Source: Thermanaeromonas toyohensis ToBE (lineage in GTDB: Bacteria; Bacillota; DSM-521; Neomoorellales; Neomoorellaceae). Taken from it: a stretch of DNA of 64,000 nt. Location: assembly GCF_900176005.1 (NCBI RefSeq), contig NZ_LT838272.1:701587-765586 (forward strand). The letters run 5' to 3'. Positions 1 through 64,000 of this stretch are shown here, piece by piece. Numbering within the stretch: position 1 is the stretch's first letter; the number at the start of each line of letters is the position of its first letter. The notes beneath the pieces were generated by a model. The model worked only from the letters and a program-made list of their open reading frames with translations, ran no database searches and was not told where the DNA came from. The translations under genes and the position numbers were made by a program.

Positions 1-1365
1 GGTAGTTATGTAAATATACGTAGTGGCCCAGGGCTCCATTATGAAGTTCAAACAGTAGTAGAAAAGGGTACGCTACTCCAGATCCTTGGGGGGGTAACGG
101 GATGGTACCAGGTCCGGCTACCCAGCGGTGAAGTAGGGTGGATTTCTGCTAAATGGGTGGAACCCCTTACAGGATCTAAAGAGCCCCCTTCTGAAGGGGA
201 TCCTGGAGAGGGAGGGGTTACTCCTTCGGACCGTTCTTATGTAGCCGTAGTAGGGGATAACCCAGTTGCTGTTTTGGAAGGGCCTGGCCCTGTTTACCGG
301 CAAGTAGCTGTAGCACCGGCCGGGGCAGAACTAAAGGTCAAGTCTCAGCAAAGCGGTTGGGTACAAGTAGAGTTAGATGGAGGGCGCCAGGGCTTTTTAC
401 CCCTTAGTTTGGTTACCTTAAAGCCTATAGAAAAAAGCTCCGAACCCGGCCAAGGTGGGGGCGCGTTGGTTATCACTGGGCTAGAAGTTATACCAGTGAA
501 CGAAGGATTGAAAGTTTGGGTACAGGCAACCCAGGCCTTTAAATATAATTCTTTCCTTTTATCTAATCCTACACGGTTAGTAGTTGATATCCCAGGAGCC
601 CTTTTGGGAATCCCCCGGGATCGGTGGCAGGTGGAGGTGGGGAAGAACGGTATTAGTCGCCTCCGCTTAAGCCAATATACTAAAGATACAGTACGTTTAG
701 TTTTCGATCTGGAAGTTCCATTAAAACTTACTAGTGAAACTGCTTTAGGCGGACAAGGCTTATTCTTTTACTTAAGCAAACCTTCACTTAAGGGAAGCAA
801 GATAGTTCTAGACCCCGGGCATGGGACAGACCCCCAGGGACCAGATCCTGGGGCCATCGGACCTACTGGTGTAAAGGAGAAAGATGTAAACCTAGCCATA
901 GCCCTAAAATTAGCTCAGCTGTTGCGGGCCGAGGGAGCCCGTGTGTATCTTACCCGAGAGGGGGAGAGTACCTCCTTTAGCTTAGCGGAACGCGCTTATT
1001 ACGCCAATGATCTAAAGGCTGATGTATTTATCAGTATACATAGCAATTCCTCGTTAAATCCAGCGGTAGGCGGAACTGCAACCTACATTTATGCGCCTCC
1101 CGGGACCGAACTGGAAGAGCAGCGTGATGAACGGCTCCGCTTAGCTCGGTGTATACAGGAGTCCCTGGTGGCTGCTTTGGGCCTGCGAAACATTGGGATC
1201 CTAGAAGCTAACTTTTCAGTATTACGGAATACACAAATGCCTTCCGTTTTGGTGGAAGTGGCTTTTATTTCCAACCCTGAAGAGGAAAAACTTCTTAATG
1301 ATCCTGCTTTCCAGGCCAAAGCGGCAGCTGGTATCCTGGAGGGCCTAAGGAGATATTTTAAGTAA
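1..1365 (+). CDS. N-acetylmuramoyl-L-alanine amidase, 5' end cut by the window
   Basis: Zinc-dependent cell-wall hydrolase that cleaves the bond between muramic acid and the stem peptide. The reading frame is open from base 1, so the first internal ATG (157) is not the start. The visible part begins inside a bacterial SH3 domain (VNIRSGPG near the edge) and has a second SH3 domain. An AMIN domain follows (around GLEVIPVNEGLKVWV), then a C-terminal Amidase_3 domain. The Amidase_3 zinc and catalytic residues are visible as DPGHG, the Glu of KEKDVN, ISIHSN and VEVAF. Repeated SH3 plus AMIN domains imply an exported wall-bound enzyme; the signal peptide would lie outside the window. Confidence 0.93.
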   Translation, partial: GSYVNIRSGPGLHYEVQTVVEKGTLLQILGGVTGWYQVRLPSGEVGWISAKWVEPLTGSKEPPSEGDPGEGGVTPSDRSYVAVVGDNPVAVLEGPGPVYRQVAVAPAGAELKVKSQQSGWVQVELDGGRQGFLPLSLVTLKPIEKSSEPGQGGGALVITGLEVIPVNEGLKVWVQATQAFKYNSFLLSNPTRLVVDIPGALLGIPRDRWQVEVGKNGISRLRLSQYTKDTVRLVFDLEVPLKLTSETALGGQGLFFYLSKPSLKGSKIVLDPGHGTDPQGPDPGAIGPTGVKEKDVNLAIALKLAQLLRAEGARVYLTREGESTSFSLAERAYYANDLKADVFISIHSNSSLNPAVGGTATYIYAPPGTELEEQRDERLRLARCIQESLVAALGLRNIGILEANFSVLRNTQMPSVLVEVAFISNPEEEKLLNDPAFQAKAAAGILEGLRRYFK

Positions 1366-1501
1366 GCGTAGACACCTTGCGCTCCCGAGCCTTCTTTGTT
1401 AGAATGGGCTTGCTGTGTATTCTTAAAAAGCCTGGTATATACATATAAATCTTAAGGGTAAATTTACAAGGACATTACCACCGGAGGGCTCTCCAGGGGA
1501 G

Positions 1502-2320
1502 ATGAAGAAGGTGCTGCCAGAGCAGCCGGTAGGGGTATTCGATTCCGGTGTGGGCGGGTTGACCATCGCCCGTGAAATACTTCGCCAGCTTCCGGCAGAA
1601 ACGATTATCTATTACGGGGATACTGCCCATGTACCCTATGGCTCTAAAACAATAGAACAGCTAAATATTTATGCTCAAGCCATTGTGGAGTTTTTAATAA
1701 AGCAGGGGGTTAAAGCCATCGTAGATGCCTGTAATACCACCTCAGCTGTAGCTCTCCCGTATTTAAAGCAAAAATATAATCTTCCCATTATAGGTGTTAT
1801 TGAACCTGGGGTTAAGGAAGCCCTGGCTGTAACTCGCCAGGGTCGTATTGGTGTAATAGCGACCGAAGCTACTGTGGCCAGTGGTGTACATGAGCGATTG
1901 TTGAAATCCTTATCTCCAGGAGTTAGGGTTTACCTTCAGGCCTGCCCCCGTCTAGTCCCCCTAGTGGAGGCAGGTATTATAGAAGGAGAAGAGGCCAGAA
2001 CTGCTGTCACTGAATATGTAGCCCCTCTGGTAAAGGAGGGAATTGACACATTAATTTTAGGCTGCACCCATTACCCTTTCCTGGCTCCGCTGATTCAGGA
2101 AGTCACCGGACCGGAAGTAGTCTTGGTGGATCCAGCAGCCAGTACAGTAAGGGAGTTAGCTGCTATCTTAAGGGAACAGGGTGGGTTACGTAGTTTTCAC
2201 GGGTCTAAAAGCCATACTTTTTACGTGAGCGGCCCAACAGAAACTTTTCGTAACACGGCCCAAAAGTTGGTGGGCTGGCCTGAGTTACGGTCTGTACAAC
2301 AGGTAAAACTAGTGGATTAG
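1502..2320 (+). CDS. murI: Glutamate racemase
   Basis: Cytoplasmic cofactor-independent racemase making D-glutamate for peptidoglycan. The two catalytic cysteines sit in DACNTTSAV and LGCTHYPFL. The N-terminal GVFDSGVGGLT and DTAHVPYGSK motifs are those of the family, and 272 aa is the usual length. The ATG follows a GGGGAG ribosome-binding site. It is first in a tight run murI-rph-rdgB, a common order in Clostridia. Confidence 0.96.
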   Translation: MKKVLPEQPVGVFDSGVGGLTIAREILRQLPAETIIYYGDTAHVPYGSKTIEQLNIYAQAIVEFLIKQGVKAIVDACNTTSAVALPYLKQKYNLPIIGVIEPGVKEALAVTRQGRIGVIATEATVASGVHERLLKSLSPGVRVYLQACPRLVPLVEAGIIEGEEARTAVTEYVAPLVKEGIDTLILGCTHYPFLAPLIQEVTGPEVVLVDPAASTVRELAAILREQGGLRSFHGSKSHTFYVSGPTETFRNTAQKLVGWPELRSVQQVKLVD

Positions 2321-2359
2321 GTTTAAATAAATTTTAACAGAAAATGGCGGGTGGATTTT

Positions 2360-3109
2360 ATGCTAAGGGCTGACGGTCGGGGACCGTGGGAACTGCGCCC
2401 GGTAAATATCCAGCGTCATTATTTAAAGTATGCTGAGGGTTCGGTATTAATCACTTTGGGGGACACCAAAGTGATCTGCAGCGCCAGCGTAGAAGAAAAA
2501 GTTCCTCCTTTTTTAAAAGGAACGGGTAAGGGTTGGATAACGGCGGAATATTCTTTGCTACCGCGTTCTACTAAGGAGAGGACGGTAAGAGAAGCAGCTA
2601 AAGGAAGACTTTCTGGCCGTACCCATGAGATCCAGCGCCTTATAGGCCGCTCTTTAAGGAGTGTAGTAGATCTGGAGGCTTTAGGAGAAAGGACTATTTG
2701 GATCGACTGCGATGTGGTGCAGGCCGATGGGGGGACTAGGACAGCAGCCATAACAGGTGGGTTTGTGGCTTTGGCCGATGCCCTTGCTAGTCTGGTAGAA
2801 GCGGGAACCTTGTCCCGGCTCCCCATTCGGGATTTCTTAGCTGCCACTAGCGTAGGTAAGGTGAACGGGCATATCTTGCTGGATCTCTCTTTTGAAGAGG
2901 ATTCCACTGCTCAAGTAGATATGAATATTGTCATGACGGGGAAGGGGCAACTGGTAGAGGTTCAGGGTACAGGTGAGGGGGGAACCTTTTCCCGGATGGA
3001 AATGGAGCAAATGTTGGATCTAGCCTGGGAGGGGATCGCTAAACTTATAGCTATCCAAAGAGAGACTTTAGGACCGTTGGCTGAACGGGTAGGGAAGGAC
3101 AGTGCTTAG
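2360..3109 (+). CDS. rph: Ribonuclease PH
   Basis: Phosphorolytic 3'-5' exoribonuclease that trims the 3' ends of tRNA precursors. The sequence begins [14 protein letters not shown] and contains the conserved RSLRSVVDL and [10 protein letters not shown] stretches. I place the start at the ATG at 2360, because RNase PH normally begins just before R-x-DGR; a GTG at 2351 would only add three residues. It overlaps rdgB by 8 nt, a pairing often seen in bacteria. Confidence 0.96.
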
Positions 3110-3722
3110 AAAACTTGTGCTGGCCACTCGCAATCCGGGCAAGATAGAAGAATTTAAGGAGCTTTTACAACCCCTTAATTTAGAAATATGGTCGCTTAAG
3201 GATTTTCCCGGCTTAAAGCTTCCGCCTGAAACAGGGTGTACTTTTAAAGAAAACGCGGTACTTAAGGCTCGCTTTGTATCCAGTTTAACAGGGTTGCCTG
3301 CTTTGGGAGATGATTCGGGACTGGAAGTAGAAGCCCTGAGTGGAGCACCTGGGGTTTATTCTTCGCGTTTTGCAGGGGAGGGGGCTACGGATGCTCAAAA
3401 TAATGAAAAGCTGTTAGGTCTTCTTAGGGGCTACCCAGAAGAAAAAAGACGGGCAAGGTTTCGTTGTGTGCTGGCTCTATGTACCCCAGAAGGTGATATT
3501 TATACTGGCGAGGGATGTTTAGAAGGAGTTATAACTACCGAAGCGCGGGGCACTTATGGGTTTGGTTATGATCCTTTATTTTTATTACCAGAGGTGGGTA
3601 AAACTTTAGGGGAGCTAGATCCAAAAGTAAAAAACACTTTAAGCCATCGAGCGCGGGCTCTACAGTCCCTTTGGCCTGCGCTACTTAGAGTTTTTGGCTT
3701 GTCGGCGGATGCGCACGGTTGA
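3102..3722 (+). CDS. rdgB: XTP/dITP diphosphatase (non-canonical purine NTPase)
   Basis: House-cleaning pyrophosphatase that hydrolyses ITP, dITP and XTP to monophosphates, keeping deaminated purines out of nucleic acids. Motifs: [12 protein letters not shown] at the N-terminus (phosphate binding), [11 protein letters not shown] (metal and catalytic), GYDPLF and SHRARAL. Length 206 aa. The GTG start lies inside the end of rph, indicating translational coupling. The tRNA operon promoter overlaps its stop codon. Confidence 0.95.
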
Positions 3723-3748
3723 CGATGGTGGGGGTTATAAGGTATAAT
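3719..3748 (+). promoter_or_regulatory. Promoter of the tRNA cluster
   Basis: TTGACG at 3719-3724 and a perfect TATAAT at 3743-3748 with an 18-nt spacer. The first tRNA starts 13 nt after the -10 box. The -35 box overlaps the rdgB stop codon. Confidence 0.8.
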
Positions 3749-3761
3749 GAATCTTGCTCCT

Positions 3762-3835
3762 GCGGGTGTAGCTCAATGGTAGAGCCCCAGCCTTCCAAGC
3801 TGGTTGCGCGGGTTCGATTCCCGTCACCCGCTCCA
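3762..3835 (+). tRNA. tRNA-Gly (TCC)
   Basis: Seven-base acceptor stem GCGGGTG/CACCCGC with CCA encoded. The anticodon stem CCAGC/GCTGG encloses the loop CTTCCAA, so the anticodon is TCC. The T-arm contains GGTTCGATTCC. Confidence 0.97.
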
Positions 3836-3914
3836 CTTAAATTTGGGAAGCCGGGGTTAGTTTTACTACCTAAGTCGCCCCGGCGGGTTCTAGGAGCTAG
3901 AGGCTTCTAAAGAA

Positions 3915-3991
3915 GCGCCTGTAGCTCAGCTGGACAGAGCAGCGGCCTTCTAAGCCGCGAGCCGCAGGTTCGAGTCCTGCCAGGCGCGCCA
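3915..3991 (+). tRNA. tRNA-Arg (TCT)
   Basis: Acceptor stem GCGCCTG/CAGGCGC with encoded CCA. Anticodon stem GCGGC/GCCGC with loop CTTCTAA gives anticodon TCT. Second gene of the six-tRNA cluster. Confidence 0.96.
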
Positions 3992-4014
3992 TGTTATAAG
4001 GTTAAAATAACCGT

Positions 4015-4092
4015 GGTGGGTGTAGCTCAGCTGGTTAGAGCACCAGGTTGTGGCCCTGGGGGTCATGGGTTCGAGTCCCTTCACCCACCCCA
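4015..4092 (+). tRNA. tRNA-His (GTG)
   Basis: Acceptor stem GTGGGTG/CACCCAC, preceded by the extra G(-1) at 4015 opposite C73, as expected for tRNA-His. Loop TTGTGGC gives anticodon GTG. CCA is encoded. Confidence 0.96.
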
Positions 4093-4110
4093 ATTTTAGG
4101 ACCTTGGCGC

Positions 4111-4185
4111 TGGGGCGTAGCCAAGCGGTAAGGCAACGGACTTTGGATCCGTGATTCGTTGGTTCGAATCCAGCCGCCCCAGCCA
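4111..4185 (+). tRNA. tRNA-Gln (TTG)
   Basis: Acceptor stem TGGGGCG/CGCCCCA with encoded CCA. Anticodon stem ACGGA/TCCGT with loop CTTTGGA gives anticodon TTG. Confidence 0.96.
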
Positions 4186-4196
4186 TTATTCTACGT

Positions 4197-4272
4197 GAGC
4201 CATTAGCTCAGTCGGTAGAGCACCTGACTTTTAATCAGGGTGTCGGAGGTTCGATTCCTCCATGGCTCACCA
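4197..4272 (+). tRNA. tRNA-Lys (TTT)
   Basis: Acceptor stem GAGCCAT/ATGGCTC, discriminator A and encoded CCA. Loop CTTTTAA between CCTGA and TCAGG gives anticodon TTT. Confidence 0.96.
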
Positions 4273-4276
4273 AGGT

Positions 4277-4362
4277 GCGGGCGTGGCGGAATGGCAGACG
4301 CGCTAGACTTAGGATCTAGTGGGTTTTCGCCCGTGGAGGTTCAAGTCCTCTCGCCCGCACCA
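4277..4362 (+). tRNA. tRNA-Leu (TAG)
   Basis: 86-nt class II tRNA with a long variable arm. Acceptor stem GCGGGCG/CGCCCGC with encoded CCA. Loop CTTAGGA between CTAGA and TCTAG gives anticodon TAG. Last tRNA of the cluster. Confidence 0.96.
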
Positions 4363-4429
4363 ATATCTTTTCTTAAGTTTATTTAGGTACTTACAATGAT
4401 AGTTTAAGAAAATAGTTTAAGAAGAGGAG

Positions 4430-4456
4430 GGGCTTAAGAGAAGTAGCCCTTTTTTC
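4430..4456 (+). terminator. Terminator of the tRNA cluster
   Basis: GGGCT and AGCCC arms around a short loop, followed directly by six T. It lies 68 nt after the last tRNA and before the LysR gene. Confidence 0.7.
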
Positions 4457-4502
4457 TTTATACTTTTGATTGTTAAAGAACTTTAGGGATGGGTGGTTAA
4501 GC

Positions 4503-5411
4503 GTGCTAGATACCCAGTTGCTAGTATTTAAGACGGTAGCTGAGCAGAAAAGTTTTTCTGGAGCAGCCAGAGTACTCCATATGACTCAACCGGCCATAAG
4601 CATCCATATCCAGAATTTGGAAGATTATTTCGGCACCCGCCTTCTGGATCGGAATAATAGACATGTATCCCTGACTGAGGCTGGCCGGGTTCTTTATCAT
4701 TACGCAGTGGAACTAAGCCGGCTTTATGATGAAGCCCGCAAAGCGGTGGCCGAGGTAACCGGCAAAGTAAAAGGTAAACTCGTAATCGGGGCCACTTTGA
4801 CCATAGGTGAATATCTTTTACCCCGTATTGCCGGTTATTTTAAACAAAGATACCCGGAAGTTGATATAACCCTAGAGATTGCTAACACCCAGGAGATTGT
4901 CCGCCGGGTCCTAGGCCACGAGTTAGATTTAGGTCTTGTGGAGGGTCGTGTAGAACATCCTGACCTTATCCAACAGGACATCTACCAGGACGAACTAGTG
5001 GTTATTGTTCCGCCCCAGCACCCCTGGGCCGAACGAAAAGAGATTACTTTAGAGGATTTAAGGAGAGAGCCGGTGATCCTTCGGGAAAAAGGGTCTGGGA
5101 CGCGCCAAGTGGCAGAAGAAGGACTAAAAAAGGCAGGATTAGATCTATGCGCTTTAAAAATAGCTATGGAACTAGGTAGCACTCAAGCCATTAAGGAGGC
5201 TGTAGAGGCTGGTCTGGGAGTGGCTATTATCTCGCGGCTGGCTATAAAAAAAGAAAGCAGGAATAACCTGCTCCGGGAAGTTAGACTACAAGGAGTGGAC
5301 TTTAAACGCTCTTTACGTGTGGCTTATAGCCGACACAAATTCCGTAGCCCGTCAGCGGAAGCCTTTCTGAGATTATTGCTGTCTAAAGAGGCCTTCTCTC
5401 TTCTGGATTAA
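4503..5411 (+). CDS. LysR-family transcriptional regulator, CysL/CysB-like
   Basis: DNA-binding regulator with an N-terminal winged helix-turn-helix (about residues 1-60, including SGAARVLHMTQPAISIHIQN) and a C-terminal periplasmic-binding-protein-like effector domain. I prefer the GTG at 4503, which gives the usual LysR beginning LDTQLLVFKTVAE and has GGGTGG upstream. A TTG at 4470 would add 11 residues. It lies tail to tail, with only 9 nt between, against a YeiH-type transporter gene. LysR plus YeiH is a recurrent pair, so it may regulate sulfur-compound export or assimilation, but the effector cannot be read from the sequence. Confidence 0.88.
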   Translation: MLDTQLLVFKTVAEQKSFSGAARVLHMTQPAISIHIQNLEDYFGTRLLDRNNRHVSLTEAGRVLYHYAVELSRLYDEARKAVAEVTGKVKGKLVIGATLTIGEYLLPRIAGYFKQRYPEVDITLEIANTQEIVRRVLGHELDLGLVEGRVEHPDLIQQDIYQDELVVIVPPQHPWAERKEITLEDLRREPVILREKGSGTRQVAEEGLKKAGLDLCALKIAMELGSTQAIKEAVEAGLGVAIISRLAIKKESRNNLLREVRLQGVDFKRSLRVAYSRHKFRSPSAEAFLRLLLSKEAFSLLD

Positions 5412-5420
5412 AAGGCTATC

Positions 5421-6443
5421 TTAAAACTGTAACCAGGTTATGACCAAGTAGCCATACAGGGTAAGGAACAGGGAGCCCAGGAACCCTACACTTAAGCCTT
5501 TACTTCCTACCCGTCTAACCATATCTAAGTTTACGTTAAGGCCCAATCCAACCATACCCATAGTAAGCAAGAATACCCCTAACTGGATAAGGGAGCTTAC
5601 TAGGACAGGAGGTAATATGTGCCAGGTGTTAAACATACTTAAGGCTAAAAATCCCAGGATAAACCATGGAAAGGGGAGCTTCTGACAACTAGGTGTGGTT
5701 TTATTGCCTCGAAGGTTATAGTATATCCCCAGCAGGAGGACTACAGGTACTAAGAGGGCCACTCTACCCAGTTTGACTAGGATGGCTAGGTCTAGACTAT
5801 CTGGACCTCCCGCTTGCGCGGCAGCTATAACATGACCTAACTCCTGGAGGGTACTACCAGAAAAAAGCCCGAATTGACTAGATGAGAAGTGAAGTACGGG
5901 GTAAAGCAAAGCATACGCTAAGGCCATGAAAGTACCTGCTAAGGAAATAATACCTACAGATATAGCTACTTCTTCTTCATGGGCTTTAATGACTGGAGCG
6001 GTAGCAGCAATGGCCGAGGCCCCACATATACCTGTACCTATGGCGATAAGGGAACCGTAATTACCCGGCAATCCTGCTTTTTTAGCTAATAAGGGGATAA
6101 AGGTGAGGGCAGTAAATACAATCCCTAGATCTAGGAGTAGGACCTGGGGTCCGGAAGCAAGGATTTGAGGTATATTAAGGCGCAAGCCCAGAAGGATGAT
6201 ACCATAACGGAGCATATTTTTACTAGCAAAAGTGATACCTGGGAAGGCTGTTTCAGGAACTTCCATGAAGTGACGCCAGGCCATTCCCACTAGGATAGCG
6301 AGGACCATACTCCCTAAAAGGTTAAGGTAGGGTAGGCTAGCCAGTTGTTTGGCTACCAGGGCCAAAACAAAGGTTAATACCAATCCGGGCACCAGCCCCA
6401 GGCTCTGGCTGTTGCCTTGGGCCGTAAGGGGTTTGGTGCTCAT
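5421..6443 (-). CDS. YeiH-family putative sulfate exporter
   Basis: Integral membrane protein of the conserved YeiH/UPF0324 family (340 aa, about ten hydrophobic segments). The family is annotated as putative sulfate or sulfonate exporter, but transport is not well proven. The characteristic GTGICGASAIAATAPVIKA segment is present in the middle. ATG start with AAGGAGG eight bases upstream. It converges on the LysR gene, which is its likely regulator. Confidence 0.85.
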   Translation of the reverse strand: MSTKPLTAQGNSQSLGLVPGLVLTFVLALVAKQLASLPYLNLLGSMVLAILVGMAWRHFMEVPETAFPGITFASKNMLRYGIILLGLRLNIPQILASGPQVLLLDLGIVFTALTFIPLLAKKAGLPGNYGSLIAIGTGICGASAIAATAPVIKAHEEEVAISVGIISLAGTFMALAYALLYPVLHFSSSQFGLFSGSTLQELGHVIAAAQAGGPDSLDLAILVKLGRVALLVPVVLLLGIYYNLRGNKTTPSCQKLPFPWFILGFLALSMFNTWHILPPVLVSSLIQLGVFLLTMGMVGLGLNVNLDMVRRVGSKGLSVGFLGSLFLTLYGYLVITWLQF

Positions 6444-6556
6444 ATTGAACCTCCTTCTTTAGATTTAATTTTTGAGATTAGAATACCATGGGATCCCGGA
6501 AAATGTAAAATATAGAAGATTTATAGCTTCCATTACGGAAAGCATGGGCAATAAGC

Positions 6557-6586
6557 TTGACAGCTCTACAATATATTTGCTAAAAT
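6557..6586 (+). promoter_or_regulatory. Promoter for tig-clpP-clpX
   Basis: TTGACA at 6557-6562 and TAAAAT at 6581-6586, spacer 18 nt. It lies 124 nt before the tig start, leaving a structured leader. Confidence 0.65.
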
Positions 6587-6601
6587 GCGGCTACGAAGCC
6601 A

Positions 6602-6640
6602 GCCTCGGCCTAAAGCTTCCTTTGGCCGAGGCCTTCTTCT
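6602..6640 (+). terminator. GC-rich hairpin in the tig leader, possible attenuator
   Basis: Arms GCCTCGGCC (6602-6610) and GGCCGAGGC (6624-6632) pair perfectly over 9 bp. They are followed by the pyrimidine-rich CTTCTTCT rather than a clean T tract. It sits only about 10 nt after the predicted transcription start of tig and no plus-strand gene lies upstream, so it is either an attenuator or a 5'-stabilising hairpin. Confidence 0.5.
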
Positions 6641-6709
6641 AGCAGGAAATATCCGGGAGATAGCGAAATGATCCTCTAAGTCTAAAACCTTGAGGAGGAC
6701 GCAGCATAA

Positions 6710-8086
6710 ATGAAGGCTACGGTGGAGAAGCTAGAAAATAACCGGGTAGTTTTGGAAGTGGAGGTAGAAGCTCCCCAGTTAGCTAAAGCCCTCGAGCGAG
6801 CTTACCGTAAGTTAGTACGCCAAGTAAATATCCCCGGCTTCCGACGGGGAAAAGCCCCTCGGTTTATATTAGAGCGGTATCTGGGTAAAGAGTCCCTGTA
6901 TCATGAAGCCATAGATATGGTGGTACCGGAGGCTTACCGCCAGGCCGTAGAGGAGACTAAGATTGAACCCATCGATCGTCCCCAGGTAGAAATAATCCAG
7001 GCAGAAGAGGGGCAGCCCCTTATTTTTAAGGCTACCGTAGAAGTTAAACCGGAAGTAACCTTAGGGCAATATAAGGGCTTAGAAGTAAATAAGCCGGAGG
7101 TGAAAGTGACCGAGGAAGACGTTGAGCAATACCTCAAGGGTTTACAGGAAAGGTATGCCGAGCTTAAGGAAGCAGAAGACGGAACGGTTCGAGAAGGCGA
7201 TCTGGTATTTATCGATTTTCAGGGGCTGATCGAGGGTCGTGAATATCCTGGGCTCAAAGGAGAAAATTATCCCTTAGAGATAGGTTCCGGTACTTTTATT
7301 GCTGACTTTGAGGCCCAACTCGTAGGGGCTAAAGTAGATGAAGAGCGGGAGGTTAAGGTAACTTTTCCTGAAGGTTATTTCCGTCAAGAGCTGGCAGGGA
7401 AAGAGGCAGTTTTCCTCGTCAAAATCCGAGCTATCAAGCGAAAGCACTTGGCTCCTTTAGATGATGAATTTGCCAAGGATGTAAGCGAATTTGAAACCTT
7501 AGATGAGCTAAAGGCTGATATTAGGAGACGTCTAGAAAAACAGCGGGAAGAATGGGCTAAGGCTGAAGTTCGTCGCCAAGTAGTAGAAAAGGTGGTGGAA
7601 GATGCCCAGGTAGAAGTACCTCAAATTTTGGTGGAACGCCAGATTGACCGTTTAATAGAAGATTTTGCTTTGCGTCTCCATTCCCAAGGGAGTTCGTTAG
7701 AGAAGTTTATGGAAAGAACTGGTAAAGATATCTTTAAGCTGCGGGAAGATTTCCGGCCTCGGGCAGAGAAACAGGTCAAGACAGAGCTGGTATTAGAAGC
7801 CATTGCTAAAGCAGAGGGGCTTACAGCCACTCCGGAAGAGATAGATAGGGAAATCCAGGAGATGGCTCGTGTGTTAAAGAAGGATCCTTTAGAGGTAAGA
7901 GAGAAAATAGGTGATGGCTTAGAACGGCTAAAATATGATATTATAATTAATAAGGCGGCTCAATTCTTGGTAGATCATAGTGTTCCTGTGGTTAAGAATG
8001 GAGAAGGCAAAGAGGACCAGGAAGATTCTGGAGGTGGGATAGAAGGTGTCCATTCTGGTACCGATAGTAGTAGAGCAGACCAATAG
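6710..8086 (+). CDS. tig: Trigger factor, ribosome-associated chaperone and prolyl isomerase
   Basis: Chaperone that binds the ribosome exit tunnel and helps nascent chains fold. The N-terminal ribosome-binding domain carries the signature GFRRGKAP (about residues 43-50). A FKBP-type isomerase domain follows in the middle ([14 protein letters not shown]), then a long helical C-terminal domain. 458 aa is slightly longer than usual because of a charged tail, part of which overlaps the clpP start by 41 nt. First gene of a protein-quality-control run tig-clpP-clpX-lonB-lonA. Confidence 0.96.
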
Positions 8087-8645
8087 GGGCGAACGGGCGT
8101 ATGATATATACTCGCGGTTGTTAAAGGATCGTATTATTTTCCTGGGTAGCGCTATAGATGATCATGTAGCTAACCTGGTTATAGCCCAAATGCTTTTCTT
8201 AGAGGCCGAGGACCCGGATAAAGATATCCACCTTTATATCAATAGCCCTGGTGGCTCCATAACAGCCGGAATGGCTATTTTCGACACCATGCAATATATC
8301 AAACCAGATGTCTCTACTATCTGTGTAGGGCTGGCGGCGAGTATGGCTGCCTTCCTTCTTGCAGCTGGGGCCAAGGGAAAAAGATATGCCTTGCCTCATA
8401 GTGAGATCATGATACACCAGCCCATGGGAGGTACCCAGGGCCAGGCGGTGGATATCGAAATCCATGCTAAGCGTATTATGCGTATCCGAGACTTGTTGAA
8501 TAAGATTTTAAGTGACATCACAGGAAAACCTTTAGAGGTTATAGCCAGGGATACGGACCGGGATTACTTTATGTCGGCTATGGAAGCTAAGGAGTACGGC
8601 CTTATTGACGAGGTGATCACTAAGCGTGAGTTGCCCGCCAAATAG
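8046..8645 (+). CDS. clpP: ATP-dependent Clp protease proteolytic subunit
   Basis: Serine peptidase forming the double heptameric chamber that degrades substrates unfolded by ClpX or ClpC. Catalytic Ser99 is in GLAASMAAF, His124 in MIHQPMGG and the Asp in DTDRD (about 173). The GTG start at 8046 lies inside tig and follows GGAGGTGGG; the N-terminus matches the family ([18 protein letters not shown]). 199 aa. Confidence 0.96.
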
Positions 8646-8666
8646 ACACAGCGAGGTGAATCTTCA

Positions 8667-9929
8667 ATGTATAAGTATACTGATGATAAAGGGCAACTTA
8701 AATGTTCCTTTTGCGGTAAGCTCCAGGATCAGGTAAAGAAGCTGGTTGCGGGGCCGGGCGTATATATATGTGATGAATGCATAGAATTATGCAATGAGAT
8801 TATAGAAGAGGAACTAAATGAGGATCTCAGTATGGAGCTGGGAGAAATCCCTAAGCCTAAGGAGATCCGAGAAATTCTGGACCAGTATGTTGTCGGCCAG
8901 GACCATGCCAAAAAGGCATTGTCTGTGGCCGTATATAATCATTATAAGCGTATTCATTTGGGTATTAAGCTAGAGGATGTGGAAATACAAAAGAGCAATA
9001 TCCTTATGATCGGGCCTACAGGCAGCGGTAAAACCCTGTTAGCCCAGACTTTGGCCAAAATCCTAAATGTACCCTTTGCCATCGCTGATGCCACCTCCCT
9101 CACTGAGGCAGGATATGTAGGTGAGGACGTGGAGAACATCCTCCTTAAGCTTATCCAGGCTGCCGATTACGATGTAGAGAAGGCTGAAAAAGGGATTGTC
9201 TATATTGATGAGATAGACAAAATCGCGCGTAAGTCGGAGAATCCTTCCATCACCCGGGATGTCTCTGGCGAAGGTGTGCAGCAGGCCTTGCTTAAAATCC
9301 TGGAGGGAACTATAGCTAGTGTACCGCCCCAAGGCGGCCGGAAGCATCCCCACCAGGAGTTTATCCAGATAGATACTACCAATATCCTCTTCATTTGCGG
9401 TGGAGCTTTTGAGGGCTTAGACAAGATAATAAGGAACCGGATTTCTCAGAAGACCATGGGCTTCGGGGCTGAAATCCGTAGCAAAAAAGATATTCAGATC
9501 GGGGATATTTTAAAGCATGTCATGCCTGCAGATCTTTTAAAATACGGCCTTATTCCGGAGTTCATCGGTCGTCTGCCCATCATTGTTACCCTAGATGCTC
9601 TGGATGAGGAAGCCCTTATCCGTGTATTGACTGAGCCACGTAATGCCCTGGTGAAACAATACCAGAAGCTTTTCGAAATGGATGGTGTAAGCCTGGAATT
9701 TAAAGAAGATGCCTTGGTGGCCATAGCTCGGGAAGCCCTTAAGCGAGAAACGGGCGCCCGGGGGCTTCGAGCTATATTAGAAGAAGTTATGCTAGATGTC
9801 ATGTATGAGATTCCTTCTCGAGGTAATGTGACCAAGGTAATAATTACCAAAGATTGTATTTTGCGTAAAGAAGAACCCCTCATCGTGACTGCAGTGGATC
9901 GGAAAAAGAAAAAGGAGGAAAGCGCTTAA
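8667..9929 (+). CDS. clpX: ClpX, ATP-dependent unfoldase of the Clp protease
   Basis: AAA+ unfoldase that recognises substrates and threads them into ClpP. The N-terminal C4 zinc finger (CSFCGK and CDECIELC) is followed by a AAA+ domain with Walker A GPTGSGKT and Walker [10 protein letters not shown]. The GYVGEDVE pore region is present. 420 aa. It begins 21 nt after clpP and ends before a strong terminator. Confidence 0.97.
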
Positions 9930-10036
9930 AGAGATGTAAAAAGAAGTAAGAGATGTAAAGAGATGCAAAAGGAAGAAGTAGATAAAAAGATAAAAATAAA
10001 TTAAGAGAATAGAGATAAACTCATTAAGGGTAAAAT

Positions 10037-10065
10037 GGCAGCGCAGAGGGCTGCCTTTTTTATTT
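10037..10065 (+). terminator. Terminator after clpX
   Basis: Perfect 6-bp arms GGCAGC (10037-10042) and GCTGCC (10050-10055) followed by TTTTTTATTTTT. Confidence 0.88.
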
Positions 10066-10151
10066 TTCTGGACCTTTTGGGGAATTGTCTGGATAAAATA
10101 CTGCCTTACGGCACAACTTAAGAAACAAAAGCATGTAGAAAGGAGCTTAAG

Positions 10152-11861
10152 TTGGTGCCGGAAAGCACTCTAAATCTTGGCGGAATGCTAGTTTTTTTGC
10201 AGGTTTTCCTGGCCGTGGTAGCCGCCATGTATCTAGCTAACCTTTTTAAAACCCAGCCAGGGAACCGGACAGCCATAGAAAAGGAATCCCGTAAGGAGCT
10301 AGAAAAACTTAAGCAATTACGCCAGATTGCCTTGACCGAGCCCCTCTCGGAAAAGACCCGTCCTACGAGTTTCGAAGAAATCATTGGCCAGGAAGAAGGC
10401 TTAAAAGCCCTACGAGCCGCCCTATGCGGACCTAATCCCCAACATGTGATCATCTATGGTCCTCCGGGAGTGGGCAAGACGGCGGCAGCCAGGCTAGTGC
10501 TAGAAGAGGCCAAGAAGAATCCCCTTTCGCCCTTCCGGGAGGATGCTCAGTTTGTGGAAGTAGATGGGGCTACTTCCCGTTTTGATGAGCGGGGTATTGC
10601 GGATCCCCTTATAGGGTCGGTACATGATCCTATTTACCAGGGGGCTGGTCCCTTGGGCCTGGCCGGTATTCCTCAACCTAAACCGGGAGCTGTTACTAAA
10701 GCCCACGGTGGTATATTGTTTATAGACGAGATAGGGGAGCTTCACCCCATCCAGATCAATAAGCTCCTGAAAGTGTTGGAAGATCGTAAAGTGCTGCTAG
10801 AGAGCGCCTATTATAGTTCAGAGGATACCAATATCCCGCCCCATATTCACGACATCTTTAAAAATGGGCTACCTGCCGATTTCCGGTTAGTGGGGGCCAC
10901 CACCAGGCTTCCACAGGAAATACCGGCGGCCATCCGTTCCCGTTGCATAGAAATTTATTTCCGCCCCCTCCTGCCGGAAGAGATCGGGAGGATCGTAAAA
11001 AATGCAGCTCGTAAAATAGAGCTATCCATTGAGGAGGAGGCAGTGGAGATTATAAAGCGGTACGCTACCAATGGTAGGGAAGCGGTAAATATGCTTCAAC
11101 TTGCGGCCGGGTTGGCTCTTACAGAAGGGCGCCGGGAGATCGCTAGCCAGGATGTGGAATGGGTGGTAAGCTGTGGCCAGTACTCGCCCAGGCCGCAAGC
11201 CCGGGTACCTTCAGAACCGCAGGTAGGGGTAGTTAATGGACTGGCGGTATACGGCCCTAATATGGGGATTCTAGTAGAATTGGAAGCCAGCGCACATTTT
11301 GTAGGTGGCCGACGGGGTCGAGTGGTAGTTACAGGTGTAGTGGAAGAAGAGGAGATGGGGGGACTGGAGGGCCGACGCCTAAAGAAGAAAAGTATGGCCC
11401 GTAACGCGGTGGACAATGTCTTGACTGTATTGAGAAGCCTCCTTAGCCTCGATCCCCTGGATTATGACGTACACCTTAATTTTGCTGGCTCTATTCCTGT
11501 GGACGGACCTTCTGCCGGAGTAGCCATGGTGGTAGCCCTTTACTCTGCCTTTACTGGCATTCCAGTAGACAATCGAGTGGCTATGACTGGAGAAGTTTCC
11601 TTGCGAGGTTTTGTACGTCCAGTAGGAGGGATAATACCTAAGGTGGAAGCTGCTCGCTTAGCGGGGGTTAAGAAAGTGCTTATACCGGCGGAAAACTGGC
11701 AAGAAAATTTCCGCCACCTCCGGGATATCGAGGTAATTCCTATACGCCGCGTACAGGAAGCCTTGGAATATGCCCTCTACCGGGAAAAGCAGATAAACAA
11801 TCGCGAAACCTTGGCCCACCATCCTCAAGTTTTAAGCGCTTCACCTTTGGTGTTTCGTTAA
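10152..11861 (+). CDS. lonB: ATP-dependent protease LonB, membrane-anchored
   Basis: AAA+ serine protease of the LonB type found in spore-forming Firmicutes. A single N-terminal membrane segment (about residues 10-30, MLVFLQVFLAVVAAMYLANL) replaces the large LonA N-domain. The AAA+ domain carries GPPGVGKT and FIDEIGEL, and the C-terminal Lon protease domain carries the catalytic Ser in DGPSAGVAM. 569 aa. The TTG start at 10152 has AAAGGAG eight bases upstream. It sits between clpX and lonA, the usual Firmicute order. Confidence 0.93.
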   Translation: MVPESTLNLGGMLVFLQVFLAVVAAMYLANLFKTQPGNRTAIEKESRKELEKLKQLRQIALTEPLSEKTRPTSFEEIIGQEEGLKALRAALCGPNPQHVIIYGPPGVGKTAAARLVLEEAKKNPLSPFREDAQFVEVDGATSRFDERGIADPLIGSVHDPIYQGAGPLGLAGIPQPKPGAVTKAHGGILFIDEIGELHPIQINKLLKVLEDRKVLLESAYYSSEDTNIPPHIHDIFKNGLPADFRLVGATTRLPQEIPAAIRSRCIEIYFRPLLPEEIGRIVKNAARKIELSIEEEAVEIIKRYATNGREAVNMLQLAAGLALTEGRREIASQDVEWVVSCGQYSPRPQARVPSEPQVGVVNGLAVYGPNMGILVELEASAHFVGGRRGRVVVTGVVEEEEMGGLEGRRLKKKSMARNAVDNVLTVLRSLLSLDPLDYDVHLNFAGSIPVDGPSAGVAMVVALYSAFTGIPVDNRVAMTGEVSLRGFVRPVGGIIPKVEAARLAGVKKVLIPAENWQENFRHLRDIEVIPIRRVQEALEYALYREKQINNRETLAHHPQVLSASPLVFR

Positions 11862-11985
11862 AGCTCTTCCTTCTACACCTGGGAACCGCTTTTTTCCTAT
11901 TGCGGAGGTAATCAACATTTCGTAGAATATAATGAAGACCTGGACGAGGAAGTGAGGGGTAAGGGACCTTATGGAGGTGTAAGCT

Positions 11986-14385
11986 TTGAGTCGGATTCTT
12001 CCTTTGCTTCCCTTACGGGGGGTTATCGTTTTTCCTTATACAGTGCTTCATTTGGATGTAGGGCGCGAGCGATCTATAAACGCCATCGAAGCTGCGATGG
12101 TTCGTGATAGAGAAATTTTCTTAGCCATGCAGAAGGAAGCCCAAACTGATGACCCGGGTGAAGAAGATATCTATGCTACTGGTACTGTAGCTGAGATTAA
12201 ACAATTGCTAAAGTTGCCCGGCGGTACTATAAGGATTCTTGTGGAGGGCTTAAGGCGGGGCAGAATAACCCGGTATTTGAGCTATGACCCCTATATGGCC
12301 GTAGAGATCCAGGAATATCGGGATGAAGGGGCCACCACCAACGAAGTAGAGGCCCTAATGCGTACCTTAATAAACGAGTTCGAGCATTACGTTAAAATGT
12401 CCAAGCGCATACCGCCGGAAACGGTTGTAGCTGTGGTGAGTTTAGAAGAGCCAGGACGGCTAGCAGATGTCATCGCTTCCCATTTAAATCTCAAACTGGT
12501 TGACAAGCAGGCTATACTTGAGGCCTTTAATATCCAAGAGCGCTTAGAGCTTTTATGCGAAATCCTGGCCCGGGAGAAGGAGATCCTCGAGCTTGAACGT
12601 AAGATAAATTTGCGGGTCAGGAAGCAGATGGAAAAAACCCAGAAGGAATATTATCTCCGGGAGCAAATAAAAGCCATCCAAAAAGAGCTAGGTGAGAAGG
12701 ATGAGCGGCAGGCTGAAGTTGAGGAGCTACGGGAAAAGATAGCCCAGGCTAAGCTACCTAAGGAAATAGAAGAGAGGGCTTTAAAAGAAGTGGAACGCCT
12801 GGAGAAAATGCCCCCCATGGCTGCTGAGGCTACAGTAGTGCGCAATTACCTGGATTGGCTCCTGGCTTTACCTTGGCAAAAGGAGACCCGCGATCGTCTG
12901 GATATCAAAGTAGCAGAGAAAATACTAAACGAGGATCATTACGGATTGGAGGAAGTTAAGGAAAGGATTCTAGAGTACTTGGCCATCCGCAAGCTGGCTA
13001 AGAAGATGCGTGGGCCTATTCTTTGCTTCGTAGGACCTCCAGGTGTAGGTAAAACTTCTCTGGCCAAGTCTATAGCTCGAGCTTTGCAGCGGAAGTTTGT
13101 GCGCATTTCCCTAGGAGGGGTACGGGACGAGGCGGAGATAAGGGGTCACCGGCGCACCTATGTGGGCGCCCTCCCTGGTCGTATCATCCAGGGTATGAAG
13201 CAGGCGGGTAGTAAAAATCCAGTATTCCTGCTGGATGAAATAGATAAGTTGAGTTCCGATTTCCGTGGAGATCCTGCCTCGGCTCTACTAGAAGTCCTAG
13301 ATCCAGAACAGAACTATATGTTTAGCGACCACTATATTGAAGCCCCCTTCGATCTGTCCAAGGTTATGTTTATAACTACAGCCAATGTAGAGTATTCGAT
13401 CCCCCGGCCCCTTTTAGACCGTATGGAGGTCATCCGTATACCTGGGTACACGGAAGAAGAGAAGATAAAAATAGCCGAGCTTCACCTCATCCCCAAACAG
13501 CTAAAGGAGCACGGCTTAAAGAAGGAACAGCTTATTATTTCTGAGAATGCCTTGCGCCGCATAATCCGGGAATACACCAGGGAGGCGGGGGTAAGGAATC
13601 TTGAGCGGCAGATAGCCAAGTTATGCCGCAAGACAGCTAAAGAGATTGTTAGTGGCAATACTACCGCGGTAAAAGTGACAGCTCAAAATGTAGATAATTT
13701 CTTAGGAGTGCCCCGTTACCGTCATACTCTTGCTGAAGAGGCGGAGGTAGTGGGTGTGGCCCGGGGGCTGGCCTGGACTGAAGTGGGCGGTGAAGTCCTC
13801 AACGTGGAAGTGGCGGTACTCCCTGGGAAGGGCAATCTGACTTTGACCGGGAAGCTTGGCGATGTAATGAAGGAGTCTGCCTACGCTGGATTTAGCTACC
13901 TGCGTTCCCGGGCGAAAGAATTAGGCCTGCCCCTTGACTTCCACGAAAAGAATGATGTGCATATCCATGTCCCGGAGGGAGCTATACCCAAGGACGGACC
14001 TTCGGCCGGTATCACTATGGCTACGGCCATGGCTTCGGCCCTTATGGGTGTGCCTGTACGGAATGATGTAGCTATGACCGGGGAGATAACCTTACGAGGC
14101 AGGGTATTGTCGGTGGGTGGAATTAAGGAAAAAGTGTTGGCTGCCCACCGGGCCGGTATAAAGACCGTTATTTTACCCAAAGACAATGAGAAAAATCTAG
14201 AGGAGATACCCCCCCAGGTGAAGCGGAAGCTTAAATTTGTTCTGGTGGAGCATATGGATGAGGTTCTAAAAGAAGCTTTGGTACCCTTTGAACGGTCTTC
14301 TAGGCAGCCAGCGACAGAAGTAAAAGAAGCCCGGGAAGAGGCGATAACGCAACAGCCCTTGACACATCTTGCCTTAAGTCGCTAA
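11986..14385 (+). CDS. lon: ATP-dependent protease La (LonA)
   Basis: Cytosolic AAA+ protease for damaged and regulatory proteins. The N-terminal substrate domain starts [15 protein letters not shown] coiled-coil region follows at about residues 190-290, then Walker A GPPGVGKT and the protease domain, with catalytic Ser673 in DGPSAGITM and Lys716 in GGIKEK. 799 aa. TTG start with GGAGGTG upstream. Its transcription ends at the terminator before valS. Confidence 0.97.
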
Positions 14386-14411
14386 GATATTACAAGGACA
14401 AGGATATTTTT

Positions 14412-14444
14412 CCCTCGTCCCTGCGGCGGATGAGGGGTTTTTTT
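14412..14444 (+). terminator. Terminator between lon and valS
   Basis: Nine-base arms CCCTCGTCC and GGATGAGGG (one G-T pair) followed by a run of eight or more T. Confidence 0.88.
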
Positions 14445-14472
14445 CTAAGAGAACCCTAAGGAGGAAGCGGGC

Positions 14473-17139
14473 GTGCCATCAGTTCAGGAATTACCCTCTG
14501 TCTATAACCCGCATAAGGTAGAAAATAAGTGGTATCGGGTTTGGGAGGAAGCTGGGTATTTCCGCGCGCCAGTGGAAAATAGAGGCGACCGAAAACCCTT
14601 TAGCGTAGTGATGCCCCCCCCTAACGTTACGGGGAGCCTCCATCTAGGACATGCCCTGGATAACACCCTCCAGGACATCCTGGTTCGCTGGCACCGGATG
14701 CGGGGGGATGCCACCCTCTGGCTACCTGGGACGGATCATGCAGGCATAGCCACCCAAGCCCGGGTAGAAGAAGAGCTAGCCAAAGAAGGGATTAGCAAGT
14801 ACGACCTGGGTCGAGAAAAATTCCTAGAACGGGTATGGGCCTGGAAAGAGGAGTATGGTACCCGTATCACTCAGCAGCTGCGCCGCCTGGGGGCTTCCTG
14901 CGACTGGAGTCGGGAGCGTTTCACCATGGATGCAGGGTGTTCCCGGGCCGTACGGGAAGTTTTTGTACGCCTTTACCAGGAAGGCTTGATCTATCGCGGA
15001 GATTATATTATAAACTGGTGCCCGCGCTGTGCTACAGTTATATCGGATATTGAAGTTGAACATGAGGAAGAACCAGGACACCTATGGTATATACTTTACC
15101 CCTTTAAAGAGGGGCAGGGCGGTATAACGGTAGCCACTACCCGTCCAGAAACCATGCTGGGGGATACGGCTGTAGCTGTGCACCCGGATGATGAACGCTA
15201 CCGCGAATTCGTTGGTCGTACAGTAATTTTGCCCCTCCTAAACCGCGAAATACCTGTTATTGCTGATGAATATGTAGATCCTAGCTTCGGTACCGGGGCT
15301 GTAAAGATTACCCCAGCTCACGACCCCAACGATTTTGAAGTGGGCAGGCGCCATGGGCTCCCCTCCATCACGGTTATTGGAAAAGATGCTATAATGACAA
15401 CCGAAGCTGGTCCCTATGTTGGCCTGGACCGTTATACCTGCCGGGAAAAGGTGGTAAAGGATTTAGAGACGCAAGGGTACCTCATTAAAGTAGAGGAACA
15501 TACCCATGCGGTAGGCCATTGTTACCGGTGCGGAACGGTTATAGAACCCTTAGTATCTCCCCAGTGGTTTGTGCGTATGAAACCCTTGGCCGAGCCTGCC
15601 ATCCAGGCTGCTTTAGAAGGACGGGTGCGGTTTGTACCGGAGCGTTTTACTAAGATCTATCTTAACTGGCTGGAGAACATCCGAGACTGGTGTATATCCC
15701 GCCAGCTTTGGTGGGGCCATCGTATACCTGTATGGTATTGCCAGCAGTGCGGGGAAGTTATCTGCAGCACTGAGGACCCCATAGAGTGCCCGGCCTGCAG
15801 TAGCACCGCCCTGGAGCAGGACCCAGATGTACTTGATACTTGGTTTAGTTCTGCCTTATGGCCTTTTTCTACCATGGGGTGGCCGGACAAGACTCCGGAG
15901 CTTGCCCTGTACTATCCTACCTCGGTTTTAGTCACGGGCAGGGATATTATTTTCTTCTGGGTAGCCCGAATGCTTTTCATGGGCCTTAAGTTTATGGGTG
16001 AGGTGCCTTTCAGGGAAGTCCTTATCCATGGTCTGGTTTTGGATGCCCAGGGCCGCAAGATGAGTAAGTCCTTAGGAAATGGTGTGGACCCTATGGATGT
16101 AATTGAAGAGTATGGGGCTGATACTTTACGCTTCATGTTGATCACGGGTAATACTCCAGGGAACGATCTTCGCTTCCATCCAGAAAGATTAGAGAGCACC
16201 CGCAATTTCTGTAATAAGATCTGGAACGCTGCCCGTTTTGTGCTTTTAAATCTTAAAGATTTTAACCCGGAAGGGGAAAGGGCTCCCTATACCCTGCCGG
16301 ATCGCTGGATATTAAGCCGCCTTAATACTGTCGTGGATGAAGTCACTAAAAACATGGAGGATTACGAAATAGGGGAAGCGGCTAGAAGCTTATATGAATT
16401 TTTCTGGGGAGAGTTCTGCGACTGGTATATAGAACTCGCCAAGATCCGCCTCTACGGGGAGGATAAACGAGCCAAGAGTACAGCTCAAAAGGTACTATTA
16501 GAAGTCTTAGAGACTTTCCTTAAGCTCCTACATCCCTTTATGCCCTTTATTACCGAAGAAATATGGCATTACCTCCCTGGGGAAAGGTCAAGCATCATGA
16601 TAAGCCCTTGGCCTAAGGCTCAGGCCCAAGCGATAGACCCTGAGGCCGAAGAAGCCATGTCCTTAATTACTGAGGTAATCCGGGCCATCCGTAACTTAAG
16701 GAGTGAAATGCGGGTTACTCCTGGGCGGAAAGTTCGGGTTATCCTGGTGGCAGCGGGAGAGAAAATTCGCCAGGTGTTAGAGGAAGCTTGTAGCTACTTC
16801 AGCGCCCTGGCCCAGGCCGAGCCAGTGGAAATACTGGCTGGCCGGGAGCAGCCTTTGCCTAAGGCAGTCTCAGCTGTATGCGGAGGGGTAGAAGTATATC
16901 TGCCCTTGGAAGGCCTTGTGGATTATGAAAAAGAAATAACCAGGCTAGAAAAAGAGTTAGCTACCACTCAGAAAGAGCTAGCTCGGGTGCAAGGGAAACT
17001 AGCTAATCCTGATTTTCTAGCTAAAGCGCCAGCTGAAGTGGTGGAGAAGGAACGGAATAAGGCAGAAGAGCTACAGGCTAAGGAAGAGGCCCTACGCCAA
17101 CGCCTGTCTTCTTTAAAGAGCAGAGGTGAAAGGGATTGA
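14473..17139 (+). CDS. valS: Valyl-tRNA synthetase
   Basis: Class I synthetase charging tRNA-Val. The HIGH-type motif is HLGHALD near the N-terminus and the KMSKS motif is [10 protein letters not shown]. The editing domain contains [17 protein letters not shown]. Zinc-finger-like cysteine pairs occur around residue 425 (CQQCGEVIC and CPAC). The C-terminal coiled coil (about residues 820-885) is the tRNA-binding arm. 888 aa. GTG start behind AAGGAGG. No T-box motif is visible in the short leader, so regulation by uncharged tRNA is not supported. Confidence 0.97.
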
Positions 17140-18458
17140 ACTACCACCAAGCCCTAAAGTTCTTACGCCAGCTTACTAAGTTTGGCATCAACCTTGGCTT
17201 AGGCCGTATGGAGGAGCTGCTGCGGCGGTTGGGGGATCCCCACCGGCGGCTCCGTTTTTTTCATATTGGGGGAACCAATGGTAAGGGTTCGGTAGCGGCT
17301 ATGGTGGCAACTATACTACAGGTTGCAGGCTACCGGGTAGGCCTTTTCACTTCCCCCCATTTGCATAGTTACACTGAGCGTATCCGCTTAGATGGTCAGG
17401 AGATCCCGAAAGAAGACGTAGCTTATCTTTTAACTCTCCTGCGACCTGTTCTAGAGGATATGGTAAAGGATGGCTTTGAACATCCTACAGAGTTTGAGGT
17501 AACTACCGCCCTGGCGTTGTATTATTTTGCAGAAGTAAAGCCTGATTATGTAGTACTAGAGGTAGGGTTAGGAGGTTCCATTGATTCTACTAACATAATT
17601 CCTGCTTCGGAAGTGAGTATAATCACCAACGTAGGGTTAGATCATATGGAGTACTTGGGTGCCACCCTTCCGGAAATAGCCCGGGAAAAGGCCGGTATAA
17701 TTAAAGAAGATGGTGTGGTGGTTACTGGTGTGGATAAACCTGAACCCTTGGAGGTAATTGAAAAGGCTTGCCAGCAAAAAGGGGCCACCCTTTACCGGCT
17801 AGGAAGGGACATCCACTTTAAAGAAGTGGCTCTTTCCCAGGAAGGGGGAGAGTTAGACTGGGAAGGGTTGGGCCGGTGTTACCAGGGGCTTAAGATATCC
17901 CTTCTAGGACGCCACCAGCTTATTAACGCCTCTCTAGCTGTGGCCGCCATTGAAGCTGCCCGCCGGCACCGGGGTCTAAGGGTTACTGAAGACCAGATCA
18001 GGGAAGGTCTAGCGAAGGTTTTTTGGCCTGGCCGGCTAGAAGTTGTGGGTAAAAATCCCCTGGTAATTTTAGACGGAGCCCACAATTACGATGGCGCCCT
18101 AGCTTTAAAGCAGGCTTTAGAAGAAATTTTTTCTTATCGCCACCTAATTTTGGTTTTAGGAATGCTGGCGGATAAGGAAAGGGAAAAGATGGTAAGTTTA
18201 TTGGCTCCCCTGGCCCAAAGAGTGATAGTGACGCGACCGAATAGCCCCAGGGCCGGGGACTGGGAAAAACTAGCCTTTTATGCCAGGCGGTTTACACCCC
18301 ATGTACAAGCAGTTAGGAACATTTCCCAAGCTTTACAGATAGCTTTAAGTCTAGCAGGGCCTGAGGACTTGATTTGCGCCACTGGATCTTTGTACATGAT
18401 AGCTGACGCTAGGAAATGGTTTCTAAAGCATAAAAAAGAGGATTTTGCAGTTAAATAG
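17136..18458 (+). CDS. folC: Folylpolyglutamate synthase / dihydrofolate synthase
   Basis: Mur-ligase-family enzyme adding glutamate to folates. P-loop [12 protein letters not shown], followed by the [14 protein letters not shown] signature. 440 aa. The TTG start overlaps the valS stop by 4 nt, so the two are co-translated. In an acetogen-like organism polyglutamylated tetrahydrofolate also serves the methyl branch of the Wood-Ljungdahl pathway; this is inference. Confidence 0.94.
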
Positions 18459-18495
18459 CGAATAGGACAAAATCAAGGTTTGGAACAAGGAGGAG

Positions 18496-19158
18496 ATGAA
18501 AGTGCTAAAGACACTGAAGATCCCCGAGGCCACTATAATGCGCCTTTCGGTATATTCGCGTTTCTTAGCAGAGGCAGATCGCCAGGGTATAGTGACTATT
18601 TCTTCCGGAGAGATAGCGGAAGGGGTAGGGGTTAGCCCGGCTCAGGTACGTAAAGACCTAGCTTATTTTGGTGAGTTTGGTACCCGCGGGGTGGGCTACA
18701 ATGTAAAAGACCTGTACTGGCATATTATAAAAATACTGGGCCTCAATACTACCTGGCCCATGGTCATAATCGGGGCCGGGAACTTAGGAACCGCCTTATC
18801 CATGTACGGTGGTTTTCGTGAGAGGGGCTTTAAGATAGTAGGCATCTTTGATATAGCCCCCCATAAGATAGGTTACCGCTTAAACGGAGTAGAAATTTAC
18901 AGCATGGATAGGTTAGCGGAGATAATTGAGAGAGAGAAGGCCCAGATCGCCATAATTGCGGTACCAGCCGATCAAGCACAAATTGTGGCGGATGAGCTCG
19001 CTAAGACTTCCATTCGCGGCATTCTAAACTTTGCGCCTCGGGTGATCAATGTACCAGACCATATTGAGGTACGCAATGTAGATTTAACTGTTAACTTAGA
19101 GATTTTAACCTTTAACCTAGCCTTCCGAAAAAACCTTAAGGCGTACCAAGAGGCCTAA
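18496..19158 (+). CDS. rex: Redox-sensing transcriptional repressor Rex
   Basis: Homodimeric repressor that releases DNA when the NADH/NAD+ ratio rises. It typically controls fermentation and hydrogen-metabolism genes in Clostridia. An N-terminal winged helix (VSPAQVRKDLAYFGEFGTRG) is followed by a Rossmann domain with GAGNLGTALSMY. 220 aa. ATG after AAGGAGGAG. I did not find a convincing Rex operator in this window. Confidence 0.95.
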   Translation: MKVLKTLKIPEATIMRLSVYSRFLAEADRQGIVTISSGEIAEGVGVSPAQVRKDLAYFGEFGTRGVGYNVKDLYWHIIKILGLNTTWPMVIIGAGNLGTALSMYGGFRERGFKIVGIFDIAPHKIGYRLNGVEIYSMDRLAEIIEREKAQIAIIAVPADQAQIVADELAKTSIRGILNFAPRVINVPDHIEVRNVDLTVNLEILTFNLAFRKNLKAYQEA

Positions 19159-19182
19159 AGGCGCTGGAAGGAGAGGCTTAAA

Positions 19183-19779
19183 TTGCCACAGTTAGTTTTG
19201 GCTTCGGCTTCGCCCCGGAGGCAAAGGCTTTTAGCCCAGTTAGGTCTTGATTTTTTGACCATTCCCAGCGATATTGAAGAAGGGGATTATGCTGGTCTGC
19301 ATACTGGCCTGCCTCCTGCGGAGCGGGTGACAGCCCTGGCTCGGGCCAAGGCGGAAATGGTGGCCCGGGGCTTATCTGATGCTATAGTCCTGGGAGCCGA
19401 TACCATTGTGGTATGCCAGGGACAGGTGCTGGGTAAGCCGGCCTCGGCCGAAGAGGCGGAAGCCATGCTTTCCTTCTTAAGCGGGAAAAGCCACGAAGTT
19501 TATACAGGGATAGCGTTGGTCAGGGTCCCGGGCATGATTTTCCGGCAGGCCTGGGAACGTACAGAAGTGCGTTTCCGCCAGCTTAGTGCACGAGAGATCA
19601 AGGCCTACGTGGCTACTGGTGAGCCCTTGGATAAGGCTGGAGCGTACGGTATCCAAGGCTTAGGAGCTCTCTTAGTAGAAAGTATTTGCGGTGACTTTTT
19701 TAATGTGGTGGGGTTGCCCCTGGTACGCACGGTAGCCCTTTTACAGGAGTTCGGGATCGATCCGTGGAATAGGACCTAG
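19183..19779 (+). CDS. maf: Maf-family nucleoside triphosphate pyrophosphatase
   Basis: Hydrolyses dTTP/UTP or modified nucleotides and is linked to septum inhibition. Starts with the family signature LASASPRRQRLL, has the catalytic region VLGADTIV and ends in the SICGDFFNVVGLPL motif. 198 aa, TTG start. It lies directly ahead of radC and mreBCD, the standard Firmicute order. Confidence 0.94.
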   Translation: MPQLVLASASPRRQRLLAQLGLDFLTIPSDIEEGDYAGLHTGLPPAERVTALARAKAEMVARGLSDAIVLGADTIVVCQGQVLGKPASAEEAEAMLSFLSGKSHEVYTGIALVRVPGMIFRQAWERTEVRFRQLSAREIKAYVATGEPLDKAGAYGIQGLGALLVESICGDFFNVVGLPLVRTVALLQEFGIDPWNRT

Positions 19780-19816
19780 CCTCTAAAGGGAGGCCCAGGA
19801 AGGATGCAGGGGAAGA

Positions 19817-20506
19817 ATGGCACGCTACCCAGGAAGAACTATTAAGGATCTACCTGAAGACTTGCGACCACGGGAGCGAATGTTAGCTTTCGGCGCCCAG
19901 TCCCTCTCTAATGCTGAGTTGTTGGCCATTCTTATAAGGACAGGCACCCCGCAGGAGACAGCCCTAGAATTAGCTCAAAGGCTTTTATCCCAACCTGGGG
20001 GCTTACGTTACTTGGCGGAAACCTCTTTAGAAGAACTTAAAGACCAAAAGGGTATCGGGTTAGCTAAGGCTGCCCAAATCAAGGCGGCCATTGAGCTAGG
20101 GCGAAGGCTAAGAATCTTTCGGCCGGAGAGGCCTTTGATCCATACCCCAGCTGATGCCGCCCATCTCCTTATGGACGAGATGAGATACCTGGACCGGGAG
20201 CACTTCCGCACCATTTCCCTTAACACCAAGAATCGGGTCCTGGCTATAGATAATGTGGCGGTGGGTAGCCTCAACTCTTCCTTTGTGCATCCCCGGGAGG
20301 TCTTTAAAGGACCGGTGCGGAGGAGTGCGGCAGCTGTTATCTTGGTCCACAACCATCCCAGTGGAGATCCTTCACCTAGCCTGGAAGATATACAGGTTAC
20401 CAGGCGGTTGGTGGAAGCAGGCAAAATCCTGGGAATAGAAGTTTTGGACCACCTTATTTTAGGAGACGGTTCTTTTGTCAGTATGAAAGAGAAGGGTTTG
20501 CTATAA
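19817..20506 (+). CDS. radC: RadC-like JAB-domain protein
   Basis: Conserved protein of uncertain role, formerly thought to act in DNA repair. An N-terminal helix-hairpin-helix region is followed by a JAB/MPN metalloprotease-like domain with HNHPSGDPSPSLEDI (metal-binding His-x-His and Asp). 229 aa. Located between maf and mreB as in many Firmicutes. Confidence 0.92.
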   Translation: MARYPGRTIKDLPEDLRPRERMLAFGAQSLSNAELLAILIRTGTPQETALELAQRLLSQPGGLRYLAETSLEELKDQKGIGLAKAAQIKAAIELGRRLRIFRPERPLIHTPADAAHLLMDEMRYLDREHFRTISLNTKNRVLAIDNVAVGSLNSSFVHPREVFKGPVRRSAAAVILVHNHPSGDPSPSLEDIQVTRRLVEAGKILGIEVLDHLILGDGSFVSMKEKGLL

Positions 20507-20533
20507 ATTCCTTTTTAGGAAGGAGAAAGAGTC

Positions 20534-21574
20534 ATGGTTTTTGCCCGGGATATCGGGATCGACTTAGGTACTGCTAATACCTTAGTTTACGTCCGTGGAA
20601 AAGGTATCGTCTTGCGGGAACCCTCAGTAGTGGCCATCCGCCGGGACACAGGTCAGGTTTTAGCTGTGGGTGAGGCTGCCAAAAGGATGATCGGTCGTAC
20701 GCCGGGGGACATTGTTGCTATCCGGCCTTTAAAGGATGGTGTAATAGCTGATTTCGACGTTACCCAGAGTATGTTGCGTTATTTTATACAGAAGGTGATC
20801 CCTAAAGGCTTTTTTGTACGCCCCCGGGTGGTGGTGGGGGTCCCTTCGGGGGTTACTGCTGTAGAAGAAAGGGCTGTACGGGAAGCAGCTATCCAAGCTG
20901 GTGCAAAGGAGGCTTATCCTATTGAAGAACCTATGGCTGCAGCCATAGGTGCTGGCCTTCCTGTATATGAACCTACGGGGAATATGATAGTGGATATCGG
21001 TGGAGGAACCACAGAAGTAGCTGTTATCTCCCTAGGAGGTATTGTTACTTCCCGGTCTATCCGCATTGGTGGCGACGAAATGGATGAAGCCATCGCCCAG
21101 CACATTAAAAGGAACTATAACTTAATGATAGGCGAGCGTACAGCTGAAGAGATCAAGATCGAGATAGGCGCTGCCTATTTCGGGAATACAGAGGAGGACG
21201 AAGCCCGCAGGAAACGCACTTATGCTGTTCGTGGGCGCGACCTAGTTACTGGCCTGCCTAAAACCATAGAGGTTACGGCCGAAGAGATTAAAGAAGCCCT
21301 TTCCGAACCGGTGGCAGCTATCTTAGAAGCTATAAAAGTTTGCCTGGAACGCACCCCTCCTGAGCTAGCTGCTGATCTTATGGATAGGGGTATCGTTATG
21401 GCTGGAGGAGGTGCGCTGCTTTGGGGTTTGGATCGCTTAGTGAGCCAGGAGACCGGCATGCCGGTGAATTTAGCCGAAGATCCCCTTACTGCAGTAGCTT
21501 TAGGTACTGGGAAAGTGCTGGAAAATCTAGAGGAACTAAAACGAGTGCTTTTTGCGGTCCGGCGGCACGGGTAG
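20534..21574 (+). CDS. mreB: Rod-shape-determining actin homologue MreB
   Basis: Actin-like ATPase filament that guides lateral cell-wall synthesis. Phosphate-binding segments [11 protein letters not shown] and [17 protein letters not shown], and adenosine motif MAGGGALL. 346 aa. First gene of the shape operon mreBCD-mrdA. Confidence 0.97.
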
Positions 21575-21589
21575 AAGGGGTGTCTTACC

Positions 21590-22519
21590 TTGCGCGGGCT
21601 GGGGGGGAGGCTGTTTTCCTTACTGGGGTTTATGATAATGGGGGGCTTCTTTATTTTTTTACTACGCTGGTCAGGACCAGTAGATGCACCTTGGAGCCTG
21701 ACTAGTGGGGTCTTGAAGGAAACCATGGCGCCCTTAACAGGCGCCCTAACCTGGGCTATGGGTAAGGTCCAGGGCTCGCTAGATGCCCTTTCCAGTTGGG
21801 GGCGGAACCAAGCAGAAAACGAGCAATTAAAACGACAGGTAGCTGAATTGCAGGCTAAAATTATCCAGATGGAGGAGTATCGCCAAGAAAACTTACGACT
21901 GAAACAGCTGTTAGCTTACAAGGAGGCTACTGCTTCTAAATGGCAACTAAAGGTGGCTCCAGTTGTCGCCCGGAGCCCTAGCAACTGGTTCAGCACCCTG
22001 ACTATAGGCCTTGGGGCTACTGACGGGGTGCGTAAAGATCAGGTGGTTCTTACCCCGGCGGGTGTTGTGGGGCGCATCATCCAGGTTTTCCCTAAAACCT
22101 CGGAAGTCTTACTCCTTTTAGACCGCGAGGGAGCAGTGGGGGCTATGGTCCAGTCTAGCCGTCTTCTAGGAGTAGTGGAAGCGAGCCCTGACTACCGTGG
22201 GTACCTGCAAATGATCCACCTGGCCCATGACGCGCCTATCCAAGAAAATGATATAGTCCTCACCTCTGGCCTAGGAGGGATTTTTCCTAAAGGGTTGCCC
22301 ATAGGCAGGGTTGTAAAGGTAATGCTAGAACCTGATGGACTAATGAAGCGGGCCATAATTGAACCGGCTGTAGACTTTAACCGCCTAGAAGAAGTATTAG
22401 TGATAACCCAAATTTTAAAGGGGGCAGGAGATGCCGACGATAGCCTTGATCCTTATGGGGGCTCTCAGCCTTATCCTGGAAGCCACCGTCCTACAAGCCT
22501 TCCAAGTAGCCGGCGTTAA
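21590..22519 (+). CDS. mreC: Rod-shape-determining protein MreC
   Basis: Bitopic scaffold linking MreB to periplasmic wall enzymes. One N-terminal membrane helix (about residues 6-25), then a coiled coil (about 70-110, NEQLKRQVAELQAKIIQMEE) and the beta-barrel domain. TTG start. The C-terminal 30 residues are low in similarity to anything typical and are encoded in the 89 nt that overlap mreD, so the tail may be non-essential read-through coding. Confidence 0.92.
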   Translation: MRGLGGRLFSLLGFMIMGGFFIFLLRWSGPVDAPWSLTSGVLKETMAPLTGALTWAMGKVQGSLDALSSWGRNQAENEQLKRQVAELQAKIIQMEEYRQENLRLKQLLAYKEATASKWQLKVAPVVARSPSNWFSTLTIGLGATDGVRKDQVVLTPAGVVGRIIQVFPKTSEVLLLLDREGAVGAMVQSSRLLGVVEASPDYRGYLQMIHLAHDAPIQENDIVLTSGLGGIFPKGLPIGRVVKVMLEPDGLMKRAIIEPAVDFNRLEEVLVITQILKGAGDADDSLDPYGGSQPYPGSHRPTSLPSSRR

Positions 22520-22934
22520 ACCAGATCTGCTCCTTATCCTTTTATCCTTCTATGCTTTGTCTCATGGAAATTGGTACGGGGCTCTTCTTGGGGCAGTCTA
22601 TGGCCTCATGGAAGATATGTATCTAGGCCGCTCTTTAGGATTAAACGCTTTAGTAAAAATGCTAGTGGGGTATGCTGTGGGATGGGGTCAGGAGAAACTT
22701 AACCGTGATAACCCGCTAGTTCCCGTCCTAGTAGTCTGGCTAGCCACCCTAGGTGCTGGGTTCCTATTCTTGCTAGTAGCCCCCTTGGTGGGCCTTCATT
22801 ATCCCTGGGGATTAAGTTGGGTGAAAACTATAGTCCCAGTTTCGGTTTATAATGCCTCCTTAGCCTTCTTAGGCCAGAGTCTTAAGCGGGAGGGAACAGA
22901 ATGGTTGGCCAGGCGAAGGAGCCTTGGAAGTTAA
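22431..22934 (+). CDS. mreD: Rod-shape-determining membrane protein MreD
   Basis: Small integral membrane protein of the elongation complex (167 aa, about five hydrophobic segments; HGNWYGALLGAVYGLMEDMY is typical of the family). ATG start behind GGCAGGAG inside mreC. It overlaps mreC by 89 nt and mrdA by 34 nt. Confidence 0.88.
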   Translation: MPTIALILMGALSLILEATVLQAFQVAGVKPDLLLILLSFYALSHGNWYGALLGAVYGLMEDMYLGRSLGLNALVKMLVGYAVGWGQEKLNRDNPLVPVLVVWLATLGAGFLFLLVAPLVGLHYPWGLSWVKTIVPVSVYNASLAFLGQSLKREGTEWLARRRSLGS

Positions 22935-24976
22935 AGCTTGATGGCCGCTTAAACGTGTACTTGGTCTTTATCATTTTTGTCTTTTTGCTCCTTTCGGCCC
23001 GGCTCTTCTTCTTGCAAGTGGTGAACGCCCAGGAATTTGCCCGTCAATCGGCCCAAAATAGCATACGCTTGATTCCCATTGAAGCTAGACGGGGCGATAT
23101 CTTGGACAGTAAAGGTAGAGTGCTGGCCACTAGCCAGCCAGTCTACGTAATAACCTTTAGCCCTGTTCCCAACACCGATACAGATACAGTCATTCGCCGT
23201 TTGGCTGAGCTTTTGGGGGATCCGGAGCTTACAGCAGAGGCTATTTGGGAAAAGATTAAAAACAATCCCTACCGTTATGAACCTGCGGTTATTAAAAGGT
23301 TTCCCTCTAGTCCTGAGGCCATGGCCGTAATTACTCGTTTAGAAGAGAGACGACTGGAGCTCCCAGGGGTAAATATATCGGTTGAACCTCAGCGCTTTTA
23401 TCCCCATGGTTCCTTGGCCGGCCATATCCTGGGTTTTGTTGGGCAGATTACCCGGGAGGAACTTCTAGAGCGACAAGGGAGTAACTACCGCCTTAATGAC
23501 AAGATAGGTAAAAGTGGTATCGAACGTTACTTAGAATACGAGAAGGAGGGAAGCCTTGAGTTTGGCCTTAAGGGTAAAGACGGAGCTGAACAGGTGGAGG
23601 TCAATGCCTTTAACCGGAAAATACGCGATCTTTTAACCATCCCACCAGCTCCGGGAGACACTGTAGAGCTTACTATTGATCTTGACCTCCAAAAGACTTT
23701 AGAGGCGGCCATGGACCAAGTTATAGCTGAGGAAAAGAAAAAGAATCCTAAGGCGGGTGCTGGGGCGGCAGTGGTTTTGGATGTTAAGACAGGAGCTATC
23801 CTGGCCATGGCCAGTAAGCCAGATATGGACCCTAACGATTTTGTCAATGGCGGCTACGCTAAAAAGCAAGCCTATTATAACGATGAACATCTTAAACCCT
23901 TATTTAACCGTGCAGTCCAGGGTACTTATCCGCCAGGCTCTACCTTTAAACCCATTACAGCCCTTGCTGCCCTTCTATCTGGGGCTGTAAGACCCCAGGA
24001 TGCCATCTACTGTAGCGGGCGCTACTTTAAACCAGGAGGGCTAGATTGCTGGCAGTCCCACGGTCGTGTGGATCTAGAACGGGCTTTGGCTGTTTCGTGC
24101 AATACTTACTTCCAGTGGGCTGGCGAGATGGCGGGTATCAAGATGATCGATAGCGTAGCTGAGCAGTTCGGGTTAGGTTCTTCTACTGGGGCCCTGGGGG
24201 TTTTGGGAGAAGCGAAAGGGATTTTGCCTTCCCCTACTTGGAAAAAGGAGGTAAATACAGCTATATTGCAGAGATGGCTAGAGAAGCGCCAGGCGGATAT
24301 AGAAAAAAAGTACGCTGAGCTTCTGGCCTCGGCCTCTCCAACCCAGAGGGAACGCCTCCTTAAACAAAAGGAACAGGAATTACGCCAACTTAGAGCTACC
24401 TATGAAATAACCTTCAATTTTGAGACTACTTGGCAACCCTTTGACACCTACAATACCGCCATAGGCCAAGGAGCCAATAGTTTCACTATCCTTCAACTAG
24501 CCAATTATGTGGCCACCTTGGCCAATGGTGGTACCCGCTTAAGACCTTTCTTGGTCAAGCGGGTAATATCTCCTGACGGGCAGGTTAAAAAGGAATATCA
24601 ACCGGAGGTAATTCGTAAGGTAGATATCCCATCCGAAATTCTAGAAGAAGTACGGCGAGGGATGCTAATGGTGACTCAGTCGCCGGAGGGTACGGCTTCT
24701 TTTTTGTTCCAGGATTTTCCACCATCTATTAAGGTGGCAGCCAAAACCGGTACTGCCCAGACCGGGTTAGCTGGTGATGATAAAAGCCGGGACTTTTATG
24801 GGTTGTTTATAGCTTTTGCTCCCTATGATGATCCTCAAATTGCCTTTGCGGGAGTTATTGAGTATGCTCGGCATGGTGGAGATTCGGCGGGTAAGGTAGC
24901 CCGGGAGGTCTTCGCCCGGTATTTTGGCCTTCCTTCTGGAATGACCTCAAGTGTTGGAGCCAGGGCAGTAGAATAA
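22901..24976 (+). CDS. mrdA: Penicillin-binding protein 2, elongation transpeptidase
   Basis: Class B high-molecular-weight PBP that cross-links lateral-wall peptidoglycan with RodA. One N-terminal membrane helix (about residues 15-38), a pedestal domain and a C-terminal transpeptidase domain. Active Ser347 is in PPGSTFKPITAL, the SxN motif is Ser399-Cys-Asn and the KTG motif starts at Lys615 (AAKTGTAQTG). 691 aa. Last gene of the mre operon before a terminator. Confidence 0.95.
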   Translation: MVGQAKEPWKLKLDGRLNVYLVFIIFVFLLLSARLFFLQVVNAQEFARQSAQNSIRLIPIEARRGDILDSKGRVLATSQPVYVITFSPVPNTDTDTVIRRLAELLGDPELTAEAIWEKIKNNPYRYEPAVIKRFPSSPEAMAVITRLEERRLELPGVNISVEPQRFYPHGSLAGHILGFVGQITREELLERQGSNYRLNDKIGKSGIERYLEYEKEGSLEFGLKGKDGAEQVEVNAFNRKIRDLLTIPPAPGDTVELTIDLDLQKTLEAAMDQVIAEEKKKNPKAGAGAAVVLDVKTGAILAMASKPDMDPNDFVNGGYAKKQAYYNDEHLKPLFNRAVQGTYPPGSTFKPITALAALLSGAVRPQDAIYCSGRYFKPGGLDCWQSHGRVDLERALAVSCNTYFQWAGEMAGIKMIDSVAEQFGLGSSTGALGVLGEAKGILPSPTWKKEVNTAILQRWLEKRQADIEKKYAELLASASPTQRERLLKQKEQELRQLRATYEITFNFETTWQPFDTYNTAIGQGANSFTILQLANYVATLANGGTRLRPFLVKRVISPDGQVKKEYQPEVIRKVDIPSEILEEVRRGMLMVTQSPEGTASFLFQDFPPSIKVAAKTGTAQTGLAGDDKSRDFYGLFIAFAPYDDPQIAFAGVIEYARHGGDSAGKVAREVFARYFGLPSGMTSSVGARAVE

Positions 24977-25008
24977 GTTTGGTTTATGTCGTATTTTTTG
25001 AGAAAGGA

Positions 25009-25037
25009 GGAGAAAAAAGCGCCCGGCTTTTTTCCTC
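25009..25037 (+). terminator. Terminator between mrdA and minC
   Basis: AAAAAAGC and GCTTTTTT arms, extended by GAGG/CCTC, around a short GC loop. The A-rich and T-rich arms would let it act in either direction. Confidence 0.75.
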
Positions 25038-25105
25038 TTACGGCAGGATTTACCTAATTCTCGTAGAAAGTAAAAAACATTACTAATTACCTCAGGTAAA
25101 TTCTT

Positions 25106-25546
25106 ATGGAGGAGTTCCTCGTGCCTTACCCTACTCCTTCCGGTAACCTTTCCTCGGGTCACACCTTGTTGGTTCGCCGGACTATCCGGTCAGGGCAGCG
25201 GGTTTACTATCCGGGTAACGTGGTAGTTATGGGCGACGTAAACCCCGGAGGCGAGGTGGTGGCCGGTGGCCATGTAATAGTCATGGGGGCTTTAAAGGGT
25301 CTAGTCCATGCTGGGGCGGAAGGGGACGAAAGTGCGGTAGTCATCGCTTTTAATCTCCAGCCTACCCAGCTGCGTATTGCAGGATACATAGCCCGTCCTC
25401 CAGATAAAGGGGACGAGCCCCTAAAGAAACCGGAGATTGCTAGGGTACAGGATGGGGTCGTAATTATTGAAAGATACCAGCCTGGTGGTGACAGGCGTTA
25501 CCTGGAGCCAGGCAATTTAATAAAAGAGGAGGACCGCAATGGGTGA
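25106..25546 (+). CDS. minC: Short MinC: C-terminal beta-helix domain only
   Basis: Division inhibitor subunit. The 146 aa correspond to the right-handed beta-helix domain (VYYPGNVVVMGDVNPGGEVVAG) that dimerises and binds MinD. The usual N-terminal FtsZ-antagonising domain is absent: an in-frame TAA lies three codons before the ATG, and only 129 nt separate it from mrdA. It overlaps minD by 8 nt. It could still localise with MinD but may not block FtsZ by the classical route. Confidence 0.85.
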   Translation: MEEFLVPYPTPSGNLSSGHTLLVRRTIRSGQRVYYPGNVVVMGDVNPGGEVVAGGHVIVMGALKGLVHAGAEGDESAVVIAFNLQPTQLRIAGYIARPPDKGDEPLKKPEIARVQDGVVIIERYQPGGDRRYLEPGNLIKEEDRNG

Positions 25547-26333
25547 AGTGATTGTTATCACTTCCGGTAAGGGCGGAGTCGGGAAGACTACCACCACCGC
25601 TAACCTGGGTACCGGGCTGGCCCTCCTGGGAAAAAGGGTGGTTATGGTGGATACCGACATCGGCCTCCGGAATTTGGATGTGGTATTGGGTTTAGAAAAC
25701 CGCATAGTCTATGACTTGGTAGATGTAGTAGAGGGAAGGTGTCGTTTAAAACAGGCCCTCATTAGGGATAAGAGATTGGAAAACCTTTACCTACTCCCAG
25801 CTAACCAGACGCGGGATAAAACAGCAGTCACTCGCCACCAGATGATAGACCTGTGTGACCAGCTTAAGGAAGATTTCGATTTTGTTCTTATTGATTGCCC
25901 TGCCGGTATAGAGATGGGCTTCAAAAACGCCATCGCTGGTGCAGAAAAGGCGCTAGTGGTGACTACTCCGGAGGTAGCTGCTGTACGCGATGCAGATAGA
26001 ATAATTGGACTTCTGGAAGCGGCAGAAATGGAAGCTCCCCGCCTTATAATAAACCGTATCCGCCCGGACATGGTACGGCGGGGGGACATGATGGATATCG
26101 ACGATATGCTGGAGATCCTGGCTATAGAGCTCCTAGGAGTGGTACCAGAAGACGAGCTTATTGTAGTGTCTACCAATAAAGGAGAACCGGCTATTTTGGA
26201 TAAGCGTTCCCGGGCGGGACAAGCCTATTATAACATTTCCCGACGCCTTTTAGGCGAGGAAGTGCCTTTACTAAATCTTGAAGGCAATGAAGGCCTGGTG
26301 GCTAAACTTAAAAAGTTCTTCGGCCTGGGCTAA
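25539..26333 (+). CDS. minD: Septum-site-determining ATPase MinD
   Basis: Membrane-associated ATPase that recruits MinC and oscillates with MinE. Deviant Walker A GKGGVGKTT at residues 10-18. The amphipathic membrane-targeting helix LVAKLKKFFGLG is the extreme C-terminus. 264 aa. Confidence 0.97.
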   Translation: MGEVIVITSGKGGVGKTTTTANLGTGLALLGKRVVMVDTDIGLRNLDVVLGLENRIVYDLVDVVEGRCRLKQALIRDKRLENLYLLPANQTRDKTAVTRHQMIDLCDQLKEDFDFVLIDCPAGIEMGFKNAIAGAEKALVVTTPEVAAVRDADRIIGLLEAAEMEAPRLIINRIRPDMVRRGDMMDIDDMLEILAIELLGVVPEDELIVVSTNKGEPAILDKRSRAGQAYYNISRRLLGEEVPLLNLEGNEGLVAKLKKFFGLG

Positions 26334-26347
26334 GGAGGGGACCAACC

Positions 26348-26644
26348 GTGCTAGATTTTATCCTGCGCTTTTTTGGGAAAGAAACTACAGCCAGTAAAAA
26401 GGTAGCCAAAGAAAGGTTGCGGTTGGTCCTGGTCCACGACCGGGTAGGTGTTTCTCCCCACCTTTTGGAAGCTCTTAAAGAAGACCTGATAAAGGTCATC
26501 TCTGAATATCTAGAAATTGATCTGGCGGGGCTGGAAGTAACCTTAAGCCGAAATGAGGATACTGTGGCCCTTGTAGCTAATATTCCCATCTTGCGTATTA
26601 AACGGACCTTCAAGCAGGCTAGCGGAGAGGAACTGAGCTACTAG
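26348..26644 (+). CDS. minE: Cell division topological specificity factor MinE
   Basis: Stimulates MinD ATPase and restricts MinC to the poles. 98 aa, starting with the membrane-binding LDFILRFFGK, then the anti-MinCD segment KERLRLVLVHDR. GTG start behind AAGGAGGGG, 14 nt after minD. Confidence 0.93.
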   Translation: MLDFILRFFGKETTASKKVAKERLRLVLVHDRVGVSPHLLEALKEDLIKVISEYLEIDLAGLEVTLSRNEDTVALVANIPILRIKRTFKQASGEELSY

Positions 26645-26770
26645 AGCGGGTTAATATGCCACCTGTCTAGGCCGCCAATTATTTTCCCTTTAGATCCCTA
26701 AATGGGGAAGTCAGTATTGGTGTATAATTGAGTAGGGTATTCTACACAGGGCCTTAAAGGTGGCGGGAAA

Positions 26771-27907
26771 ATGCTTAGTCGCCGGTTCTGGCGCAACCTG
26801 GATTATTCCTTGGTCTTTGTAGTTTTTGCTATTCTAAGCATAGGGCTGGTGGTGCTGGATAGTGCGGCTACGAGCATCACTCCCAATCCTGGTTATTATG
26901 TAAAAAAGCAGATAGTGTGGATCCTCTTAGGTCTTTTAGGAATGGGTCTTGTCCTTTGCCTGGATTATCAACACCTGAGGCGCTATTACTATTTCTTTTA
27001 TGTCCTTAACCTGGCGCTTTTGGCTTCGGTATTAGTAATAGGCAGTGAAGCTAAAGGTGCCCAGCGATGGATAGCGCTGGGACCCTTTATTTTTCAACCC
27101 TCCGAGTTCAGCAAGCTCATTATTATCATTACCCTGGCTAGATTGCTGGAGATCCGCCAGGGTCGCTTAAACCGTTTTAGAGACCTTCTGGTACCTGCCT
27201 TACATGTGGGAGTACCTATGTTGCTCATCTTTAAACAGCCGGATCTGGGGACAGCGCTAGTATTTATGGCTATTTTTGGGGGTATGTTATATGTAGGGGG
27301 AGTTAACAGCCGGCTTTTTTTTGGCCTGGCAGTGGGTGGCGCGGTTGCTGTTGTCCTCCTATTTTATGCTCATTTCCATTGGGGGTTACCTCTGCCTTTG
27401 GAAGAATACCAGGTTAAAAGACTGGTAGTGATGCTTAATCCTTATAATGATGGAGAAGGTGGGCGCGGCGCAGGTTACCATCTTATCCAGTCCCAGGTAG
27501 CTATAGGCTCCGGTGGACTGTGGGGCAAAGGCTTATATCATGGCTCCCAGGTCCAGTACAATTTCCTGCCCGAGCATCATACAGATTTTATTTTTGCAGT
27601 GGTAGGTGAAGAGCTGGGTTTTTTCCGCAGCTTAGGTATCTTGGGATTATATTTTTATCTCCTTTATCGAATGGTCCGTATCGCTTCCCAAGCCAAGGAT
27701 TATTTTGGAGCCCTCCTGGTTACAGGGGTTTGCTCTATGTTCGCCTTTCACCTTTTGGTAAATGTAGGGATGACCATCGGGGTTATGCCAGTTACGGGTA
27801 TTCCCCTTCCTTTGTTTAGTTACGGTGGTAGCTCCATGTTAACTAATCTCTTAGCTTTAGGGATAGTGCTGAATGTATACTTACGCCGGCAAAAAATTGT
27901 ATTTTAG
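26771..27907 (+). CDS. rodA: RodA, SEDS-family peptidoglycan glycosyltransferase
   Basis: Polytopic SEDS glycosyltransferase working with PBP2 in wall elongation. About ten membrane segments, the family signatures KQPDLGTALVF and GGSSMLTNLLALGIVL, and the catalytic Asp in the former. 378 aa. Position after mre-mrdA-minCDE favours RodA over FtsW. Confidence 0.93.
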   Translation: MLSRRFWRNLDYSLVFVVFAILSIGLVVLDSAATSITPNPGYYVKKQIVWILLGLLGMGLVLCLDYQHLRRYYYFFYVLNLALLASVLVIGSEAKGAQRWIALGPFIFQPSEFSKLIIIITLARLLEIRQGRLNRFRDLLVPALHVGVPMLLIFKQPDLGTALVFMAIFGGMLYVGGVNSRLFFGLAVGGAVAVVLLFYAHFHWGLPLPLEEYQVKRLVVMLNPYNDGEGGRGAGYHLIQSQVAIGSGGLWGKGLYHGSQVQYNFLPEHHTDFIFAVVGEELGFFRSLGILGLYFYLLYRMVRIASQAKDYFGALLVTGVCSMFAFHLLVNVGMTIGVMPVTGIPLPLFSYGGSSMLTNLLALGIVLNVYLRRQKIVF

Positions 27908-27919
27908 AGGGGGTTCCTA

Positions 27920-27948
27920 TTGACAACACCTACGAGCTTGTATATTAT
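27920..27948 (+). promoter_or_regulatory. Promoter of groES-groEL
   Basis: TTGACA at 27920-27925 and TATTAT at 27943-27948, spacer 17 nt; the CIRCE operator lies 12 nt downstream. Confidence 0.85.
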
Positions 27949-27960
27949 TATAGTTGGCTG

Positions 27961-27987
27961 TTAGCACTTACCTTTGGTGAGTGCTAA
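27961..27987 (+). promoter_or_regulatory. CIRCE operator (HrcA-binding site)
   Basis: Inverted repeat TTAGCACTT-N9-GAGTGCTAA, differing from the consensus at one base of the left arm. It overlaps the expected transcription start of groES-groEL, so heat-shock control by HrcA is likely. Confidence 0.93.
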
Positions 27988-28023
27988 CAAAATTTATAGC
28001 CCAGGAAGGGAGGAGAAGGGTGT

Positions 28024-28308
28024 ATGCTGCGGCCCCTCGGCGATCGAGTAGTGGTTAAAGTGATTACTGCCGAGGAGAAGACCCAAGGAGGAATTTACCT
28101 GCCAGACACGGCCAAGGAAAAGCCGCAGGAAGGAGAAGTGATAGCCGTAGGTCCGGGCAGGGTCCTCGACAATGGAACCCGGATCCCACCAGAAGTTAAA
28201 AAAGGCGACCGGGTAGTCTTCGCTAAGTATAGCGGTACTGAAGTCAAGGTGGATGGGGAAGAATACTTAATTATTCGGGATAGCGACATATTAGCGGTAA
28301 AAGAGTAA
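28024..28308 (+). CDS. groES: Co-chaperonin GroES
   Basis: 10-kDa lid of the GroEL chamber. Begins [12 protein letters not shown] and has the mobile-loop region [19 protein letters not shown]. 94 aa. Preceded by promoter and CIRCE. Confidence 0.97.
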
Positions 28309-28313
28309 ATTAG

Positions 28314-29945
<1,632 letters not shown>

Positions 29946-29963
29946 AGTAGAGGATGTAAAGAT

Positions 29964-30005
29964 AAAGGAGGATGCCCGGAGGGGTATCCTCCTTTACTGT
30001 TTTTC
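29964..30005 (+). terminator. Terminator of groES-groEL
   Basis: Perfect 10-bp arms AAAGGAGGAT and ATCCTCCTTT, followed by ACTGTTTTT. Confidence 0.85.
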
Positions 30006-30066
30006 TGTTTTCATAGTATAAATTTATTGGCACCTGCCTAAGTATTAAAGTGCCCGTGTTCTAAAG

Positions 30067-30573
30067 TTAGAACATCTGGCTTAAGGCTCGCTCCAAAAAA
30101 CTTTTCCGCCGCCGGCTGCTAAATTCATCCACTTCAGTGTAAAGAAGGGCGCCGGTGGGGCAGGCCTTTACACAGGCAGGGAGCCCTTCCTCGTCCCGGC
30201 ATTCCCGGTCGCATTTCAAAGCCTTAAGGCCTTCTTCATCGCTTCTTATTACGCCGTAAGGGCAAACCATGACGCACATCCAGCACCCAGTGCATTCTTG
30301 TTCTCCGCCCACATTAGTCACTGTGCCGTCCTCTTTCCGGTGCATGGCCCCGGCAATACAGGCGTCGATACAAGGTGCCTCCTGGCAGTGGCGGCAGTTT
30401 AAGGGGACCTTTATCTTTCCTGCTTGATGTACAAATATGCGGCTTTGGGGCCTCTCGCCCCCCAATACTACCTTAAAGATATCGCCTTCCCGGGAATGGG
30501 CTACAGCACAAGCTAGCTTGCAGGATAGGCAGCCCAGGCACCGGTCAAAGTTAATCAGCACTTCTTTTGGCAT
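30067..30573 (-). CDS. CooF-like four-cluster ferredoxin, partner of the adjacent oxidoreductase
   Basis: Electron-transfer protein of the CooF/HycB family (168 aa). Four cysteine groups for [4Fe-4S] clusters: CLGCLSCKLAC, CRHCQEAPCIDAC, CTGCWMCVMVCP and CDREC with CVKACPTGA. It lies 12 nt downstream of a FAD/NAD(P) oxidoreductase gene on the same strand, so electrons probably pass between the two. It resembles the CooF encoded beside cooS (45753-46238) in layout and in sequence. No CODH gene is adjacent; CODH-CooF-FAD oxidoreductase triplets are known in other CO-metabolising bacteria. Partner CODH is therefore inferred. Confidence 0.88.
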   Translation of the reverse strand: MPKEVLINFDRCLGCLSCKLACAVAHSREGDIFKVVLGGERPQSRIFVHQAGKIKVPLNCRHCQEAPCIDACIAGAMHRKEDGTVTNVGGEQECTGCWMCVMVCPYGVIRSDEEGLKALKCDRECRDEEGLPACVKACPTGALLYTEVDEFSSRRRKSFLERALSQMF

Positions 30574-30585
30574 TTTCTCCGCCCC

Positions 30586-31872
30586 CTATATCTCTAAAAC
30601 TGCCTGCTTTTCGTTAAGGTGACTATTATAAGCGCTATCGCGGCCTCCCATTAAAGCCAGGCCTCCTACTTGGCCTTCCAATAGCTTATAGCGTAAAGCC
30701 CAGGCTGGGCGGCCTGATTTCACCAGAGCAGTGTAGATACCTGCGCCATCCACTTTTCCGGCTAAGATAAAGCCCACCAGCCGGTTGCCCTCAAAGACTA
30801 GCCGGCGGTAAGAGAGGTTTAAAGGGTCATACCGGGATAGCACCTCCGGCCCTTCTAACCGTCCCACTGAGATAACACCTAAAGTCCCAAAACGGACGCT
30901 GTTAAGCCGGGTAAGGGGAAGGGGGTAAGGGCGCAAGATCCCCAGCATGTTGGCTGCAGCATAACGGCCTTGTTCAAAGGCCAGGGTCCAAAGGGCAGAA
31001 TTCACTTTTTCCCCGGTTAACCGGTCGGTTACCTGGATACAATCTCCTGCCGCGTAAACATCCTCGAGCGAGGTTTTTAGGTGGCGGTCTACCGCGATCC
31101 CTCGCTCCACCCTGCCACCAGCTTTCTCTACCAGTTCGGTATTGGGGCGCACCCCCTTAGCTACTATAGCTAAATCAGCGGGTAGCTCACGGCCGTCCTT
31201 TAGCACAACGCTCTCAAGGTTACCGTAATGGTCGGCGGCAAAGGAAGTTACTTGGCAATTATAAATGAACTCAATGCCTAGTTGGGACAGTTCCGCTTCT
31301 ACTAAGCTTGCTGCTTCGTTGTCCAACTGGCGGCTTAGAAGGCGAGGACTAGTTACCAATACTGTAACCCGCGGGACACCGGCCTTTTTCAAGGCGTAAG
31401 CAGCCTTAAGCCCCACTAACCCCCCGCCAGCTACTATGGCCCTGGAAATACCGGGAGTAAGAGCCAAGATCTTTTGTGCATCATCCAAGTTGCGCAAAGT
31501 AAAAACGCCTTGGGCTTCTTCGTTGGGGACTCCCAGGCCCACTGGGCTAGCTCCTGTAGCTACTAAGAGGTAGTCGTAGGCGAGTTCGCGGCCGTCTTCC
31601 AGGACTACCCTTTTTTCCTGAGGCTTTAACTCAACTGCTGCTAAGCCAGAGAAAGCTTCTACACCCAATTTCTGGTAAACACCTGACGGGCGAATACGTA
31701 AAGAGTTTTCTGTCTTATATCCTGCTATCAAGTCGGGTAAAAGGCAGCGGGAATAGGGTTCTCCCGGATCCCGGGTGACTAGGCTAATCTTCACCTTTGG
31801 CCCGCCCAAGGAGCGCAAGGTTTCTAGAGCAGCTATTCCTGCTGCACTACTGCCTATCACTACATAGCGCAA
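30586..31872 (-). CDS. FAD-dependent NAD(P) oxidoreductase (FNOR type)
   Basis: Pyridine-nucleotide disulfide-oxidoreductase-fold protein of the NADH oxidase / rubredoxin reductase group (428 aa). The FAD-binding N-terminus is VVIGSSAAGIAALE, the NAD-binding fold is AIVAGGGLVGLKAAYALKKAG and the second FAD motif is DVYAAGDCIQVTD. The TTG start follows AGGAGGTGGG. It is first in a two-gene unit with a CooF-like ferredoxin and has a sigma-54 promoter about 57 nt upstream of the start. Likely role: moving electrons from CooF-type ferredoxin to NAD(P)+, or the reverse. A decayed second copy lies between cooC and cooS. Confidence 0.86.
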   Translation of the reverse strand: MRYVVIGSSAAGIAALETLRSLGGPKVKISLVTRDPGEPYSRCLLPDLIAGYKTENSLRIRPSGVYQKLGVEAFSGLAAVELKPQEKRVVLEDGRELAYDYLLVATGASPVGLGVPNEEAQGVFTLRNLDDAQKILALTPGISRAIVAGGGLVGLKAAYALKKAGVPRVTVLVTSPRLLSRQLDNEAASLVEAELSQLGIEFIYNCQVTSFAADHYGNLESVVLKDGRELPADLAIVAKGVRPNTELVEKAGGRVERGIAVDRHLKTSLEDVYAAGDCIQVTDRLTGEKVNSALWTLAFEQGRYAAANMLGILRPYPLPLTRLNSVRFGTLGVISVGRLEGPEVLSRYDPLNLSYRRLVFEGNRLVGFILAGKVDGAGIYTALVKSGRPAWALRYKLLEGQVGGLALMGGRDSAYNSHLNEKQAVLEI

Positions 31873-31926
31873 GCTGGTCCCACCTCCTCCTTAACATTCT
31901 ATCTCTCGAATTTTTTGATAGAATTT

Positions 31927-32070
31927 TTAGCAAAAAGCGTGCCAAAAGAAATAAGGTCGCTAGAGCTAGGCGGCCTAACAATTCCAATGTCAATGTGGGG
32001 TTTACACGTTAAAAAAAGTTGACATTATTTTTTTAAGTAGGCCATAACGGGACATTTTAGCATAAAGGGC
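31927..32070 (-). repeat. Copy A of a ~144-bp duplicated regulatory segment
   Basis: Closely matches 49557-49699 in the same orientation. It contains the end of a sigma-54 activator gene, a conserved AT-rich spacer (TTTACACGTTAAAAA and TTGACATTATTTTTT), a degraded terminator hairpin and the sigma-54 promoter. Similarity stops abruptly at about 32070 on the activator side and just after the promoter on the other side. Confidence 0.85.
31929..31945 (-). promoter_or_regulatory. Sigma-54 (-24/-12) promoter of the oxidoreductase-CooF pair
   Basis: Minus-strand reading TTGGCACGCTTTTTGCT. The -24 GG and -12 GC are separated by the required 10 nt and the flanks match the YTGGCACG-N4-TTGCW consensus. 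The same 17 bases stand before cooC. Confidence 0.85.
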
Positions 32071-32073
32071 TTC
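32031..32073 (-). pseudogene. 3'-terminal remnant of a sigma-54 activator gene
   Basis: Minus-strand translation reads EALYAKMSRYGLLK, against [15 protein letters not shown] at the very end of the intact activator (49655-51490). One extra A in the A-run removes the original stop. Nothing recognisable of the rest of the gene is left upstream. It marks a second, lost activator copy. Confidence 0.75.
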
Positions 32074-32166
32074 TACAAATAAATTTTTCCCAAATTGGTT
32101 TAGGGGGCTAAATAGTGCTGAGGGTATATGTCAAATAAGTTGCCTGCGATTTTTATATGTGGAAAA

Positions 32167-32196
32167 TGTCAACCTTAGAAGGAATATCGGTTGACA
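32167..32196 (+). promoter_or_regulatory. BirA operator in front of the biotin genes
   Basis: Inverted repeat TGTCAACC-N14-GGTTGACA, the Gram-positive biotin operator architecture. It lies 33 nt upstream of the bioF remnant and overlaps a TTGACA -35-like box. Confidence 0.8.
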
Positions 32197-32228
32197 ATAG
32201 AGAATAATATCCCAGGGGAGGGATAGAT

Positions 32229-32476
32229 TTGGCTTATTTTCTAGAAAAAGAACTGGAGTTGCTAAAGGAAAGCCATTTTTATCGCCAGTTGCCCGGCCCA
32301 CTGGAGGGGCTCGCTGGCCCCAGAACAAGGATAAATGGGCAGGAAATGGTGCTTTTTTCCTCCAACAATTACCTGGGCCTGTCTCATCATCCCCGAGTTA
32401 AGGCTGCGACCGTAGAAGCCGTGGAAAGGTGGGGGGACGGGAAGCGGAGGTTCTCGTCTGACTACCGGCAATTTTG
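32229..32476 (+). pseudogene. bioF: bioF remnant (8-amino-7-oxononanoate synthase, N-terminal part)
   Basis: The first ~70 codons read as BioF: FYRQLPGPLEGLAGPRTRINGQ and LFSSNNYLGLSHHPRVKAA. At a run of six G (around 32430) the frame breaks. The next frame continues the family sequence GTGSGGSRLTTGNF before homology stops at about 32475. The PLP-lysine region and the whole C-terminal two thirds are absent. Broken by both a frameshift and a deletion. Confidence 0.88.
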
Positions 32477-32662
32477 TTGCCTTATGCCATGAAGGAGCAA
32501 ATAGGTCACCGGGTTATCCTGGAGGCCCGTCGTAGGGGGCTGGTCATTCGCCCCTTGGGCAATGTCATTGTCCTCATGCCCGTGCTGTCCATGTCTAACG
32601 AAGAGCTAAACCGGGTTCTAGAGATTACCTATGAATCTATAGCCGTAGTAACCGGTAGGTGA
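32477..32662 (+). pseudogene. bioA: bioA remnant (DAPA aminotransferase, C-terminal part)
   Basis: About 60 codons reading IGHRVILEARRRGLVIRPL and NVIVLMPVLSMSNEEL, the C-terminus of adenosylmethionine-8-amino-7-oxononanoate aminotransferase. It is joined directly to the bioF remnant, so one deletion removed the rest of bioF, everything between, and the body of bioA. bioB follows 16 nt later. Confidence 0.87.
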
Positions 32663-32678
32663 GCGGAGGGGTAGGTAC

Positions 32679-33659
32679 ATGGGAAAGAATCTAATGTGGG
32701 AGAAGATTAGAGAAAAGGTCCTTGGGGGAGAAGGCTTATCCTGGGAAGAAGCGTATTACCTGGCTGGATGGCCACGGGAAAGATTGGTGAACCTTCTGGA
32801 TCTCTCCCGCCAGGTCCGGGAACGCTTCGGGGGCAGGGATGTGGAGCTGTGTGCCATCATCAACGCCCGCTCAGGTTTGTGCAGCGAGGATTGCTGTTTT
32901 TGCGCCCAGTCTTCCCGTTATAAAACCGGCGTGGAGGTGTATCCCCTCATTGATGTGCCAAAAGCCCTGGAAAAGGCCCGGCGGATGGAAGCTGCTGGAG
33001 TAAAGCGCTTTGCCCTGGTTACTAGTGGTAAGGGTATTGGGGAAAGGGACTTTGAGAAGGTGCTGGAAATCTACCGGGTCCTGCGGGCCGAGACCCGCCT
33101 TAAGCTGTGTGCTTCCCTGGGGATCATTGACGAAGGAAAGGCCCAGCGTTTGAAGGAGGTAGGGGTCACCACCTACCACCACAACCTGGAAACCGGCCGG
33201 AGCTACTTCCCCCAGATCTGTACCACCCATACCTTTGAAGAAAGGGTGGCCACTGTCCAGGCGGCTAGGGCCGCGGGGCTAAATGTATGCTCCGGTGGGA
33301 TCATCGGGCTGGGGGAAACTATGGCCCATAGGCTGGAAATGGTCTTTGAGCTACGGGAACTGGGAGTACGGTCAGTGCCGGTCAATATCCTGAACCCCAT
33401 TCCCGGCACACCCTTGGCCAATCAAGAGCGCCTCCCGGTGGAGGAGATTCTTAAAACCCTGGCTCTTTTCCGCCTCATTATTCCCAGGGCCGTTTTCCGC
33501 CTCTGCGGCGGGCGGGAGCCAGGGCTGGGAGAGAAGCAAAAAGAAGCCTTAGCGGTGGCCGTAAACGGCTTGATGGTGGGCAACTACCTTACCACCCGGG
33601 GCAACGAGATCCAAGAAGACCTGGACATGATTGCCGAGGTGGGGTTGAGGGTAGGCTGA
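32679..33659 (+). CDS. bioB: Biotin synthase
   Basis: Radical SAM enzyme inserting sulfur into dethiobiotin. SAM [4Fe-4S] motif CSEDCCFCAQSS. The family motifs ARSGLCSEDC, YHHNLETGRSYF and NILNPIPGTPL are present, and 326 aa is full length. It looks intact although bioF and bioA upstream are wrecked, and still sits behind the BirA operator. The cell might make biotin from imported dethiobiotin, or have other bio genes elsewhere. Confidence 0.95.
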   Translation: MGKNLMWEKIREKVLGGEGLSWEEAYYLAGWPRERLVNLLDLSRQVRERFGGRDVELCAIINARSGLCSEDCCFCAQSSRYKTGVEVYPLIDVPKALEKARRMEAAGVKRFALVTSGKGIGERDFEKVLEIYRVLRAETRLKLCASLGIIDEGKAQRLKEVGVTTYHHNLETGRSYFPQICTTHTFEERVATVQAARAAGLNVCSGGIIGLGETMAHRLEMVFELRELGVRSVPVNILNPIPGTPLANQERLPVEEILKTLALFRLIIPRAVFRLCGGREPGLGEKQKEALAVAVNGLMVGNYLTTRGNEIQEDLDMIAEVGLRVG

Positions 33660-33720
33660 GGCGGAGAACCTGTCAGGTTGACAGTTAGTCTTTGGGATAG
33701 AGGCTTTTGGTTTTGCTGAG

Positions 33721-34120
33721 CTATCTCTTGGATTGGCCTGAAGAATTTTGGGAGCCAATATTACTTCCATCGATATTCCCTTCGCTCTTTTTTAAAACGT
33801 TCAAGCTATACCCTTTCTGCCACAAATAGAAAGAAGCCATTAGGATTAAAATTACGATAGCATTTACTCCCAATTCGCCGAAATAAATAAACGGGTCCAC
33901 ACATAGAGCATCTGCCGGATACTCAGGAAAACTTTTTTATTTCGATAAGTGACTGAAAGGAGATCCCTATTGCCGCTATAATGAGCAGGATCGCTGCTAA
34001 AATATGAATTATATGTTCTGCTAACATTAATAATCGAGTAATGACTGTGGCGGTATCCTTCCAGGGTGATCCCTTCAAGGGCAATCCTTCCCAGGGTTCA
34101 TTCGCCCTCATAGAAATCAA
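33721..34120 (-). pseudogene. Small membrane protein gene split by a frameshift
   Basis: This is the only content I see in the stretch between bioB and hypA. The first part (34120 to 33923, 65 aa) carries a hydrophobic helix LAEHIIHILAAILLIIAAIG and stops after IEIKKFS. In the next frame the sequence continues as FPEYPADALCVDPFIYFGEL, then a second hydrophobic segment VNAIVILILMASFYLW and a polar tail to a stop at 33721. Removing one base from the A6 run near 33935 restores a single frame of about 120 codons. The family is not certain; the two-helix layout recalls PsiE-like proteins. The 5' end overlaps hypA by 23 nt. Confidence 0.5.
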
Positions 34121-34439
34121 TATAAAGCTCTCTTCCTTGATCTATAGAAACCCTCCTCGACCCGCAGGAAGGGCACATAATACACCAATTATCCAGAACA
34201 ACTTCCGCCAGGCAATCCCGGCAATGTCCCCGCCCAGGCCTTTCCTCTATTTCCAATTGGGCCCCCTCAAACAACGGCCCTTTTTCAAGCGCGTAAAAAG
34301 AAAACTCCACGGCAGACGCTAAAACCGAGGTCATCGCCCCTATCACCAGCTTAACTTTCTTTATGCGCTTTATACCTTTCTCTTGGGCATCGTGTTCCAA
34401 TAGCTTTAATAACTCAGCCGTAAGGGACAGTTCATGCAT
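34098..34439 (-). CDS. hypA: Hydrogenase nickel-insertion protein HypA
   Basis: Delivers Ni to the large subunit of [NiFe] hydrogenase. Begins MHELSLT with the invariant Ni-binding Met-His-Glu. Zinc site made of CRDC and CPSC. 113 aa. Last hydrogenase gene of the module; hypB, hypC, hypD, hypE and hypF are not in the window, so must be elsewhere. Confidence 0.94.
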   Translation of the reverse strand: MHELSLTAELLKLLEHDAQEKGIKRIKKVKLVIGAMTSVLASAVEFSFYALEKGPLFEGAQLEIEERPGRGHCRDCLAEVVLDNWCIMCPSCGSRRVSIDQGRELYIDFYEGE

Positions 34440-34491
34440 CCTAATCCCTCTCCCTAATCACCCGAGGTATGCAAAATCAAGCTTTCCCCGC

Positions 34492-35028
34492 CTAGAACCT
34501 CACGGCCAAGCGGCAGGCCTTGGCTCCGCGCAGCATGCAGGCCTCCTCGCGCCAGGATAACGGCCTACCGTTATACCGCAGCCCTATGCCCTCGATCAGA
34601 CCCTTTAGCAGCGGGCAGAGCTTCCTCTCGCTGCGGTAGACGACCACCAGCTCGCTGCCCCGGTCCTCGTACTCGAACCGTGGAGGTGCGGCGCCTGGTA
34701 GGGCTTTGGTGGCCTGGACGTGGACTGAGTCCATCTTCATTAGGAAATCTTTGGCATCCTTGGCATTCCTAAAATACGCCGCATAGGTCTTCTGCACTAA
34801 TGGTGATTCCGCCACGAAATAGCGGCCGAAATCGGCCAGCACCTCCTCCGGCTTCTTGCCGGAAAGCTCGGCCAGCGCCTCCACGGCCGCCGCCACTTTC
34901 TCGTCGGGATAGTCTGAAGTGGCGAGCGGCGTTGTCAGCCCGGTCGCCCTCCTAAAGGCTTCCCTTCCTTCGTCGCCGTGCCGGTTCCCGGCGTACTCCT
35001 GGAGCACGGAAAAGATAATACCTTTCAT
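34492..35028 (-). CDS. Stand-alone H-NOX heme gas-sensor protein
   Basis: 178 aa matching the heme NO/O2-binding domain over its whole length. It begins MKGIIF. The proximal heme ligand is His103 within FLMKMDSVHVQATK, followed by the conserved AAPPRF (Pro116). The heme-propionate motif Y-x-S-x-R is Tyr131-Ser133-Arg135. Position 140, the distal Tyr that stabilises O2 in the Thermoanaerobacter protein, is Leu here, which predicts NO/CO binding without stable O2 binding. It starts 1 nt after hycI and has no output domain. Three cysteines lie in the last 45 residues (138 and two in EEACMLRGAKACRL). Role inferred: gas sensor for the CODH-hydrogenase module. Confidence 0.88.
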   Translation of the reverse strand: MKGIIFSVLQEYAGNRHGDEGREAFRRATGLTTPLATSDYPDEKVAAAVEALAELSGKKPEEVLADFGRYFVAESPLVQKTYAAYFRNAKDAKDFLMKMDSVHVQATKALPGAAPPRFEYEDRGSELVVVYRSERKLCPLLKGLIEGIGLRYNGRPLSWREEACMLRGAKACRLAVRF

Positions 35029-35029
35029 T

Positions 35030-35569
35030 TTAGCTATCCTCCTTCCTGAAGTTCTTCAAAAATTTTTCTTGGGCCCACGCCCTGGCGGCCTTGTGCTTCG
35101 CCTCTACAGGGCGTTGTCCACCAAGGTAGGGAAAATCGAGCTTCCCGGCTTGTAACTTTTGATACACGATCTCTACTGCTTGCCTTACTTCAGGAGACAC
35201 TGGCCAACCAAAGGCAACTACCGCAGGCTGGATACCAATAAAATAGACTTCCGACACCAGTTCCTTCAAGGCTGAGATGAAGAATGACAAAGGTAACCGA
35301 TGCGTGGACAAAATAAACTCGCAGGCAATGTCACTTTCACAAAGGAGGCGTATGCTCCCGGGCTGCAGGTTCATCTCACAGGCGTCAACCAGTACTACCA
35401 CTTGCGGTTTTAACTCCCGTACCTGATGCAGGTAATTCTCGGGCGCTGACCCGCCATCAATAACCTGCCAGCCGGGTATACGCTTTTGTTCTAAAAGCCG
35501 GGCCAAGAGCGGCCCTGCTCCATCATCACCCATCAGCTCGTTGCCTACAGTAATCACTAGCCCCTTCAC
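35030..35569 (-). CDS. hycI: Hydrogenase maturation endopeptidase HycI
   Basis: Nickel-checking protease that removes the C-terminal extension of the hydrogenase large subunit. The N-terminal GNELMGDDGAGPLLARLL carries the metal-binding Asp and Glu of the HycI/HyaD family, with VVLVDACEM in the middle. 179 aa. Its natural substrate would be the neighbouring hyfG product, whose tail is HycE-like. Overlaps hycH by 44 nt. Confidence 0.92.
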   Translation of the reverse strand: MKGLVITVGNELMGDDGAGPLLARLLEQKRIPGWQVIDGGSAPENYLHQVRELKPQVVVLVDACEMNLQPGSIRLLCESDIACEFILSTHRLPLSFFISALKELVSEVYFIGIQPAVVAFGWPVSPEVRQAVEIVYQKLQAGKLDFPYLGGQRPVEAKHKAARAWAQEKFLKNFRKEDS

Positions 35570-35963
35570 TTAGCCTCACCACCAGATATATAGCTGGTTC
35601 TTTTTGTATGGATTGGAGAAGCTGTAGCAGGCAGTCGGCCCATTTCTTCTCCTCCGGGAGGAAACTGGGAGAAGCTTTTACCAGTGCCGATACTAATGGG
35701 GCAACGTGCTCTCTATTTATCTCTAGTTCTCCCCACTTGGACAGGCCTTCCAGCTTGCTCCTGGCTTTCCCCTGGGGCAGTTTACTAATCCATTTAAAAT
35801 AGTCCTTCTCTTCCATAACCATAACGGGCGACAAACAATCAACTACTCCTATATGGTGACCGAGGGCCAGGGCATAATACTCTAGCTGCTTAACCTCGGG
35901 CGGGGCGTCTTTTTCGTCCACAAACCTCTTGCACAGCTTAAAGAATTTTACCTTACCCGGCAT
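35526..35963 (-). CDS. hycH: Formate-hydrogenlyase maturation protein HycH
   Basis: Assembly factor of group 4a hydrogenases (145 aa). The segment EYYALALGHHIGVVDCL and the late AIYLVVRLSEG closely follow E. coli HycH. Its presence is a strong sign that the complex is formate-hydrogenlyase-like rather than a CooMKLXUH-type hydrogenase. Overlaps the small-subunit gene by 11 nt. Confidence 0.9.
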   Translation of the reverse strand: MPGKVKFFKLCKRFVDEKDAPPEVKQLEYYALALGHHIGVVDCLSPVMVMEEKDYFKWISKLPQGKARSKLEGLSKWGELEINREHVAPLVSALVKASPSFLPEEKKWADCLLQLLQSIQKEPAIYLVVRLSEGASDYCRQRADG

Positions 35964-36696
35964 TATGGCCTACCCTCTCCATATAAATCTTGTGCAAGCT
36001 CAAAAGAATTTCGGCCAGTCGCGGATCTTTCTCCTGCTTTACCAGCTCTTTAATTTTCCGGTCGACCGCCAGCGGGTCTTTTTCCCTCACGAACTTGAGA
36101 TATTGCGCGGCTATGCGCCGGCCATGCAGGTAGCCGCTCAAACGGCGGGCCTCCCGCTCGATGTCTTTAGCCAGGGCGGGGCAAACCCCTTCGTATTTCG
36201 GAGTAACCCGGGTAACTTCCGTTTCTACCAACTGCTCTCCTTTAATCTTTTGCTGGAGCAAATCCAGGGCCATAGCCAGGCCATATAAGGTCGCTGCCGG
36301 AGTGGGAGGACAGCCAGGAATATATACATCTACCGGGAAAAGGCTATCAGCCCCTCCCCACACACAGTAACAGTCGTGGAAGATACCGCCGCTACAGCCA
36401 CACGCGCCGTAAGCTACCACGATTTTGGGATCGGGTGCCGCTTTATACGCCCGTATAGCCGGAAGCCGCATAGCCCTGGTCATGGGTCCGGTGAAGAGAA
36501 GAATATCGGCATGCCGTGGGGAGGCTACCACTTTGATCCCGAACCTTTCCGGGTCATAAACAGGTGAGATAGCGGCGAAAATTTCAATCTCGCACCCGTT
36601 GCACCCACCACAGTCTACGCGGTACACATAGACGGAGCGTTTTATAACGTTTTTAAGCTTGGCCTTTAGCTCTGCCAGTTTTACTTCCTGGTCCAT
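35953..36696 (-). CDS. hyfI: Group 4 [NiFe] hydrogenase small subunit (HycG/HyfI, NuoB-like)
   Basis: Carries the proximal [4Fe-4S] cluster next to the NiFe site: CGGCNGCEIEIFA, YGACGCSGGIFHDCY and IPGCPPTPAATL supply the four cysteines. 247 aa with a charged C-terminal helix. Starts 3 nt after hyfH. Confidence 0.94.
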   Translation of the reverse strand: MDQEVKLAELKAKLKNVIKRSVYVYRVDCGGCNGCEIEIFAAISPVYDPERFGIKVVASPRHADILLFTGPMTRAMRLPAIRAYKAAPDPKIVVAYGACGCSGGIFHDCYCVWGGADSLFPVDVYIPGCPPTPAATLYGLAMALDLLQQKIKGEQLVETEVTRVTPKYEGVCPALAKDIEREARRLSGYLHGRRIAAQYLKFVREKDPLAVDRKIKELVKQEKDPRLAEILLSLHKIYMERVGHNAG

Positions 36697-36699
36697 ATT

Positions 36700-37254
36700 T
36701 TACTTGCTCCCTCCTAGAACCTTGCCCGCGCGCCCAAAGATTCTAGCTGTACTCTTCGCGATCTCCTGTCGCCGGCACTTCGGGCATACTTTAAGGAGTT
36801 GCTCCCAGCCTTCGTGGCCGCTTGCCAGCAATCTTGCCTGTTTCAGGATGGCCAGAACGTATTCCAGCTCGCGAGAGGGTCCAAAGTATTCCCCACAGGA
36901 GATGCACTTACAGAGCTGGACCTCAGCCCGGCAGTACAGATCCTCCTTTCGGGCAACGGCCAATTCAAACTCTGCCGAAAGGGCGATGGCGCCCGTAGGG
37001 CATACTTCCTCGCAGCGGCCGCAGAAAATGCAGCGGCCGTAGTTTATATTCCAGGACTTAATCCCCCGCTCTAAATCGCAGTCCATGGTAATGGCATTGG
37101 GCGGGCAAGCAGTAGCACAGGCCCCGCACGCTATACACCGGCTGAAATCATAAACCGGTTTCCCGCGGAAGCCAGGTGCCACTTCCACTGGCTTAAAGGG
37201 GTACTTAACTGTGGCTTGCCCGACCTGCAGCGCTTTCTTAAGCAGTCTTAGCAC
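36700..37254 (-). CDS. hyfH: Hydrogenase ferredoxin-like subunit (HycF/HyfH)
   Basis: Two [4Fe-4S] motifs, CIACGACATACPPNA and CIFCGRCEEVCPTGA, linking CooF to the small subunit. A C-terminal CKCISCG / CPKC arrangement looks like an additional zinc-ribbon or cluster site, also seen in HycF proteins. 184 aa. Confidence 0.9.
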   Translation of the reverse strand: MLRLLKKALQVGQATVKYPFKPVEVAPGFRGKPVYDFSRCIACGACATACPPNAITMDCDLERGIKSWNINYGRCIFCGRCEEVCPTGAIALSAEFELAVARKEDLYCRAEVQLCKCISCGEYFGPSRELEYVLAILKQARLLASGHEGWEQLLKVCPKCRRQEIAKSTARIFGRAGKVLGGSK

Positions 37255-37291
37255 TCATAGATCCCCCTTCCTTTGGCTAGCTTTAGCCGGG

Positions 37292-39022
37292 TTAGACTTT
37301 TAGCGGCGAGTATTTCCTTTCCCGGCAGTATCTTTCCAGCTCCTTGTATCCAATAGTCTTCGCTTTCTTTTTACGCACATCGACCACCGTAACCCTTTCC
37401 GCGCAGGAGTAGCAGGGGTCGATGCTGGCTACAATCAGCGGCGCGTCAGACACCGTGTTGCCGCGAAACATATACCGCAGGGCTGGCCAGTTATTATAGG
37501 TAGAAGCCCGCGGCCTCCACCGGTACACCCTCTGGTCGTTTCCTGTCATTACCCAGTGGACATTTTCTCCCCGGGGGGCTTCCACATATCCCAGGGCGTA
37601 GGTTCCCGGTTTATAGGTAAACCCCTCCACGAGGACCGGGCCGGGAGGCATTTCCATCAAACACCACTCAATAATTTTTAAGGACTCATATAGCTCTTCT
37701 GCCCGTACCAGCTCCCTGGAAAGAACGTCACACCCCTCCTTGGAAATGACGTCCCAGGATACCCGGTCGTAGGCCCCATAAGGGTGGTCCGCCCGCGTAT
37801 CCCGGGCATATCCGGAACCCCGTATATTAGGACCCACCGGGCTATAGTCCCGGGCTACCTTGGGGTCCAGGCGGCCTACTCCTTGGGTTCGTGAGATAAA
37901 GTTGGGAGTATTGAGCAGCATATCGATGAGTTCACCCAGTTCAGACCGGATCTCAGAAATTAATCGCAAGACCCGGTCCTTCTCCTCTTTTAAAATATCC
38001 CGGCGCACTCCTCCAATAAGGTTCATGCCGTAGGTTTTCCGGCCTCCGGTGAGAATCTCGGCCATTTGCATAGCCTTCTCCCGCACCCGGAAGAAATGCA
38101 TGAAACCCGAATCAAAACCCACCAGGTGGGCCGCCAGCCCTAGATTTAAGAGGTGGCTGTGCACCCTCTCCACCTCGAGCAGGATGGTACGGATATATTG
38201 GGCCCGCGGCGGTACCTCAATCCCGTTGGCCGTTTCCACCGCCGCAGCATACGCCACACTATGGGCGTAACCGCAGATGCCACAGATCCGCTCGGCCAGG
38301 AAAGTAACCTGGTCGTAGTCCATGCGGTTTTCAGCCAGTTTCTCCAGGCCCCGGTGCACGTAGAAAAGGCGGTAGTCAGCGTCCACTATATACTCGCCGT
38401 CGACAAAGAGCCGGAAGTGCCCCGGCTCGTCGGAAGTAATATGCAGTGGACCTAGGGGTACCTCGACAATACCCTCTCCTTCTACTTCGATAAACTCGTA
38501 GTTTTCTTCCTCTGCTACCGGGTCAGGGCGTAACCGGTAATCCATATCCTTCCGCAGGGGATACAGGTTATCCGGCCAGTCATCGGGCAATACTAGTCTG
38601 CGCGCATCCGGGAGGCCCACCGGCTCCAGCCCCAGCATATCCCGCACCTCCCGTTCGTACCATACCGCCGCCGGTACCCGCGGGGTTACCGAGGGGAATT
38701 CGGGTTTATGGGAAGGAACGAGGGCCTTCACCGTCAGCCAGAAGTTTTTATGGGGATCCCTTTCTTCTTCGATGGATAAAACGTAATATACCGCAAAGTG
38801 TCCGTTCAAGCTGCGCTCATCATTTCCGATCACATTAGAGAGCCACCCACTCTGCCCATAATATACCTCTTCCACAACTTCTGGGAGGGAGTTAAGTTCC
38901 ACCGTCAGGGTTACTTGATCCGGCGTTTGCCAGCTCTCTTCCAGGATAACCGCTCCAAACTTAGAGCGCAGGGCCTTCACGTATTTTTTTCTATCCTGTT
39001 CGGATTTCGTTTCCTTGGGCAT
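37292..39022 (-). CDS. hyfG: Group 4a [NiFe] hydrogenase large subunit (HycE/HyfG)
   Basis: Catalytic subunit that reduces protons to H2. The N-terminal ~170 residues form a NuoC-like domain and the rest is NuoD-like. The NiFe ligands are complete: RICGICGYAH (L1) and DPCYSCAER (L2). After the L2 motif a 33-residue tail VTVVDVRKKKAKTIGYKELE and onwards closely resembles the extension that HycI removes from E. coli HycE, predicting cleavage between Arg and Val. 576 aa. This tail supports group 4a assignment. Confidence 0.95.
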   Translation of the reverse strand: MPKETKSEQDRKKYVKALRSKFGAVILEESWQTPDQVTLTVELNSLPEVVEEVYYGQSGWLSNVIGNDERSLNGHFAVYYVLSIEEERDPHKNFWLTVKALVPSHKPEFPSVTPRVPAAVWYEREVRDMLGLEPVGLPDARRLVLPDDWPDNLYPLRKDMDYRLRPDPVAEEENYEFIEVEGEGIVEVPLGPLHITSDEPGHFRLFVDGEYIVDADYRLFYVHRGLEKLAENRMDYDQVTFLAERICGICGYAHSVAYAAAVETANGIEVPPRAQYIRTILLEVERVHSHLLNLGLAAHLVGFDSGFMHFFRVREKAMQMAEILTGGRKTYGMNLIGGVRRDILKEEKDRVLRLISEIRSELGELIDMLLNTPNFISRTQGVGRLDPKVARDYSPVGPNIRGSGYARDTRADHPYGAYDRVSWDVISKEGCDVLSRELVRAEELYESLKIIEWCLMEMPPGPVLVEGFTYKPGTYALGYVEAPRGENVHWVMTGNDQRVYRWRPRASTYNNWPALRYMFRGNTVSDAPLIVASIDPCYSCAERVTVVDVRKKKAKTIGYKELERYCRERKYSPLKV

Positions 39023-39045
39023 ACTATCTCAGCCTCCCTTTGTCT

Positions 39046-40485
39046 CTAGCTTAACAAGAGCAAAGCAAGGTACTGGGAAATCAGCGTCATGATCATAAGA
39101 AGGACGAGCACAAATTTGATGGCCCAGGGCGGTTCAGCGGCACTGGCCACTACCTCCGAGGGTGTGCCCAAGACGTTGGCTCCCATCCACTTTAGGAACC
39201 AGATGAAACTTCCCACAGACTCCATAATCGTAACGATAATTAGGACAAGGATCAGCGGATAGTGCTTACCAATTTCGAAACCGCCAGTTACGATCATAAA
39301 TTTGCTAAAAAAACCATTAAAAGGGGGAACGCCTGTAATGGCCATGGCAGCCGCAATATAACCCAAACCCGCCACCGGAATTTTATTTAGAATCCCCTTG
39401 AGCATCGAGAGCTGGCGGGTACCGGTGGTATAGGACAGCGCACCGGCAACCAAGAAGAACAGGCCCTTAGCAAAAGCGTGGTTAAAGATGTGGGCCACCG
39501 CACCATTTAAGGCCATCTTGGAACCGTAGATATAAAGGGAGAGGGCCAGGAAAATGTAAGAGAGTTGGGTGATCGTAGAGTAGGCGAGCAGTCGCTTCAT
39601 ATCATCTTGCGGGAAATACATGATAAAGCCGTATATCATGGTAACTGTTGCCATGATGGCCCCGATCAGGCCGATAACCTGGGGAACCGCCCCCGCTGCC
39701 AGGACGGTGCGGGCGAAGATGTAGACCCCTACCTTAACCATCGAAGCGGCATGCAAATAGGCGCTTACCGGGGTCGGCGCCACCATCGCCCGGGGCAGCC
39801 AAGGATGAAAAGGAAGCTGAGCGGACTTGCCCCAGCAGGCGATCAGGATTCCGATAAAGGCCAGGGTTTTCCCGGCGTCCGTTAATTTGTTAAGGGCGGT
39901 CACCGAGAAGCTCCCGGTCTTTACATAAAGATAGGCCGTAGCCACATAGAGTCCCAGCGCGGCGGAGTGGGTGAGTGCAATCGCCCAGAGCGCGGACCTT
40001 CGGGATTTTTGATCCCCGTAAAATCCGATCAAACCCCACGAGCAGAGACCGGTCATTTCAAAGAAGAACAGGAGTCCGAGCAGTGTGGAAGAGAAGACCA
40101 CACCCGCCATAGAGCCGATAAAAAGCAGCATGAGGGCATAAAACCTGGGAATCCCTTCTTTAATTGGATGCTCTCTGTTATCAGGGCTCATATACCCGGC
40201 CGAGTAGGTGCAGATCAGCCAGCCGATAAAAACTACTAAGAAGTTAACCAAAACGCTGAGGGTATCTATAGTTACACCATAATAGGTGATATCGCCTATA
40301 GTCACTAGTTCCCGGGTAAAACTTGTGCGGTTGACAGCAAAAGCGAGCAGCAGAAGCAAACCGCTGACAAAAGCCAGGAAGGAGAAAAACTGAGCCACCT
40401 TTTTTACGTGTCGCTCCGGTAAAAATGGTACAAGGAGACTTCCCCATACGGGTAGCAAGATGCTTCCTAGCGCATACCAAACCAT
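39046..40485 (-). CDS. hyfD: Antiporter-like membrane subunit (HyfD/NuoN-like)
   Basis: Proton or sodium translocating membrane subunit of the Mrp/Nuo antiporter family. About 14 hydrophobic segments and the family motif KSAQLPFHPWLPRAMVAPTP with conserved Lys and Pro. ATG start at 40485 follows GGAGGGG and sits 1 nt after the hyfF stop; a further upstream start at 40509 would overlap hyfF. 479 aa. Confidence 0.9.
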   Translation of the reverse strand: MVWYALGSILLPVWGSLLVPFLPERHVKKVAQFFSFLAFVSGLLLLLAFAVNRTSFTRELVTIGDITYYGVTIDTLSVLVNFLVVFIGWLICTYSAGYMSPDNREHPIKEGIPRFYALMLLFIGSMAGVVFSSTLLGLLFFFEMTGLCSWGLIGFYGDQKSRRSALWAIALTHSAALGLYVATAYLYVKTGSFSVTALNKLTDAGKTLAFIGILIACWGKSAQLPFHPWLPRAMVAPTPVSAYLHAASMVKVGVYIFARTVLAAGAVPQVIGLIGAIMATVTMIYGFIMYFPQDDMKRLLAYSTITQLSYIFLALSLYIYGSKMALNGAVAHIFNHAFAKGLFFLVAGALSYTTGTRQLSMLKGILNKIPVAGLGYIAAAMAITGVPPFNGFFSKFMIVTGGFEIGKHYPLILVLIIVTIMESVGSFIWFLKWMGANVLGTPSEVVASAAEPPWAIKFVLVLLMIMTLISQYLALLLLS

Positions 40486-40486
40486 T

Positions 40487-41977
40487 CTATATCGCCCCTC
40501 CCAGGACAACGCTCACTGCGCTCTGTAGCAATCCATTTAACGGAGCAGGTAAATATATCCCCAGCCCGGCCATGAGCAGAAACAGGAGCCCCAGAGGCAA
40601 CAAGGTCAGCCAGTTTACATCACCCCGGGGTAGATCTTCCGGAGGGGAACCGAGGACCGTCTCGCTTATCAGGATAAAAAAGGCGACAAAGACGATGACC
40701 AGCAAGATAAGGAAGAGTATCATCGGCCAGAAATACCCGGCTTGCAGGCCCGCCGTCAGGGTCATAAACTCGCTTATGAAGACGTTAAAAGACGGTGAAC
40801 CGACCACAGCCAGAAGCCCGGTCGCCAACATAAAGGCAGTAGCGGGGGCTACCTTGAACATACCGCTAATCTTCTGGGAGTCCCTGGTACCATACTTGAG
40901 AGTCACATTGCCCACCGTGCAAAACAGAAGGGATTTAGTGATGCTATGGTTTACGGCGTGAAAGAGCGCGGCAAATATTCCCAGCGGACCTCCTACGCCC
41001 AGGCCGGTGGCGATGATGCCTACATGTTCAACACTACTGTAAGCCAGCTTCCTTTGGATATCGTTCTGCACCAGGATGAAAAAAGCCGAGACACCCACAG
41101 ACAAAAGGCCAAAAATGAGGAGCAGGGTCTGCGGGAACTCCTGGCCGACGGCCTGCAAGGCAATGGTATAATATTTTACTATCGCAAATAGCGCGCACTT
41201 CATCAGTACACCCGACAGCAGGGCGCTAACCGGGCTTGGGGATTCGCTGTAAGTATCAGGCAACCACGTATGCATAGGGGCTAGGCCCACCTTGGTCCCG
41301 AAGCCGATCAAAATGAATACAAAAGCCAGTTTCATCACCTGCGGGTCGAGACCCCGGGCCATCCTTACTAACTCAGTCCATAGCATCGCCCGGTGGGCAT
41401 CCTGCACCATGGCAAAGGCGTTGGAGTAGGTCAGGATGGTCCCATACAGGGCAAAGGCCAGACCGACGCTGCAGATCAGGACATACTTCCAGGCAGCTTC
41501 CGCCGAAGTCTTATATTTATAGAACCCGACCAGGAAGGCTGAACCTAACGTGGTTGCCTCCACTGCCACCCACATAATGGCAATATTGTTGGATAGGGCA
41601 GAAATAACCATGGTGAACAAAAGTATATGGTAAAAACCGTAATAGGAGCAGACGCCCCTCTCATCTACTTCACCATGATCTAGGTCATATCGCATATATA
41701 CTATAGAGTAAAAGCCGTTCAGAAACCCCACTACCCCGATAATAAGAATAAGGACCGCTGTCAGGCTATCGGCGTAGAGCATTTCTTCAAGGGCGAATAA
41801 CCTTTGTCCGTTAAGTACGTACTGCACCAGCAGCAAGGAGAGAAAAGCCACGATACTGATCCCGGCAAAGTGTACGACCTCTACCACACGCCGGGACCTT
41901 ATCCCGAAGGCCAACAGGGCTGTTCCCAGCGGTACCGCAGGCAAGTAGAATAAAATATTCTCTCCCACTTCTATCAC
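40487..41977 (-). CDS. hyfF: Antiporter-like membrane subunit (HyfF-like)
   Basis: Second antiporter-type subunit. Family motif GFGTKVGLAPMHTWLPDTYS and a conserved ion-channel Lys region (QNDIQRKLAYSSVEHVG). 496 aa, many transmembrane helices. It starts directly at the end of hyfE without a gap. Confidence 0.92.
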   Translation of the reverse strand: MIEVGENILFYLPAVPLGTALLAFGIRSRRVVEVVHFAGISIVAFLSLLLVQYVLNGQRLFALEEMLYADSLTAVLILIIGVVGFLNGFYSIVYMRYDLDHGEVDERGVCSYYGFYHILLFTMVISALSNNIAIMWVAVEATTLGSAFLVGFYKYKTSAEAAWKYVLICSVGLAFALYGTILTYSNAFAMVQDAHRAMLWTELVRMARGLDPQVMKLAFVFILIGFGTKVGLAPMHTWLPDTYSESPSPVSALLSGVLMKCALFAIVKYYTIALQAVGQEFPQTLLLIFGLLSVGVSAFFILVQNDIQRKLAYSSVEHVGIIATGLGVGGPLGIFAALFHAVNHSITKSLLFCTVGNVTLKYGTRDSQKISGMFKVAPATAFMLATGLLAVVGSPSFNVFISEFMTLTAGLQAGYFWPMILFLILLVIVFVAFFILISETVLGSPPEDLPRGDVNWLTLLPLGLLFLLMAGLGIYLPAPLNGLLQSAVSVVLGGAI

Positions 41978-42625
41978 CTAACCCTTTAGTAGTGTGAGCT
42001 TATCGGTGTCCAGGGTGCCGAAATCTTTGAAAAGCCGCCTGGCAATAATTGTCATGATCACCACGGCAAAAATAGCGTCAGTCAGGATACCGATCTCTAC
42101 GGTTTCGGGGGCGTTGTAGGCCATGATGGCCAGGGTCAAATGCGACCCGTTCTCCATAAGGCAATAGCCCAATATCTGCTTGAGCGCATTTTTTCTAGCA
42201 AGTATACAGAGCAAGCCCAGTAGAAAATGAGCTATAGAAACGGCCAAGGCCACCCTCAACTTCAGTACCGCTTGCATATGAAAAGGTTCTACTACCGCGA
42301 AGGATAAAGCCACCAGGCCCACGGCAAGAAAAACAGACGAACTTGTCTCCGGTGCCCGCCCCTCCTCCTTAATCCCTACCTTTTTGAGGGTCCTGATGAG
42401 GAGATAGGGCACCAGGAAGGTCTTGGTGAAAAGCGCACTAAGGGACCAAATATACAGCGGTTTTGCCTCCATAAATACGGCCAGGGATAGAAAAATCGCC
42501 ACCAGGACCAGGGACTGGATGCTGTACATGTACGCCGCCGTCCGGAGCTTCCGGGTTTCCACCACCAGCATGGAGGTCAGGATGAGCAGCACAGCCAGGG
42601 CGTTGACTACGCTAGTGCCGGACAC
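41978..42625 (-). CDS. hyfE: Hydrogenase membrane subunit HyfE (NuoK/MrpC-like)
   Basis: Membrane subunit related to NuoK, with an extended N-terminus. About six hydrophobic segments; GLLCILARKNALKQILGYCL and MENGSHL are typical. The GTG at 42625 has GGAGGGG nine bases upstream and gives 215 aa, close to E. coli HyfE; a start at 42643 would erase the ribosome-binding site. Confidence 0.88.
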   Translation of the reverse strand: MSGTSVVNALAVLLILTSMLVVETRKLRTAAYMYSIQSLVLVAIFLSLAVFMEAKPLYIWSLSALFTKTFLVPYLLIRTLKKVGIKEEGRAPETSSSVFLAVGLVALSFAVVEPFHMQAVLKLRVALAVSIAHFLLGLLCILARKNALKQILGYCLMENGSHLTLAIMAYNAPETVEIGILTDAIFAVVIMTIIARRLFKDFGTLDTDKLTLLKG

Positions 42626-42648
42626 TATTCTTACCCCTCCCACATCAA

Positions 42649-43590
42649 TTAAACATTGGCCAGGTAGAAAACGAAGGACAGCAGGGCTATTCCGAAGGCC
42701 ACCCAGGTTACTGCGGGGGTCTTAAAAAGGAGCAATCTGGCCATGCCGTTTTCCAGCAGCGCCGCGATCACGTAAAAGCCGGCCACCTTCAGAAGGAAAG
42801 TAGCCCCGGATACCAGAAGGGAGGAAGTGCTAACCACCGCCGCGCTCCCAAAGGGGAAGAAGACGGCCAAAAATAAGGCGATGGCCACAACCTGCTTCAT
42901 ATACAAACCCCACTTGAGGATGGCCAGGGAGCGCCCGGAATATTCCGTAAGAGGTCCCTCCTGAATCTCCTGTTCGGCTTCCGCCAGGTCAAAAGGGAGC
43001 TTACCGGTTTCAATAAAGGTGGTAACAGCAAAGGCCGCCATACCCAGCCAGACTGCCGGGCTATAATAGGATATCTCACCGGCCGCCACCTTCTGGCTGA
43101 TCGTTCCCAGATCGGTCGACCCGGCGAGAAGGGCCACCACGAACAGCACCAGGATAATAGTAGGCTCCACTAGAACGGCCAGGGCCATCTCCCGGCTGGC
43201 CCCTATCCCGGCGAATCCGCTCCCGGAATCCAGCCCGGCGAGGGCAAAGAAGAAACGGACCACCGCGAACAGGTAGACGACAGCGATGAGATCCCCCGCC
43301 ATCCCCAGGGGTGACTGCAGGATTAAAATCGGGATTATCATAGCCATGAGCAGGGTAGTGGCCATCACTATATAAGGGGTAAACCGGAAGACCCAGCTAG
43401 CCTGGGCAGGTACCACCTCTTGCCTCTTTATGAGTTTAAAGATGTCCCGGTAGTTCTGTAAAATACCGGGGCCTTTCCTGGAGTGCAGCTTCGCCCTTAA
43501 AGTGCGGGAAAAGCCCGTAAAAAGAGGCGCTACTACCAGGACGAACAAGGCCTGCACCAGGCCGATGAGGAGTAAATTATTACCGGCCAT
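42649..43590 (-). CDS. hyfC: Hydrogenase membrane anchor subunit (HycD/HyfC, NuoH-like)
   Basis: Links the soluble hydrogenase arm to the ion pumps. LHSRKGPGILQNYRDIFKLI near residue 35-55 and the charged loop ETGKLPFDLAEAEQEIQEGP are the NuoH-family signatures. 313 aa, about eight helices. Confidence 0.94.
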   Translation of the reverse strand: MAGNNLLLIGLVQALFVLVVAPLFTGFSRTLRAKLHSRKGPGILQNYRDIFKLIKRQEVVPAQASWVFRFTPYIVMATTLLMAMIIPILILQSPLGMAGDLIAVVYLFAVVRFFFALAGLDSGSGFAGIGASREMALAVLVEPTIILVLFVVALLAGSTDLGTISQKVAAGEISYYSPAVWLGMAAFAVTTFIETGKLPFDLAEAEQEIQEGPLTEYSGRSLAILKWGLYMKQVVAIALFLAVFFPFGSAAVVSTSSLLVSGATFLLKVAGFYVIAALLENGMARLLLFKTPAVTWVAFGIALLSFVFYLANV

Positions 43591-43602
43591 CTTTTTCTCC
43601 TC

Positions 43603-45624
43603 CTATCTGACCGTGGCTATCAGCAAAGCTACGAGCGTTACAATGATATAAACGCAGTATAGCCGGACATTGCCCATCTGGAGGGCTTGCACCCGTTTGC
43701 CCAGATGGACCGTACCACGGGCCAGGGGACGGTAGATGTAATCTTCCCACATCGACTCCATGCGGGCGACGTAGGCCATTGCTCCCTTGCCATACGAGGC
43801 AATGGCATAACCCGGCCCCTCGAGAGTAGTCCTAAGCCAATAGGCAGAGCGGAAAAGCACGCGCAACGGCTGGGCAAAGGCAGAAGAGGCGTACACCATC
43901 CGGGGCGAATACTTATACCCGCATGCCCACGGCTCAGAGTCCACACGCCGCCCGGCCTGCATCCCGCCTTGAAGCGCAACAATTAACAGGGGTAACGTCA
44001 CCAGCCCTACGAGGAGAAGGGCAATAAGGGGTGGGGAAAGCATGGCCCATGCGCTGCTGGCCGGAAATACCAGCAAGCCGTTACTTACCCGTACTGGGGA
44101 AGTGCCCAGCAACGCTGAGGCTACCTTACCCATATAAGGAGCAACAACCGGTGCGCCCAGCCCGAGGATAATACAGCCAGCCGCCAGAATCGCCATCCCG
44201 GCAAGCATCGGCACCGGCACTTCTCTGGCCTCCTGGGCGCGAACGCTGCGCGAAGGACCGGCAAAGGTAACTCCATAGGCTTTTACAAAGCACATCGCCG
44301 CTAACGCCCCTGTCAGGGCCAATATGACCGCAAAAAGGGGTGCCAACACTTTGACCGCCAGGATGCCGCCGGTGCTCGCCATAAATAGCGATTGGTAGAT
44401 AAACCATTCACTGACAAAGCCGTTGAGAGGAGGGATAGCTGAGATGCCTAAAGCACCGGCCAGAAAAGTGAATCCCGTCCACGGCATTTGCCTGGCTAAC
44501 CCGCCCATCTCCTCCATGTTTTTCGTGTGGAGGCGATAGATTACTGAACCTGCCCCGAGGAACAGAAGGCCTTTGAAAACGGCATGGTTTATAAGGTGAT
44601 AGAGCCCCGCCAGGATGCCGAGCACTCCTAGAACGGGCTGCCCGCTGGCAACGCCCATCATGCCCACACCGGCACCCATCAGGATGATTCCCACGTTCTC
44701 GATACTGGAATAGGCCAGCAAACGCTTGAGATCATTTTCACTTATAGCGTAAAGGACACCCAGGACAGCCGAAATTGCCCCGCAGGCCAGAACCGTAAGC
44801 CCCCACCACCAGACGGAAGAGCCCAGGAAATCCACACCAACCCTGAGGATGCCGTAGATAGCGGTTTTAATCATCACACCCGACAGGAGGGCGGAAACGT
44901 TGGAAGGAGCCGCAGGGTGAGCCCGTGGTAACCAGATGTGGAGGGGAATAATACCGGCCTTGGCCCCGAATCCGAAGAAGGCCAGTAGGAAGGCCAAATT
45001 CTTGGTCACCGGCGAAAGGTTCGCGCTACGGAAGGAGGCGAAATCAAAGCTACCCGTGTAAAGAAAGAATGTAAAAAACGAAAGCATAATCATGGCTGTC
45101 CCAGCGTGGGCCACCAGGAAATAGAGAAAACCCGCATCGACAGCCTCTTTGTTTTCTTGTTCAAAACTAACCAAGAAATAAGAAGCCAGGGTCATTAGCT
45201 CCCAAAAAATAAGAAAATAGAAGGCGTTGCCGCTGGTAACTACCAGGACCATGGACGTAATGAAAATATTGTTCAAAAAACCCAGTACTCCAGCGCCCCT
45301 CCCGATATACTCTTCCTGGTAAGAAAGGGAGTAAATAGCTGTAGCGGCCGCCAGCAGCGAAATGACCAGCACCATAAAGGCAGAAAAGATATCGACCTGG
45401 AAAATCAAGCGCGCAAAAGGTATAACCCCCACCGCTTCCATGGTGAAGCCCGTTCCACGAGCGAAGACCGGGATGGCCGAAGCCATCCCGGCGATTGCTG
45501 CCGCAAAGGCGCTTATTCCTGAAGCATAGTTGGCAATTTTACCGGCTCTATTCAGCGCCAGGGAGGCAACTGCTCCGGCAATATACAGGAGAACGGAGAG
45601 CAGAAATAGCTGCTGAACGATCAT
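43603..45624 (-). CDS. hyfB: Large antiporter-like membrane subunit (HyfB/HycC, NuoL-like)
   Basis: 673 aa, about 16 hydrophobic segments. Antiporter motifs GFGAKAGIIPLHIWLPRAHP and SENDLKRLLAYSSIENVG. The C-terminal ~200 residues contain a long amphipathic region and the family's conserved ACGYKYSPRMVYASSAFAQP. First of three pump-like subunits here, suggesting more than one ion translocated per H2. First hyf gene after cooF, separated by 128 nt that hold a hairpin. Confidence 0.93.
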   Translation of the reverse strand: MIVQQLFLLSVLLYIAGAVASLALNRAGKIANYASGISAFAAAIAGMASAIPVFARGTGFTMEAVGVIPFARLIFQVDIFSAFMVLVISLLAAATAIYSLSYQEEYIGRGAGVLGFLNNIFITSMVLVVTSGNAFYFLIFWELMTLASYFLVSFEQENKEAVDAGFLYFLVAHAGTAMIMLSFFTFFLYTGSFDFASFRSANLSPVTKNLAFLLAFFGFGAKAGIIPLHIWLPRAHPAAPSNVSALLSGVMIKTAIYGILRVGVDFLGSSVWWWGLTVLACGAISAVLGVLYAISENDLKRLLAYSSIENVGIILMGAGVGMMGVASGQPVLGVLGILAGLYHLINHAVFKGLLFLGAGSVIYRLHTKNMEEMGGLARQMPWTGFTFLAGALGISAIPPLNGFVSEWFIYQSLFMASTGGILAVKVLAPLFAVILALTGALAAMCFVKAYGVTFAGPSRSVRAQEAREVPVPMLAGMAILAAGCIILGLGAPVVAPYMGKVASALLGTSPVRVSNGLLVFPASSAWAMLSPPLIALLLVGLVTLPLLIVALQGGMQAGRRVDSEPWACGYKYSPRMVYASSAFAQPLRVLFRSAYWLRTTLEGPGYAIASYGKGAMAYVARMESMWEDYIYRPLARGTVHLGKRVQALQMGNVRLYCVYIIVTLVALLIATVR

Positions 45625-45708
45625 TAAGCTTTACCTCCCGCCCCTCAAAATAGACGCTACATTAGTAGCAGCCCCTCTTTTTGAGCTTTTTCAACTTTGG
45701 GCCGGGAA

Positions 45709-45738
45709 GGGCGGAAGGGGGATTTCCCCATCCCGCCC
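45709..45738 (-). other. Strong hairpin between cooF and hyfB
   Basis: Minus-strand arms GGGCGG-N2-TGGGG and CCCC-N3-CCGCCC form a long GC-rich stem. No T tract follows, so it is unlikely to be a full terminator. It may protect the cooSF transcript or set the ratio of cooSF to hyf mRNA. Confidence 0.55.
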
Positions 45739-45752
45739 TTACCCGAAAACCG

Positions 45753-46238
45753 CTATTTCAGTGAAGCGATGGCCGCCAAGCGCCGTTCGGCCTCAAACTC
45801 CTCCACAGTCTTAAAGACCAGGGCCCCAGTGGGGCAGGCTCGAACGCAGGCCGGCACACCCTCCTCATCCAGGCACTCTCGATCGCACTTTATGGCCTTG
45901 CCCTCGCCCCGGCCCACCGCACCGAAGGGGCAGGCCATGGCACACATCCAGCAACCGATGCACTGGGGTAAGTCAACCACGTTAACGCCATCCTCCCGGC
46001 TGTGCATCGCGCCCGTCATACAGACAGCCACACAAGGGGCATCTTCACATTGCCGGCAGACGGCCGGAGCTTTCACCTGACCTACCTGGTCCACGTAGAT
46101 GCGCTTCTGCGGCTTTTCGCCCCCCAGGAGAGCTCCAAACAAGTCTCGGGCTGCGGTGTGGCTTATGGCGCAGGCCAGCTCACAGGAATGGCAGCCCATA
46201 CACCGTTCATAACGGACGAAGATCTCCTTCCGTATCAT
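45753..46238 (-). CDS. cooF: CooF, iron-sulfur electron carrier of the CO dehydrogenase
   Basis: Transfers electrons from CooS to the hydrogenase arm. Four [4Fe-4S] cysteine groups: CMGCHSCELAC, CRQCEDAPCVAVC, CIGCWMCAMACP and CDREC with CVRACPTGA. 161 aa. Its ATG overlaps the cooS stop (ATGA), so the two are translationally coupled. Related to, but clearly diverged from, the CooF-like gene at 30067-30573. Confidence 0.93.
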   Translation of the reverse strand: MIRKEIFVRYERCMGCHSCELACAISHTAARDLFGALLGGEKPQKRIYVDQVGQVKAPAVCRQCEDAPCVAVCMTGAMHSREDGVNVVDLPQCIGCWMCAMACPFGAVGRGEGKAIKCDRECLDEEGVPACVRACPTGALVFKTVEEFEAERRLAAIASLK

Positions 46239-48163
46239 CGCCGCCCACCTCCCGGAACGCTGAGCCCCAGAGCAGCCCGGCGCTCATCGATGGCCGCCAG
46301 GAGCTTTTTGGCTGCGGACTCGGGATCAGGATCCACGATGAAGTAACCACCGGTCAAGTCCTTGACTTTCTCCGTCAGCACCTTGGTAACCAGAGGGCCG
46401 CCCACAACAGGCAACATGACTCCCACGTGGGTGGGCAAGCCTATAGCCACAGCGTAAGTGCCGATGGAGATAGCCTTCTCCGAAACCGCCTCGGCCGCCG
46501 AGGCCACCACCGGGAGCTGATCCGTGTCTACGCCCAGCCGGTCGGCCACTGCCACGGCCACGGCCACCGCCCGCGAGTTGTCTACGCAGGAGCCCACGTG
46601 CAGCACCGCCGGCAGAGGCCCACCCAAACCGTTGGCCTCACCGATGGCTGTCAGGACCGCCTTCAAGCCCTCTCCGCACAGCTCGCCCACGTTGGCCGGA
46701 TCCATGAACCCGTGGCGCATGAGCGCACCTGCTCCGCAGCCGGTAGCCAGGACCAGCACGTTTTCTTTCAGGAGCCTGCGAGCTATTGCGGTAAAGTTCT
46801 TGTCCTGCGGGACCTTGACGTTGTTGCACCCGGCGAAGAGGCAGACACCCCGAATATTGCCGGCGACAATCTGGTCGATCAGTGGCTTCAATGGGTCCTC
46901 AGCGTTCAGCTTGGCCAGAGCGTTTATGATTGCCTCCACGGAGAAGCCCGCCACCACTTTGGTTTTAATTTGTGGTATATCCACCGGCTTACCCCGGCGA
47001 CGGGAGAAGGATTCGATGGCCAGGCGGATGATCTGTCTGGCGTTCTCCCCGGCCGTCTCCTCTGAAAAGTCGATGTGGATGGCACCGGGGATCTTGGTGA
47101 TCTCCATGGTAGTGATGAGCTTAGTGCCCATGCATTCCGCCACCGTAGCCAGGGAGGGCATGATGCACTGGTAATCCACCACCACGGCATCCAGCGCACC
47201 GGTTACCAGGGCCATCTCCTGGCTCACCGAATGGGTACAGGCCGGAATGCCATGCCGCATCATCACCTCATTGCCCGTACAGCAGATGCCTACCACATTT
47301 ACGCCAGAGGCGCCGGCCGCCTTGGCCTCGGACTCCATCTCCTTGGCCACTGCCACGATCACATCCGAAAGGACCGGGTTGTGGCCGTGCACCGCCACGT
47401 TGACAGCATCGGCCTTCAGCACACCCATATTGGCCTCGGTCACCACTGGCTGGGGAGTACCGAAGAGGATGTCGGACAGGTCGGTGCCCATATAGCAGCC
47501 GGCCAGGTCTGCCAAGCCGCAGCGCAACCCGCCCAGAAGCAGGTTCACGGGGTCCGCGTCTGTGCCGTAGAGGGTGCGGTGCATGATATCGGCCACCTCG
47601 TAGTCTATGCCCTTGGGGAGCAAACCTTTTTCCGCAAAGAGTTTGGCCCGCTTCTTAGTCACCGTGGTGGCTACCCACATTACCGGCGTGTCTTTCTCGT
47701 GGAAATCAGCCAGGGCCGCCTCCGCCACGTCCAAAGCGATCTCGGCGATACTCCTTCCCTCGGTGGGGATGCCGAGGCGCGCAGCCACAGAGCGCAGCTT
47801 GGCTTTGTCCTTAACAGTATAGTCACGTGCCTTGCCCTTGGCCGCCAGCTTCAGGGTGTGGGCCAGGTGTCTGGCATGGCCGGAGTGGGCCGCCGACCCG
47901 GCCGCGATGGCCCGGTCGAGGCCCCGGGCTACCATCACATCCGCGGTGGCCCCGCAGATGCCGGTCTTGGGCTCGCCGCCGAAAGGATCAATGCGGCAGG
48001 GGCCCTGCAGGCAGTGCCGGCAGCACAGGCCGGTTTCACCAAAACCGCACTGGGGGAGCATAGCCTGGTAGCGGTCCCAGACCGTCTCCACCTTCACGCG
48101 CCTGGCCTTTTCTACCATCTCGCAAACAGCCGGATCCAAAGAAACCTTACACGGGTTAGCCAT
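46235..48163 (-). CDS. cooS: Anaerobic nickel CO dehydrogenase catalytic subunit
   Basis: Homodimeric CODH interconverting CO and CO2. Clusters D and B: CGFGETGLCCRHCLQGPCR and the Cys of GICGA. Cluster C ligands: His in HGHNPV, then Cys in GICCTGNE, DYQCIMPS, FAGCNN, ATGCGAG and HVGSCVDNSR, all present. I choose ATG 48163 (MANPCKVSLDP), nine bases after AAGGAGG; ATG 48169 is also possible. 642 aa. The gene is much richer in G+C at third positions than the core genes around 1-30 kb, which fits lateral acquisition. The neighbouring antisense frames are shadows of this bias. Confidence 0.97.
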   Translation of the reverse strand: MANPCKVSLDPAVCEMVEKARRVKVETVWDRYQAMLPQCGFGETGLCCRHCLQGPCRIDPFGGEPKTGICGATADVMVARGLDRAIAAGSAAHSGHARHLAHTLKLAAKGKARDYTVKDKAKLRSVAARLGIPTEGRSIAEIALDVAEAALADFHEKDTPVMWVATTVTKKRAKLFAEKGLLPKGIDYEVADIMHRTLYGTDADPVNLLLGGLRCGLADLAGCYMGTDLSDILFGTPQPVVTEANMGVLKADAVNVAVHGHNPVLSDVIVAVAKEMESEAKAAGASGVNVVGICCTGNEVMMRHGIPACTHSVSQEMALVTGALDAVVVDYQCIMPSLATVAECMGTKLITTMEITKIPGAIHIDFSEETAGENARQIIRLAIESFSRRRGKPVDIPQIKTKVVAGFSVEAIINALAKLNAEDPLKPLIDQIVAGNIRGVCLFAGCNNVKVPQDKNFTAIARRLLKENVLVLATGCGAGALMRHGFMDPANVGELCGEGLKAVLTAIGEANGLGGPLPAVLHVGSCVDNSRAVAVAVAVADRLGVDTDQLPVVASAAEAVSEKAISIGTYAVAIGLPTHVGVMLPVVGGPLVTKVLTEKVKDLTGGYFIVDPDPESAAKKLLAAIDERRAALGLSVPGGGRR

Positions 48164-48188
48164 CAACATCAACCTCCTTGAAGAATAT

Positions 48189-48203
48189 GCGGCAACGCCG
48201 CAA
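48189..48203 (-). repeat. Small palindrome just upstream of the cooS ribosome-binding site
   Basis: TGCGGC-N3-GCCGCA, perfect 6-bp arms, a few bases before AAGGAGG on the minus strand. Could be an operator half or a translation-modulating hairpin. Confidence 0.5.
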
Positions 48204-48305
48204 GCTTTTAAGCATTAGTGCTGGTTTTAAGTTAAAGCCAGACATCCTATCTAACCTTTCTAACCTTCTCAAAATTGTTTATGGTGTAAAGCCCTACCTG
48301 CAGCA

Positions 48306-48420
48306 CCCATTTTCCCGCTCTAGGCCCATTTTTACCTTTTGCCCGCCCCCAAAGCGGTGGATTTCTGCAGCAGCTATTCCTACTGCACTCTTGGTCGTTA
48401 TTAAATATCATTTAGTTAAC
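48306..48420 (-). pseudogene. Remnant of an FNOR-type oxidoreductase gene between cooC and cooS
   Basis: The minus strand contains AGGAGGT, then a frame reading SAVGIAAAEIHRFGGGQKVK, against SAAGIAALETLRSLGGPKVK at the N-terminus of the intact oxidoreductase (30586-31872). By hand about 53 of 69 nucleotides agree over the best 23 codons. The start codon region no longer fits the frame and a stop follows soon after. Only the FAD-motif end of the gene is left. It shows that a cooC-FNOR order once existed here. Confidence 0.72.
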
Positions 48421-48485
48421 CTGACCTCCTTGCAAAAACTTTTAGATATGCTATGGAAACCGGCATGAAAGCCTAGATATTTAAA

Positions 48486-48507
48486 CTATGTAAGTTCTAT
48501 GTAAGTT
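48486..48507. repeat. Perfect tandem 11-bp repeat upstream of cooS
   Basis: CTATGTAAGTT occurs twice head to tail at 48486-48496 and 48497-48507. The 11-bp phasing would put both copies on one DNA face. It is about 320 bp upstream of cooS, in the cooC-cooS gap. Confidence 0.6.
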
Positions 48508-48601
48508 TTGCCCCACGCCAGGGAACACTCTGGCCCGCTATGGGGCCGGTCACCCAGTTGCTAAATGAAGATATGAATATCGTTGGCCTTTTAGGGGAGG
48601 G

Positions 48602-48763
48602 TTAAGAAAAGGGGGTGGGCCTGTAAGTGGTGATACAGTAGCGGTAATACTGCGGACCCAGGGCATATTACTTAACCTCCTTGGTTTTTACTTCCTTAAT
48701 TAATGCCACGGCTATCTTTGCGGAGAACTCCGGTTCTCCGGCATATGCCCGGGCAACATCTAG
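48602..48763 (-). other. Open remnant in frame behind the cooC stop
   Basis: In the cooC frame, the TAA at 48764-48766 is followed by 31 open codons (LDVARAYAGEPEFSAKIAVA then LIKEVKTKEVK) to a TAA. A further 21 codons (beginning YALGPQYYRYCITTYRP) then run to another stop. Composition is protein-like. It may be a decayed 3' end of cooC or of a lost gene. No family recognised. The remaining gap to cooS shows only the repeats and the pseudogene listed separately. Confidence 0.3.
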
Positions 48764-49510
48764 TTAGCTTAGCAACCTAGTAGCCAGTTCGGCGATACCT
48801 GCTGCCGTAAAAGACTGCTCATCGATAAAACCGGCAGCCTGGTCTAAAATTTCCGTTTGGAAAGGAATCAGGCCAATAACATCACCTGGGGGCAGGTGGC
48901 TAAGGATAAATTCTTCATCCCTGGGGTGACGCAATTTATTGCCCACAAATTTTATTCGTGCAATACCAAGTTCTGCGGCCAGTTTTTGGACGACCCGGGC
49001 AGTTTGGATACTCACCAGGGTGGGTTCGGTAACAATAAGCATAAGATCTACCCCCCGGGCCGTACCTCGGGTAAGGTGTTCAATGCCCGCACCCATATCT
49101 AAAACTACCATTTCCCGGCGTTTCAAGACGAGGGAATTAACCATAGCATTTAAGACGGCATTTTCCCGGCAATAGCAGGTAGACCCCCCCGGTTTGATGG
49201 CTCCCATTTTCAAAAAAAGGATATTACCCTTTCTGATGGTGTAATCCTCCAGCAGGCTATCTACTTCCGGGTTTAAAGAAAAGAAAGCACCGTTACCGCC
49301 GGTGCGTTCAACAATCAACTCTCGCATATCAACAATAGGTTTCAGGGTACCAAGTCTTTCCTCAGGAAGCCCCAGGACCATTCCCAGGCTGGTATCGGGG
49401 TCGGCATCGACGGCATATACCTGGTAACCCCGCTGGGCAAAGCACCTGATTAAACCTGCGGCGATGGTTGTTTTGCCGACGCCACCCTTCCCGGAAATAG
49501 CCAGCTTCAC
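48764..49510 (-). CDS. cooC: CooC, nickel-insertion ATPase for CO dehydrogenase
   Basis: MinD-type ATPase that loads Ni into the C-cluster of CooS. Begins VKLAISGKGGVGKTT (deviant Walker A) and has the metal-binding CxC motif in STCYCRENAVLN, typical of CooC dimers. I choose GTG 49510, seven bases after GAGGAGG. The longer frame back to 49576 would begin inside the sigma-54 promoter and cannot be translated from that transcript. 248 aa. It lies 590 bp upstream of cooS. Confidence 0.92.
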   Translation of the reverse strand: MKLAISGKGGVGKTTIAAGLIRCFAQRGYQVYAVDADPDTSLGMVLGLPEERLGTLKPIVDMRELIVERTGGNGAFFSLNPEVDSLLEDYTIRKGNILFLKMGAIKPGGSTCYCRENAVLNAMVNSLVLKRREMVVLDMGAGIEHLTRGTARGVDLMLIVTEPTLVSIQTARVVQKLAAELGIARIKFVGNKLRHPRDEEFILSHLPPGDVIGLIPFQTEILDQAAGFIDEQSFTAAGIAELATRLLS

Positions 49511-49559
49511 TGGCACGCCTCCTCTGTTCAACTTCTCCTGGTTATCGTTTATTTTCATT

Positions 49560-49576
49560 AGCAAAAAGCGTGCCAA
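49560..49576 (-). promoter_or_regulatory. Sigma-54 (-24/-12) promoter of cooC
   Basis: Minus-strand TTGGCACGCTTTTTGCT with GG and GC 10 nt apart, identical to the promoter before the FAD oxidoreductase gene. It is directly downstream of the gene for a GAFTGA-type activator. Expected transcription start is about 10-12 nt further, leaving a ~40-nt leader before the cooC GTG. Confidence 0.88.
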
Positions 49577-49604
49577 AAGAAAAAGGCCGCCAGCGCTAGG
49601 CGGC
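49575..49604 (-). terminator. Terminator of the sigma-54 activator gene
   Basis: Minus-strand arms GCCGCC and GGCGGC around a 7-nt loop, followed by CTTTTTCTTTT. The T tract abuts the -24 box of the cooC promoter, so activator and cooC transcripts are separated. Confidence 0.8.
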
Positions 49605-49654
49605 TTAAAGATTCTCTATATCAATTTGGGTTTACACGTTAAAAAGAGTTGACA

Positions 49655-51490
49655 TTATTTTTTAAGCAGGCCATAGCGGGCCATTTTAGCATAAAGGGCC
49701 TGGCGGGAGAGGCCTAAGGCCTTGGCGGCCCGTGTTTTTTCTCCTCCAAAAGCTTCTAGGGCCTGGATGATGGCCTCCTTTTCCGCTTCTATCCGTACTT
49801 TATAAAGGGGGGAGATCTCCCTTACCCCTTTCTTTTTTCCCGTATAACCTATGGCGAGGTGATGGGGATGGATTTCCTGGTCTTCAGCCAAGATGACAGC
49901 CCTCTCTAGAACATTTTCCAATTCCCGTACGTTGCCCGGCCAAGAATAGCTTAAAAGGCACTCCCTAGCCGCGGGGGTAAGCCGTAATTCTTTCCCGTAT
50001 TCTTCGTTTAGCCTTTGCAAGATACTCTCTGCCAGGAGAGGTATATCTTCCGGCCGCTCTCTAAGGGGTGGGAGCACTAGCTTAACCACATTTAAGCGGT
50101 AAAAGAGATCTTCCCGGAAACGCCCTTCCTGCACCATTTTTTCTAAGTCCCTGTTGGTAGCGGCTATCACCCGCACATCTATTTTTCTGGTCTGGGTGCT
50201 ACCCAGCCGTTCAATCTCTTTATCTTGCAATACCCTTAAAAGTTTGGCTTGCATATTAAGGGGCATATCCCCAATTTCGTCCAAAAAGATGGTCCCGCCG
50301 TCAGCTAATTCAAGCTTGCCAGGTTTGCCTCCCTTTTTAGCTCCGGTAAAGGCGCCTTCCTCATAACCGAAGAGTTCGGATTCTAAAAGTTCCGGGGGGA
50401 TGGCTGCGCAGTTTACCTTTATAAAAGGCGCATTACGGCGGGGGCTTTCCTCATGGATAGCCTGGGCGAGGAGCCCTTTTCCGGTACCGCTTTCACCCAG
50501 GATGAGTATAGTGGCATTGCTCCAGGCCGCTTTCTGGGCAAGGGTTAAAACGTTTCTAAACTGGTGATTTAAAGTCTGGATGTGGTGGAAATGGAAGACT
50601 AAGGGCCAACCGGGTTTTAAGTTTTCAGGGTTATGGCTAACTTTGGCTTCTTGTTTTTTAAGCTGTTCCAGGAGAAGGCGTACGAGCTCGCTTTCAGCGG
50701 AGAAAAGCTGGCACAGCACACCCTCTATTTTGGCTTGGACCCCAAGGGGCGTTCCTATGGCGATAATAGTGTTTCCCTTTGTTTTCTGGAATTCCCATAC
50801 CTGGGGTTTACCTGACTTAAGTATTTCGGAGTACCTGGCTAATGGCAATATCTCTTCTAGCAGGCGGCCTTGCACCCTTTGGCCTGCGATACCTAACATT
50901 TGGGTGCCGGCCTTATTTATCTTTACCACTCTCCCCTGGTTATCGGCAATTACCAGGCCTAGGGGTATCATATGAAAGATGGCTTCCCCGATACTTAAAG
51001 GTAGCCCTTCCATCTCTTTGGCAGACCCCCAGGTGGCCTGGCGGTAGTTTCTAGTTGCCTGCACAGCTTGGAAGGTAAGATCTATGAGCAATTTGTTGTT
51101 TTCTTCGGGGAGAAAGAAGGGATAGGGCTCATCAAGGCCAGAAACAGGGGATATGGTGGCTTCCATCTGGCAATACCTTTCACCTGTCCCCCAGCATTTG
51201 GTTTCTTCTACCTCTACTTTTTTCTTAAGGAATTTGTTGAGGGCTCCGGCTAATAGGCCCGCTTCCAGATAGCATAGAGGCTGGCCTACGGGTGGCAAGT
51301 GAGAACAGGTTAAACATTCATACCATTTGATAGTTATTTTGTCGTCTTTTACACTTTGCAGCTTAAGGTCTCCTATTCCTAATGCGCTTATTTTAGCCGG
51401 TATTTCTTCCAGGCCGTTTACCGGAAGCTGGCTGCCGATAGAATAGCCTGCCTGGTAGTAAACTGTATTCTCTGGGGTACTGGCCAGCAT
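49655..51490 (-). CDS. Sigma-54-dependent activator with V4R and PAS sensor domains
   Basis: Enhancer-binding protein. Domains in order: an N-terminal V4R/XylR-type ligand domain with several cysteines ([32 protein letters not shown]); a PAS domain ([20 protein letters not shown]); a AAA+ domain with GESGTGKG, the sigma-54-contacting GAFTGA and [13 protein letters not shown]; and a Fis-type helix-turn-helix at the C-terminus ([19 protein letters not shown]). ATG 51490 follows GGGGGAG; an upstream in-frame start at 51625 would add an atypical hydrophobic leader. 611 aa. Its position immediately before a sigma-54 promoter and cooC makes it the likely CO-module regulator; the ligand is unknown. 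Confidence 0.9.
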
Positions 51491-51758
51491 ACCTTTTCTC
51501 CCCCGGCGGCCATTTTTGCTTCTGCCTGATTCCATTCTAGAGCGTAAGATGTAAAAAGTAAAGTAAAGAAAATAAAGTAAAGAAAAAAGCCTTGACTTCG
51601 CCCACAGGATTTTAACCTTGCTCATTTCATCTCTTCGGGCAAATGGGAAGGCAAGATGAGCCCGCGGTCAGCGGCTAGTATTACTGCATAATGCATAGCG
51701 TTTTCTAGCTTGCGGAACCAGAGCTATAAAAGTGGGGATGGCGCCAGGCCTAAAACAT

Positions 51759-51788
51759 CTTGACGAATAACCGCAAGCATTTTACAAT
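51759..51788 (+). promoter_or_regulatory. Promoter of the thiamine operon
   Basis: TTGACG at 51759-51764 and TACAAT at 51783-51788, spacer 18 nt, about 29 nt before the TPP riboswitch. I see no gene in the rest of 51491-51758. Confidence 0.7.
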
Positions 51789-51816
51789 GTAAATAAAATA
51801 AAGTGTATATCTGACA

Positions 51817-51900
51817 ACGGGGAGCTCCTGTTAGGGGCTGAGAAAGGGCTAGTGAGCACCTGACCCGCTGAACCTGTTCAGGGTAATGCCTGCGGAGGGA
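51817..51900 (+). ncRNA. TPP riboswitch (THI element)
   Basis: Conserved blocks in order: ACGGGGAGC, GGGGCTGAGAAAGGG, TGACCCGCTGAACCTG, and the closing GCGGAGGGA. A terminator hairpin follows, so thiamine pyrophosphate probably ends transcription before tenI. Confidence 0.95.
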
Positions 51901-51916
51901 AAAAAGCCGGCTTTTG

Positions 51917-51950
51917 AAGGTGCACTTTCCTCGCGGGGTGCACCTTTTTG
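51917..51950 (+). terminator. Riboswitch-controlled terminator
   Basis: Arms AGGTGCAC (51918-51925) and GTGCACCT (51938-51945) followed by TTTT. It is the expression platform of the TPP riboswitch. Confidence 0.85.
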
Positions 51951-52002
51951 TGTCCTCTATAGACTACTGGTTTTCCGAGCAGGCGAAACCGGAGGGGGCT
52001 AT

Positions 52003-52620
52003 ATGGCATGGCTATATGTGATAAGTAATCAAAGGTTGACTCGATACCCCCTAGAAGTCTTAGCCAGCCAGCTGGAAGGGATAGACTTCTTCCAACTGCG
52101 GGAAAAAGAGCTTCCAGCTAATGAGTTGTACCGCTTAGCTTGTAAGCTAAAGAAAGTTCTCCCTGCCACCACCAAGTTCCTCATCAATGACCGGGTAGAT
52201 ATAGCCCTGGCTGTACAGGCAGATGGTGTTCATTTGGGCCAGACCTCTTTCCCAGTGGATGTGGCCCGCCGTCTGTTAGGACCTGGAAAAATTATCGGAG
52301 TCTCGGTCCATGATCTGACTGAAGCCCAGAGGGCAGCTTTAGCAGGAGCGGATTATCTTCTTTTTGGCCATGTTTTTCCTACGGAATCCAAGAAGGGCTT
52401 ACCGCCAAGGGGTCTGACTAATCTGGAGGAGGTTGCACGTAAAGTTGGTATACCAGTTATAGCCTTAGGAGGTATAACACCGGACAGGGTCCGTCCCTGT
52501 TTAGAAGCCGGGGCCAGCGGGGTAGCTGTCATGTCTGCTATTATGGCTGCGGAATACCCTCGCGAAGCGGTGCTTAAGTTTCGCCAGGCTCTAAACCAAG
52601 GGGAGTTTCCAAGTAGCTGA
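52003..52620 (+). CDS. tenI: Thiazole tautomerase TenI (ThiE-like fold)
   Basis: Probably aromatises the thiazole product of ThiG rather than coupling it. The region DYLLFGHVFPTESKKGLPP with PRGLTNLEE and PVIALGGITPDRV follows TenI of Bacillus closely, including the TenI-specific His of GHVF. ThiE proteins normally have G-P-I-F and T-x-T-K there. The ATG at 52003 follows GGAGGGGG; the longer frame from 51886 begins inside the riboswitch and is not real. 205 aa. A ThiE function cannot be excluded without alignment. Confidence 0.8.
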   Translation: MAWLYVISNQRLTRYPLEVLASQLEGIDFFQLREKELPANELYRLACKLKKVLPATTKFLINDRVDIALAVQADGVHLGQTSFPVDVARRLLGPGKIIGVSVHDLTEAQRAALAGADYLLFGHVFPTESKKGLPPRGLTNLEEVARKVGIPVIALGGITPDRVRPCLEAGASGVAVMSAIMAAEYPREAVLKFRQALNQGEFPSS

Positions 52621-52702
52621 AAGGGCTAAAAGGGATAGTTCCTAGGAGGGTAGGTAGGAAAAAAGAAACTATTAATGGAGGTAAGGGAGGAGGTGAGGGG
52701 AG

Positions 52703-52903
52703 GTGGAGGTACTTATAAATGGAGAAAAAAAGGAAGTCAAGCCGGGAACTACAATAGGCGCTTTACTTCGAGAGCTGGGGGTAGATTATCGGTATTTGGC
52801 AGTAGAGCGCAATCGAGCGATAGTACCTAAACAAGAATATGACCAGGTAGTTCTGGAAGAAGGCGACGAGATAGAGATAGTGCGCTTTGTAGGCGGAGGA
52901 TAA
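52703..52903 (+). CDS. thiS: Sulfur carrier protein ThiS
   Basis: Ubiquitin-like carrier giving sulfur to ThiG. 66 aa, beginning VEVLINGEKKEVKPG and ending in the required Gly-Gly (FVGGG, one extra Gly). GTG start behind GAGGGGAGG. Confidence 0.93.
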   Translation: MEVLINGEKKEVKPGTTIGALLRELGVDYRYLAVERNRAIVPKQEYDQVVLEEGDEIEIVRFVGGG

Positions 52904-52973
52904 AAAAGCAGATGTTTCTTTAAAGATTTAAGCATAAAGATCTAGATTTTCATAAGGAGGTTGAGATTAAAAA

Positions 52974-53756
52974 ATGGCTGACAAGCTAGTGATTGCGGGT
53001 CGAGAGTTCAATTCCCGTCTTATGGTAGGCACGGGGAAATATCCTTCCTTAGAAATTATGCGCAAAGCTATAGAAGCTTCTGGAGCGGAGATCGTTACCG
53101 TGGCTGTACGCAGGCTTAATCTGGGTAGTAGTGAGCCTTCTATTTTAGATTATCTGGACCTAAGGAAAATCACCCTCCTTCCCAATACTGCCGGAGCTAC
53201 CACTGTAGACGAAGCTGTACGGCTGGCCCGCCTGGCCAGGGAGGCCGGACTTTCTGATATGATTAAGCTGGAAGTCATAGGAGATGAGGAAACCTTACTT
53301 CCCGATCCGGTGGCCACTATTGAAGCTACACGTATACTTGTCCAGGAAGGCTTTATTGTTTTACCCTATACTAACCAAGATCCAGTGGTAGCACGCCGGC
53401 TGGTAGAAGTAGGTGCAGCTACGGTTATGCCCTTGGGTTCACCTATAGGTTCGGGTCAGGGATTACCTAACTTTGAACATATCCAGCTTATTATCCAGCG
53501 GGTGAATGTACCCGTTATTGTAGACGCTGGTATAGGAGCTCCTTCCGATGCTGCTTTAGCCATGGAGATAGGGGCTGATGCTTGCCTCATTAATACAGCC
53601 ATTGCCCAAGCTAAGGATCCGGTAGCCATGGCTGAAGCCATGAAGCTAGCTGTAGAGGCGGGCCGGAAGTGCTTCCTAGCTGGCCGCATACCTAAGAGAA
53701 CCTTTGCTAGCCCCAGCAGCCCAACTGAAGGGATGATAGGTCGGCCTAAAGCTTAA
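52974..53756 (+). CDS. thiG: Thiazole synthase ThiG
   Basis: Builds the thiazole phosphate ring from deoxyxylulose 5-phosphate, ThiS thiocarboxylate and dehydroglycine. Family motifs [26 protein letters not shown] and [13 protein letters not shown]; the imine-forming Lys is in IKLEVIGDE. 260 aa, 70 nt after thiS. Confidence 0.97.
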
Positions 53757-53775
53757 AAAGGAGGAAGGTTATTAT

Positions 53776-55194
53776 ATGGGTATACCAGCTTGCGAGAGGG
53801 AACGGGAAAAGGGATTGGGGGCCCAAGACCTTACTGCCATAGTAGATCCTAAATCCATCTCTGAGCTCTTGTCCACCCCTCCTCCGGGACCGGCAGGACT
53901 TAAGAGTATATTACGTAAAGCTAGAGAGCTTAGAGGTTTAACCCTGGAGGAGGCTGCTGCTCTCCTTAATCTTAAGGAAGAGAGCGAACTTCAAGACGTG
54001 TATGCTGCTGCCGGGGAGGTTAAGCAGAAAGTATACGGGCGGCGCATTGTATTGTTTGCTCCCCTCTATATTAGCAACCGTTGCAGCAATAACTGTCTTT
54101 ACTGCGGTTTCCGGAGGGATAACCGCGACCTTAAACGTAAAGTATTGACGCCGGAAGAGATCGGGCGGGAGGCCCGGGCCCTGGCGGACAAGGGCTTCCA
54201 AAGGGTGCTTTTGGTAGCTGGGGAAGGCCGGGAGGGAACAGAGGTCGATTATCTGGTAGAAGCCGTCCAGGCTGTCTACCGCTATTCCCCTTTACGCATA
54301 GTTCACCTTAATGTAGCTCCCCAGACGGTAGCGGGGTTTCGCCGGCTTAAGGAAGCTGGGGCTGGTGTCTACCAGTGCTTCCAGGAGACCTACCATCCTG
54401 ACACCTATAAGCTGCTTCACCCCAGCGGACCTAAAGCTGATTATGGATGGCGCCTAACGGTCATGCACCGGGCCATGGAAGGCGGCTTTGGTGACGTGGG
54501 TATGGGGGCTTTACTTGGGCTATATGATTACAGGTTTGAGGTTTTGGCTTCTATAAGCCATGCCTGGGCTTTAGAACGAGATCATGGTGCAGGCCCTCAT
54601 ACCATGTCGGTACCCCGGATGCGGCCCGCTAAAGGCGCAGCCCTTACCCAGGTTCCCTATCCTTTAAGCGATACTGATTTCCGTAAGGTGATCGCTGTAT
54701 ATAGGTTAGCCTTGCCTTATGTGGGTTTGGTGCTTACTACCCGAGAGCGTCCAGAACTCCGGGATGAGCTTATTCATATCGGTGTTTCCCAAATGTCGGC
54801 CGGCTCTTGTGTAAGCCCGGGAGGCTATGCGGAACCGGAAGAACCGGCTGCCCAGTTCGAGGTAAGTGACCATAGGCCGCTAGAGCGAATTCTCGAAATC
54901 ATACTATCCCAAGGCTACCTTCCCAGCTTTTGTACCGCCTGTTACCGGGTGGGTAGAACGGGCGGTCGCTTCACAGGGCTTGCCCGCCAAGGGGACATAA
55001 AACGCTTTTGTTTGCCTAACGCCCTCTTAAGCTTTAAGGAGTATCTTTTAGATAAGGGGACACGTGAGCTCCGAAAAGCAGGGGAAAAAGTTATAGCGGA
55101 GGCTTTAGAGGAGATCGAAGATATGAGCTTACGCCAAGCTACGGAAGCCAAACTTTCCCAGGTAGAAAAAGGTTTTCGGGATATTTATTTTTAA
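53776..55194 (+). CDS. HydG-like tyrosine lyase in the thiamine operon
   Basis: Radical SAM tyrosine lyase. The SAM cluster motif is CSNNCLYCGF. The C-terminus carries the second-cluster signature of HydG, Cys-x2-Cys-x22-Cys, as FCTACYRVGRTGGRF followed by the Cys of KRFCLPNA. ThiH proteins are about 100 residues shorter and lack this motif. The position directly after thiG and under a TPP riboswitch implies it supplies dehydroglycine for thiazole synthesis. The intact HydG motif suggests it may also make, or once made, the CO/CN synthon of [FeFe] hydrogenase. 472 aa. Confidence 0.85.
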   Translation: MGIPACEREREKGLGAQDLTAIVDPKSISELLSTPPPGPAGLKSILRKARELRGLTLEEAAALLNLKEESELQDVYAAAGEVKQKVYGRRIVLFAPLYISNRCSNNCLYCGFRRDNRDLKRKVLTPEEIGREARALADKGFQRVLLVAGEGREGTEVDYLVEAVQAVYRYSPLRIVHLNVAPQTVAGFRRLKEAGAGVYQCFQETYHPDTYKLLHPSGPKADYGWRLTVMHRAMEGGFGDVGMGALLGLYDYRFEVLASISHAWALERDHGAGPHTMSVPRMRPAKGAALTQVPYPLSDTDFRKVIAVYRLALPYVGLVLTTRERPELRDELIHIGVSQMSAGSCVSPGGYAEPEEPAAQFEVSDHRPLERILEIILSQGYLPSFCTACYRVGRTGGRFTGLARQGDIKRFCLPNALLSFKEYLLDKGTRELRKAGEKVIAEALEEIEDMSLRQATEAKLSQVEKGFRDIYF

Positions 55195-55207
55195 AATACA
55201 GTCATAT

Positions 55208-55259
55208 CCCCCTTGGACAGGCAATAAACATTTATAATAGAGCTTGCCTATCCAGGGGG
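55208..55259 (+). repeat. Long inverted repeat around the spoIVFA promoter region
   Basis: Left arm CCCCCTTGGACAGGCAA and right arm TTGCCTATCCAGGGGG pair with one bulge and one mismatch. The loop holds TTTATAATAG, whose TATAAT could be a -10 box. Could be an operator, a terminator for the thi operon, or both. Confidence 0.6.
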
Positions 55260-55268
55260 CCGAAAATT

Positions 55269-56018
55269 ATGCGCCATAATTGGGATTGGGAAGAGATTAA
55301 GGGAGCGCCTTTAGGCGGTGTGACCGGTCCGGGGCGTTCCCTTCCCCCCACTCGTTTTTTCCGGCAGTTCCTAAAGCAAGCGCTGGCTGCCGGTTTAATT
55401 TTCCTGGCTTTGACTATTGTTTTCCGCCTAGAAGGTCCAGGAGCTACCCGGTTGCAAACGGCCTTGCGCTACTACCTAAGGGATACAGCTTCTGATAAGA
55501 CAAAAGCAGTGGCTACTTTGCTCCAAGAGGGGTTATGGCTGGATACCTTTGACCGGTGGGTTTTCCATGGGCTAAAACCTTGGAATGAAGCTATGCCCGC
55601 CTATAAACCTGGAGATAAGGACCGAGAACTGCCGGTTATGACTTTACCTGTCTCCGGGGAAATTATAAAGCCCTACGGATGGGTAGCAGAAAAAGGGAAG
55701 CCCAGTAGTTTTCACCCAGGTATCGATATAAAGGCTAAGGGGGAAGCCCCGGTTAAGGCGGCCTTAGATGGACGGGTAGTGCGGGCGGGGGAAGATCCTG
55801 TACTTGTCCAAGTAGTAGAAGTAGACCATGGTGGGGGCCTGGTCACTGTCTATGGGACGCTGGGCAAAGTATATGTACAACCGGGGCAAGTTGTCCGCCA
55901 GGGAGACACCCTCGGGGTTTTAGCCCCCGGGCCAGCGGTACAACTACATTTTGAAGTACGGCAAGATGGCCGCCCGGTGGATCCCCTGCTTTTTCTACTA
56001 CCGGCCGGCCAGATTTGA
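55269..56018 (+). CDS. spoIVFA: Stage IV sporulation protein FA-like M23 protein
   Basis: Membrane protein that holds the SpoIVFB protease in check in the mother cell. One membrane segment (about residues 38-56, ALAAGLIFLALTIVF), then a C-terminal LytM/M23 fold with HPGIDI and LHFEVRQDGRPVDP. It is followed at once by spoIVFB, which supports the call. 249 aa. Confidence 0.85.
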   Translation: MRHNWDWEEIKGAPLGGVTGPGRSLPPTRFFRQFLKQALAAGLIFLALTIVFRLEGPGATRLQTALRYYLRDTASDKTKAVATLLQEGLWLDTFDRWVFHGLKPWNEAMPAYKPGDKDRELPVMTLPVSGEIIKPYGWVAEKGKPSSFHPGIDIKAKGEAPVKAALDGRVVRAGEDPVLVQVVEVDHGGGLVTVYGTLGKVYVQPGQVVRQGDTLGVLAPGPAVQLHFEVRQDGRPVDPLLFLLPAGQI

Positions 56019-56019
56019 T

Positions 56020-56892
56020 ATGTGGTTAGGCAAGATAGCAAAAACGGAAATAGTCTTAAATGATTATTTTCTTCTTCTCCTGGGCGTATATTTCTTATTA
56101 GGAGTGCTCCCCCAGGCTTTATTACTTTTTATATCTGTAGCCTGGCACGAAGTCTGCCATGCCTTGGTAGCTTACAGAGCAGGCCTTCCCCCTAAGAGCC
56201 TTGAACTCTTTCCCTTCGGTGGTGTAGCCCGCTTTTCAGTTCCCCTTGCCTTTTACCCTTTAAAAGAGGCCTGGATAGCCTTGGCCGGGCCTTTAGGAAG
56301 CTTCGGGTTAGCCCTTCTGGCTTTTATATGGAGGAGGCTCACGGGTATAGAGGCGGATTGGTTTTCCTTTTTCTTACAAGCTAATCTAGTATTAGGGTTC
56401 TTTAACCTGCTTCCTGGCCTACCTCTGGATGGAGGTCGCCTTTATCGAGCATGGCGTACCTTCCAGGTGGGCGCGGGTCAAGCTACCTGGGAAGGGGGTG
56501 TATTGGGGCAATTCTGGGCCGTAATTTTAGGTTTTGGGGGGCTCGTAGGTTTTTTCTGGGGGATTATAGATTTGCAGAGCGTTATATTAGCCTTGTTCTT
56601 GTTTAACCTGGCAGCTACAGAAAAGGAGGCCTGGCCTTATTTGTTCTGGAGACAATTTTGGCGTACCCGCTATGGCAAGGGGGAAGGGATACTGGAAGAA
56701 GCAAGGTGGCTGGCGGCTAGCGCAGATCAACCCCTGGGGCGGATAGTACGCCGTTTCCGGCCAGGAAAGCATAATCTGGTGGCGGTGCTAGATGGCCAGG
56801 GCAAGATATGTGGATTAGTAGGAGAAAGGGAGATACTTCACGCCCTTTTGGAGGGGCGCTGGGCAGAACCTCTAGAAAAATTGTTGCGTTGA
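56020..56892 (+). CDS. spoIVFB: Site-2 intramembrane protease SpoIVFB
   Basis: M50 metalloprotease that activates pro-sigma-K in sporulation. Zinc motif HEVCH in AWHEVCHALVAYRAG, and the third ligand in LPLDGGRLYRAW. C-terminal ~70 residues look like a single CBS-type module. ATG 56020 lies 1 nt after the spoIVFA stop; a start at 55951 would overlap spoIVFA by 68 nt. 290 aa. Confidence 0.87.
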   Translation: MWLGKIAKTEIVLNDYFLLLLGVYFLLGVLPQALLLFISVAWHEVCHALVAYRAGLPPKSLELFPFGGVARFSVPLAFYPLKEAWIALAGPLGSFGLALLAFIWRRLTGIEADWFSFFLQANLVLGFFNLLPGLPLDGGRLYRAWRTFQVGAGQATWEGGVLGQFWAVILGFGGLVGFFWGIIDLQSVILALFLFNLAATEKEAWPYLFWRQFWRTRYGKGEGILEEARWLAASADQPLGRIVRRFRPGKHNLVAVLDGQGKICGLVGEREILHALLEGRWAEPLEKLLR

Positions 56893-57008
56893 AGGTATAT
56901 AGTGAGCCTTATCTTTGCTATACTAGAAGCTGCTAAAGGTTTCCCCTTAGGGATACTTACCGCAACCTTGCCCAGGCGGGTGCCTGCAAGTGTAAAGGAG
57001 CGACACTT

Positions 57009-58904
57009 GTGTCTCCCAAAGAATTAAGGTCATACATAATAGATAGTGTGTTACCCCGGGTGGAGAAGCCAGCCCGCTACTTGGGTACTGAGTGGAATAG
57101 TGTCCATAAAGAATGGGACAACACTTTAGTGCGTATGGTTTTCGCCTTTCCCGATCTTTACGAAGTAGGCATGTCCCATTTAGGGCTAGCTATACTTTAC
57201 GGCCTAGTTAATGAACAGGACGGGATGCTTTTGGAGAGGGTTTTTGCTCCGGCCCCCGATTTAGAAGCCATCCTGCGGCAAGAAGGATTACCCCTTTTTT
57301 CCTTGGAATCCTATCGTCCCCTCAGTGACTTTGATGTAATCGGTTTCACCCTTCAGTATGAACTTACATATACCACCATCCTTAATATGTTGGACTTGGC
57401 GGGTATACCCTTGTTGGCGCGGGAGCGCGGCCAGAAACACCCCTTAATTATCGGAGGGGGTCCCTGCGCCTGCAACCCTGAACCCTTAGCACCTTTTTTC
57501 GATTGCTTTGTTTTGGGCGATGGAGAGGAAGTTTTGCTTAAGCTCCTAGAATTGGTAGGAGAACTCAAGAGATTTCCTAGTGGGAGGGTGGACCGGGAAG
57601 AATTCTTGCGCCGGGCCGCCGGGCTACCCGGCATCTATGTCCCCTCCTTTTACGAAGTACTCTATCAGGAGGATGGTACCCTTAAGGAGGTACGGCCTAA
57701 GCCTGCGGGTGTCCCAGAGAAGGTAAAAAAGGCGGTGGTGGCTGATCTGGATACAGCTTACTTCCCTTCCCGGCCCATCGTCCCTTATTTGGAGATAGTC
57801 CATGACCGCTTGATGCTGGAAGTTATGCGGGGATGTACCCGAGGATGCCGGTTTTGCCAAGCTGGAGCCATCTATCGCCCAGTACGGGAGAGGGATATTA
57901 AGATATTGTTGCGCCAGGCGGCGGAGCTCCTCCGTACTACCGGGTACGAGGAGGTCTCCCTTACTTCCTTAAGCAGCGCCGACTACTCCTGTATAGAAGA
58001 GCTGGCTTTAGCCTTGGCTGAAACTTACGCTAACGAAGGTATAAGCATATCGCTTCCCTCCTTACGGGTGGACACCTTTAGCGTACGATTGGCCCACGCC
58101 TTGCAGAAGTTCCGGAAAAAAGGCACTTTGACCTTGGCTCCTGAAGCCGGAACCCAGCGCCTAAGGGATGTAATCAATAAAGGAGTAACGGCTGAAGATC
58201 TTTTGAGCGCCGCTGGGGAAGCCTTCTCCGCCGGCTGGCACCATATCAAGTTATATTTTATGATCGGCTTACCCACAGAGACAGAAGAGGATCTTAAGGG
58301 GATAGTAGAACTTGCTCGCCAGGTCCTAGAGCAGGGGAGGCAGGTATCTCGGAATAAAAAGCCTAGCGTTACAGTGAGTGTATCTTCCTTCGTTCCTAAA
58401 CCCCATACCCCCTTCCAATGGGAACCCCAGGCTGCTTTAAATGAACTTAAGGAAAAACAGAGGTTTTTAAGGTTAAGATTAAAGGGACCGGGTTTATATT
58501 TCAGCTGGCACCAACCAGAAATGAGTTTTTTAGAAGCAGTTCTTGCCCGGGGAGACCGTCGGTTAGGACAAGCTTTATTTATAGCCTGGCGGGAAGGAGC
58601 AAAGCTTGAGGGATGGTCTGAGCATTTCCGGTACGAAGTCTGGGAAAAGGCCTTTCAGGCTTGCGGGTTGGATCCGGCTTTCTATGCCTACCGTCGCCGG
58701 GGATATCAAGAGAAATTCCCCTGGGATCACCTGGATTTTGGGATAAGTAAAGACTTTTTATGGGAAGATTATCAGCGAGCCCTGGCTGGCCAAGTAACCC
58801 TTGATTGCCGCTCGGGGCGCTGCCTAGGATGCGGGGTGTGCCCTGGGTTAAAGGTGAGAATGAAGTTAAAGGGGGAGGCGCGTAACTTTGCGCCTGCGGG
58901 TTAA
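57009..58904 (+). CDS. B12-binding-domain radical SAM protein (TIGR03960 type)
   Basis: Uncharacterised conserved radical SAM protein. The N-terminal ~230 residues resemble a B12-binding Rossmann region (MVFAFPDLYEVGMSHLGLAI). The SAM motif is CTRGCRFCQAG, and a C-terminal cysteine group CRSGRCLGCGVC is present. 631 aa. In Firmicutes it is paired with the DUF2344 gene that follows and stands before rng-rplU, hinting at RNA or ribosome modification. Substrate unknown. Confidence 0.85.
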   Translation: MSPKELRSYIIDSVLPRVEKPARYLGTEWNSVHKEWDNTLVRMVFAFPDLYEVGMSHLGLAILYGLVNEQDGMLLERVFAPAPDLEAILRQEGLPLFSLESYRPLSDFDVIGFTLQYELTYTTILNMLDLAGIPLLARERGQKHPLIIGGGPCACNPEPLAPFFDCFVLGDGEEVLLKLLELVGELKRFPSGRVDREEFLRRAAGLPGIYVPSFYEVLYQEDGTLKEVRPKPAGVPEKVKKAVVADLDTAYFPSRPIVPYLEIVHDRLMLEVMRGCTRGCRFCQAGAIYRPVRERDIKILLRQAAELLRTTGYEEVSLTSLSSADYSCIEELALALAETYANEGISISLPSLRVDTFSVRLAHALQKFRKKGTLTLAPEAGTQRLRDVINKGVTAEDLLSAAGEAFSAGWHHIKLYFMIGLPTETEEDLKGIVELARQVLEQGRQVSRNKKPSVTVSVSSFVPKPHTPFQWEPQAALNELKEKQRFLRLRLKGPGLYFSWHQPEMSFLEAVLARGDRRLGQALFIAWREGAKLEGWSEHFRYEVWEKAFQACGLDPAFYAYRRRGYQEKFPWDHLDFGISKDFLWEDYQRALAGQVTLDCRSGRCLGCGVCPGLKVRMKLKGEARNFAPAG

Positions 58905-59541
58905 ATTCGCCAAGCTGGGTATAGGCAAATTTTTAAGCCAACTGGAAGTAATGCGAGCCCTGCAAAGGGCAGCCCGCAGATCCGGGATTCCTTTAGCTTT
59001 GACGGAGGGTTTTAATCCCCACCCGCGCATGTCCTTCGGCCCCGCTTTAGCAGTAGGCGCAGAGAGCGAGGCTGAATACGTGGACTTAGAATTAAGGGAA
59101 CCACAAGCCCCAGGCAAAGTATTAGAGGCCTTAGCCCGGGAACTTCCCCCCGGGCTTAAAGTATTGGCTGCCTGGGAAATCCCTCCTAATCATCCGCCAG
59201 TTGCGGCACAAGTACGATGCGCAGCCTATCAGGTAGAGGTCGAGGGCTTGGAGCCGAGCCAGATTAAAGAGGCCATACAGAGACTGCTCGCCCAGGAGGA
59301 AGCCTGGGTGTCACGTAAGGGGAAGGAGGGTGGCCGGAAGATCAATATACGGCCCGGCTTATATCAGCTTGAGCTGAAGGGGGAGGCTACTTTAGAGATG
59401 CTATTATCCTTAAGCCCTGAAGGTAGCGTGCGGCCTGAAGAAGTAGTACGGGCCTTAGATCCTTCCCTGAGCATAAAAACCATACGCCGTACGGCCCTTT
59501 ACTCAAGGTGTGGCCCAGAGGGATTTATTCCCCTGGACTAG
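58888..59541 (+). CDS. Radical-SAM-associated protein (DUF2344 / TIGR03936)
   Basis: 217-aa partner of the upstream radical SAM protein, overlapping it by 17 nt. Starts RLRVKFAKLGIGKFLSQLE and contains ALTEGFNPHPRMSFGPAL, both characteristic of the family. Function unknown. The TTG/GTG-like start at 58888 (TTG context) follows GGGGGAGGCG. Confidence 0.85.
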   Translation: MRLRVKFAKLGIGKFLSQLEVMRALQRAARRSGIPLALTEGFNPHPRMSFGPALAVGAESEAEYVDLELREPQAPGKVLEALARELPPGLKVLAAWEIPPNHPPVAAQVRCAAYQVEVEGLEPSQIKEAIQRLLAQEEAWVSRKGKEGGRKINIRPGLYQLELKGEATLEMLLSLSPEGSVRPEEVVRALDPSLSIKTIRRTALYSRCGPEGFIPLD

Positions 59542-59638
59542 GCTTAGCTAGGCAGCGCTTTGGTTAGTCTTTCTTTACTTCATTACCGCTTTTACTCCGC
59601 TTTTGTTCCTAATCTCACAATTAAGCATAGTTTAAAGT

Positions 59639-59757
59639 ATAGAGCTTTGGCGCTCGCTTAACTCAAGATGTTCTGCTGCCTGCCGGACAGTGATTTTTCC
59701 GGCTAGGACCTGTTCCATGACGTAAACCCTTTTAGCTCCTTTTTCGCTTAAAAAACT
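59639..59757 (-). pseudogene. Remnant of an insertion-sequence transposase (N-terminal helix-turn-helix)
   Basis: Minus-strand reading FLSEKGAKRVYVMEQVLAGK followed by ITVRQAAEHLELSERQ, matching the start of ISNCY-type transposases whose N-terminus has the pattern KRL-x-V-I-x2-V-x-EGKIT-x2-EAAELLGLS-x-RQ. The frame is lost right afterwards; no catalytic domain or terminal repeats remain. It occupies the spot before rplU where rng often lies. The rest of 59542-59836 shows nothing recognisable. Confidence 0.6.
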
Positions 59758-59836
59758 TCTCCTCTCATACTGACATTCTTAAGTCCGCTTACACTATGAC
59801 AATATCACAGTCCGGTGACATAGAGCCGCCTCGAGC

Positions 59837-59866
59837 TTGACAGGTATTTACTGCTTATGATACACT
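59837..59866 (+). promoter_or_regulatory. Promoter of rplU-prp-rpmA
   Basis: TTGACA at 59837-59842 and TACACT at 59861-59866, spacer 18 nt. The site lies 104 nt before the rplU start. Confidence 0.6.
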
Positions 59867-59879
59867 GCAAGGGCAGAAA

Positions 59880-59965
59880 ACCAAGTTTAAACCGCTTAAG
59901 CAGGGTTTTAAAGGCCTATTACTTTAGGCTACCCTATCTTAGCGAGTCTTAGCTTTGGGAGGAAT
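59880..59965 (+). ncRNA. Possible L21-type ribosomal-protein leader
   Basis: The leader between promoter and rplU contains short complementary blocks (AGTTTAAACCGCTTAAGC, GGTTTTAAAGGCC, ACTTTAGGCT). Firmicute rplU operons often carry an autoregulatory L21 leader here. I cannot fold it reliably, so this is a position-based guess. Confidence 0.3.
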
Positions 59966-59969
59966 TTAC

Positions 59970-60284
59970 ATGTATGCTATAATTGAAACCGGGGGGAAAC
60001 AATACCGAGTAAAGGAAGGAGATCTGCTGCGGGTGGAAAAGCTACCGGTGGAGGTAGGGGAGACCGTGGTCTTTGATAGGGTGCTGGCCCTAAAGGATGA
60101 GAATGGGTTAAGGGTAGGTAGGCCCTATCTCCAAGAGGTAAAGGTTATAGGTAAGGTGGAAGCGCAGGGGAAAGGAGAAAAAATAATCATCTTTAAGTAC
60201 AAGCCCAAGAAAAATTACCGGCGTAAGCAAGGGCATAGGCAACCCTTTACTGCTCTGCGCATCGAGAGGATAGAGCTAGGTTAG
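59970..60284 (+). CDS. rplU: 50S ribosomal protein L21
   Basis: 104 aa beginning [14 protein letters not shown] and ending with the basic [17 protein letters not shown] segment typical of L21. ATG 59970 follows GGGAGG; the frame extends 5 codons further upstream without a better site. Confidence 0.97.
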
Positions 60285-60305
60285 ATTTTAATAAAATGAT
60301 TTAAA

Positions 60306-60653
60306 ATGATCCACGCAACCCTTTGGCAGGATAGGGATGGCTGTCTGATAGGGTTTGAAATCACCGGTCATGCAGGTTATGCTCCCCGGGGGCAGGATAT
60401 TGTATGTGCAGCTGTTTCGGCTTTGGCCCAGGCCGCTGTTTTAGGGTTGGAGGAGTTTTTAAGTAGGAAACCCGCAGCGGAGATCCGTAAGGGGAAGCTC
60501 CACTGCCAACTGGCCCAGGACCTTTCTCCGCAGGACTGGGAGCGGGCGGAGGCCATTTTAGGTACCTTAAAGCTAGGGCTTGAAGCTATAAAGGAAAGTT
60601 ACCCTCAGTATATTAAAATAGAAACCAGGAGGTGGACCGGATGCGGAGAATAG
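60306..60653 (+). CDS. prp: Ribosomal-processing cysteine protease Prp
   Basis: Removes the N-terminal extension of L27 in Firmicutes. The catalytic His is in [11 protein letters not shown] and the catalytic Cys in [10 protein letters not shown]. 115 aa. Lies between rplU and rpmA and overlaps the latter by 13 nt. The substrate site is visible in the L27 gene next door. Confidence 0.94.
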
Positions 60654-60922
60654 ATTTGCAGTTGTTTGCCCATAAAAAAGGTGTGGGTAGTTCCCGGAAC
60701 GGTCGGGACAGCGAATCTAAACGCCTAGGGGTAAAGCGATATGATGGACAATTTGTGTGTGCAGGTAATATTATTGTTCGCCAGCGGGGTACTAAAATAC
60801 ACCCCGGACGTAATGTAGGTATAGGCAAGGATGATACCTTGTACGCCCTCATTGACGGGTATGTAAAGTTTGAAAGGAAGGGCCGGGATAAGAAACAGGT
60901 CAGCGTTTATGCAGCTTATTAA
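60641..60922 (+). CDS. rpmA: 50S ribosomal protein L27 with cleavable N-terminus
   Basis: 94 aa. The start [18 protein letters not shown] contains the Prp recognition site; cleavage after LQLFA would expose HKKG. Core motif [12 protein letters not shown] follows. ATG 60641 follows CCAGGAGG; a GTG at 60632 overlaps that site. Confidence 0.97.
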
Positions 60923-60929
60923 AATACCA

Positions 60930-60953
60930 GACCCCTGGATATCTCCAGGGGTC
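60930..60953 (+). other. Perfect 10-bp hairpin after rpmA
   Basis: GACCCCTGGA and TCCAGGGGTC flank a 4-nt loop, 8 nt after the rpmA stop. The sequence after it is A-rich, not T-rich, so it is more likely an mRNA-stability or processing element than a full terminator. Confidence 0.65.
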
Positions 60954-60991
60954 AATAAATACCCGGACCAAGGGAGACCTGGGGTGGGAAA

Positions 60992-61558
60992 ATGGGGAAG
61001 GGGCCAGGAGATTTCTTGAGGCTGCTACGAGGACAGAAACATGAGTTTTTAAACCATTTGCAGGTGATTTTAGGATTTTTGCAGCTGGGCAAACCTGAGC
61101 GGGCTTTGGTCTATACTAAAGAAGTGGCGGCTAAGATCGAAAAGAATGGAAGGCTTATGCGCCTTAAGCCCCCGGAAGTGGCCTTCCAATGCCAGTTGAA
61201 GCTAGAGGAGGCTGCCCGGTACCAGGTGTCGGTGGAGGTGCAGATGGAGACAGAGATGGAAGAACTCCTCTTACCGGGGGAGATAGCCACCGCCCTTCTG
61301 GAACCAGCCTGGGATCTAGCCCTTTCGGCAGTGGGTAGGAAAGGCGAGGGCAAGGAATTGTTCCTAACGATAAGTGAGACAGAAGAGGGATATCGCTGGC
61401 ACTTTAACACTGGAGCAGAATATTTCGAGGACGGAAGTTTAGATCCTCTCCTGGCTGAACTGGAAGATAAGGCAGGGAAATACCAGGTGCCTTTTTCCTG
61501 GTCTCCTTATCCCCTGGAGTTTAGCCTTTGGTTACCACGAAGGGTAGGCTCTCCATAA
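60992..61558 (+). CDS. Spo0B-like phosphotransferase / sensor-kinase-like protein
   Basis: 188 aa. The N-terminal helical hairpin LLRGQKHEFLNHLQVILGFL carries the phospho-accepting His of the Spo0B/SpoOB_a family. The C-terminal half is a degenerate histidine-kinase ATPase fold without clear G boxes. Gene order rpmA-spo0B-obg is the classical sporulation arrangement. It may relay phosphate toward Spo0A. Confidence 0.75.
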   Translation: MGKGPGDFLRLLRGQKHEFLNHLQVILGFLQLGKPERALVYTKEVAAKIEKNGRLMRLKPPEVAFQCQLKLEEAARYQVSVEVQMETEMEELLLPGEIATALLEPAWDLALSAVGRKGEGKELFLTISETEEGYRWHFNTGAEYFEDGSLDPLLAELEDKAGKYQVPFSWSPYPLEFSLWLPRRVGSP

Positions 61559-61597
61559 GCCCAGTAACTTATGCCGCGAAAGGAGTAGCGGTCTTTT

Positions 61598-62866
61598 GTG
61601 TTTTATGATGAGGCTAAAATTTATGTTCGTGGTGGCGACGGCGGGAACGGGGCCGTGGCCTTCCGGCGGGAAAAGTATGTACCCCGGGGAGGACCGAGCG
61701 GCGGAGATGGTGGCCGGGGTGGTAGCGTAATCCTGGAAGCTGATCCTGGACTTAGAACCTTGGTAGACTTTCACTACCGGACCCACTACCGCGCTGAAAG
61801 GGGCGAGCATGGGCAAGGTAAAAATAAACATGGCCGGAGCGCTCCAGATCTGGTCCTCCGTGTACCTGTAGGTACAGTGGTTAGGGATGCCGAAACAAAC
61901 AAGATATTGGCGGATCTGGTATATCCTGGGCAGCAAGTAGTGGTGGCGGCTGGCGGTCGCGGAGGTAGGGGCAATGCCCGTTTTGCTACGCCTTGGAATC
62001 AAGCTCCCACCTTTGCGGAAAAGGGTGAGCCTGGAGAGGAACGCTGGCTTCTACTGGAGTTAAAACTGCTAGCTGATGTAGGCTTGATAGGGTTACCTAA
62101 CGCGGGTAAATCCACTCTTCTTTCGCGAATCTCAGCGGCCCGGCCTAAAATCGCCGATTATCCCTTTACGACCTTAACCCCCAATCTGGGGGTAGTGCGT
62201 CTAGATGAGGAACATTCCTTTGTAGTGGCAGATATCCCTGGCCTTATCGAAGGTGCCCACCGGGGAGCTGGGTTAGGCCTCAAGTTTTTACGCCACATAG
62301 AGAGGACCCGGATTTTGGTCCATGTGTTAGAAGTAGGTCTGCTCACAAAAGAAGAAGTGCTCCGTAACTTTAGGATTGTAAATGAAGAGTTAAGCCATTA
62401 TAGCCCTAAGCTTCTTGAGCGCCCCCAAGTGATCGCTGCTAACAAGATCGACCTGCCAGGTGGACAGGAAAATGTGGAGTTTATAAAGGCTAGCCTTGGG
62501 TCATCCTACCGTATTTTCCCTATCTCGGCTCTAAAGGGCGAGGGTATTGAACCCCTCCTTTGGTATTTGACAGAGCTTCTGGCCAGTTTGCCGGAAACCG
62601 GGCCTATAATCTTAAAGGATGAATACGAGGAGACTTCCGTAATAAAGCCCCCCGTGACTATACTGCGGCAGGGCGATGTTTTTCTTGTTTCTGGTCCGGA
62701 GGTGGAGCGGCGGGTGGCCATGACAGATTTTAACAATGAAGCAGCTGTGTATAGACTCCAACAAGCTTTAAAACGTCTGGGAGTAGAAGAAGCTCTGCGG
62801 CGTGCTGGGGCCCGGCCAGGGGATACCGTCCGCATCGGTAATCAGGAGTTTGAGTGGCAAGAATGA
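61598..62866 (+). CDS. obg: Obg-family GTPase (CgtA)
   Basis: Essential ribosome-assembly GTPase, also tied to sporulation and stress. The glycine-rich Obg fold ([30 protein letters not shown]) is followed by a G domain with [19 protein letters not shown] and NKIDLP, and a C-terminal OCT domain. 422 aa, GTG start at 61598. Confidence 0.97.
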
Positions 62867-62885
62867 CGAAGCGGGGGATCTCCCA

Positions 62886-64000
62886 TTGACTGCAGCTGAA
62901 TGCCGGCGAACCTTAAGGAACAGCAAGCGATTGGTGGTTAAGGTAGGGACTAGCACCCTTACTCACCCTTCCGGTAAGCTTAATCTTGAGCGTTTGGAAA
63001 GGGTGGTAAGGGAGCTGGCCGATCAGGTTAATGCTGGTCGACAGGTAATTTTGGTAACCTCTGGGGCTGTAGGAGCCGGAATGGGCCGCCTAGGTCTTAA
63101 AGAGAAACCTCGGACGCTACCCGAAAAACAGGCGGCGGCTGCTGTGGGCCAAGGGATTCTTATGCATATGTATGAGAAGCTTTTTGCTGAATATGGAATA
63201 ATTGTAGCCCAGATTCTCCTAACCCGGGATGATCTGGCTGACCGGCGCCGCTACCTCAACGCCCGGCATACTTTAGGCACCCTCTTGCGCTTGGGTGTAT
63301 TGCCCATTATAAATGAAAATGATACGGTGGCCGTGGAAGAGATCCGGGTAGGGGATAATGACACTTTATCAGCCTTGGTAGCCGGTCTGGTGGATGCGGA
63401 TGTACTTATTTTATTAACCGATAGCGAAGGACTATATACTTCTAATCCCCAAACTTGTCCCGAAGCTAAGCTTATCCATGTAGTGGAAGAGATCACGCCA
63501 GAAATAGAATCTCTTGCAGGAGGGTCCAGTTCTACCTGGTCCACAGGGGGCATGGTTACCAAGATCCAGGCGGCACGTTTGGCCACCAGCTTCGGCATAC
63601 CAGTCGTTATTGCCAGTGGCTTCCTCCCTGGTCAGGTAGCGGCCATCCTCCGGGGCGAAGAGGTGGGTACCCTGTTTCTTCCGCGCGAGCACCGGGCCCA
63701 GGCTCGCAAACGGTGGCTGGCTTATGGCCCGTCAGTTCAAGGGAAGATCATAGTAGATGCCGGGGCAGCGCGGGCCCTTATCCATAGCGGGAAGAGCCTG
63801 TTACCCAGCGGTATTGTAAGCGTGGAGGGCGAATTCGACCAGGGAAGCCTGGTAAGTATAATAGGTCCTGGGGGGCAGGAGATCGCCCGGGGCATGGCTA
63901 ATTACTCTGCAGAGGAGATAAGGCGTATCCAAGGTAAGAAGACAAGTGAGATCCTTGCAGTTTTAGGTTATAAGGATTATGATGAAGTAGTGCACCGTGA
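62886..64000 (+). CDS. proB: Glutamate 5-kinase, 3' end cut by the window
   Basis: First enzyme of proline synthesis. Amino-acid-kinase motifs: RLVVKVGTSTLT, LVTSGAVGAGMGRLGL, INENDTVAVEEIRVGDND and LTDSEGLY. The C-terminal PUA domain is in progress at the window edge (GKIIVDAGAARALI). I choose the TTG at 62886, 19 nt after obg, with GCGGGGGAT upstream; the protein then begins TAAECRRTLRNSKR. No stop codon before base 64000. Confidence 0.93.
   Translation, partial: MTAAECRRTLRNSKRLVVKVGTSTLTHPSGKLNLERLERVVRELADQVNAGRQVILVTSGAVGAGMGRLGLKEKPRTLPEKQAAAAVGQGILMHMYEKLFAEYGIIVAQILLTRDDLADRRRYLNARHTLGTLLRLGVLPIINENDTVAVEEIRVGDNDTLSALVAGLVDADVLILLTDSEGLYTSNPQTCPEAKLIHVVEEITPEIESLAGGSSSTWSTGGMVTKIQAARLATSFGIPVVIASGFLPGQVAAILRGEEVGTLFLPREHRAQARKRWLAYGPSVQGKIIVDAGAARALIHSGKSLLPSGIVSVEGEFDQGSLVSIIGPGGQEIARGMANYSAEEIRRIQGKKTSEILAVLGYKDYDEVVHR

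Follow-up and report, generated by a model that had tools for sequence, protein, structure and literature searches.

A gene for a stand-alone H-NOX protein, hnox, lies inside the operon through whose enzymes Thermanaeromonas toyohensis, a heat-loving bacterium, probably turns CO into H2. This operon encodes a carbon monoxide dehydrogenase (CODH) and an energy-converting hydrogenase, and hnox stands between its maturation genes hycI and hypA. The H-NOX family, to which the mammalian NO receptor domain belongs, is known, but its occurrence in a CODH-hydrogenase operon appears to be new. The reading preferred here, held tentatively, is that the protein is an acquired heme gas sensor, probably loaded with CO, which modulates the CO pathway in trans and perhaps acts on the activator of the operon.

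The gene occupies positions 34492..35028 on the minus strand of the window (the whole stretch of DNA analyzed, 64,000 nucleotides in length) and encodes a protein of 178 amino acids. A sequence-only reading had placed an H-NOX open reading frame at these coordinates without giving a strand. Both the frame and its coordinates are confirmed; the plus strand across the same interval is riddled with stops. The ATG lies 1 nt past the stop codon of hycI and follows a good ribosome-binding site, GGAGG (35038..35042, minus strand); hypA comes next, and hnox is the penultimate gene of the operon. The close spacing to hycI had been pointed out in that reading, as had the absence of a kinase or cyclase gene next to hnox, and both hold, the neighbors being hycI and hypA.

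The protein has the H-NOX fold and belongs to the H-NOX (HNOB) family, as shown by a profile search and structural modeling, both of which had been suggested as checks. The HNOB profile of Pfam matches it with 103.9 bits (E = 1.1e-29), against a curated cut-off of 25.5 bits. The AlphaFold2 model has a mean pLDDT of 91.5 and a pTM of 0.87, and its top PDB matches are all H-NOX structures (Caldanaerobacter, Nostoc and Shewanella; Z ~22, rmsd 1.9-2.2 over ~174 residues). No DNA-binding domain was found in the Pfam search and no model matched in NCBIfam; V4R scored 27.3 bits against the C-terminus, under its cut-off of 31. Comparison of the gene in the window with those of three relatives gave dN/dS values of 0.14-0.20, similar to those of the flanking genes. 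These values show purifying selection, in three genera, and hence that hnox is neither a chance open frame nor a decaying gene.

The sequence-only reading had also named the residues expected to hold the heme. The proximal His103, Pro116 and the three residues of the YxSxR heme-propionate motif (Tyr131, Ser133 and Arg135) all occur in the protein, and an alignment of 26 sequences shows each to be invariant or almost so; the protein is predicted to bind ferrous heme. Supply of heme is likely rather than proven, as an AhbC/AhbD-like radical-SAM pair is common to eight of eight genomes but scores below the AhbD cut-off. The distal hydrogen-bond triad of O2-binding H-NOX proteins of the Tt/Cs type (Trp9/Asn74/Tyr140), which in its published form includes the O2-stabilizing tyrosine (PMC7356049), is replaced by Leu9/Phe71/Leu140. 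The claim that leucine stands where O2-binding proteins have tyrosine is thus borne out, Leu140 being aligned to Tyr140 of the Caldanaerobacter (Tt/Cs) protein.

The operon is transcribed from the minus strand and begins with the gene for a V4R-PAS-AAA+-Fis sigma-54 activator (49655..51625; Pfam V4R, PAS_8, Sigma54_activat and HTH_8). This is followed by cooC, for the CODH nickel-insertion ATPase (48764..49576 with the listed TTG start; Pfam CbiA), cooS, for the Ni-CODH (46235..48172; TIGR01702 at 741.8 bits, cut-off 478), and cooF, for an Fe-S electron-transfer protein (45753..46238; Pfam Fer4_11). The membrane arm comprises five genes (39046..45624): hyfB (43603-45624; NF005086 over cut-off) and, assigned from open frames, order and synteny, hyfC (42649-43590), hyfE (41978-42643) and two antiporter-like genes, hyfF/mrp-like (40487-41977) and hyfF-like (39046-40509). 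The hydrogenase large subunit gene hycE (37292..39022; Pfam Complex1_30kDa/49kDa and NiFeSe_Hases) comes next, with hycF for a 2x[4Fe-4S] protein (36700..37254; Pfam Fer4), the small subunit gene hycG (35953..36696; Pfam Oxidored_q6), hycH for a maturation protein (35526..35963; Pfam HycH) and hycI for the maturation protease (35030..35569; TIGR00142 over cut-off). The operon closes with hnox and with hypA, for a nickel chaperone (34098..34439; Pfam HypA and TIGR00100). Family matches and the order of the genes place cooS and cooF in one cluster with an energy-converting hydrogenase, and such a CODH-Ech cluster is described for Moorella and Thermanaeromonas in excerpts of PMC6687684 and PMC11328732; the excerpt of the latter has an activator there annotated as norR. 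Elsewhere in the window, an oxidoreductase of the NAD(P)H type is encoded at 30067-31872 (minus strand) together with a CooF-like Fe-S protein, and locus L018 of genome G018 has similar genes. None of the anti-phage defense models used found a match.

A perfect sigma-54 (-24/-12) promoter, TTGGCACGCTTTTTGCT, lies at 49560..49576 on the minus strand, directly after the activator gene and upstream of cooC, with 13 of 13 consensus positions. The TTG start given by the ORF caller for cooC falls inside this conserved promoter, and the true start therefore lies downstream. The same score of 13/13 is reached in all six CODH-type operons compared, among which the promoter flanks also align, with a conserved block upstream, and all six carry the V4R-PAS-sigma-54 activator. 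The best sigma-54 site in a formate-type operon (genome G007) scores 11. With a conserved promoter ahead of the operon and an activator adjoining it, sigma-54 most likely controls hnox along with the other genes of the operon. The activator is also a candidate partner of the H-NOX protein. The fold of the V4R sensor domain is related to that of H-NOX, and a weak Foldseek match of the H-NOX model was to PoxR, a phenol sensor, in the V4R-type domain of this transcription activator. That the two proteins touch is a guess drawn from this modeled likeness.

The survey of CODH-linked H-NOX genes covered one order, in 22 genomes. HNOB was found in five of them (G000, G006, G011, G016 and G018), always beside hycI of a CODH-Hyc operon. 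Four of the five have an intact operon in which hnox stands between hycI and hypA. The fifth, G018, has a fragmented contig on which hnox likewise comes after hycI; a cooS with 93% identity is on a separate contig. Locus L018 of this genome also has a second, partial H-NOX at a contig end, where the pieces are oddly ordered, perhaps through an assembly fault. No other copy of hnox was found in the HNOB genomes except this contig-end fragment. Within the family, H-NOX is present in 4/6 genomes with a CODH-Hyc operon and in 0/12 without one (Fisher test ~0.005, calculated by hand, the species not being independent). The sequence-only reading would have been refuted by a lack of association in relatives, and this test it therefore survives. 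One of the HNOB genomes, G016, is Moorella stamsii DSM 26217, a species that converts CO to H2 and CO2 (PMC5940957).

Several operons do without the gene. Genomes G008 and G009 have CODH operons with the activator and the perfect promoter but no H-NOX, and in G007 the hydrogenase operon is of a formate-dehydrogenase type that has neither hnox nor the V4R activator nor the perfect sigma-54 promoter. The CODH operon of G009 (L054) lacks cooC, as is reported in an excerpt of PMC11328732 for M. caeni DSM 21394, a species that produces H2 from CO, and G009 is therefore probably M. caeni. If so, it grows on CO and makes H2 without H-NOX, which suggests that H-NOX is dispensable for the CO response. 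Sampling the phylum more widely showed HNOB in 39 of 398 genomes, mostly in open frames of ~600 amino acids, the size of chemoreceptor fusions. The scan of genome contigs gave M. stamsii and a Bdellovibrionales MAG as the sole relatives, all plasmid relatives were under 60% identity, and viral contigs had none.

The junctions around hnox record how it came into the operon. Its GC content is 0.61, whereas hypA has 0.48 and hycI 0.52. The cassette is flanked in M. stamsii and G011 by copies of the hycI 3' end, 54-56 nt long, 88-91% identical and spaced 1030 nt apart, and a 35-42-nt piece of hycH is likewise duplicated. The duplicated hycI 3' ends on both sides show that hnox arrived as an insertion; the operons without hnox have a single hycI-hypA junction, presumably the ancestral state. 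G011, G016 and G018 (loci L017, L019 and, in G018, L018) have a degenerate open frame of ~75-100 codons between hycI and hnox, with no Pfam match and no other copy in the eight genomes searched. A likeness of this frame to a sigma-factor helix-turn-helix was a hunch and is not claimed. In the window, the stretch is mostly gone and the hycI frame reads into the remainder, so that, compared with L017 and L019, the C-terminal tail of hycI (~residues 150-179) derives from sequence of the inserted cassette. Furthermore, the hydrogenase core of M. stamsii is 98% identical to that of the H-NOX-less G009, while its hnox and hypA are 98-99% identical to those of G011, so the hnox-hypA module has moved between operons by recombination. 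The cooS genes of the window, G006 and G011 group apart from those of G016, G008 and G009 (79-81% nucleotide identity). The hydrogenase genes of G011, unlike its cooS, go with Moorella, and some operons thus appear to have had their CODH gene exchanged for another.

In a tree of 28 sequences, the Moorellales H-NOX proteins group with relatives from Bdellovibrionales, Vibrio and Bradyrhizobium (support 0.91), and the Firmicute H-NOX fusions fall apart from them. The nearest relative found outside the order, at 36%, is from a Bdellovibrionales MAG, where the gene overlaps one for a GAF-HisKA kinase; the plasmid relatives from Vibrio and Bradyrhizobium precede genes for an ATP-binding protein and a GGDEF protein. 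By this placement, the kin of the Moorellales proteins are proteobacterial zinc-site H-NOX proteins partnered with kinases or GGDEF proteins, not Firmicute chemoreceptors. Cys138, Cys164 and Cys172 are invariant across five orthologs and align with the three cysteines of zinc-site H-NOX proteins. The fourth ligand, His or Gln in those proteins, is Glu161 in all five, and the alignment thus gives a putative zinc site, Cys138/Glu161/Cys164/Cys172 (within hnox, 34492..35028, minus strand), whose binding of zinc is uncertain. Of the features of the zinc-site class, the three C-terminal cysteines are present, and the His or Gln ligand and the adjacent kinase or cyclase are lacking. In another stand-alone H-NOX (L008, genome G055) the heme motif is changed, with Cys131 and Trp135 for Tyr131 and Arg135.

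Under the preferred reading, the protein would have been acquired from among the zinc-site H-NOX proteins that have kinases or GGDEF proteins as partners, its gene having been inserted between hycI and hypA of the sigma-54-controlled CODH-Ech operon. It would bind ferrous heme, and CO would be the most likely occupant, since the protein is probably made together with a CO-oxidizing complex in cells that are exposed to CO and strictly anoxic. It would act in trans through protein contact, most likely with the V4R-PAS-sigma-54 activator of its own operon, reporting CO (or NO, or an oxidant) and adjusting that activator or another partner. Such a protein would be a modulator of the pathway rather than a master switch. 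It is not the primary or sole CO switch, since the operons without hnox keep the same promoter and activator. Of what was first proposed from the sequence, the stand-alone form, the absence of O2-stabilizing residues and the recurring link to the operon stand; as G008 and G009 show, however, the operon can do without hnox. The reading is kept tentative because published biochemical work on this class of H-NOX indicates NO. Proteins with this type of sequence are known to sense NO, and binding of CO does not as a rule break the Fe-His bond in them. Also against the reading stand the absence of a partner gene next to hnox and the two CODH operons that do without H-NOX. The stronger proposal, a dedicated CO-sensing H-NOX that would be the first with CO as its physiological ligand and would contact a V4R-type sigma-54 activator in bacteria lacking CooA and RcoM, is less likely than not.

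NO itself could be the ligand. NO arising from nitrate or nitrite would poison Ni-CODH and [NiFe]-hydrogenase, and NO-bound H-NOX would then lower expression of the operon or signal to an unlinked kinase. This would suit the nearest relatives, which are H-NOX proteins of the NO type with kinase or GGDEF partners, and the general order of heme affinity, NO > CO > O2 (PMC7356049); moreover, Moorella thermoacetica is able to reduce both nitrate and nitrite, and in Parageobacillus hydrogenogenic CO oxidation is suppressed by nitrate (PMC12165953). However, hnox tracks CODH operons and not nitrogen metabolism: NrfA occurs in one of the eight genomes checked and does not follow H-NOX. The formate-type operon contains a hydrogenase of this type but no H-NOX, and no ortholog of the H-NOX-linked kinase HnoK confined to H-NOX-positive genomes was found, the matches spanning the kinase core only. 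An NO sensor is considered unlikely. Kinship with the proteobacterial zinc-site proteins means that a thiol or redox role has also to be considered, in which the C-terminal site would respond to oxidants and warn of O2 damage to the metalloenzymes, with the heme secondary. Oxidation of the zinc site activates the Caulobacter and Vibrio H-NOX proteins (PMC12329717), and the three cysteines of the site are invariant here; yet Glu161 leaves zinc binding in doubt and the heme-pocket residues are just as fully conserved, and this role is quite improbable.

Other explanations would take hnox out of CO signaling altogether. The insertion scar, the higher GC content, the absence from some operons and the degenerate remnant adjoining hnox in three genomes would all be expected of a passenger, brought into the operon by accident and carried along while serving a function elsewhere in the cell. 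A passenger is nevertheless rather improbable, as the gene is under purifying selection in three genera, has no intact copy elsewhere in these genomes, was kept while the adjoining remnant decayed, and has moved between operons together with hypA. Very little probability is given to a non-signaling role, such as a local buffer for CO or heme or an aid to hydrogenase maturation. The NiFe site of the hydrogenase itself requires CO as a ligand, and the conserved place between two maturation genes, with no kinases or cyclases nearby, would agree with such a role, but insertion at the hycI 3' end explains the position, and the same hydrogenase genes occur without H-NOX in two sister operons and in the formate operon.

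In the open-licence literature, no paper was found that joins H-NOX with carbon monoxide dehydrogenase, although an earlier mention elsewhere is possible; H-NOX and Moorella come together there in a single paper, on an O2-sensing stressosome, with one mention of each. The hnox gene provides a concrete heme-protein candidate tied to a CO operon in a group with no known gas sensor for CO metabolism, and CO growers with and without the gene offer a natural comparison. If CO is indeed the ligand, it would be added to the signals known for H-NOX proteins and could matter for strains that turn syngas into hydrogen.

Compared to the CODH-Ech (ech1) clusters described before, the operon has the same gene order and the same RocR/NorR-like activator upstream, and excerpts of these descriptions make no mention of an H-NOX gene (PMC6687684, PMC7306483, PMC11328732). 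Compared to the zinc-site H-NOX proteins of Shewanella, Vibrio and Caulobacter (the hnoX-hnoK type), the protein in the window shares the fold, the proximal His, the YxSxR motif, the lack of a distal Tyr and the three C-terminal Cys, but has no adjoining kinase or cyclase, has Glu in place of His or Gln as the fourth zinc ligand, and belongs to a CODH-hydrogenase operon in an anaerobic thermophile. The H-NOX-chemoreceptor fusions of Caldanaerobacter (Tt/Cs) and other Firmicutes are alike in fold (Z ~22) and heme-contact residues; they are chemoreceptor-type proteins of ~600 amino acids that keep Trp9/Asn74/Tyr140, whereas the protein in the window stands alone and has the Cys site but not the triad. 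Finally, CooA and RcoM, the CO-sensing heme transcription factors, are likewise heme proteins linked to CO-oxidation genes, and H-NOX would sense CO as they do, while belonging to an unrelated family and having no DNA-binding domain.
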